This document shows, one piece after another, positions 1 to 29,684 of a DNA stretch of 29,684 nucleotides. A model generated the notes under the pieces. That model had not been told where the DNA came from, searched no databases, and saw nothing but the letters and a program-made list of their open reading frames with translations. A program made the translations under genes and the position numbers. This stretch comes from a virus. The stretch's first letter is position 1; each line of letters opens with the position of its first letter. The stretch lies in IMG/VR virus record IMGVR_UViG_3300017760_000053, positions 1 to 29,684 of that record; one strand, written 5' to 3'.

Positions 1-2
1 CT

Positions 3-95
3 AATATGGTAGAAGTTGCTTCTACATCATTATCAGTTGTCTGCTCTTCTTGCACATTTAAAATGGCAGAAGGTATATTGGAATATTCCAAATAA
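3..95 (+). CDS. C-terminal end of an upstream gene (partial)
   Basis: One frame is open from the left edge of the window to a TAA at 93-95, giving about 30 residues that end in MAEGILEYSK and contain a CSSC pair. The other two forward frames close within the first 12 bases, so this is the only candidate for the 3' end of the preceding gene. Genes downstream are tightly packed on the same strand, which makes a gene end here likely. The fragment is too short to assign a function. Confidence 0.45.
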   Translation, partial: NMVEVASTSLSVVCSSCTFKMAEGILEYSK

Positions 96-106
96 TTTAT
101 TATAAT
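78..106 (+). promoter_or_regulatory. Possible sigma-70-type promoter before the HD-domain gene
   Basis: TTGGAA at 78-83 and TATAAT at 101-106 are separated by 17 bases, the optimal spacing for a bacterial housekeeping promoter. Transcription would begin near 112-114, leaving a leader of only a few bases before the ATG at 119. The -10 is a perfect match and the -35 matches four of six positions. In DNA this AT-rich, TATAAT often occurs by chance, so this is an inference. Confidence 0.35.
93..102 (+). promoter_or_regulatory. Divergent copy of the ATATTTATTA intergenic motif
   Basis: TAATTTATTA matches the recurrent motif at eight of ten positions and ends 16 bases before the ATG at 119, within the spacing seen for the other copies. 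It overlaps the possible sigma-70 -10 element, so only one of the two readings may be functional. Confidence 0.3.
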
Positions 107-118
107 AAATAAAAAGTT

Positions 119-892
119 ATGTTAGAAGCTGAAAAAATTAAATCCAACTGGGATGAATATAGAAATAGAGTTAATACTTTATTTCCAGATAGAGCAGAAA
201 AATTAAATAAATTATATGATGAATATGAAGACAGGATCGTAATGATGCCGGCATCTTCTGTTGCTCATTATCATAACGCATTTGCTGGAGGATATATTGA
301 TCATGTACTTAGAGTTATGGATTGTACAGAAAAATTATATACTTCTTGGGAAAGTATGGGATCTGATATGTCTGGTTATGAATATAATGAAATGATGTTT
401 GCAGCAATGCATCATGATTTAGGTAAATGTGGATTTCCAGGCAAAGGAAGAGAAGTATATCAAGTAGAAACTTCTGATTGGCATAGAAAGAATATGGGAA
501 GAATGTATAAGCATAATGAAAATATTCCTTTTACAATGGTACCAGATCTTTCAATATATTTACTTCAAAAATATCAAGTTCAAATGTCGTGGAATGAATA
601 TCAAGCTATTAGGATACATGATGGTATATATGATGATGCTAATAAACCATATTTTATTGCAAGATCAGCACAAGCTAAATTAAAAACTAATTTGCCATTG
701 TTATTACATCATGCAGATCATATGGCATCTCAAATAGAATATGAAAGATGGAGATCATATAAAAATAATTCTCCTAACCCAGTTAGTGCTAAAACAAAAG
801 CTACTAAAAAAACAGCTATTAAAAATTTAGCAGAACAAAATCCAGAAATTGATAAATCAATAACAGATATATTTAAAACATTTAACGACTAA
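119..892 (+). CDS. HD-domain phosphohydrolase-like protein
   Basis: The 257-residue protein carries the metal-binding signature of HD-domain hydrolases: H62 in a GGYIDHVLRV segment, the HHDLGK motif with H98/H99-D100, and a distal HHADH segment with D200. The GGxxxHxxxV pattern followed by HDxGK resembles HD domains of the YhaM exoribonuclease type and related nucleotidases or phosphodiesterases. The substrate cannot be read from the sequence; a nucleotide, cyclic nucleotide or RNA 3' end are all possible. The C-terminal 40 residues are Lys/Ala-rich and look disordered. It is the first gene of a three-gene block ending in a gp55-like sigma factor. The ATG is preceded by a weak AAAAAG ribosome site. 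The HD assignment is firm and the role is unknown. Confidence 0.8.
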   Translation: MLEAEKIKSNWDEYRNRVNTLFPDRAEKLNKLYDEYEDRIVMMPASSVAHYHNAFAGGYIDHVLRVMDCTEKLYTSWESMGSDMSGYEYNEMMFAAMHHDLGKCGFPGKGREVYQVETSDWHRKNMGRMYKHNENIPFTMVPDLSIYLLQKYQVQMSWNEYQAIRIHDGIYDDANKPYFIARSAQAKLKTNLPLLLHHADHMASQIEYERWRSYKNNSPNPVSAKTKATKKTAIKNLAEQNPEIDKSITDIFKTFND

Positions 893-894
893 TC

Positions 895-1185
895 ATGGAA
901 ATAATAACAATTATATTAATGTCAGGAACTCTTATATATTTTGTATGGAGAGCATTATCATTAGCCGATAAGGTTGCAGATCAAGAAGAATATATCGAAG
1001 AATTAGAAGAAATGTCTCAATATATGTATGATCAAATTGAAAATTCATATAACGCATTAAATAATATAGACAGTAGGGGAGCATTTGAAGCAGATGACGA
1101 AACAGGTACTGTATTTAGTCAATTGAAACAAGTAGTAACAAATTTACAGGAAGAATTTAATGCCAAGGAAAAAGAAAGCAAGTAA
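895..1185 (+). CDS. Small membrane-anchored coiled-coil protein
   Basis: The 96-residue protein begins with a hydrophobic segment (about residues 3-20, IITIILMSGTLIYFVW) that fits a signal anchor or single membrane helix. An acidic, heptad-like helical stretch follows (about residues 24-50) and the tail is charged. I do not recognise the family. It starts two bases after the HD-domain gene and overlaps the sigma-factor gene by 26 bases, so the three are probably co-translated. A spanin- or holin-like role is conceivable from topology alone, but nothing in the sequence supports a specific function. Confidence 0.6.
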   Translation: MEIITIILMSGTLIYFVWRALSLADKVADQEEYIEELEEMSQYMYDQIENSYNALNNIDSRGAFEADDETGTVFSQLKQVVTNLQEEFNAKEKESK

Positions 1186-1861
1186 TAGATATTGGACAAA
1201 AATAACTGAATATTCAATATCCGCATATAATAGATGTACAGATAATCAAGTATTAAAAGAACGAATTTATAGAAGATTTATATTTCCTGCTTATATGAAA
1301 TTAGCAGAAAATTTAATTAATAAAATGAAATGTGATTATATCGATTCATCTTTTAAAGATTTACAAACTGATTTAGTTACTTATTTAACAATGAGGCTAG
1401 ATAAATTTAATCCAGAACATGGTAAAGCTTATTCATATTATACTAGAACTTCGTTTAATTATTTAATTGCAGAAAATCAAAAAGGGTATGCAAAATTAAA
1501 AAAAATGACAGAGCCAATTAATGTTGATGAACAGCGTAATGTGCAAACTGAAATGCATAATGACGAAATGAAGGAAACATTGAAAATATTCATGGATTCA
1601 TATATACAATATTGTTATGACAATATTAATTTTATTTTTTCAAATCAATCTGACATACATGTTGCTGACTCAATTCTTCATATATTTGAGAATAGAGAAA
1701 ATATAGAGCAATATAACAAAAAAGCTTTATATGTCTTTATACGTGAGCGTACGGGGCTACAAACAAATAATATAACTAGAGTTATTAAAGTTTTAAAACA
1801 AATATATTCTGAAAAGTTTCTTGAATATGAAAAAACTGAATTTGTGAATTTACCTTTTTGA
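1160..1861 (+). CDS. gp55-like late-transcription sigma factor
   Basis: The 233-residue protein has a basic start (MPRKKKASNRYW) and then a helical region. The segment FNPEHGKAYSYYTRTSFNYL at about residues 90-109 is sigma region 2-like: partner aromatic residues in a helix following the 'F-N-P/E...A-Y-x-x-x-x-x-x-N' pattern seen in T4 gp55. In T4, gp55 replaces sigma-70 and directs host RNA polymerase to late promoters together with gp33 and the sliding clamp gp45. The length is a little above T4 gp55 (185 residues). The ATG is supported by AGGA at 1148-1151 and overlaps the previous gene. Identification rests on pattern recognition of one conserved helix, so another extracytoplasmic-type or diverged sigma factor remains possible. 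Confidence 0.6.
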   Translation: MPRKKKASNRYWTKITEYSISAYNRCTDNQVLKERIYRRFIFPAYMKLAENLINKMKCDYIDSSFKDLQTDLVTYLTMRLDKFNPEHGKAYSYYTRTSFNYLIAENQKGYAKLKKMTEPINVDEQRNVQTEMHNDEMKETLKIFMDSYIQYCYDNINFIFSNQSDIHVADSILHIFENRENIEQYNKKALYVFIRERTGLQTNNITRVIKVLKQIYSEKFLEYEKTEFVNLPF

Positions 1862-1870
1862 TATTTATTA
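1861..1870 (+). promoter_or_regulatory. Recurrent intergenic motif ATATTTATTA, copy 1
   Basis: An exact copy starts on the last base of the sigma-factor stop codon and ends 15 bases before the ATG at 1886, with AAAAGG between them. The same motif sits at the same distance before four other block-leading genes. It is a candidate promoter or leader element. Confidence 0.5.
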
Positions 1871-1885
1871 TTAAAAGGTCTTATT

Positions 1886-2323
1886 ATGGATATTAAAGAA
1901 GAATTATTTAAAGGAACAAGCTTTGCTGATTTAATGTCTGATGTTTATCATAATTCAAAAAAGAAAGATAGACAAATAAATCAACTTATAGCACAATTAC
2001 AACCTCTTATAAGAAATGCATCGGATGCTACTATTATAGTACCATTAATTAAAGAATATCTAGACGTCGCAGTAAAGAATGATGATCATTTAGTAAAACT
2101 AACTGCTATTACACAACGGTATATTTCAACTACTCAAACTATATCTGGAGAATCGTCTCTATTAAGTGATGATGAAAAACAACAGTTATTAGATATGGCC
2201 AGTAAAGACTTCGAAGAAGAATTATCTAATGAAATTGATGAAATCGATCAAGAATCTAAAGAAATTAAAGAAAAAATATCAAAAGTAAAATCTACTTTGG
2301 AGAATAACGATGTCATTAAATAA
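1886..2323 (+). CDS. Helical protein of unknown function
   Basis: The 145-residue protein is predicted almost wholly alpha-helical by composition. It has a hydrophobic/charged core up to about residue 90 and an acidic coiled-coil-like C-terminus (about residues 100-138) rich in Glu, Asp and Lys. I recognise no catalytic motif. It is the first gene after an intergenic motif copy, has a clear AAAAGG ribosome site, and overlaps the start of the gp5-like gene by 14 bases. Its place next to the gp55-like gene raises the possibility of a gp33-like co-activator, and its place before gp5 that of an assembly chaperone. Neither is supported by a visible motif. Confidence 0.6.
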   Translation: MDIKEELFKGTSFADLMSDVYHNSKKKDRQINQLIAQLQPLIRNASDATIIVPLIKEYLDVAVKNDDHLVKLTAITQRYISTTQTISGESSLLSDDEKQQLLDMASKDFEEELSNEIDEIDQESKEIKEKISKVKSTLENNDVIK

Positions 2324-3320
2324 TACAGTTACATTTAAATTTGCAGAAGTAGTTAATACATATGAAGATACTTATAAGTATTCAACAGAACATGTTGATA
2401 ATTTATTTAAGATTGATGTTCAAACGTATGGGGAACTAGAATCAAGAATATTATCTGCTAGGCCAGCAAATCCAAATATTAAACAAATACCATTAAATGG
2501 TGAACATGTTATTATATTTAGCGGATTACAACAAGAATCTAATAATTCGAAGAAAAGAAATCAATGGTATTATTTACCAGCATACTCTATACAATCTGCA
2601 ATAAATAATAATGCATTACCAGGCGTTTCTAGATTACGTGGAGATCAAGAAGATCCAAATGAAGTTTATAATCAACCATTAGGAAAATCATTTGAAGAAA
2701 AACAAATTTCTCCATTACAACCATATGAAGGAGATTTATTAGTAGAAGGAAGATTTAGTAATAGTATTAGACTAGGAAGTACAGTAAAGGAAAATAATTA
2801 TACAATTGCACCGTCATGGTCAGGAAATGAGAATGGAGATCCTATAATTATTATATCAAATGGCCGTTCCAATAAACCAAACAAAGAATTTATAGTAGAA
2901 TCATTTGATAATGATCATGCTTCAATATATTTAACATCTACTCAAAAATTAGATACAATTTCATTATCAACAGGATTAACAAAATCTAGATCATTAAATG
3001 ATTTTAATACATCTCAATTAATTGGTGATGCAAATAGAATTATATTACGAGCTAAATCTGATTCTATTATATTAGATACGCCAAATCGAATAACATTAAA
3101 TACACCAGATTTAAGAATAGGGTCAGAATCAGCAAACCATCCGTTAGTAAAAGGGGATGAATTAAAAAATATTTTGTCTGAGCTAATAAATATAATAGTC
3201 GCCGGCGTAGTATATACACCAGCTGGTATAACTTCTATTCCAATTCAATTAGACAAACTTTTTACATTACGTGAAAAATTAGGAAATATAAATAGTAAAA
3301 ATCATTATTTAGATAAATAA
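2310..3320 (+). CDS. gp5-like baseplate hub / central spike protein
   Basis: The 336-residue protein has an OB-fold-type region. Residues 140-157 (EGDLLVEGRFSNSIRLGS) form the conserved strand pair seen in gp5-like hub proteins of T4-related phages, followed by a GDPIIIISNG segment. Downstream, residues about 240-280 are short alternating beta strands (RIILRAKSDSIILDTP, RITLNTPDLRIGS), as expected for the intertwined beta-helix of a membrane-puncturing spike. No lysozyme domain is visible, unlike T4 gp5. It would sit at the centre of the baseplate under the tail tube. The ATG at 2310 has GGAG at 2299-2302. The role is well supported by the motif and by baseplate-wedge genes downstream; the exact homology to gp5 is inferred. 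Confidence 0.7.
   Translation: MSLNNTVTFKFAEVVNTYEDTYKYSTEHVDNLFKIDVQTYGELESRILSARPANPNIKQIPLNGEHVIIFSGLQQESNNSKKRNQWYYLPAYSIQSAINNNALPGVSRLRGDQEDPNEVYNQPLGKSFEEKQISPLQPYEGDLLVEGRFSNSIRLGSTVKENNYTIAPSWSGNENGDPIIIISNGRSNKPNKEFIVESFDNDHASIYLTSTQKLDTISLSTGLTKSRSLNDFNTSQLIGDANRIILRAKSDSIILDTPNRITLNTPDLRIGSESANHPLVKGDELKNILSELINIIVAGVVYTPAGITSIPIQLDKLFTLREKLGNINSKNHYLDK
3287..3294 (+). promoter_or_regulatory. T4-late-promoter-like TATAAATA
   Basis: This is an exact match to the T4 late -10 octamer, lying within the end of the gp5-like gene. It leaves 27 bases between its end and the ATG at 3322. A second copy at 17222 has nearly the same spacing to a gene start. The octamer is expected several times by chance in DNA of this composition. 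Confidence 0.3.
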
Positions 3321-3321
3321 C

Positions 3322-4347
3322 ATGTTAACACCACCAATAAATAAAATACCAAGAATTCCAGATCAATTGACGTCTATAATAGACAATCAAGTTTCCAACC
3401 TATTAGATAATATTACATTTAATGTAACTATTGCAATTCAAGAAGCGGTAGCATTACCTGATGATATAAAATGTGATGATCCTAGAATAGAGGCATTACG
3501 TAAAAGAATCGAACAGGTAAATAAGTTAATAACAAAACTACAAGATATTATACCAATTATTGATAAAATTACATCTGGGCTACAAACTATTATTGGAATT
3601 GCAAATACGATTAAAGCTGCTCAATTATTAAATCCATTAACTGCTCCCATGGTAATTATTCCAGAATTGATATTAGCTCAAAACTTAACTATTGCAAATG
3701 CAGGAGAAGCTGTTAAAAAATTGATTAAAGGATTAGGTCCAAAAATAAATGCAAATTTAAATGAACTTATTGAAAGTTTAGTTCCTGTTGCAAATATAAT
3801 AGGACAAGCTTGTAATCAAAATGCAAATGATATAGGTATATCTGGAACACAAGGACTTCAAAATGCTCTTAATAATTTAGATTATAGTGATTCTATACCA
3901 GGATATCCTGGTGGTTCATGGATATTAATATCTGGATCTGGTGATTTAGGATCGCCAATTGGTGTGCCTCCTACACCCAAATCTCCATTTGATGATGGAA
4001 AAGGAACATGGATATGGTCAGGAGAAGGATATAATAATGTAAATGGTGTCGGTTGGGGATCTACCGGGAGTCGTCATGATGATTATACAATAGGTACTGA
4101 ATTTTATACACAACAAAATGTATCGGTATCTGACATGAAACAACATCTAGATACTATTAATAATCTTGTAAGCTCACAACAAAGTTTATTAACATCGTTA
4201 CAAGAAGCACCTGCACAATCATATGAAGGTATAGTACCTCCAAATGATGATCTAGGAAAAGTAGGAGATTATTATGTTGATACAAATGGACAACATATAT
4301 ACGGACCTAAAACAAATAATGGGTGGGGAACGCCCGTAAATTATTAA
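3322..4347 (+). CDS. Gly/Pro-rich virion structural protein with GDYYVDT-IYGPK end
   Basis: The 341-residue protein has three visible parts. Residues about 1-185 are helical, with a long hydrophobic stretch (about 85-130, rich in Ile, Leu and Ala) that could be a membrane-active or coiled segment. Residues about 190-260 are Gly/Ser/Pro/Trp-rich and likely extended. The end (residues 315-336) has the pattern GDYYVDT...IYGPK...GWG, which recurs at the ends of collagen-like and tail-fibre domains in many phages. It lies one base after the gp5-like stop with no clear Shine-Dalgarno, suggesting translational coupling. Position between the spike and gp25-like genes points to a hub or baseplate part. 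The family is not recognised. Confidence 0.55.
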   Translation: MLTPPINKIPRIPDQLTSIIDNQVSNLLDNITFNVTIAIQEAVALPDDIKCDDPRIEALRKRIEQVNKLITKLQDIIPIIDKITSGLQTIIGIANTIKAAQLLNPLTAPMVIIPELILAQNLTIANAGEAVKKLIKGLGPKINANLNELIESLVPVANIIGQACNQNANDIGISGTQGLQNALNNLDYSDSIPGYPGGSWILISGSGDLGSPIGVPPTPKSPFDDGKGTWIWSGEGYNNVNGVGWGSTGSRHDDYTIGTEFYTQQNVSVSDMKQHLDTINNLVSSQQSLLTSLQEAPAQSYEGIVPPNDDLGKVGDYYVDTNGQHIYGPKTNNGWGTPVNY

Positions 4348-4352
4348 TAGTA

Positions 4353-4362
4353 ATATTTATTA
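4353..4362 (+). promoter_or_regulatory. Recurrent intergenic motif ATATTTATTA, copy 2
   Basis: An exact copy lies in the 29-base gap after the previous stop and ends 14 bases before the ATG at 4377. A purine-rich AAAAAAGAAGAA ribosome site fills the space between. Confidence 0.5.
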
Positions 4363-4376
4363 AAAAAGAAGAACGA

Positions 4377-4841
4377 ATGGAACAATCAAAATTTATCAAA
4401 ACTTTAAGAAAAGTTATACAAGAAGAAATACGTTCTGTTATAAAACAAGAATTAACAGAAATTTTACAAGAAGGATTAAAGTCTACGATTAATACAATAA
4501 CAGAAGATACTGAAGTTACAGAGACAGTTCAGCCTGTTGTTCGAACTACAAAAAATTCAGTTAACTTTAATAAGACAAAATTTGCAAATATATTAAATGA
4601 AACTAGTAAATTAACAGAGCATAAAAATGCTAGTGATTATAAAGATTTAATGACAGAAGATATAGTAATGACATCAGCAAATGCTCAAGGATTTGGAATG
4701 CAACGAAATATTCAACAAACTGCTGTTATGACAGATCCAGAATCTGGTAAGTCGTTAAAAGTAGATCCTACAATACAAAAAGCAATGACACGAGATTATT
4801 CTGCATTAATGAAAGCAATTGATAATAAAAAGAAAAGGTAA
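4377..4841 (+). CDS. Small helical baseplate-cluster protein
   Basis: The ATG at 4377 is preferred over an in-frame ATG at 4323. The latter lies inside the preceding gene and would translate the intergenic motif as a hydrophobic leader, whereas 4377 follows a purine-rich AAGAAGAA. The resulting 154-residue protein opens with an amphipathic helix (MEQSKFIKTLRKVIQEEIRS), has an acidic Thr/Val linker, and ends in a basic KAIDNKKKR. I do not recognise the family. It stands directly before the gp25-like gene, which suggests a minor virion or assembly protein, but no motif confirms this. Confidence 0.6.
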   Translation: MEQSKFIKTLRKVIQEEIRSVIKQELTEILQEGLKSTINTITEDTEVTETVQPVVRTTKNSVNFNKTKFANILNETSKLTEHKNASDYKDLMTEDIVMTSANAQGFGMQRNIQQTAVMTDPESGKSLKVDPTIQKAMTRDYSALMKAIDNKKKR

Positions 4842-4844
4842 TGA

Positions 4845-5288
4845 ATGGCATATCAAGTTGTAACAGCTAATGATATAACTAAAAATCCGGATGTCGCAAT
4901 TGGAGTTAAATTTCCATTTAATGGCAAAGGAATTTTTGTAAAAAGTTTTACAACAAATGATCAAGCATTAACAAATATAAAAAGTTTATTATTAACAAGA
5001 AAAGGGGAACGATTTGAACAACCAAATTTTGGTACAGATTTATTAAATGTATTATTTGAACCAATAACTAGTGAATTAAAAAGCTTTATCGAAGATACAA
5101 TTACATCTGCAGTTGCATTTTGGTTACCATATATTGACATATCTAAATTAGATATAGTTACATTTGAAGATGATAATAATCTTACTCATGATATAAAAAT
5201 ATCAATTGGATTTACAGTTACTGGAATTGGATCTGAACAAACTATAATAATTTTTGCAGATCAAAATGGCATTGTAAAAATTGAATAA
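4845..5288 (+). CDS. gp25-like baseplate wedge protein
   Basis: The 147-residue protein is a compact member of the T4 gp25 / P2 gpW / type VI TssE family. The diagnostic stretch is LLTRKGERFEQPNFG with a following LFEP, equivalent to the 'EPR' core that nucleates sheath assembly. In contractile tails this protein joins the gp6-like ring and seeds the first sheath layer on the baseplate. The length is close to T4 gp25 (132 residues). AAGG at 4835-4838 serves the ATG. The stop is followed closely by the gp6-like gene, the usual partner order in contractile-tail loci. Confidence 0.9.
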   Translation: MAYQVVTANDITKNPDVAIGVKFPFNGKGIFVKSFTTNDQALTNIKSLLLTRKGERFEQPNFGTDLLNVLFEPITSELKSFIEDTITSAVAFWLPYIDISKLDIVTFEDDNNLTHDIKISIGFTVTGIGSEQTIIIFADQNGIVKIE

Positions 5289-5295
5289 GGATTAT

Positions 5296-7176
5296 ATGGA
5301 AGTAACAAAAGATATATCATATTTAGGAAAAGATTTTGGTCAATTTAGAAAAAATCTAATAGATTTTACAAAGCAATATTTTCCAAACGATTACACTGAT
5401 TTTAATGAATCTTCACCTGGAATGTTGTTTATGGAAATGGCTGCATATGTTGGAGATGTGTTAAGTTATTATGCTGATAATAATTTAAAAGAATCATTAT
5501 TAGAACAAGCATCAGAAAGAAAAAATATATATGATTTAGCTAAAGCTTTAGGATATAATGCAAAAAATGTTATTCCTTCATATGTAACATTAGACGTATT
5601 TCAATTAGTTCCTGCAATTGGTAGCGGTGTTAATAATAAACCAGATTATACATTTGCATTATCAATTAAATCTGGGTTGCGAGCTAAACAAAATAATGGA
5701 TCTGTTGAATTTAGAACATTAACAGAAGTAGATTTTGAAACTTCTTCGTCAATAAATCCAACCGAAGTAACCGTATATGAAAGTGATGAATCTACTAATG
5801 AACCTACATATTATTTGTTAAAAAAACAAGTTCCTGCGGTGTCTGGCGCAGTTAAAACAGCAACATTTAATTTTACATCTCCTAAACAATATGATAAAGT
5901 TGTTATAACAGATACTAATATTATTAATATTATTAGCATTACTGAATCAGATGGTGATGTATGGACAGAAGTTCCTTATTTGGGACAAGACACGGTTTTT
6001 GAAGAAGTTCCAAATTTAATACAAAATGATCCTGATTTTGCTCAGTATAGAGATTCATCCCCATATCTTTTAAAACTAAAGAAAACTGCAAAAAGATTTA
6101 TTACAAGATTGCGTAGCGATAATACATTAGAAATACAATTTGGCGCTGGTATTAGTGATAATAATGATGAAGAAATTATTCCAAATCCTAAAAATGTAGG
6201 AAATGGATTACAAGGAATGGGACATGGAGTTAATGTTGATATAGATCCTTCAAATTTTTTATATACTAGAACATATGGACAAGCTCCTTCAAATACAACA
6301 TTAACAGTTACTTATACAACAGGTAAAGGAGTTAGTGATAATATTACATCTGATTTAGTAACAGATGTCGAATTTGTAGAATATTATGATGACCCAAATT
6401 CAACTATTAATGCTGGTATGATTAGATTTGCAAAAAGTAGTTTAGCAGTAAATAATCCTAATCCTTCTTCTGGTGGTAAAAGTGCTGATACAGTGCAGGA
6501 TATAAAAAATAATGCAATGTCTAATTTTGCAACTCAGAATAGATTAGTAACAAAAGATGATTATATTATTAGATGTTATGCAATGCCATCAAAATTTGGT
6601 AGTGTATCAAAAGCATATATTGTTCCAGACGATCAATTATCTCAAAATAAATTCATTTCAAGTAGAGTTGCAAATCCATTAGCATTAAATTTACATGTAT
6701 TAGGATTTAATGGATCAAAACAATTAACACAACTCAATAATGCAATAAAATCTAATTTACAAAATTATTTGTCATATTATAGAATATTAACAGATGCTGT
6801 AAATATACAAGATGCATTAATAGTTAATATAGCATTAGATTTTGAAATTATTATAAGAAATAATTATAATTCAAATGAAGTATTATTAAATTGTGTAGAT
6901 GCAATGAAAAAATATTTTGATATTGATAGATGGCAAATAAATCAACCAATTGTTAAAACAGAAGTAATGAATGAAATAGGAAATGTTCCTGGAGTTCAAA
7001 ATGTAGTTGGAGTAACATTTAAAAATCAATTTGATACTGCCCAAGGTTATTCTGGGAATGTGTATGATATAACATCTGCTACTAAACAAGGAGTAATATA
7101 TCCTCCACTTGATCCTGCTATCTTTGAAATAAAATATTTAAATCGTGATATAAAAGGTAAAGTAGTAAATTTTTAA
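5296..7176 (+). CDS. gp6-like (P2 gpJ-like) baseplate wedge protein
   Basis: The ATG at 5296 is favoured over a TTG at 5281 because TAAGGA at 5286-5291 is well spaced for it. The 626-residue product is close to T4 gp6 (660). The N-terminal signature includes ESSPGMLFMEMAAYVGDVLS, ASERKNIYDLAKALGY and then beta-rich domains, as in the gpJ/gp6 family that forms the baseplate ring. The middle contains a GKGVSDNI segment and an MSNFATQNRLVTKDDYIIRC stretch typical of the family. The C-terminal third (NIALDFEIII..., NEIGNVPGVQNV) is the dimerisation part that links adjacent wedges. It works with the gp25-like protein encoded immediately upstream. Confidence 0.9.
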   Translation: MEVTKDISYLGKDFGQFRKNLIDFTKQYFPNDYTDFNESSPGMLFMEMAAYVGDVLSYYADNNLKESLLEQASERKNIYDLAKALGYNAKNVIPSYVTLDVFQLVPAIGSGVNNKPDYTFALSIKSGLRAKQNNGSVEFRTLTEVDFETSSSINPTEVTVYESDESTNEPTYYLLKKQVPAVSGAVKTATFNFTSPKQYDKVVITDTNIINIISITESDGDVWTEVPYLGQDTVFEEVPNLIQNDPDFAQYRDSSPYLLKLKKTAKRFITRLRSDNTLEIQFGAGISDNNDEEIIPNPKNVGNGLQGMGHGVNVDIDPSNFLYTRTYGQAPSNTTLTVTYTTGKGVSDNITSDLVTDVEFVEYYDDPNSTINAGMIRFAKSSLAVNNPNPSSGGKSADTVQDIKNNAMSNFATQNRLVTKDDYIIRCYAMPSKFGSVSKAYIVPDDQLSQNKFISSRVANPLALNLHVLGFNGSKQLTQLNNAIKSNLQNYLSYYRILTDAVNIQDALIVNIALDFEIIIRNNYNSNEVLLNCVDAMKKYFDIDRWQINQPIVKTEVMNEIGNVPGVQNVVGVTFKNQFDTAQGYSGNVYDITSATKQGVIYPPLDPAIFEIKYLNRDIKGKVVNF

Positions 7177-7184
7177 GGTAACAT

Positions 7185-8348
7185 ATGTTTAAAATTATTT
7201 ATCCATCAGCTGACGCAACATTATATGAATCATTGCCTACGTATAATACCGGTATTGACGAAATACTAGAAGTTGGAAAACGTTTATCAACGTCTGGCGA
7301 GAATTATTTAGATTCTCGATTTATAGTTCAATTTGATATGAACGAAATAACTACGGCATTACAAAAATATTCTGTTGATTTAGATACTTGTAAATTTATG
7401 CTGCAATTATATACTACTAATGCAAAAAATTTACCAGCTCAATATACAATAGACGCAAACATAGTTACTGACTCATGGAATAATGGAACAGGATTTCAAA
7501 ATAGTAACCCAGCTATTACAGATGGTGTTTGTTGGAATACTCCAAAATCTGGAAGTGGTTGGACATCTGGGTCTCAAAGTTATAATATACCTGGAACTGA
7601 TTTATATGCATCTGGATCTGGTAAAGGTGGTAGTTGGCTTTATCAAATATCAGATGGATTTTATAGTTCTAGTTTTTATTCCCAATCATTTTATACCCAA
7701 CCAGGAATTGGCACAGGTATTTCAGAATCGTTTAGCACAAGACCAACTGATATTAATATGGACGTAACAGGTGCAGTTAAAACATGGATAAGTGGTAGTG
7801 GAGGAGTTACAGTTCCAAATAACGGATTCCTTTTAAAGTTTTCTGAAGCTGATGAAAGTGATGTTAATCAAACCGGATATATAAGATTTTTTAGTAGAGA
7901 AACTCATACTATATATGTTCCTAGAATATTAATGTTATTTGACAAATCAACTTTTAATAATGGTACTTTAACAGAATTTGATATTGATTCATATAAAATA
8001 TATACTAGCTTACAAAAAGAATATAAAGACACTAGTGTTAATAAAATTAGAATTTATGCTCGTGATAAATATCCACAAAAATCGCCAACAAATGTATTTC
8101 CACAACAAACAGTAAAATATTTACCAGCTAATACATTATATTCTATTATAGACGCAGCAACAGATGAAATTATAGTTCCATATGATTCTCAATATACAAA
8201 AATAAGTTGTGATTCAACTAGTAATTTTATCAATATTGATATGACCGGATTAATGCCAGAAAGATATTATAGATTAGCATTTAAAGTTGTTTCTGGATTT
8301 TATGAAGATTTTATCGATGATGATTTATATTTTAAAGTAGTAAGATAA
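7185..8348 (+). CDS. Beta-rich structural protein with DNRLRE-like domain
   Basis: The 387-residue protein has an N-terminal part resembling the DNRLRE / disaggregatase-type jelly-roll: a start SADATLYE, then FIVQFDMNEI, later MDVTGAVKTWISG, NNGFLLKFSE and FFSRETHTIYVPRIL. These proteins are found on cell-surface and carbohydrate-associated modules. Residues about 95-200 form a Ser/Gly/Tyr-rich insertion. The C-terminal 130 residues look like a separate fibronectin/Ig-like domain ending in LYFKVVR. TAAGGT at 7175-7180 supports the ATG. Placement straight after the gp6-like gene suggests a peripheral wedge part (the position occupied by gp7/gp8 in T4), possibly with glycan-binding ability. The exact role is inferred. 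Confidence 0.6.
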   Translation: MFKIIYPSADATLYESLPTYNTGIDEILEVGKRLSTSGENYLDSRFIVQFDMNEITTALQKYSVDLDTCKFMLQLYTTNAKNLPAQYTIDANIVTDSWNNGTGFQNSNPAITDGVCWNTPKSGSGWTSGSQSYNIPGTDLYASGSGKGGSWLYQISDGFYSSSFYSQSFYTQPGIGTGISESFSTRPTDINMDVTGAVKTWISGSGGVTVPNNGFLLKFSEADESDVNQTGYIRFFSRETHTIYVPRILMLFDKSTFNNGTLTEFDIDSYKIYTSLQKEYKDTSVNKIRIYARDKYPQKSPTNVFPQQTVKYLPANTLYSIIDAATDEIIVPYDSQYTKISCDSTSNFINIDMTGLMPERYYRLAFKVVSGFYEDFIDDDLYFKVVR

Positions 8349-8349
8349 C

Positions 8350-10263
8350 ATGTTGATACAAAAATTAAAACTATATCCAAGAATTTCTCAAGGAGGAAGT
8401 TATGCTCCAGGTCCACAAGGAATTAATGCGCCAGCAAACACTGTACAAACAGCAGTTTCCGGACAATTTACACTTAGTACAACAGGAGCTGATTATATAG
8501 GTCCATATCATATCATGGCAAATGGTGATTATATGACCGGAGCAATCCACGATCGTGGTAGTATAAAATTAATTCCAATTACTTCTGGAAATCAAACAAC
8601 AGTTGTCGGTACAGCATTAGTAGGAAGATCAAATAATACGACTCCAGTTACTTCTAATTCTATACAACCTCAACCATATGTTCCATCATTAACAGAATTA
8701 GCTGAATATGAAAAATATCGTATTAGTGGATCTTTATATAAGTCAAATATTTCATTTGTAAATTCTAGGGATGCTAAAGGTAATATATCTTTACGTGAAA
8801 ATGAAAACAATGAATTACTAGTAATTGAAAATATAAGTAATAATTTTACAAATAGATCGATAGTATCTGCAATTGACACTCAATTTAGATATTTTAAATT
8901 TCCAGCTCAAATATCAACAACTGTCGACGATATTGAATTTGACGAATCAATATTAGATATTGATATTGATGCTGCAATAAATAATGATCCATATTCCGGA
9001 AAATTAATTAAACCAAGTACCGGAACAACTAATAGATATTATGTACAAGCTGGAAAGAAAAGACTTTTTTTAATTGTTGCAGATAGTACTTGGGCATTGA
9101 AAAATAATTTGCCGCCATTTGCAAATATTGCAGGAACAATTGTTGGTAAGGATGAAGGAGAAAATAATTTTAGTGGATATAATGAAGTTACTGTAACAAC
9201 AGTACCAATATCTGTATTTGACGGATATATAACTGGAGATAATTATACACCAGACGATGCATTTCTAGAAGGAAATGTTTATGGCAAAATTAGTTTTAAA
9301 ACTTCAATTTACAACAATGGAGATCCAACTACAATTCCTGCAGGAAAAAATTTAACAATAAATGGACCAAAATTTGGAAGAATGGAATATGATGGCATTC
9401 GAGAAAAATTAGGAATGCTTCGATATGCTGAATTTGTTGCATCTGAATTTTCTGCAGCAAATAGTTATATTGGCATTTCTATATCAAATTTTAATAATAC
9501 TACAAGTGATTTAAGCAACTATAATATTATTTCAGATAATGATCCATTCGGACCATATAGAAGCGATGGTACGGTAGCTACAGCTGCATCATTGGTAAAA
9601 GATGTAATTATTAATGAAGGAGTTGTACCAGTTGCAGTTGGCGAAAGATTGAAATTTGACACTACTGGTACGTTTGTAAGTCCTCAAGAATATATTTCAA
9701 CAGGAGCTGCTGTTTATCGATATACTGTTTTATCTGGATCTGAAGACAGTTATAGTATAAGTAATTTAGGTCAAATGGCTGGAACTTATGCTAATACTTA
9801 TGTAGGTATGAATGGAGAAAGTTTAGCTGCAACTGGAGATGGAAAATACATATGGTATAAAGTAACATTAAATATTACTAAAACTGGTACTAAATATAGA
9901 TTGTTACATGATGGAACAAATATCACAAATCAATTGCGTGATAGATATAATAATAAAAGTGGTACTAGTTCTGTAGATTTATTATGTCCAGAAAAACCTG
10001 GAGATAATTATAGAGGATGGGCTTTGAATATAACTGACATATTTCCGAATGGATTTACTCCTAATACAGGAGAACAATTTGAAATACAATTTTTAAATAA
10101 TCAGTCTACAAGTTTTCCTTTAGATGTATATTTTATTGGATGGACATATCAACAAACTCCAGGAATAGTATCAAGCTATAATATAGTAGCCGCTTCAATA
10201 CATTTTGAAACAATTCCTGATTTAACTACAATAACAATGCCATTAGGACCGCCATTTGACTAA
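8350..10263 (+). CDS. Baseplate/tail structural protein, unassigned
   Basis: The 637-residue protein is rich in Asn, Thr, Ser and Gly with beta-strand alternation throughout. Residues about 45-75 carry a motif (GPYHIMANGDYMTGAIHD) of the 'YHIH...YMTGxxH' kind that I associate with structural proteins of marine myoviruses. The C-terminal half contains an LKFDTTG segment, a GKYIWYKVTLNI strand pair and a Gly-rich end (TTITMPLGPPFD). It begins two bases after the DNRLRE-like gene and ends three bases before the gp7/gpI-like gene, so the three are translated in tandem. A gp8- or gp10-like wedge role is possible by position. No homology is certain. Confidence 0.5.
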   Translation: MLIQKLKLYPRISQGGSYAPGPQGINAPANTVQTAVSGQFTLSTTGADYIGPYHIMANGDYMTGAIHDRGSIKLIPITSGNQTTVVGTALVGRSNNTTPVTSNSIQPQPYVPSLTELAEYEKYRISGSLYKSNISFVNSRDAKGNISLRENENNELLVIENISNNFTNRSIVSAIDTQFRYFKFPAQISTTVDDIEFDESILDIDIDAAINNDPYSGKLIKPSTGTTNRYYVQAGKKRLFLIVADSTWALKNNLPPFANIAGTIVGKDEGENNFSGYNEVTVTTVPISVFDGYITGDNYTPDDAFLEGNVYGKISFKTSIYNNGDPTTIPAGKNLTINGPKFGRMEYDGIREKLGMLRYAEFVASEFSAANSYIGISISNFNNTTSDLSNYNIISDNDPFGPYRSDGTVATAASLVKDVIINEGVVPVAVGERLKFDTTGTFVSPQEYISTGAAVYRYTVLSGSEDSYSISNLGQMAGTYANTYVGMNGESLAATGDGKYIWYKVTLNITKTGTKYRLLHDGTNITNQLRDRYNNKSGTSSVDLLCPEKPGDNYRGWALNITDIFPNGFTPNTGEQFEIQFLNNQSTSFPLDVYFIGWTYQQTPGIVSSYNIVAASIHFETIPDLTTITMPLGPPFD

Positions 10264-10265
10264 TT

Positions 10266-13200
10266 ATGATAACACAATATTCAAATATCAAACAAATAAA
10301 TGAAAGCTTAAATGCTTTAGAAGGTTATAGATACCGGGACATAGATCGTAATATATTTTTACGAAATAACCAACAATATATATTTGATACTGGATATCAT
10401 GACACAGAATTTCATATATACTCCGGAGAGGATTGGATTACTGGAAAATATAACAGTGTAAATTTATCTGCATTTACTGGTCAAAAAATTAATGAAAATA
10501 ACAATCCAATATTTTTAAATAATGCTCATACATTAGATGTATATCAACAATTCTCTGATTTACAATTAACTTCTGGTAATTATAAATTTGCTGTTAATTT
10601 CTTTGAAAATAAAATTGGAAGTTATGACAATCCTTCTTTTGTAATTGATAAAGTTTCAGCTGATAAAACAGAAATTAGGTTACGATTATTAGATGAAACA
10701 AATAGTCAACATTTATTACAAGTAACCGATTGGATAAATAATGTTAATCAAACAGTATTTAATACACAAACAAGTAAAAACTATTTATTAAACTTTGGAA
10801 AAAATCAAACAATACATTTTGTTAATAGTGTTATTATAGGAAAATACTTATTTATTAAAACATATAAACCAATAGACACTGATATATTCAAAGAAAATTT
10901 CAAATGTTGGGTTGTTTGTGAAACACAGTTACCATATATTGATAATGTAGCATTATCCGAACAAGAAATTGAAATACAATATAATGTATTAAATAGTATC
11001 AATTGGGATGCATATGATGAAACAATACAATCTTCTGAAACATCATTAAAAAATTGGAATCAATTATTAGGATCATCATTACAAACATCTCAACAAATTA
11101 TTGATTCATATTTTTCTGGATCGTTGTCTGGAATAGATTTAAATATTGATTATACAGATTTTAATAACTTTATATTTTATAGTTCAGCTACTGAACGATT
11201 ATCAAATTTTAAATATAAATTAGAATTATTAGAATATTATACCGCTCAGTCAGCATCATCTGCAAATATATCAGGAGGCACTGCGGTAACTAATGCAAAT
11301 GATTATACTTCATTATATAATAATTTAATTGGAACATTTGATGAATTTGAAAACTTTTTATATTATAAGTCTTCTTCTGGATTATTTAGTAATGATATTC
11401 CTAGTATAAATCCTAATGTTGGTTTTTTAACTGGTAGTTATATAACGCCATCTCCAAAAAGTAACATTTCTAGACCATATCAGTTATATTCAGTAACTAG
11501 TAGTATATTTGAATCATGGTATTCAGGATTATATGAATCTGCTTCATTATATGATTTAAGAAATAATAATCGACTAACAAAAGCAGTTCCAGAATTTATT
11601 TTATTAGATGAAAATAATGAACAACTTGAAGTGTTTGTTAACATGTTAGGACATCATTATGATATATTACATTCGTATATTCATTGTATGACTAAAATTA
11701 ATAATCGAGATGAACATCCAGAATCTGGAATGCCTAATGAATTATTATATTCAGTAGCAAAACAATTTGGTTGGACATTAACAAACGGACATCAATATCA
11801 AAATCTATGGGAATATGTATTAGGAACAAATGAATCTGGAACACCGTTAACTGGATCTAATACTGTAGGTGAAGAGTCATTACCAGGTCGTGAAATGACA
11901 TTTCAAGTATGGAGAAGAATAGTTAATAATATTCCAGGATTATTAAAATCAAAAGGAACTAAAAGAAGTATTCAAGCATTACTAGCATGTTATGGAGTAC
12001 CACAATCATTAATTACAATTAAAGAATATGGTGGTCCTAGAATAGATAGAAAGCCTATATATGAAAAATTAAATTTTGATTATTCATTAGATTTAATTAA
12101 TAATAATGCTGGGACAGTACGAGTTGATTATGATCAACCAATTAAGTCTGTTGAATTACGATTTAAAGTAGATGACGTATTAAATAATCCAACAGTTCCT
12201 AGTTCAATGAATTTATATTCAATCGGATCATATGATGTAACGATTGATTTTGTTCGTGGAACATTAGGAACATTGAGTATTAACGGAAATGCAACTTCAG
12301 AAATAGAATGTTATAATGGAGAATATTTAAATACATTATTAAGAAGTGGATCTTCTGGAACTTTAGAGTTATTAGTACAAAAATCAAAATATGGAAAAAT
12401 TGTAGCTACAGTTTCTTCATCAATAACAGGAAATTTTTCTAATACAGGAACATTGACATTAGGAGGTTCGACAAGATTAAAAGGACAATTACAAGAATTA
12501 CGATTGTGGTCTTCAAGCTTGCAAGATTCTCCGTTTGAAAATCACACAAAAGCTCCAGGATCATATGATGGTAATATTAGTTCATATGATGAATTATTAT
12601 TTAGACTTCCATTAAATGAAAATATTAATCATTCACAAACTGGAAGTTTACTTGGTGTAGAACCAAAAACATCAAATATTTCAGCTTCATTTATAGGATG
12701 GAGTTCTGATACTCCATATGATTCGTTAGAAGAAACATATTATTATGATGGCATTTCTATAGGAGCTGGGACATATGATGACAATAAAATTAGAATTGAA
12801 TCTAATGAACTTATTGGTAGTTTGAGTTCTGATACAAGAGCTTCATTATCTCAATATGATAAAGCTCCATTAGATTCGAATAAATTAGGAGTATTTTATT
12901 CTCCACAAACAACTATAGATGAAGATATAATAGCACAGTTAGGATATGTAAGATTAGATCAATATATTGGCGATCCAGAAAATCAATCTCAAAAATCATA
13001 TCCAGAATTAATACAATTTTCTAAATCATATTGGAAAAAATATAGTAGAAAAAATAATTTAAATGCATTTATCAATATGTTTACTTTATTTGATTTATCA
13101 TTTTTTAAACAACTTGATCAAGTATTACCTGCAAGAGCTGATAAAATTAAAGGATTATTAGTACAACCAAATTTATTAGAAAGAAGTAAAGAAGCGGTAT

Positions 13201-13817
13201 ATAGTAAACCAGTTGAAATAAAAAATAATAGTTATACGTCTTCTTTAAATGCTTCTCCGGAAATACCTACTTCGTATGATAATATTAATGCAATCTTAAA
13301 TAATAAAGATATTTTATTATCTGGTATATCTAATAAAATACAAGGAGAAATGCGTCCTATAGATATGTATACAGGAAGTATATCACCATTAAGTACAAAT
13401 ATTAATATATCTGCAGGAATTTCTGTTGCAACAATAGGTCAACGAAGACATAGATTTGAAGGATGTAAATTAACCGGACCTGGTATTAATATTCCAACTA
13501 ATAGTTTTCCAGATGGTGCACCGGTAGTTACAAAAGTAACAGTTAATCCAAATGAATTAGTTAGTAGTGTAAATTCTGAAAAAGGAGTATTTAGTACAGA
13601 ACGTGATAAAGAAATAACAATTAAAGAAGAGCCAGAAATAATTGTATCAGAAAATGATCCTACTGAAATAGTTAATAAATTTAATTCTATTAGTAAAAGT
13701 AATTCATTAACAAATAGAAATACTGAAAATGAAATACAAACACCACCAGTAATAAAACAAAATACATCAAATTCTAGTAATTATAAATCTAACAGAGGAA
13801 ATCAATCAAATTTTTAA
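10266..13817 (+). CDS. gp7 / P2 gpI-like wedge protein with LamG-like domain
   Basis: The 1183-residue protein is close in size to T4 gp7 (1032). Residues about 455-580 have the gpI/gp7-type core: an EFILLDENNEQLEVFVNMLG helix, a GMPNELLYSVAKQFGW segment, a W-rich stretch, then NNIPGLLKSKGTKRSIQAL (KGT at 563-565) leading to YGVP and an IKEYGG turn. The KGT...AL...G pattern is the hallmark of tail protein I. Residues about 605-745 are a concanavalin/LamG-like beta sandwich ending GQLQELRLWSSSL, which would give glycan contact. The last 80 residues are Asn/Ser/Glu-rich, of low complexity and probably disordered. It is the last gene before the motif at 13825. The assignment to the wedge is fair and the LamG-like domain is clear by pattern. 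Confidence 0.65.
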   Translation: MITQYSNIKQINESLNALEGYRYRDIDRNIFLRNNQQYIFDTGYHDTEFHIYSGEDWITGKYNSVNLSAFTGQKINENNNPIFLNNAHTLDVYQQFSDLQLTSGNYKFAVNFFENKIGSYDNPSFVIDKVSADKTEIRLRLLDETNSQHLLQVTDWINNVNQTVFNTQTSKNYLLNFGKNQTIHFVNSVIIGKYLFIKTYKPIDTDIFKENFKCWVVCETQLPYIDNVALSEQEIEIQYNVLNSINWDAYDETIQSSETSLKNWNQLLGSSLQTSQQIIDSYFSGSLSGIDLNIDYTDFNNFIFYSSATERLSNFKYKLELLEYYTAQSASSANISGGTAVTNANDYTSLYNNLIGTFDEFENFLYYKSSSGLFSNDIPSINPNVGFLTGSYITPSPKSNISRPYQLYSVTSSIFESWYSGLYESASLYDLRNNNRLTKAVPEFILLDENNEQLEVFVNMLGHHYDILHSYIHCMTKINNRDEHPESGMPNELLYSVAKQFGWTLTNGHQYQNLWEYVLGTNESGTPLTGSNTVGEESLPGREMTFQVWRRIVNNIPGLLKSKGTKRSIQALLACYGVPQSLITIKEYGGPRIDRKPIYEKLNFDYSLDLINNNAGTVRVDYDQPIKSVELRFKVDDVLNNPTVPSSMNLYSIGSYDVTIDFVRGTLGTLSINGNATSEIECYNGEYLNTLLRSGSSGTLELLVQKSKYGKIVATVSSSITGNFSNTGTLTLGGSTRLKGQLQELRLWSSSLQDSPFENHTKAPGSYDGNISSYDELLFRLPLNENINHSQTGSLLGVEPKTSNISASFIGWSSDTPYDSLEETYYYDGISIGAGTYDDNKIRIESNELIGSLSSDTRASLSQYDKAPLDSNKLGVFYSPQTTIDEDIIAQLGYVRLDQYIGDPENQSQKSYPELIQFSKSYWKKYSRKNNLNAFINMFTLFDLSFFKQLDQVLPARADKIKGLLVQPNLLERSKEAVYSKPVEIKNNSYTSSLNASPEIPTSYDNINAILNNKDILLSGISNKIQGEMRPIDMYTGSISPLSTNINISAGISVATIGQRRHRFEGCKLTGPGINIPTNSFPDGAPVVTKVTVNPNELVSSVNSEKGVFSTERDKEITIKEEPEIIVSENDPTEIVNKFNSISKSNSLTNRNTENEIQTPPVIKQNTSNSSNYKSNRGNQSNF

Positions 13818-13824
13818 TTGATCA

Positions 13825-13834
13825 ATATTTATTA
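13825..13834 (+). promoter_or_regulatory. Recurrent intergenic motif ATATTTATTA, copy 3
   Basis: An exact copy lies in the 36-base gap after the gp7-like gene and ends 19 bases before the ATG at 13854, with AAAAGGA between. It overlaps the end of a 10-base palindrome, ATTGATCAAT (13817-13826). Confidence 0.5.
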
Positions 13835-13853
13835 AAAACAAAAGGATATTAAT

Positions 13854-14519
13854 ATGGGATATTTAGATAATACATCAATAACAGTCGACGCAATATTAAC
13901 AAATAAAGGTCGTGAATTATTAGCACAAGGAGGAACTGCTTTTAATATTACACAATTTGCGTTAGGTGATGATGAAATAGATTATACATTATGGAATCCA
14001 AATGATACTAGAGGTACAGCATTTTATGGAGATGTTATTGAAAATATGCCAGTAACAGAAGCAATTCCAGATCAAACAAAAGCTTTAAAATATAGATTAT
14101 TAACATTACCTGGAAATAATGCACAATATTTACCAAAAGTTTCAGTTGCTCCAGCTACAATTGGTTCGCAATCAGGAAATGGATCAACACTTACATTTAA
14201 TGTATCAACATTAAACTTTTCAAATGCAAATTCAACATTAGGATATACAGCGGTTTTATCTAATAGTTCAATAGGAACATTAACTGCAGCAACAGGACAA
14301 GCATTAAGTAATGTAGCTCCTGGAATAACTGGAGATGCAACTTCTGTAGCAATCGTTGGTTTAGGCGGATTTAATTTAACATTGAATCCAAATCCTTCTA
14401 CATCACAAACTAGATCTACAACAATTACGTTTTTTGCAAATGAAACTGGTGGAGAAGTAACTGTTAATATAACACAAGCAAAACGTACGTTTACTGCCTC
14501 AACAACTTTGACTATTTAA
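13854..14519 (+). CDS. Structural protein with C-terminal Ig-like domain
   Basis: The 221-residue protein has a well-defined N-terminal domain: TVDAILTNKGRELLAQG, then FALGDDEIDYTLWN, a YGDVIENMP turn and LKYRLLTLPG. This signature recurs in baseplate-periphery proteins of marine T4-like phages. From about residue 100 it becomes a Thr/Ser/Asn-rich beta sandwich with alternating strands (STLTFNVSTLNFS, GEVTVNITQAK), most like a bacterial Ig or BACON-type fold used for surface adhesion. It heads a new block after an intergenic motif copy, with AAAAGGA as ribosome site. A role as a small decoration or fibre-attachment protein fits. The N-terminal domain has no assigned function that I can name. 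Confidence 0.6.
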   Translation: MGYLDNTSITVDAILTNKGRELLAQGGTAFNITQFALGDDEIDYTLWNPNDTRGTAFYGDVIENMPVTEAIPDQTKALKYRLLTLPGNNAQYLPKVSVAPATIGSQSGNGSTLTFNVSTLNFSNANSTLGYTAVLSNSSIGTLTAATGQALSNVAPGITGDATSVAIVGLGGFNLTLNPNPSTSQTRSTTITFFANETGGEVTVNITQAKRTFTASTTLTI

Positions 14520-14520
14520 A

Positions 14521-15630
14521 ATGAGAACAACTATGATAAATTTACTAAAACAACTACCAAATCAAGGACAATCATTATCATTTCAACAATTGGATCCAAC
14601 TAGAGATATTATTGATTCATCTCAAGAAACAATAACAGACGCATTATGGAGTGATGATCAGCCATTATTATCTACATTTTTTACCGCATCAAATTTATCA
14701 GTTTCTCAAAAAGCATACTATGTTAATGTATATCAAAAAGATCCTGTAGCAACTGGATCTGCTATTCAATTTGCATTAGCATATGGTGATCAACGAGGTA
14801 GCGGATCATTAAATAATGGTGGCGGCCAATTAGGAGATGCTCCTAGTAAAGCAATATATTCACAATATAAGCAATTGTTATTGGATGAGACAGTAAATGC
14901 GTTTACATTTAAAACCGGATCCGGTGTTTATACTACGGATTCAATATATGTAATAAATTTGCAACGAGCAAGATCAAAAGAAAGATTAGATCCAGGTAAT
15001 TGGGAATTACCATTAAGTGGTATTACATCTAGAGATACAGATGCAACAGGAAGTGTTGTAATAGGACCTTCTCATATAAAACTAATTGATAATTCATCAA
15101 CAGAAACAACATCTACACCGGAAATTGCAGATTCATATGATATTGTTTCTGGAAGTATTTCAAATGGAATTTTTAATTCAACTGCTCCTGAATATTATGG
15201 TAAAGTTTATCCACAACATAGCGTTATTATATTAGATGGAAGAAAATTAGATAATGAGTTAGGATTTAAAACAAATACAGGTTCTAATGCAGCTGGAAGT
15301 AACCATTATGGATTGTTTCATTCTGTTTCTGGATCTGCTTCTGCGGGGTCAGGATCGTTTTTAGCTAGAAATAAAGAAACTGTTAGTAGCACTATGTATT
15401 TTGTTAGATTAAATAATGCAGATTATAATTATTCAAATAATCCATCATATGTAACTGGAACTCAATTTGAAATTGCAAATCAAGGATATTGGACAGACCC
15501 AGTATCATATATAACTACAGTCGGATTATATAATGATCAACAAGAATTATTAGCTGTTGCAAAACTAAGTAAACCAATCAAAAAAGACAAAAAATCAGAA
15601 TTAAATATTCGTGTTAAATTAGATTATTAA
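14521..15630 (+). CDS. Baseplate-periphery/fibre protein, paralogue A
   Basis: The 369-residue protein has a helical start (MINLLKQLPNQGQSL; the ATG at 14533 is an alternative start), a Gly/Ser-rich beta core, and a C-terminal module at about residues 290-369. That module contains FVRLNNADYNYSNNP, YITTVGLYN, LLAVAKLSKPIKK and IRVKLDY. The same module ends the gene at 15681, so the two are paralogues with exchanged N-terminal parts. The core motif AYYVNVYQKDP and a GKVYPQHSVIILDGRKLD segment look like attachment-interface strands. It starts one base after the Ig-like gene. It is likely a repeated subunit at the rim of the baseplate or the base of a fibre. Confidence 0.6.
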   Translation: MRTTMINLLKQLPNQGQSLSFQQLDPTRDIIDSSQETITDALWSDDQPLLSTFFTASNLSVSQKAYYVNVYQKDPVATGSAIQFALAYGDQRGSGSLNNGGGQLGDAPSKAIYSQYKQLLLDETVNAFTFKTGSGVYTTDSIYVINLQRARSKERLDPGNWELPLSGITSRDTDATGSVVIGPSHIKLIDNSSTETTSTPEIADSYDIVSGSISNGIFNSTAPEYYGKVYPQHSVIILDGRKLDNELGFKTNTGSNAAGSNHYGLFHSVSGSASAGSGSFLARNKETVSSTMYFVRLNNADYNYSNNPSYVTGTQFEIANQGYWTDPVSYITTVGLYNDQQELLAVAKLSKPIKKDKKSELNIRVKLDY

Positions 15631-15646
15631 TTACACGTATTTTCCG

Positions 15647-15674
15647 TCTGTTATATTTATTATAAAATAACAGA
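15647..15674 (+). other. Stem-loop in leader of paralogue B gene
   Basis: Bases 47-54 (TCTGTTAT) pair with 67-74 (ATAACAGA), numbered from 15600. After a single bulged A at 15655, 56-59 pair with 63-66, leaving a three-base loop: 12 base pairs in all. The structure ends 6 bases before the ATG at 15681 and includes most of the purine-rich CAGAG that would serve as ribosome site. No T-run follows, so it is not a typical terminator. Confidence 0.5.
15653..15662 (+). promoter_or_regulatory. Recurrent intergenic motif ATATTTATTA, copy 4
   Basis: An exact copy sits in the 50-base gap after paralogue A and ends 18 bases before the ATG at 15681. Here it forms the inner part of the stem-loop at 15647-15674. 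Confidence 0.5.
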
Positions 15675-15680
15675 GTTTAT

Positions 15681-17261
15681 ATGTCAGATATCACAGAATA
15701 TACTGGTGAATCAGTAAAAGCTTTAAAAAAAGTAAATCCTACTGATTTAAAATTTACTCCAATGCAATTAAACAAAACGTTTTATATGTATTCTGGAAGT
15801 ACTTCGTTATATACACCATTAAACGCATATTATATAGAAAATATACCAGAAAATAATTTAAATTGGGGTGAACAAAATTTAAATGGTACATATAAATCAA
15901 TCATTTATAAATCATTGCAACAATTATTTTATAAAGATTCATATGATACGGAAATATTCTTATATAAAACATCTTCTATTTTTAGTATACCTCAAAAGAA
16001 AATGGGACAAAAAATTAAAGAAGATTCATTTACATATAATAGTGCATCATTAAGTTTAAAATCTAATAGATCTGGAAAAATATTTGATGAAAATATTAAT
16101 ATAGAATCTTTTCCTGATACATTAAATTTTTATGAAGGATTTAATAAATATTTTGATTCTTCAAATATAACATATGAATCGCAAAATATTAATTATGTTT
16201 CTGGAGTAACAACGAATAATGGAAATCAACAATCTATAGGATTATCGGCATTATTTTCCGGAAATGGTTATATATCATCTAGTTTAGAAGGAATATATGA
16301 TAAACAACATGATTATGCAATATCATTTTTTATATCAGGAACAAATAGTACAAATAATGATCAGTTGATATTAACAAAAGCAGATCAAATAACTAGAAGT
16401 CCATGTCCTTTTAATATTGAATTAAGCGGAAGTAATGAAATTAAATTTAGTATACGTGGTAATAATTCTAATTTAATTGCGTTAATAACATCTTCTACAG
16501 ACGTTTCTTCGTCTTGGACTCATGTAGTATGTCAAAAAACTGGTAGTGATATTGAGATGTATATTAATGGAACTAAACATTCATCTGGTAGTTTTGATTT
16601 TCTTCGTGATAATTTAAATACATATATAAATTCTCCAACATTTATTAATAACAATTATCATTTAAGTATTGGCGGTTATAACACAAATAGCACTAATCTA
16701 CAAGGATATTTAGATGAAATTAGGATTTATAATAAATCATTATCACAATTGGAAATAAGCACTTTATCGGACCGTAGCGAGGGTGGAGGATTATTACAAA
16801 CAAATATTATTGGAAATATATTTTCTGAAAAAGGATTTATTGTTATATCAACTCCAGATTATAGATATGATAATTTATTATCTACAAAATATACTGCAAG
16901 TTATCAAAGTACAATTACTTCATATGAAATGTCGACATTATGTCGTGTCGATGCAGGCGACTTTAATGTTACTAATAATCATAGTGCACATAATGATTCA
17001 AATATTCAATATTTAAACTATTTAACTGGGAGTGAGTTTTCCCCATATATTACATCAATAGGATTATATAATTCGACTGGAACTTTATTAGCAATTGGAA
17101 AATTGGGACAACCAATAAAAAAACGTAATGATGTTGATATAAATTTTTTAGTTAGAATGGATTTAGACATTAGACCTATTAAATCTGGATCTAGTTTGGA
17201 TAGCACAAATCAAAATTTTAATATAAATAATTCTAATACATATGGAGGATTATCATATTGA
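15681..17261 (+). CDS. LamG-bearing baseplate/fibre protein, paralogue B
   Basis: The 526-residue protein has an N-terminal region with YMYSGSTSLYTPLNAYYIEN, then a clear LamG/concanavalin-like sandwich at about residues 185-350. This includes HDYAISFFISG, SSWTHVVCQKTG, IEMYINGTKHSSG and YLDEIRIYNKSLS, the canonical strands of that fold. The C-terminal module (about residues 415-500) has CRVDAGDFNVTNNH, YITSIGLYN, LLAIGKLGQPIKK and NFLVRMDLD and matches the end of the upstream gene. LamG domains on virions usually bind glycans, so a receptor or exopolysaccharide contact is plausible. The stop overlaps the TTG start of the kinase-like gene. Its weak ribosome site may be masked by the leader stem-loop. 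Confidence 0.7.
   Translation: MSDITEYTGESVKALKKVNPTDLKFTPMQLNKTFYMYSGSTSLYTPLNAYYIENIPENNLNWGEQNLNGTYKSIIYKSLQQLFYKDSYDTEIFLYKTSSIFSIPQKKMGQKIKEDSFTYNSASLSLKSNRSGKIFDENINIESFPDTLNFYEGFNKYFDSSNITYESQNINYVSGVTTNNGNQQSIGLSALFSGNGYISSSLEGIYDKQHDYAISFFISGTNSTNNDQLILTKADQITRSPCPFNIELSGSNEIKFSIRGNNSNLIALITSSTDVSSSWTHVVCQKTGSDIEMYINGTKHSSGSFDFLRDNLNTYINSPTFINNNYHLSIGGYNTNSTNLQGYLDEIRIYNKSLSQLEISTLSDRSEGGGLLQTNIIGNIFSEKGFIVISTPDYRYDNLLSTKYTASYQSTITSYEMSTLCRVDAGDFNVTNNHSAHNDSNIQYLNYLTGSEFSPYITSIGLYNSTGTLLAIGKLGQPIKKRNDVDINFLVRMDLDIRPIKSGSSLDSTNQNFNINNSNTYGGLSY
17222..17229 (+). promoter_or_regulatory. T4-late-promoter-like TATAAATA
   Basis: This exact octamer near the end of the paralogue B gene leaves 28 bases before the TTG start at 17258, almost the same spacing as the copy at 3287. 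It could drive the kinase-like gene and those that follow. Chance occurrence is not excluded. Confidence 0.3.
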
Positions 17262-17803
17262 TTAAATTAAAAAACATATTAAATGAAATATCAGAAACTG
17301 ATGCTAATAATTTATTAAACAAAATTAAAAATAAAGAATATTCATTTGTTGCACAAGGAGATAATGGAAAAGTATATGCAATAAATGGAGAAGATTTATT
17401 ATTTAAAATAACAACAGAGCCAGACGAAAAAGCAGTTGCAGATGTAATTGTTGGAAGGGCGTCTGAATTTAACTCATTTATTCCTGTACATTATTCAGAT
17501 CCAAAGCGTAGTATGTATATTATGAATAAAGCAAATCCATTATCATCAAAAGAAGAAATGGAAATAAATAAATTTTATAAAGGTTATAAAAATTTTTTAA
17601 GACAAGCTGGGCCAGAAGCTTCTGTATTTGATTATTTAGACACAGAAGAAACAAGAAGTTATTCCATGGAATTAATTAATTTTATGCGAGCGTTACAGCA
17701 ACATGTTAGAAAAACAAATATAGGCGATTTACATTTATCATTAGATTTCAAGCCAGATAATATTATGAAATGGAATGGTAATTTAGTAATGGTCGATTGG
17801 TAG
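17258..17803 (+). CDS. Kinase-like protein truncated after the DFG-equivalent Asp
   Basis: The TTG start is supported by GGAGGA at 17244-17249 with eight bases of spacing. It overlaps the previous stop as TTGA. The 181-residue protein begins MIKLKNILNE, a start I associate with marine phage proteins. It shows kinase-fold marks: a Gly loop QGDNGKVYAI (G34, G37), a beta-3 lysine at K50, the catalytic-loop equivalent SLDFKPDNIM (D163, K165, N168; the His of HRD is replaced), and a metal-binding VDW (D180) as its final residues. The C-lobe beyond D180 is absent, so this is a minimal or degenerate kinase rather than a full Ser/Thr kinase. A TAG stop and then three codons separate it, in the same frame, from the endonuclease gene. 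Confidence 0.65.
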   Translation: MIKLKNILNEISETDANNLLNKIKNKEYSFVAQGDNGKVYAINGEDLLFKITTEPDEKAVADVIVGRASEFNSFIPVHYSDPKRSMYIMNKANPLSSKEEMEINKFYKGYKNFLRQAGPEASVFDYLDTEETRSYSMELINFMRALQQHVRKTNIGDLHLSLDFKPDNIMKWNGNLVMVDW

Positions 17804-17812
17804 AAAGAAGTT

Positions 17813-18289
17813 ATGAAAAATCATTGGCATTCAACAAATAATAAACAACGCCAAGCAGCATACAAATACGGATATAGATCTGGTTTGGAATTAAAAGTTG
17901 CTGATCAAATTAAAGAAGCAGAATATCCTGTAAATTACGAAACTGAAACATTGAAATATATTGTTCCACAAAAAAATTCAAAATATACTCCAGACTTTAT
18001 TTTTACAAAAAAAGATGGTAATACAATGTATATTGAAACTAAGGGACGATGGACAAGCACCGATAGGCAAAAAATGAAAAATATTTTAGCTTCAAATCCT
18101 GATATTGATTTAAGAATAATATTTCAAAACCCAAATCAAAAAATATCAAAAGGATCTAAAACAACATATGAATTGTATGCAACAAAAATTGGAATTAAAC
18201 ATGTTGCAAAAAAAGATATGCCGCTAGAATGGTTAAATGAGTGTTGTAAAGTTGACGAAAAGCCGAATGTAGTTAAATTTTTTGTTTAA
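17813..18289 (+). CDS. T7-type endonuclease I (Holliday-junction resolvase)
   Basis: The 158-residue protein matches the phage T7 gp3 family in length (149 in T7) and in all four active-site positions: E26 in YRSGLELKVA, D61 in YTPDFIF, and E75/K77 in YIETKGRW. The 35-residue spacing between the first two equals that in T7 (E20, D55). The enzyme cuts branched DNA such as Holliday junctions, acting as a dimer, to clear replication and recombination intermediates before packaging. T4 uses the unrelated endonuclease VII for this job, so this is a non-orthologous replacement. AAAGAAG serves the ATG. It lies upstream of the primase and Mre11-Rad50 genes, a coherent DNA-metabolism group. Confidence 0.9.
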   Translation: MKNHWHSTNNKQRQAAYKYGYRSGLELKVADQIKEAEYPVNYETETLKYIVPQKNSKYTPDFIFTKKDGNTMYIETKGRWTSTDRQKMKNILASNPDIDLRIIFQNPNQKISKGSKTTYELYATKIGIKHVAKKDMPLEWLNECCKVDEKPNVVKFFV

Positions 18290-18384
18290 TGATTGGATCT
18301 TTGAAAAATAATCATTATTTTCTTTATGTAAGTAATAAAAAGATGAAATCGTTTAATATAATGTATATTATTAAATGATGATTC

Positions 18385-18409
18385 GTTAGACCGATTAATT
18401 GTGTCTAAC
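18385..18409 (+). other. Stem-loop in the primase upstream region
   Basis: GTTAGAC and GTCTAAC are perfect inverted repeats of 7 bases with an 11-base loop. No T-run follows, so it is more likely an RNA structure or protein site than an intrinsic terminator. Confidence 0.35.
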
Positions 18410-18434
18410 CAATATTATATAATAACTAATACTT

Positions 18435-18462
18435 TTGATCTTTCAGTAAATTTTCTTATAAT
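18435..18462 (+). promoter_or_regulatory. Possible sigma-70-type promoter of the primase gene
   Basis: TTGATC at 18435-18440 and TATAAT at 18457-18462 are 16 bases apart. The expected start site, about 7 bases downstream, falls at or next to the ATG at 18470, which itself has no ribosome site. That would give a leaderless or near-leaderless message. The motif is plausible but unproven in AT-rich DNA. Confidence 0.35.
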
Positions 18463-18469
18463 ATATTAT

Positions 18470-19411
18470 ATGAAGAACTTAAAACTACTTCAATTATTAG
18501 AGTCTGTATTAGGTAAAGGAAAACAAACATCAGGTGATAATATTGCATTCTTTTCGCCGTTTACATCACATTATAAACCTAAATTAGAAATTAATATAAA
18601 TACAAATTCGGAAGGCCAAAATCCATGGCATTGTTGGATATCTGATAAAAAAGGACGTTCTATACATTCATTATTTAAACAATTAAATTTACCTAAATCT
18701 AAATTTGAAAAATTAAATAATATCATAGAAGTAACAAGATATCGTAATACTAAATCAGAAACTATAGAATATAAATTAGAGCTTCCAGAAGAATATCAAC
18801 CATTATGGATAGAGAAAAAATCTCCTGATTATAAAAATGCAATATATTATTTAAAAACTAGAGGAATTAATATATTTGATATAATTAGATATAGAATTGG
18901 ATATGCTGAATCAGGACCATATTCTGGTAAAATTATCATTCCTAGTTATGACAATACTGGCCAATTAAATTATTTTGTATCTCGAGCATTTTATCAAAGT
19001 GATTCATATAAACATAAAAATCCACAAACATCAAAAGATATAATTGGATTTGAAATGTTAATTAACTGGAATGAGCCTATTGTTTTATGTGAAGGAGCAT
19101 TTGATGCTATTACTATAAAAAGAAATGCAATTCCGTTATTTGGTAAAATTATACAACCAGTATTACAGAAAAAAATTATAGAAGAACATGTAACAGACAT
19201 TTACATATGTCTAGATTCAGATGCAATAACTAATGCAATAGAAATATCAAAAAAATTTATGGCTGAAGGATTAAATGTTTATTTCGTGGAATTAAAAGAA
19301 GATGATCCTAACGAATTAGGATATAAAAAAATAACAAAAAAATTAGAAGATACCTATAAATTCTCATTTGAAAGAATGATGGAATTAAAAATAGATTCAT
19401 TATGGAAATAA
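18470..19411 (+). CDS. DNA primase, gp61/DnaG-like TOPRIM protein
   Basis: The ATG at 18470 is chosen because the protein then opens MKNLKLLQLLESVLG; an in-frame GTG at 18401 adds a non-conserved leader. The 313-residue product has the T4-like primase N-terminal pattern SPFTSHYKPKLEI and WHCWISDKKG, then the TOPRIM catalytic core: IVLCEGAFDAI (E208) and ICLDSDA (D249, D251). It would make RNA primers for lagging-strand synthesis with a replicative helicase. Three of the four positions that normally carry zinc-binding cysteines are changed (S29, T32, S58; only C55 remains). The gene overlaps the next by 10 bases. The primase call is secure from the TOPRIM motifs and the context. Confidence 0.85.
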   Translation: MKNLKLLQLLESVLGKGKQTSGDNIAFFSPFTSHYKPKLEININTNSEGQNPWHCWISDKKGRSIHSLFKQLNLPKSKFEKLNNIIEVTRYRNTKSETIEYKLELPEEYQPLWIEKKSPDYKNAIYYLKTRGINIFDIIRYRIGYAESGPYSGKIIIPSYDNTGQLNYFVSRAFYQSDSYKHKNPQTSKDIIGFEMLINWNEPIVLCEGAFDAITIKRNAIPLFGKIIQPVLQKKIIEEHVTDIYICLDSDAITNAIEISKKFMAEGLNVYFVELKEDDPNELGYKKITKKLEDTYKFSFERMMELKIDSLWK

Positions 19412-22400
19412 AAGAATTAAACACAAATATAACAAGTATTGATAAAATATTTCATATATCAGATATTCACATACGCACATTAAAACGACACAAAGAATAT
19501 CAAGAAGTATTTGACAATTTATTTTTACACATTGCCCAACATGCAACTAATCAAAGCATTTGCGTATTAACTGGAGATATTGTACATTCTAAACTAGATA
19601 TGTCTCCGGAGTTAATTACCATGTTAACAAAATTTTTTAATGGATTTCATATACCTACAATTGTAATATTAGGAAATCATGATATGAATTTAAATAATTT
19701 ATATCGTCTAGATGCGATATCACCAATATTGGATGTTATTAATAATAAGAATATACATTTTATTAAAGATAATGGATTATTTAAATTTGGAAATGTAGTT
19801 TTTAATCATATGGCAGTAGACGTTGCTCCAAAGGATTACATAAAAGGTAAAGATTTTAATGCACATTACAAAATTGCATTACATCATGGAGCAGTACATA
19901 ATGCAAAAACTGACATTGGATTCCAAATATCAAATGATCATGTAACAACTGATTTATTTGAAGGACATGACTTAACATTATTAGGAGATATACACAAACC
20001 TGCTCAATTTCTAAATAAAGAAAAAACAATCGGATATCCAGGATCATTAATTCAACAAAATCATGGAGAGGCTCTAGATCATGGAATCTTAATATGGGAT
20101 CTTCCAGACAAAACATCGGAATTTATAGAAATAACAAATGACTATGGATATGTTACTTTTGAAGTAGAAAATGCACAAATTAAAAAATCACCACATAGAA
20201 TACCTGCAAAGCCTAGAGTCAGAATTAAATTTACTGATACAGATGCGTCTGATATTAAAAAATTAATAGCAACTATACGTAAAAAATATAAAGTTCAAGA
20301 TATATCAATACAACGTACTGCAAATCATATCGAAAGTAATAAAGACGGATCGATTGCAATAGGTAATGTTCGTGATGTAGAACATCAAAATAATTTAATA
20401 ACAAATTTTATAAATGAAAATTATCCTGATGCTAATAAAAAAGAATTAGATGCAATTAGACATATTAATAGAACAATAAATTCTAAACTACCAGTACTAG
20501 AATCGGTTAGAAACGTAACATGGTATCCAGTATCTTTTGAATTTGATAATATGTTTTCATATGGAGAAAAAAATAAAGTAGATTTTTCTAAATTATCTGA
20601 TGTTATAGGACTATTTGCATCAAATGCATCTGGTAAATCATCTTTATTAGATGCTATAATATATACAATATTTGATAAATGTAGTAAAACAAGTAAATCT
20701 AAAGAAGTTTTAAATAATAAAAAGTCTGTATTTAAAGGTATTTTTAAATTTAAGTTAAATAATAAATTATATACAATTGAAAGAGAAGGCATAACATTAA
20801 AACATGGACATGTTAAAGTTAATGTTAATTTTTATAATGAAGATGAAAACTTAAATGGAGAAGAACGAAGTGATACAAATAAAAGTATACGAAGATATTT
20901 AGGAACATATGATGATTTCATTTTAACTGCATTTTCGTTACAAGCTGATAATAATAATTTCATTGAAAAATCACAAAGAGAAAGAAAAGATTTATTATCA
21001 CAATTTTTAGACACTACTGTTTTTGAGCAATTATATCATTTAGCAGCAGAAGAAATAAAAGAAACAGCTGGTAAATTAAAAGAGTATAAAAAAATAGATT
21101 TTGGTTATATTATAAAAGAATCTGATGATATTATTATTGAAAATCAAGATACTATAATTGAATTAGAAAAAAATGATAATGATTTACAGAATTCAAGAAA
21201 TAATGTACAGAATGATATTGTTGAGTTAATTGAATCAAAACAACCAATGTCATATGATGGTCCAGATATATCTGAATTAGAAGCAACAGAAAATCAATTA
21301 ATTTCTAATATAGAAAATATAGAAATATCTATAAACAAACTAGAAGATATAATAACAAAGATGCCAAAATTTGATATAATATCTACAAATGAGTTAAATC
21401 TACAAAAAAATCAAAAAGATATATTAAACAAAGATATAAAAATTGTAACAAAAGAACTTACTCAATTGGAACAATTAATCAAATTACAACAACAAAAAAT
21501 AGATCATTTAAAGACTCATGAATATGATCATACATGTAAATATTGTATTTCCAATATTTTTGTTAAAGAAGCAGAAGAAGCAAAAATAGAATTACCAAAA
21601 AATAAAAAATTAGCAGATAATGCATTTACAAAACAACTTGAATTACAAACAAATCGTGATATAATTCAAGATACAATTTTAAAATATCAAGAACAAATAG
21701 ACTTATCTAATAAATTAGAAAAATTTGAATTACAATTGCAAGTACTTGAAAGTGATTTACAAACAAAAGAATCTGAATTAGAAACAACTAATGAGCGACA
21801 AGAATTATTTAAAAAGAATGAAACTGCTATTATTCATAATAAATCAATTGATGAAAAAATTAAAACAAAAAAGAATTTAATAATTGACATTGTAAATACT
21901 TTAAAAAGTATTACTGATAAAGTTAAATCAAATCATGGAGAAATAGAAGTTGCAAAAACCAAAAAGAAAACTGCGTTAGAACAATTAGAAACATATAAAC
22001 AATTAGAAACTGAATATAAAGCATATGAATATTATTTACAGTCTGTAAAAAGAGATGGGGTGCCATATGAATTAATCAAAAAAGCATTGCCTAAAATAGA
22101 AACAGAAATAAATAATGTACTAGATCAAGTTGTAGACTTTAATATGGTATTAAATACAGATGGTAAGAATATTAATGGATATATTATTTATGATGAGGAT
22201 AATTTTTGGCCGTTAGAGCTAACTTCTGGTATGGAACGATTTATGAGTTCATTAGCAATACGTGTAGCTTTAATTAATGTATCTGCATTACCTAGGCCAA
22301 ATTTTATTGCAATAGATGAAGGATGGGGTAGTTTAGATAGAGAACATATTTCTGCGGTAACAAATTTATTTGAATATTTTAGAACAAAATTTGACTTTTC

Positions 22401-22497
22401 AATTATTATATCCCACGTAGAATCAATGAGAGATATGGTAGATAACTTAATTGAAGTAAATAAGATAAATAATTTCAGCCAGATTCAACATACATAA
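19402..22497 (+). CDS. Fused Mre11-Rad50 (gp47-gp46) recombination nuclease
   Basis: A single 1031-residue reading frame joins two proteins that are separate in T4 (gp47, 339; gp46, 560). The N-terminal third is a calcineurin-type nuclease: SDIH (D21, H23), TGD (D59), GNHD (N92-D94), LHHG (H161/H162) and LGDIH (D196, H198). From about residue 370 it is a Rad50/SbcC ATPase: Walker A ASNASGKSS (406-414, first Gly replaced by Ala), a long coiled coil with a zinc hook CKYC (712-715), signature TSGMERFMSSL (941-951), Walker B FIAIDEGWGSLD (968-979) and switch His H1005. Such complexes resect DNA ends for recombination-dependent replication and host DNA breakdown. No internal stop or frameshift is visible. 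The start overlaps the primase stop. Confidence 0.92.
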   Translation: MEIKELNTNITSIDKIFHISDIHIRTLKRHKEYQEVFDNLFLHIAQHATNQSICVLTGDIVHSKLDMSPELITMLTKFFNGFHIPTIVILGNHDMNLNNLYRLDAISPILDVINNKNIHFIKDNGLFKFGNVVFNHMAVDVAPKDYIKGKDFNAHYKIALHHGAVHNAKTDIGFQISNDHVTTDLFEGHDLTLLGDIHKPAQFLNKEKTIGYPGSLIQQNHGEALDHGILIWDLPDKTSEFIEITNDYGYVTFEVENAQIKKSPHRIPAKPRVRIKFTDTDASDIKKLIATIRKKYKVQDISIQRTANHIESNKDGSIAIGNVRDVEHQNNLITNFINENYPDANKKELDAIRHINRTINSKLPVLESVRNVTWYPVSFEFDNMFSYGEKNKVDFSKLSDVIGLFASNASGKSSLLDAIIYTIFDKCSKTSKSKEVLNNKKSVFKGIFKFKLNNKLYTIEREGITLKHGHVKVNVNFYNEDENLNGEERSDTNKSIRRYLGTYDDFILTAFSLQADNNNFIEKSQRERKDLLSQFLDTTVFEQLYHLAAEEIKETAGKLKEYKKIDFGYIIKESDDIIIENQDTIIELEKNDNDLQNSRNNVQNDIVELIESKQPMSYDGPDISELEATENQLISNIENIEISINKLEDIITKMPKFDIISTNELNLQKNQKDILNKDIKIVTKELTQLEQLIKLQQQKIDHLKTHEYDHTCKYCISNIFVKEAEEAKIELPKNKKLADNAFTKQLELQTNRDIIQDTILKYQEQIDLSNKLEKFELQLQVLESDLQTKESELETTNERQELFKKNETAIIHNKSIDEKIKTKKNLIIDIVNTLKSITDKVKSNHGEIEVAKTKKKTALEQLETYKQLETEYKAYEYYLQSVKRDGVPYELIKKALPKIETEINNVLDQVVDFNMVLNTDGKNINGYIIYDEDNFWPLELTSGMERFMSSLAIRVALINVSALPRPNFIAIDEGWGSLDREHISAVTNLFEYFRTKFDFSIIISHVESMRDMVDNLIEVNKINNFSQIQHT

Positions 22498-22506
22498 TAT
22501 TTATAA
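22497..22506 (+). promoter_or_regulatory. Recurrent intergenic motif variant ATATTTATAA, copy 5
   Basis: Nine of ten bases match. It begins on the last base of the fusion gene's stop codon and ends 15 bases before the ATG at 22522. Read on the other strand it contains TATAAATA, the T4 late octamer. Confidence 0.45.
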
Positions 22507-22521
22507 AAAAGAATATCATGT

Positions 22522-25500
22522 ATGAAAAAAGTAACAACTATAGTTCGTAATCTAGATCAACTATCTACATATATCACCGATCAATCATCATTATCTAGTA
22601 ATATATTTAATATTACCGAATTTCCATTGGAATTTACTATTGGTAAAAATTTAATTAAATTAAAAGGAAATACTAATATATTTGAAATTGGTACTGAATT
22701 AGCAATTGAAATACTTGATTCTAATAGAAATCCAATTTATCATGAAATTATTGATTATATTGAAAGTGATACTTCTAGAGTATTAGCTGTTTATGTTTAT
22801 GATACAACTCCAGCTGGTAATTGTACTGTAACTATTGCTGCAGTTTTAAATCAATTATATACAGGAGAACAAATTCCAACCGTTTGGAGAAATAAATTAA
22901 ATGTCAAATGGACAAAAAATATATCAGTTAACAATAAAGCAACTAATACTTCAGAAATAATATTCGAAGATACAAAACTTCCAACAGTAGAAGTTTCAGA
23001 ACAAATAGGAGTTCGATTAGATAGAATATATGAAAATAACGAACAGTTTCCAATATATACAACGGGATTAATAGAATTTGAAACACGGAACAATAGTGTA
23101 TTAGCAAAAATAACCGGTGGAGAATTTGATCCAAAATTTTCTGGAGGAACATTAACAGTTACTAATCCAGTCAATGCATTACCAATACCGTTATTAACTA
23201 CTAGCTCTGCTAAACCGTATACATCAAAAATTAAAAAAATATTAAATAAAGATTTTATTGAATTAGATGATCGATATGTATTTACTTATAGTCAAAGTTT
23301 AACGCAACACGAATTTATTAAATTTGATGCATCACCATTTTCTTTATCATATGAAGCAGTACCTACATATATACCAACTCAACATTCAGAATCATTTGCA
23401 TTAACACAAATAAAAAACTTAAATCCAGGGACTGGCGACGTATCAAGAATTAAATTGTATATTAATAGCTCAGGTACTATTGGAACATATGAATTAATTA
23501 ATGATATATCATTAGAACCTACAGAAATATTTGTTGATGCAACTGGATCTATTTTTCCAGATGTAAGTATTGGTTATTTTACATCGCAAAGTATAATTGA
23601 TTCATATTGGGAAGTTAATCAATACAATGGAAAAAATATAGTTACAAAACCAACATTAACATTTTCAACTAGTTCATTAAATAATTCATTAATTGTTACT
23701 CCATCTGTTTCATATTCTGGAGATCAAAATGCAATTGTATTACAAACAACTAGTTCATTACCTGGAGTATTTGTTAAAGATTCAGAATATAAAATAATAT
23801 TTGATGCAATTGGGATAAAAAATTCTTTAAGTAATCTAGAAAATCCAAAAATTTGTATATATTTATCCGGATCTGCATTTGATTATGATAATACTAATTT
23901 GCAAAATGATTATTATCCTATATTATTAGGTAAAAAAATAGGAGAATATGAAACTCCAAATAATAATCAACGATTAGATGATTTACAATTTAATTTTACT
24001 GCAGACAAAACAGGAAATGGATCATTATTAATATTAATTGAATCAGGACAATGGCAATTTTCAGATATTAGAACATTAACATCTGCAGAAAAAGGATTTA
24101 CAGAAAATTACACAAGATTTAGAACTGACATCCCTGTAAAACATAAATCTGATAATGAAATAAAATTTAAAATTGAATATTATAACGCTGCTGGAGTTAA
24201 AAGTGATCATGAAACAATAGTAACAAATCAAGTATTTCAAGGAGGAAATAGATATATAGACGGCGGATTTTCAATGTTAACAGGTTCATTAACTGTTGCT
24301 GATACATTAAATTCTGGAGTTGAAATAGTAGGATTACAAAATACTGGATATATTAGATCATTAGGTTATGATGGGTTTAACCAAGCAATGACTGGACGTG
24401 GAGGATTTTTATTATTTTCTGGTTCTGCATTACCAAATCAATTTGCAACATCATATCAAGGTGTTGGTTTGGAAATGGTTGCTGATTCAAATAACTTTTT
24501 TAAATTTAGAACAGATCCAAGTGGATTAGAAATACAAACAGAAAAATTCTTTTTAGGTAATCCATCTACACAATTTATTAGTGGATCAAATGGACAATTA
24601 GAAATATCATCTTCTGGATATCATATAAGACCTTCCGGAGATATAACAGCATCTAATTTTCTAATGGAAGGTGGAGTCATAACAAATAATGTAACTATTT
24701 TAGGATCATTATCTGCAAATAGTATTTTAACTCCCGCACTAATTAACGGAAATCCAGCAACGCCAGCAAATGCATCATCATCAATATCAGATCAAGGATT
24801 AGCAATATTTAGATCTGCGTCAATTGCTGGATTTAATATATCGCCAGAAGAAATACGATCACCTGGCGACGCACTTCGTTTAAAATCTATAGGACAAATA
24901 ACAGCATCGGATGGATTTTTATTTGGATCAAAGGCAGCAAGTAATTTTATACAATTTGCTGGAAGCACATTAACAGTAAGAGGTGATTTATCAGTTGATC
25001 AAATATTTACGCCTGCTTTAATAGGTGGGAGTCCTTCAAATGAAACAAATGCATCTTCATCTATAAAATCAGATGGATTTGCAAAATTTGTATCTGCATC
25101 TATAGGGGGATGGGGTATTACTACAAGTTCTATAGAGGGTGGTAATCTTATAATGAAGCCAGAAGGTATTTTGCAAACAAAAGATTTTGCTAGCGGATTC
25201 AAAGGTTGGAAAATATCATCTGAAGGAAACGGAACTGCAGAATTTGAAAATGTAAGAATTAGGGGTACTTTAAGAACAACTACATTTGAAAAAGAATCTG
25301 TAAACGCAGTTGGTGGTCAACTATGGGTTACTAACGCAACAACATTGACTGGATCAAATATAACTGCTAATGCAACTACAATGTCTGTAGAAAATGCTAG
25401 TGGTTTTGCTATAGGTGAAATTCTATTAGCTAAAAAAGTAGATGCAACTGGATTTCAGACAGAATATCTACTAATCGAATCTTCGTCCATAGATGGAAAT

Positions 25501-28290
25501 AACACCGGTTCGGACGAAGTACATGGAAGAATATTTGTACAGCGAGGATACGGTAGTGGCTCAGAAGGAAGTTTTGTTGGAGATTTAGCTTCAACATCTC
25601 AATCATATGATGCAGGACAAGTTATTGTATCAACTGGGTTGAGTGGTAGTGGATATATTAAAATGAATGCAAATCCTAGAGATTCAAATACTCCATTTAT
25701 TGACATAGTAGAAAGAACAGGTAGCGGATTATATGATGTAGAATTAAGATCTAGATTAGGAGATTTAAGTGGATTATCAAACTCATCTTATGTATTCGGA
25801 AATCCTAGTCCAGGATTTGGATTAGCAACTGATAATGTGTTCTTACAAGGGGGCATAATAGCCAATACAGGGTCAATTGCTGGTATTGAAATGGAAGCTG
25901 GAAAATTATATATAGGAGCCGGAAATCATGCAAATACAGACACTGGGTTTTATGTAGATTCAGGATCTAATTTTTCATTAGGAGATAAATTAACTTGGGA
26001 TGGGTCATCATTAGTAGTTAGAGGACAATTAAGATTAGAATCGGGCGAAAATGTTCAAGATGCAATAAATGAAGCTACTGCTTCAAATACAGCAAAATCA
26101 TTAATATTAACATCTGATTCACAAGTAATGGCATTTGATAGTGCATCAGATAATACAGCTACTCCATCAAATATTATATTTAGTATAGCACAACAAAATT
26201 TAACCGCTAGTATATCCGCTAGTAACGTTACTATAACAACAGCTCAATCTACTAATGTAACTGGCTTTGATTTTGATACTGGTAGTATAACAGTAAATTC
26301 AGCTGGACTATATAGCGGAATTGTATCTGGAAGTATAACGTTTGCAGGAGGACTTTCTGCAGGAGGATTAGAAACTGATAAAGATAATTTTCCTGTATCT
26401 ATTACAGTTAACGGAGATTCATTAACAGATACAACATCATTATTTAAAGTGCAAGGCGGAGCAACTGGATCAGACGGTACTCCAGGAGTAGATGGTACAG
26501 ACGCAGTAACTGCATTTCTAACAAATGAATCTCACACGTTTGCATCTAATGTTGCAGGAACAATACCGTCATTTGTAGGTGGTGATACTGATATGGAAGT
26601 ATTCGAAGGGGTTACTAATAAAACTTCTGCTTATTCATTTGGAAGAGTTAATGGAGTTGGAGTATCTTCTAATATAGTATCAAATACAGTTACTGTAACA
26701 GGATTAACTGGAGATACTGGATCAATAGCTATAACAGCAACATCTGCAAGTACATCGTTAACTAAAACAATGTCATTAGCAAAATCTAAACAAGGAACAG
26801 CTGGTACTGCAGGAGCAACTGGTCCAACAGGACCAAATTTTGATTTCTTAACTGGATCAATATCTGAAGTTGATACTACTGGCGGATTAAATGCTGGATT
26901 ATTAATGACATCTAATGTATTAGGATTTCATGGTAATATTACAGCCGGCGATGGAACTAATGCAACTATCAATGATTTTGTTACGTTTTTAGATTCTTCT
27001 GGTAACTTTTTTATAGGTTCTGCATCAGCAGGCCATTTTGCATATTCTCAAGCAACTGGTCAATTATTAGTATCAGGATCAGAAGTAGATATACAAACTC
27101 CAAAATTCTTTTTAGGATCAACTAATAATCAATTTGTTTCAGGAGCAAATGGAAATATAGAAATATCATCTTCAAAAATTCATATTAAACCAGACGGAGA
27201 TTCTATAGTTAGAAAGATCAATGCAGAAGAAGGTACAGTTGGAGGATTTGAAATATCTTCATCTAGAATAGAAGGCATCGATTCGATTGTTTATAGTGTA
27301 ACAATAACAGCTGATGGCAATCAAGGAGAAGGCGAAAATGTATTCGTCATAAGTAATTTTAGTTCCACGCCTTCATATCCTGGAGGTGCTAATGCATTAT
27401 TGAATCTTGGAGGATTAGAATTAATAAATAACTCAAATAATTTTTTCTTTGATAGTAATGACACTCCGACCAGCGCCGCGCCTATAAGAGATTATAATAC
27501 TGGTACCGGTGTTATAAGACTAGATTCTGGGTTTACTGTCAGCACCGATGGAGAGGGAGTTTCATTTACAGTGAATGTAACAGATGACCGTACGGTAACA
27601 CCATTTGTAGTTCAAGGAGGAAATTCAACTAATTTCCTTGCCGATGCAACTGCTAAGTCATTACTTATACCATCTGCATCATACGGAGAAACAGGAATTC
27701 AATTAGAATATAATTCTGGAACACCAAGATTTTTTGCAGGTAATGCAAATGGAGGATTTTTTAAATTTGATGGTACATCAACTCAAATAAGTTCATCCAA
27801 TTTTAATATTGATAGTAATGGAGATGTATCAATGGCCGGTACAGTTACAGCAACAGCTGGTCAGATAGGAGGATTTGCAATAACGCCAACTGCTATATCT
27901 AGTTCAAACAATAACTTAATATTAAAATCTTCTGGAAATATAACTGCATCAAATGCGTTATTTAATGGACGTGTAACTGCACAACAATTTACCGAAAAAA
28001 CAATTAAAGTTACTAATTCAAATCAATCAAGTTATCTTAGAACCGTTACTGGAGGAAAAAATTTAGTATTTGATGGTTCATTAGGAGGAGATATTATTAT
28101 GAATATGATTATAGCAGTTCCTGCCGCTAGTGCATTTGTTATTAAAGATATAGAATTACTAAATACAGGTTCTGCTAGTAACGTAACATCAACCTCGGTT
28201 AATGTAATTATACAAACATCAGGAATGCAATTTGACACTACAGGTATTAGTGACGCAATAGATGACGCTTTTCCTCTAGTTGCAAGTTAA
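22522..28290 (+). CDS. Giant modular tail-fibre protein
   Basis: The 1922-residue protein is built of beta-rich modules. Residues about 1-560 are domains of mixed beta type. From about 590 the chain turns to fibre repeats: a KFFLGNPSTQFISGSNG unit at 675 and a matching KFFLGSTNNQFVSGANG unit at 1528, and two tandem copies of a 93-residue module with TPALI at 737 and 830 followed by NASSSI and GFNI/GWGI turns. Two short collagen-like Gly-X-Y stretches (about 1313-1327 and 1425-1439) flank an Ig-like domain containing ESHTFASNVAG. The end carries another GGF-ITPTAIS repeat and a hydrophobic VVNVIIQ-type closing strand. It is probably the long receptor-binding fibre or tail tip. The ATG follows an A-rich leader with weak Shine-Dalgarno. 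Confidence 0.8.
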   Translation: MKKVTTIVRNLDQLSTYITDQSSLSSNIFNITEFPLEFTIGKNLIKLKGNTNIFEIGTELAIEILDSNRNPIYHEIIDYIESDTSRVLAVYVYDTTPAGNCTVTIAAVLNQLYTGEQIPTVWRNKLNVKWTKNISVNNKATNTSEIIFEDTKLPTVEVSEQIGVRLDRIYENNEQFPIYTTGLIEFETRNNSVLAKITGGEFDPKFSGGTLTVTNPVNALPIPLLTTSSAKPYTSKIKKILNKDFIELDDRYVFTYSQSLTQHEFIKFDASPFSLSYEAVPTYIPTQHSESFALTQIKNLNPGTGDVSRIKLYINSSGTIGTYELINDISLEPTEIFVDATGSIFPDVSIGYFTSQSIIDSYWEVNQYNGKNIVTKPTLTFSTSSLNNSLIVTPSVSYSGDQNAIVLQTTSSLPGVFVKDSEYKIIFDAIGIKNSLSNLENPKICIYLSGSAFDYDNTNLQNDYYPILLGKKIGEYETPNNNQRLDDLQFNFTADKTGNGSLLILIESGQWQFSDIRTLTSAEKGFTENYTRFRTDIPVKHKSDNEIKFKIEYYNAAGVKSDHETIVTNQVFQGGNRYIDGGFSMLTGSLTVADTLNSGVEIVGLQNTGYIRSLGYDGFNQAMTGRGGFLLFSGSALPNQFATSYQGVGLEMVADSNNFFKFRTDPSGLEIQTEKFFLGNPSTQFISGSNGQLEISSSGYHIRPSGDITASNFLMEGGVITNNVTILGSLSANSILTPALINGNPATPANASSSISDQGLAIFRSASIAGFNISPEEIRSPGDALRLKSIGQITASDGFLFGSKAASNFIQFAGSTLTVRGDLSVDQIFTPALIGGSPSNETNASSSIKSDGFAKFVSASIGGWGITTSSIEGGNLIMKPEGILQTKDFASGFKGWKISSEGNGTAEFENVRIRGTLRTTTFEKESVNAVGGQLWVTNATTLTGSNITANATTMSVENASGFAIGEILLAKKVDATGFQTEYLLIESSSIDGNNTGSDEVHGRIFVQRGYGSGSEGSFVGDLASTSQSYDAGQVIVSTGLSGSGYIKMNANPRDSNTPFIDIVERTGSGLYDVELRSRLGDLSGLSNSSYVFGNPSPGFGLATDNVFLQGGIIANTGSIAGIEMEAGKLYIGAGNHANTDTGFYVDSGSNFSLGDKLTWDGSSLVVRGQLRLESGENVQDAINEATASNTAKSLILTSDSQVMAFDSASDNTATPSNIIFSIAQQNLTASISASNVTITTAQSTNVTGFDFDTGSITVNSAGLYSGIVSGSITFAGGLSAGGLETDKDNFPVSITVNGDSLTDTTSLFKVQGGATGSDGTPGVDGTDAVTAFLTNESHTFASNVAGTIPSFVGGDTDMEVFEGVTNKTSAYSFGRVNGVGVSSNIVSNTVTVTGLTGDTGSIAITATSASTSLTKTMSLAKSKQGTAGTAGATGPTGPNFDFLTGSISEVDTTGGLNAGLLMTSNVLGFHGNITAGDGTNATINDFVTFLDSSGNFFIGSASAGHFAYSQATGQLLVSGSEVDIQTPKFFLGSTNNQFVSGANGNIEISSSKIHIKPDGDSIVRKINAEEGTVGGFEISSSRIEGIDSIVYSVTITADGNQGEGENVFVISNFSSTPSYPGGANALLNLGGLELINNSNNFFFDSNDTPTSAAPIRDYNTGTGVIRLDSGFTVSTDGEGVSFTVNVTDDRTVTPFVVQGGNSTNFLADATAKSLLIPSASYGETGIQLEYNSGTPRFFAGNANGGFFKFDGTSTQISSSNFNIDSNGDVSMAGTVTATAGQIGGFAITPTAISSSNNNLILKSSGNITASNALFNGRVTAQQFTEKTIKVTNSNQSSYLRTVTGGKNLVFDGSLGGDIIMNMIIAVPAASAFVIKDIELLNTGSASNVTSTSVNVIIQTSGMQFDTTGISDAIDDAFPLVAS

Positions 28291-28307
28291 AAAAAAAGGA
28301 ATAAAAT

Positions 28308-29516
28308 ATGGCAATTATAGATTTAGATCCAGGACAAAGTTATAGCTTAGCTAGAATACAGCAAAAAAGTGTTATTCTAGATTCTTCAAATCATTGTCAC
28401 GCTACAAAAGTTTTTGGAAATCAAGTATTAATTTCTGGATCTAATATTACTAGTGTAGGATTAGACTTACAACGAACTTCAACTCTTACTAGTGTACAAT
28501 TAAATATGAGAAACATCGGCTCCGGAAATTCTGGAATAGGTATACACGCCGGCAATAAACCATATTCTATAGGCGTAGATAATTCAGACAATGATTATTT
28601 TAAAATAGGGCAAAGTAGCACTATTGGTGGTTCTACCGGATTAACAATGACTACAGGTTTGAATCCTGATGTTATAATTAATAACAATTTAACAGTAAAT
28701 GGTAATTTAGCAGCTAATAATTTAACATCGTTAAATGTATCTGGCACAAGTACTTTGGGAGATGCTAATAGTGATAACACAACTATAACTGGAAGATTGT
28801 TAGCTGGAACACTTTTACCGACTTCAGGCCATTCTATAAAAAGTAATGTAGCTAGTGGATATGTTGTTACAATGCTTAATGATGGAAACAATTCGAATCG
28901 ATTCGGATTAAGATTACAGGCCGGATTAGATAATCAAACTTATCCAAATCACAACGTAACAAATTATTACATGAGATTAGATGAAGGCGACGGCGGAGTT
29001 ATAGCATATGTTACAGCATTAAATAAAAATGTAACATGGGGTACATTCACCGGAGTTCATGACGGCCATGTATTAACACAAGATAATATTAATTCTACAA
29101 TTAACGAAAATACTAGTTCAGCATACGACACGGGTACAATTGTAGTAACAGTTAAATCAGAATTATCCGGAAGTTATCAGCCTGATCATTACATAGTCTC
29201 GTCATCTACATATCAGGATAAAAGAGTCATAGGAGTATATTATAGTGTTTTAGATCAAGATGCATTGGGCGATGGATATGAATCTATACATAACTTTGCT
29301 TCCTTAGGGGACGGTCCTATATTAGTTTGTTCTCAAAATGGAAATATTGAAAATGGAGATTATATAACGACGGCGTCAGGATCTGGTGGATATGGATGTA
29401 AACAAAACGATGATTTACTACACAACTATACAGTTGCCAAATCTTTAGAAGATGTAGATTGGAGCACAGAATCAGAAACTACAAAATTAATATCTTGCAC
29501 GTATCATTGCGGATAA
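28308..29516 (+). CDS. Tail-fibre-like protein with Cys-containing C-terminal domain
   Basis: The 402-residue protein has an Asn/Ser/Thr-rich N-terminal and middle part with repeated short strands (NPDVIINNNLTVNGNL, LNVSGTSTLGDA), typical of a trimeric fibre. From about residue 240 there is a distinct domain: WGTFTGVHDGHVLTQDNI, a VVTVKSELSG strand, then GPILVCSQNGNIENGDYITT, YGCKQNDDLLHNYTVAKSLE and an end CTYHCG. The GDYITT...KQ-DD-L-HNYTVAK pattern resembles C-terminal folding or processing domains of phage fibres, though I cannot assign it to a named peptidase or chaperone family. AAAGGA at 28295-28300 serves the ATG. It would partner the giant fibre encoded just upstream, as adjacent distal fibre genes usually do. 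Confidence 0.65.
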   Translation: MAIIDLDPGQSYSLARIQQKSVILDSSNHCHATKVFGNQVLISGSNITSVGLDLQRTSTLTSVQLNMRNIGSGNSGIGIHAGNKPYSIGVDNSDNDYFKIGQSSTIGGSTGLTMTTGLNPDVIINNNLTVNGNLAANNLTSLNVSGTSTLGDANSDNTTITGRLLAGTLLPTSGHSIKSNVASGYVVTMLNDGNNSNRFGLRLQAGLDNQTYPNHNVTNYYMRLDEGDGGVIAYVTALNKNVTWGTFTGVHDGHVLTQDNINSTINENTSSAYDTGTIVVTVKSELSGSYQPDHYIVSSSTYQDKRVIGVYYSVLDQDALGDGYESIHNFASLGDGPILVCSQNGNIENGDYITTASGSGGYGCKQNDDLLHNYTVAKSLEDVDWSTESETTKLISCTYHCG

Positions 29517-29528
29517 TGTTAATTAAAG

Positions 29529-29538
29529 ATATTTATAT
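29529..29538 (+). promoter_or_regulatory. Recurrent intergenic motif variant ATATTTATAT, copy 6
   Basis: The first eight bases match the motif core ATATTTAT. Unlike the others it ends only three bases before the next ATG (29542), so it cannot be a promoter for that start unless translation begins elsewhere. Its reverse complement contains TATAAATA. Confidence 0.35.
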
Positions 29539-29541
29539 AAA

Positions 29542-29684
29542 ATGAATAACGTAACAGTATTATTTCCAGGAGGCTTTAAGCCAATAACAGGAGCGCATAT
29601 GGCTCTTGCTCAAAGATACGCTCAAAATCCTAGTGTTGACCAAGTCATCATGTTGATAGGCCCCAAAGAGAGAGAAGATATAAC
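29542..29684 (+). CDS. Nucleotidyltransferase-like protein (5' part, runs off the window)
   Basis: The frame opens at ATG 29542 and stays open to the window end (47 complete codons). It starts MNNVTVLFPGGFKPITGAHM, which fits the cytidylyltransferase/NMN-adenylyltransferase superfamily: a strand, then G-G-F-K-P and a variant of the (H/T)xGH nucleotide-binding motif, here T16-G-A-H19. The following VDQVIMLIGPKERE strand-turn also fits a Rossmann-like alpha/beta fold. Such genes in phages are linked to NAD metabolism or sugar/cofactor activation, but the substrate cannot be told from this fragment. No strong Shine-Dalgarno is seen; AAAG at 29525-29528 is 13 bases away. Confidence 0.65.
   Translation, partial: MNNVTVLFPGGFKPITGAHMALAQRYAQNPSVDQVIMLIGPKEREDI

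Follow-up and report, generated by a model that had tools for sequence, protein, structure and literature searches.

A tailed-phage Mre11-Rad50 fusion resembling Mimivirus R555

Proteins in which Mre11 and Rad50 are joined in one chain were described by Yoshida, Claverie and Ogata in 2011 (PMC3175470). That paper places such fusions, in the same domain order as the one presented here, in Mimivirus (R555), a Bacillus phage, plasmids and eukaryotes; R555 itself has 1351 amino acids and carries two substitutions of catalytic residues. Many R555-like environmental reads, "aquatic" in the 2011 wording, were suspected to be phage-derived, and these copies adjoin primases of the Twort/SPO1 type and endonucleases of the gp3 type. 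The long environmental sequences in which the fusion could be confirmed were few. The available part of PMC7824862 makes no mention of an SbcC-SbcD fusion. Bacillus phage 0305phi8-36 encodes a published fusion.

Here we describe a fusion in a 29,684-nucleotide stretch of viral DNA (the window; IMG/VR record IMGVR_UViG_3300017760_000053, positions 1 to 29,684). A sequence-only reading of the window had implied that the arrangement was new. That implication fails: the fusions, the argument that fusion fixes geometry and the suspected phage origin had all been published in 2011 (PMC3175470).

A single reading frame for nuclease and ATPase

The gene is one open reading frame of 1031 amino acids, with an ATG start and zero internal stops. 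Its parts and upstream neighbours are as follows.

17813..18289, plus strand: phage endonuclease I, T7 gp3 type (PF05367, E 2.6e-34; phrog_945)
18401..19411, plus strand: DNA primase, overlapping the fusion start by 10 nt (phrog_47; tblastn)
19402..22497, plus strand: Mre11-Rad50 fusion gene (open reading frame, Pfam, PHROG, AlphaFold2, structure alignment)
19438..20316, plus strand: Mre11/SbcD nuclease and capping domain, residues 13-305 (7dog_A alignment; Metallophos at 15-199)
20377..20484, plus strand: helix-loop-helix, residues 326-361 (predicted helices 326-340 and 346-361)
20485..20520, plus strand: tether, residues 362-373 (no helix or strand predicted at 362-372; spacing conserved)
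20521..22494, plus strand: Rad50/SbcC part, heads and coiled-coil arms, residues 374-1031 (7yzo_D, Z 30.9; PHROG_77)
20617..20640, plus strand: Walker A ASNASGKS, residues 406-413 (sequence, locus alignment)
21535..21546, plus strand: zinc-hook CKYC, residues 712-715 (first Cys in 165 of 165 loci, second in 164)
22222..22338, plus strand: signature TSGMER, Walker B and D-loop, residues 941-979 (locus alignment)

Within this frame an Mre11-like domain precedes a Rad50-like domain. Pfam Metallophos (E 2.9e-7) and AAA_23 (residues 382-611, E 2.5e-6) both score over their curated cut-offs, and PHROG_77, an SbcC-like family, covers residues 273-1029 (E 2.9e-46). NCBIfam SbcC is matched with E 1.7e-20, but its 72.7 bits lie far under the cut-off of 478.5. 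An AlphaFold2 model of the fusion was built from 39 sequences (mean pLDDT 82.8, pTM 0.46); at this pTM it bears on the folds of the parts rather than on their mutual placement. Over residues 13-305 the model superposes on S. aureus SbcD (7dog_A), specifically its nuclease and capping domain, with Z 24.1, rmsd 3.5 and 272 residues aligned, the sole nuclease-domain match among the 50 VIA-align matches listed, the remainder being dominated by the Rad50 part. From residue 374 the model aligns with E. coli SbcC (7yzo_D) from residue 1 onward, with 350 aligned and rmsd 3.6; the predicted coiled coil, about residues 539-882, gives short arms. In BFVD, mimivirus relatives (Tupanvirus, Harvfovirus, Yasminevirus and Catovirus) supply the first structure matches, which run the full length; the best is from Tupanvirus (E 1.8e-73 over 1317 columns).

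The tether is predicted at 11-12 residues, directly before the Rad50 part. Judged by its position, the helix-loop-helix ahead of it probably corresponds to the Rad50-binding one of Mre11, and a helix-loop-helix with a linker of about 9-12 residues ahead of Rad50, a feature of R555-type proteins, is found in the predicted structure. A short predicted tether of fixed length suits the earlier fixed-geometry idea, in which the nuclease would dock in cis.

Three scans gave 454, 113 and 20 confirmed candidates, and the best of these, 178 IMG/VR loci, were kept as relatives. A locus counted as open end to end if a single frame came to within 40 model positions of each end. The frame is open over the whole protein in 165 loci, four of which leave the contig inside the 40-position margin; ten more are open yet truncated by contig ends, and three are interrupted (L031, L050 and L188, the last broken near residue 208). 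Among the open loci there are 146 different DNA sequences and 136 different protein sequences, and by these frames the fused state is widely conserved in the clade. For one pair, the window and L012, dN/dS is 0.049 over residues 1-315 and 0.062 over residues 381-1031, with dN of 0 over residues 316-380; this pair shows the gene to be under purifying selection. A search of genome contigs also returned one relative, 38% identical, on a MAG contig labelled Chloroflexi, which may be viral.

We considered whether an overlooked stop or a frameshift near 20380-20530 had joined two adjacent genes. A single stop does fall precisely at the junction in L031 and L050 (residues 349 and 374), but the whole protein is open across many assemblies, the spacing from residue 360 to residue 374 is 15 residues in 162 of the 165 open loci, the junction has a dN of 0 in the pair above, and the fusion of Microcystis phage Mel-JY01 is annotated as one CDS. 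The gene also recurs with 29 nucleotide differences per 3093 on a 172,973-nt IMG/VR contig. Because of this near-identical copy and the open frames across IMG/VR loci, neither chance nor assembly error accounts for the frame; independent assemblies refute a merged pair, the probability of which we regard as negligible. No Rfam match at the gathering threshold was obtained for the window, L002, L031, L050 or L010, so no intron was called in L002, and a tRNA search found none. The covalent Mre11-Rad50 fusion is real and conserved.

Conserved motifs of the two halves

The nuclease motifs are D21/H23, G58-D59-x-x-H62 and G91-N92-H93-D94, the third Asp of the DxH...GDxxD...GNHD series being replaced by His. 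Residues H93, D94, H162, D196 and H198 are invariant in the 165 open loci, and H23 is replaced by Gln in 27 of them. D196 stands at the place of PfMre11 His206, as matched by motif, and all six split-gene phages keep His there (GH[FI]H).

In the ATPase half, Walker A, Q-loop, signature, Walker B, D-loop, H-loop and zinc hook are all present and conserved. G411, K412, S413, Q514, S942, G943, E945, D972, E973, D979 and H1005 are invariant in the same loci, and the signature reads SGME. The canonical Walker A glycines occupy positions 1 and 4. Position 1 is Ala in 164 of the 165 aligned loci, a trait of the clade, and position 4 is never Gly; the six split-gene phages have Gly at both places.

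The sequence-only reading had noted an uninterrupted 1031-codon frame with all Mre11 and all Rad50 motifs, including the CKYC hook. The frame is borne out by the reading frame itself, the Pfam and PHROG domains and the fold alignments, and the Rad50 motifs by their conservation across the 165 loci. The Mre11 motifs are present as well, but motif II (GDIVH) and motif V (GDIH, not GHxH) deviate. It rightly saw Ala in place of the first Walker A Gly; the position-4 Gly is replaced by Ala as well.

Gene neighbourhood and proposed function

A same-strand primase relative precedes the fusion, by tblastn, in all 146 loci having at least 1100 nt upstream, and endonuclease I lies near it in 73 of the 133 loci with at least 2000 nt. 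Elsewhere the primase can occur without the fusion: in a Flavobacterium phage a 41% identical primase adjoins a 260-aa "exonuclease", with no fusion in that stretch. The 172,973-nt contig encodes a gp23-type (T4-type) capsid protein (E 1.9e-77) and a RecA-family recombinase (E 4.4e-56). This contig, which may be incomplete, matched phrog_77 and PF00149 once each, in either case within the fusion, and gave no other Mre11 or Rad50 match. T4-type capsid and RecA-family genes occur on all four longer records examined, three IMG/VR contigs and Microcystis phage Mel-JY01; together with the full-length frames on 165 loci, this goes beyond the 2011 description. One group of phages carrying gp23 commonly has the fusion.

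The protein is very probably an R555-like fusion encoded by a phage, in which a single polypeptide makes up an SbcCD-like machine for processing DNA ends. Two chains would dimerise via their Rad50 heads, with ATP, and their Mre11 domains, so that one gene would give an M2R2 assembly, and the zinc hook would link the arm tips. The enzyme would trim or open DNA ends, after which the RecA-family recombinase of the phage would start recombination-dependent replication. By analogy with T4 gp46/gp47, DNA-end processing for such replication is the likely role. Dimerisation, cis docking, the nuclease and ATPase activities and the part played in replication are inferred.

The Asp of motif V, the lack of a canonical Walker A Gly and, in 27 of the loci, the Gln for H23 could mean that activity is changed. 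The protein might even have drifted from the work of gp46/gp47, its modified metal site and Walker A suiting it to tethering DNA or to work as a specialised endonuclease rather than to resection. The constancy of D196 and of the Walker A changes, set beside the motifs kept by all six split phages, speaks for such drift; yet the remaining metal-site residues are kept, an Asp can still hold a metal, the nuclease half is under strong purifying selection in the one pair compared, and the His in motif II is neither special nor specific to R555-type fusions, because it occurs in some split phages as well (SPO1 and the Erwinia phage). On balance we think this drift unlikely. An ATPase of Lamassu-like anti-phage (inter-phage) defence is suggested by the best PADLOC match, LmuB of Lamassu (E 2.7e-21), and by Lamassu chains among the PDB matches of Foldseek. 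In Lamassu an LmuB-type ATPase shares its operon with an LmuA effector. The match here is limited to the ATPase part, residues 388-1021, for which we rejected it; the N-terminal half forms an entire nuclease of the SbcD type, the neighbours are a primase and endonuclease I, and the Lamassu matches rank under SbcCD and Rad50 in the Foldseek list. A defence role is thus highly improbable.

Returning to the DNA-end-processing fusion, a bolder proposal is that the clade-wide package (covalent fusion, fixed-length tether, Asp for His206, Ala/non-Gly Walker A, SGME) makes a mechanistically distinct single-chain Mre11-Rad50, its nuclease permanently docked in cis, with metal chemistry and an ATP cycle unlike those of SbcCD/MRN, as the standard form in a large gp23-bearing phage group. 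We consider this unlikely. In its other biology the protein is as expected. Its fixed 1:1 stoichiometry would make a naturally occurring single-chain Mre11-Rad50 of 1031 residues a convenient model.

Comparison with split genes and other fusions

Separate Mre11 and Rad50 genes are found in T4 (46, 47), S-PM2, SPO1, HTVC008M, an Erwinia phage and Moorella phage MTATph1. T4 indeed has two genes where the window has one, as the sequence-only reading stated, and T4-like phages are not commonly fused throughout, T4, S-PM2 and HTVC008M being split; in the tree the fusion clade stands apart from these three (support 1.000). T4 gp46/gp47 likewise pair a Rad50/SbcC-type ATPase with an Mre11-type nuclease, in a phage with a gp23-type capsid and a RecA-family recombinase. 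They are, however, two subunits, and the fusion clade departs from them in its motif V, its Walker A and its signature.

One open reading frame for nuclease and ATPase also occurs in Microcystis phage Mel-JY01, LR756501, Tenacibaculum pT24, Listeria LMTA-57 and Xanthomonas phiXF1. PHROG_77 gave no match to pT24, whose Rad50 part rests on other matches. In the tree LMTA-57 falls with split SPO1 (1.000), and phiXF1 joins split phages (0.674), a pattern suggesting that the fusion arose in separate events.

Both parts of the window protein share their predicted fold with E. coli SbcCD, which is made of two subunits, and the arms are short here. R555, as described in PMC3175470, is among the closest known systems and has these features in common with the window protein: Mre11 precedes Rad50 in one chain, His replaces the third motif Asp and Asp replaces the residue equivalent to PfMre11 His206, a helix-loop-helix and short linker join the parts, and environmental copies of this type have the same kinds of neighbour, a Twort/SPO1-type primase and a gp3-type endonuclease. 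The window fusion is shorter than R555 (1031 versus 1351 aa) and belongs to a tailed phage.

A nuclease and an ATPase in one chain

An uninterrupted frame of 1031 codons occupies positions 19402-22497 (+) of the window. A calcineurin-type phosphoesterase makes up the N-terminal third of its product and an SbcC/Rad50-type ATPase the remainder, bearing out the single Mre11-Rad50 frame proposed in the sequence-only reading. Against solved structures, phmmer matched the fusion to 13 distinct sequences at E <=0.001 (best 7.3e-11), all of them Rad50 or SbcC chains. The LmuB profile also matches the ATPase part, a reminder that this part is of the widespread SMC-like kind.

Domain borders were taken from structure alignments and an AlphaFold2 model built from 39 sequences (mean pLDDT 82.8, pTM 0.46). 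In the model, residues 13-305 superpose on S. aureus SbcD over its nuclease and capping domain (Z 24.1, 272 residues aligned, rmsd 3.5). Residues 374-1031 superpose on E. coli SbcC, starting at residue 1 of the latter (Z 30.9, 350 aligned, rmsd 3.6). The junction is modelled as follows:

Residues 307-319: low-confidence stretch
Residues 326-340 and 346-361: helix-loop-helix
Residues 362-372/373: tether

Conservation of the frame and its motifs

Three IMG/VR scans gave 454, 113 and 20 confirmed candidates, from which the best loci, 178 in all, were retained; a locus counted as open when a single frame left no more than 40 model positions uncovered at each end. Open loci number 165 of these 178 (four leave the contig inside the margin), which is no estimate of fusion frequency among phages at large, because the loci were picked for their resemblance to fusion proteins and then ranked on score. 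The 165 represent 146 different sequences at the DNA level and 136 at the protein level. Contig ends cut 10 of the 178, otherwise open. The closest relative of the window gene differs at 29 of 3093 nucleotides and lies on the 172,973-nt contig G001. An assembly or frame artefact is thus rejected, given the 165/178 open loci and this near-identical copy. For the one pair computed, the window and the related locus L012, dN/dS is 0.049 over residues 1-315 and 0.062 over residues 381-1031; dN is 0 across residues 316-380.

The only single in-frame stops in the 178 loci, at residue 349 of L031 and residue 374 of L050, both fall inside the nuclease-ATPase junction; residues 326-380 hold about 4% of one-step-to-stop chances, although this remark is post hoc and intact copies exist. 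Either sequencing error or recent re-splitting would explain them. One further locus of the 178, the distant relative L188, is broken near residue 208: its frame breaks directly after motif V (locus positions ~3540-3720), with no large insert, close to the insertion site of L002. In the latter (L002:5704-6621; LR756508.1, a 484-kb uncultured phage), ~0.9 kb interrupts the fusion gene directly after motif V and encodes a 305-aa ORF with a TnsA-like endonuclease domain (E 5.8e-6). The insert looks like an invading homing element; an Rfam search found no intron in L002.

Across all 165 open loci, D59, H62, H93, D94, H162, D196 and H198 of the nuclease part are invariant, as are G411, K412, S413, Q514, S942, G943, E945, D972, E973, D979 and H1005 of the ATPase part. 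D21 is present in 163 (two gaps), the hook cysteines are retained in 165 and 164, and Gln replaces H23 in 27. Three traits mark the clade: motif V reads GD-x-H (165/165), the signature is SG[ML]E, and Walker A has Ala at position 1 (164/165) and never Gly at position 4. The six split-gene phages compared all differ: their motif V reads GH[FI]H, and each of the two Walker A positions is Gly. The Ala noticed earlier in place of the first Walker A Gly is therefore present as a clade trait, but was understated, since position 4 is affected as well. With motif V and Walker A altered in this way, the chemistry of the enzyme could have changed. A spacing of 15 between residues 360 and 374 recurs in 162 of the 165 loci, as expected under a geometric constraint on the tether, whereas the nuclease, the capping domain and the arms differ in length between loci.

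Genomic setting and probable role

The gene upstream, for a DNA primase (phrog_47), shares its last 10 nt with the start of the fusion; ahead of it comes an endonuclease I of phage type (PF05367, E 2.6e-34). The primase adjoins the fusion on the same strand in all 146 loci whose upstream sequence reaches 1100 nt or more, and the endonuclease is nearby in 73 of the 133 where it reaches 2000 nt or more. Best phage matches of the primase include Microcystis phage Mel-JY01, LR756508 and Staphylococcus phage Twort ORF023. Mel-JY01 and LR756508 both carry the fusion gene, the latter split by its insert; Twort ORF023 is among the primases listed beside R555-like genes in PMC3175470. In Flavobacterium phage immuto, a 41% identical primase adjoins a 260-aa 'exonuclease', and a fusion is absent from the 10.9 kb inspected, which counts against a strict primase-fusion link.

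After the fusion, a 1922-aa ORF (22522-28290) has no Pfam or PHROG match and has a relative in 117 of 141 loci with downstream room. Baseplate wedge genes lie at 4845-7176. At 13854-17261, Laminin_G_3 in a 526-aa ORF and a sub-threshold BACON match in a 221-aa ORF hint at possible surface or adsorption proteins.

The virus is probably a distant T4 relative that has the fusion in place of gp46/gp47, because three longer contigs with the fusion gene (G001, G002 and G003) and Mel-JY01 each carry RecA-family and gp23-type capsid genes, and because the single phrog_77 and PF00149 matches of G001 (173 kb, possibly partial) both fall within its fusion. The G001 genes match at E 4.4e-56 (RecA family) and 1.9e-77 (capsid); 14 control genomes gave no capsid match. 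A second phosphoesterase gene is present on G002. Given the analogy with T4 gp46/gp47, and in keeping with the RecA-family and primase genes, the fusion is best read as a putative SbcCD-type end-processing enzyme for recombination-dependent replication. We infer that it dimerises, docks in cis and is active.

Fused and split genes, and the R555 type

Nine further named phages were compared. Two genes occur in T4, S-PM2, SPO1, HTVC008M, Erwinia phage pEa_SNUABM_47 and Moorella phage MTATph1, and one ORF in Listeria LMTA-57, Tenacibaculum pT24 and Xanthomonas phiXF1. PHROG_77 gave no match in pT24, whose Rad50 part is assigned on other evidence, its BFVD listing included. In a FastTree tree of 47 sequences and 1026 columns, built without cellular sequences or R555, the split-gene group, including LMTA-57 and phiXF1, separates with support 1.000 from every remaining fusion; LMTA-57 stands beside SPO1 (1.000), and phiXF1 is placed less firmly (0.674). 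This topology agrees with repeated fusion. In the LMTA-57 locus (L005:3001-6030, Herelleviridae), nuclease and ATPase share a 1009-aa single ORF, against two genes in SPO1: either an independent fusion or a record-specific error.

Yoshida, Claverie and Ogata described Mimivirus R555 as an Mre11-Rad50 fusion in 2011; their paper also lists twelve further fusions, in eukaryotes, in Bacillus phage 0305phi8-36 and in bacteria, where plasmids carry some of them (PMC3175470). There the Mre11-then-Rad50 order is argued to fit the Thermotoga complex (~28 A, 9-12-residue linker), R555 has His in place of the third motif Asp and Asp at the position of PfMre11 His206, and R555-like genes, whose reads are enriched in viral fractions, neighbour Twort/SPO1-type primases and gp3-type endonucleases. 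The authors suspected phages as the source of those reads. In BFVD, the top-listed proteins come from Tupanvirus (25% identity, 1317 columns), Harvfovirus, Yasminevirus, Terrestrivirus and Catovirus; those of pT24 and LMTA-57 follow at ranks 11 and 12.

The fusion is real, conserved and well delimited, and it is of a kind already described in 2011. The analysis adds long-contig evidence for the phage origin suspected then, and a clade signature. Of the R555-type sequence features in PMC3175470 that lend themselves to testing, the window has every one.
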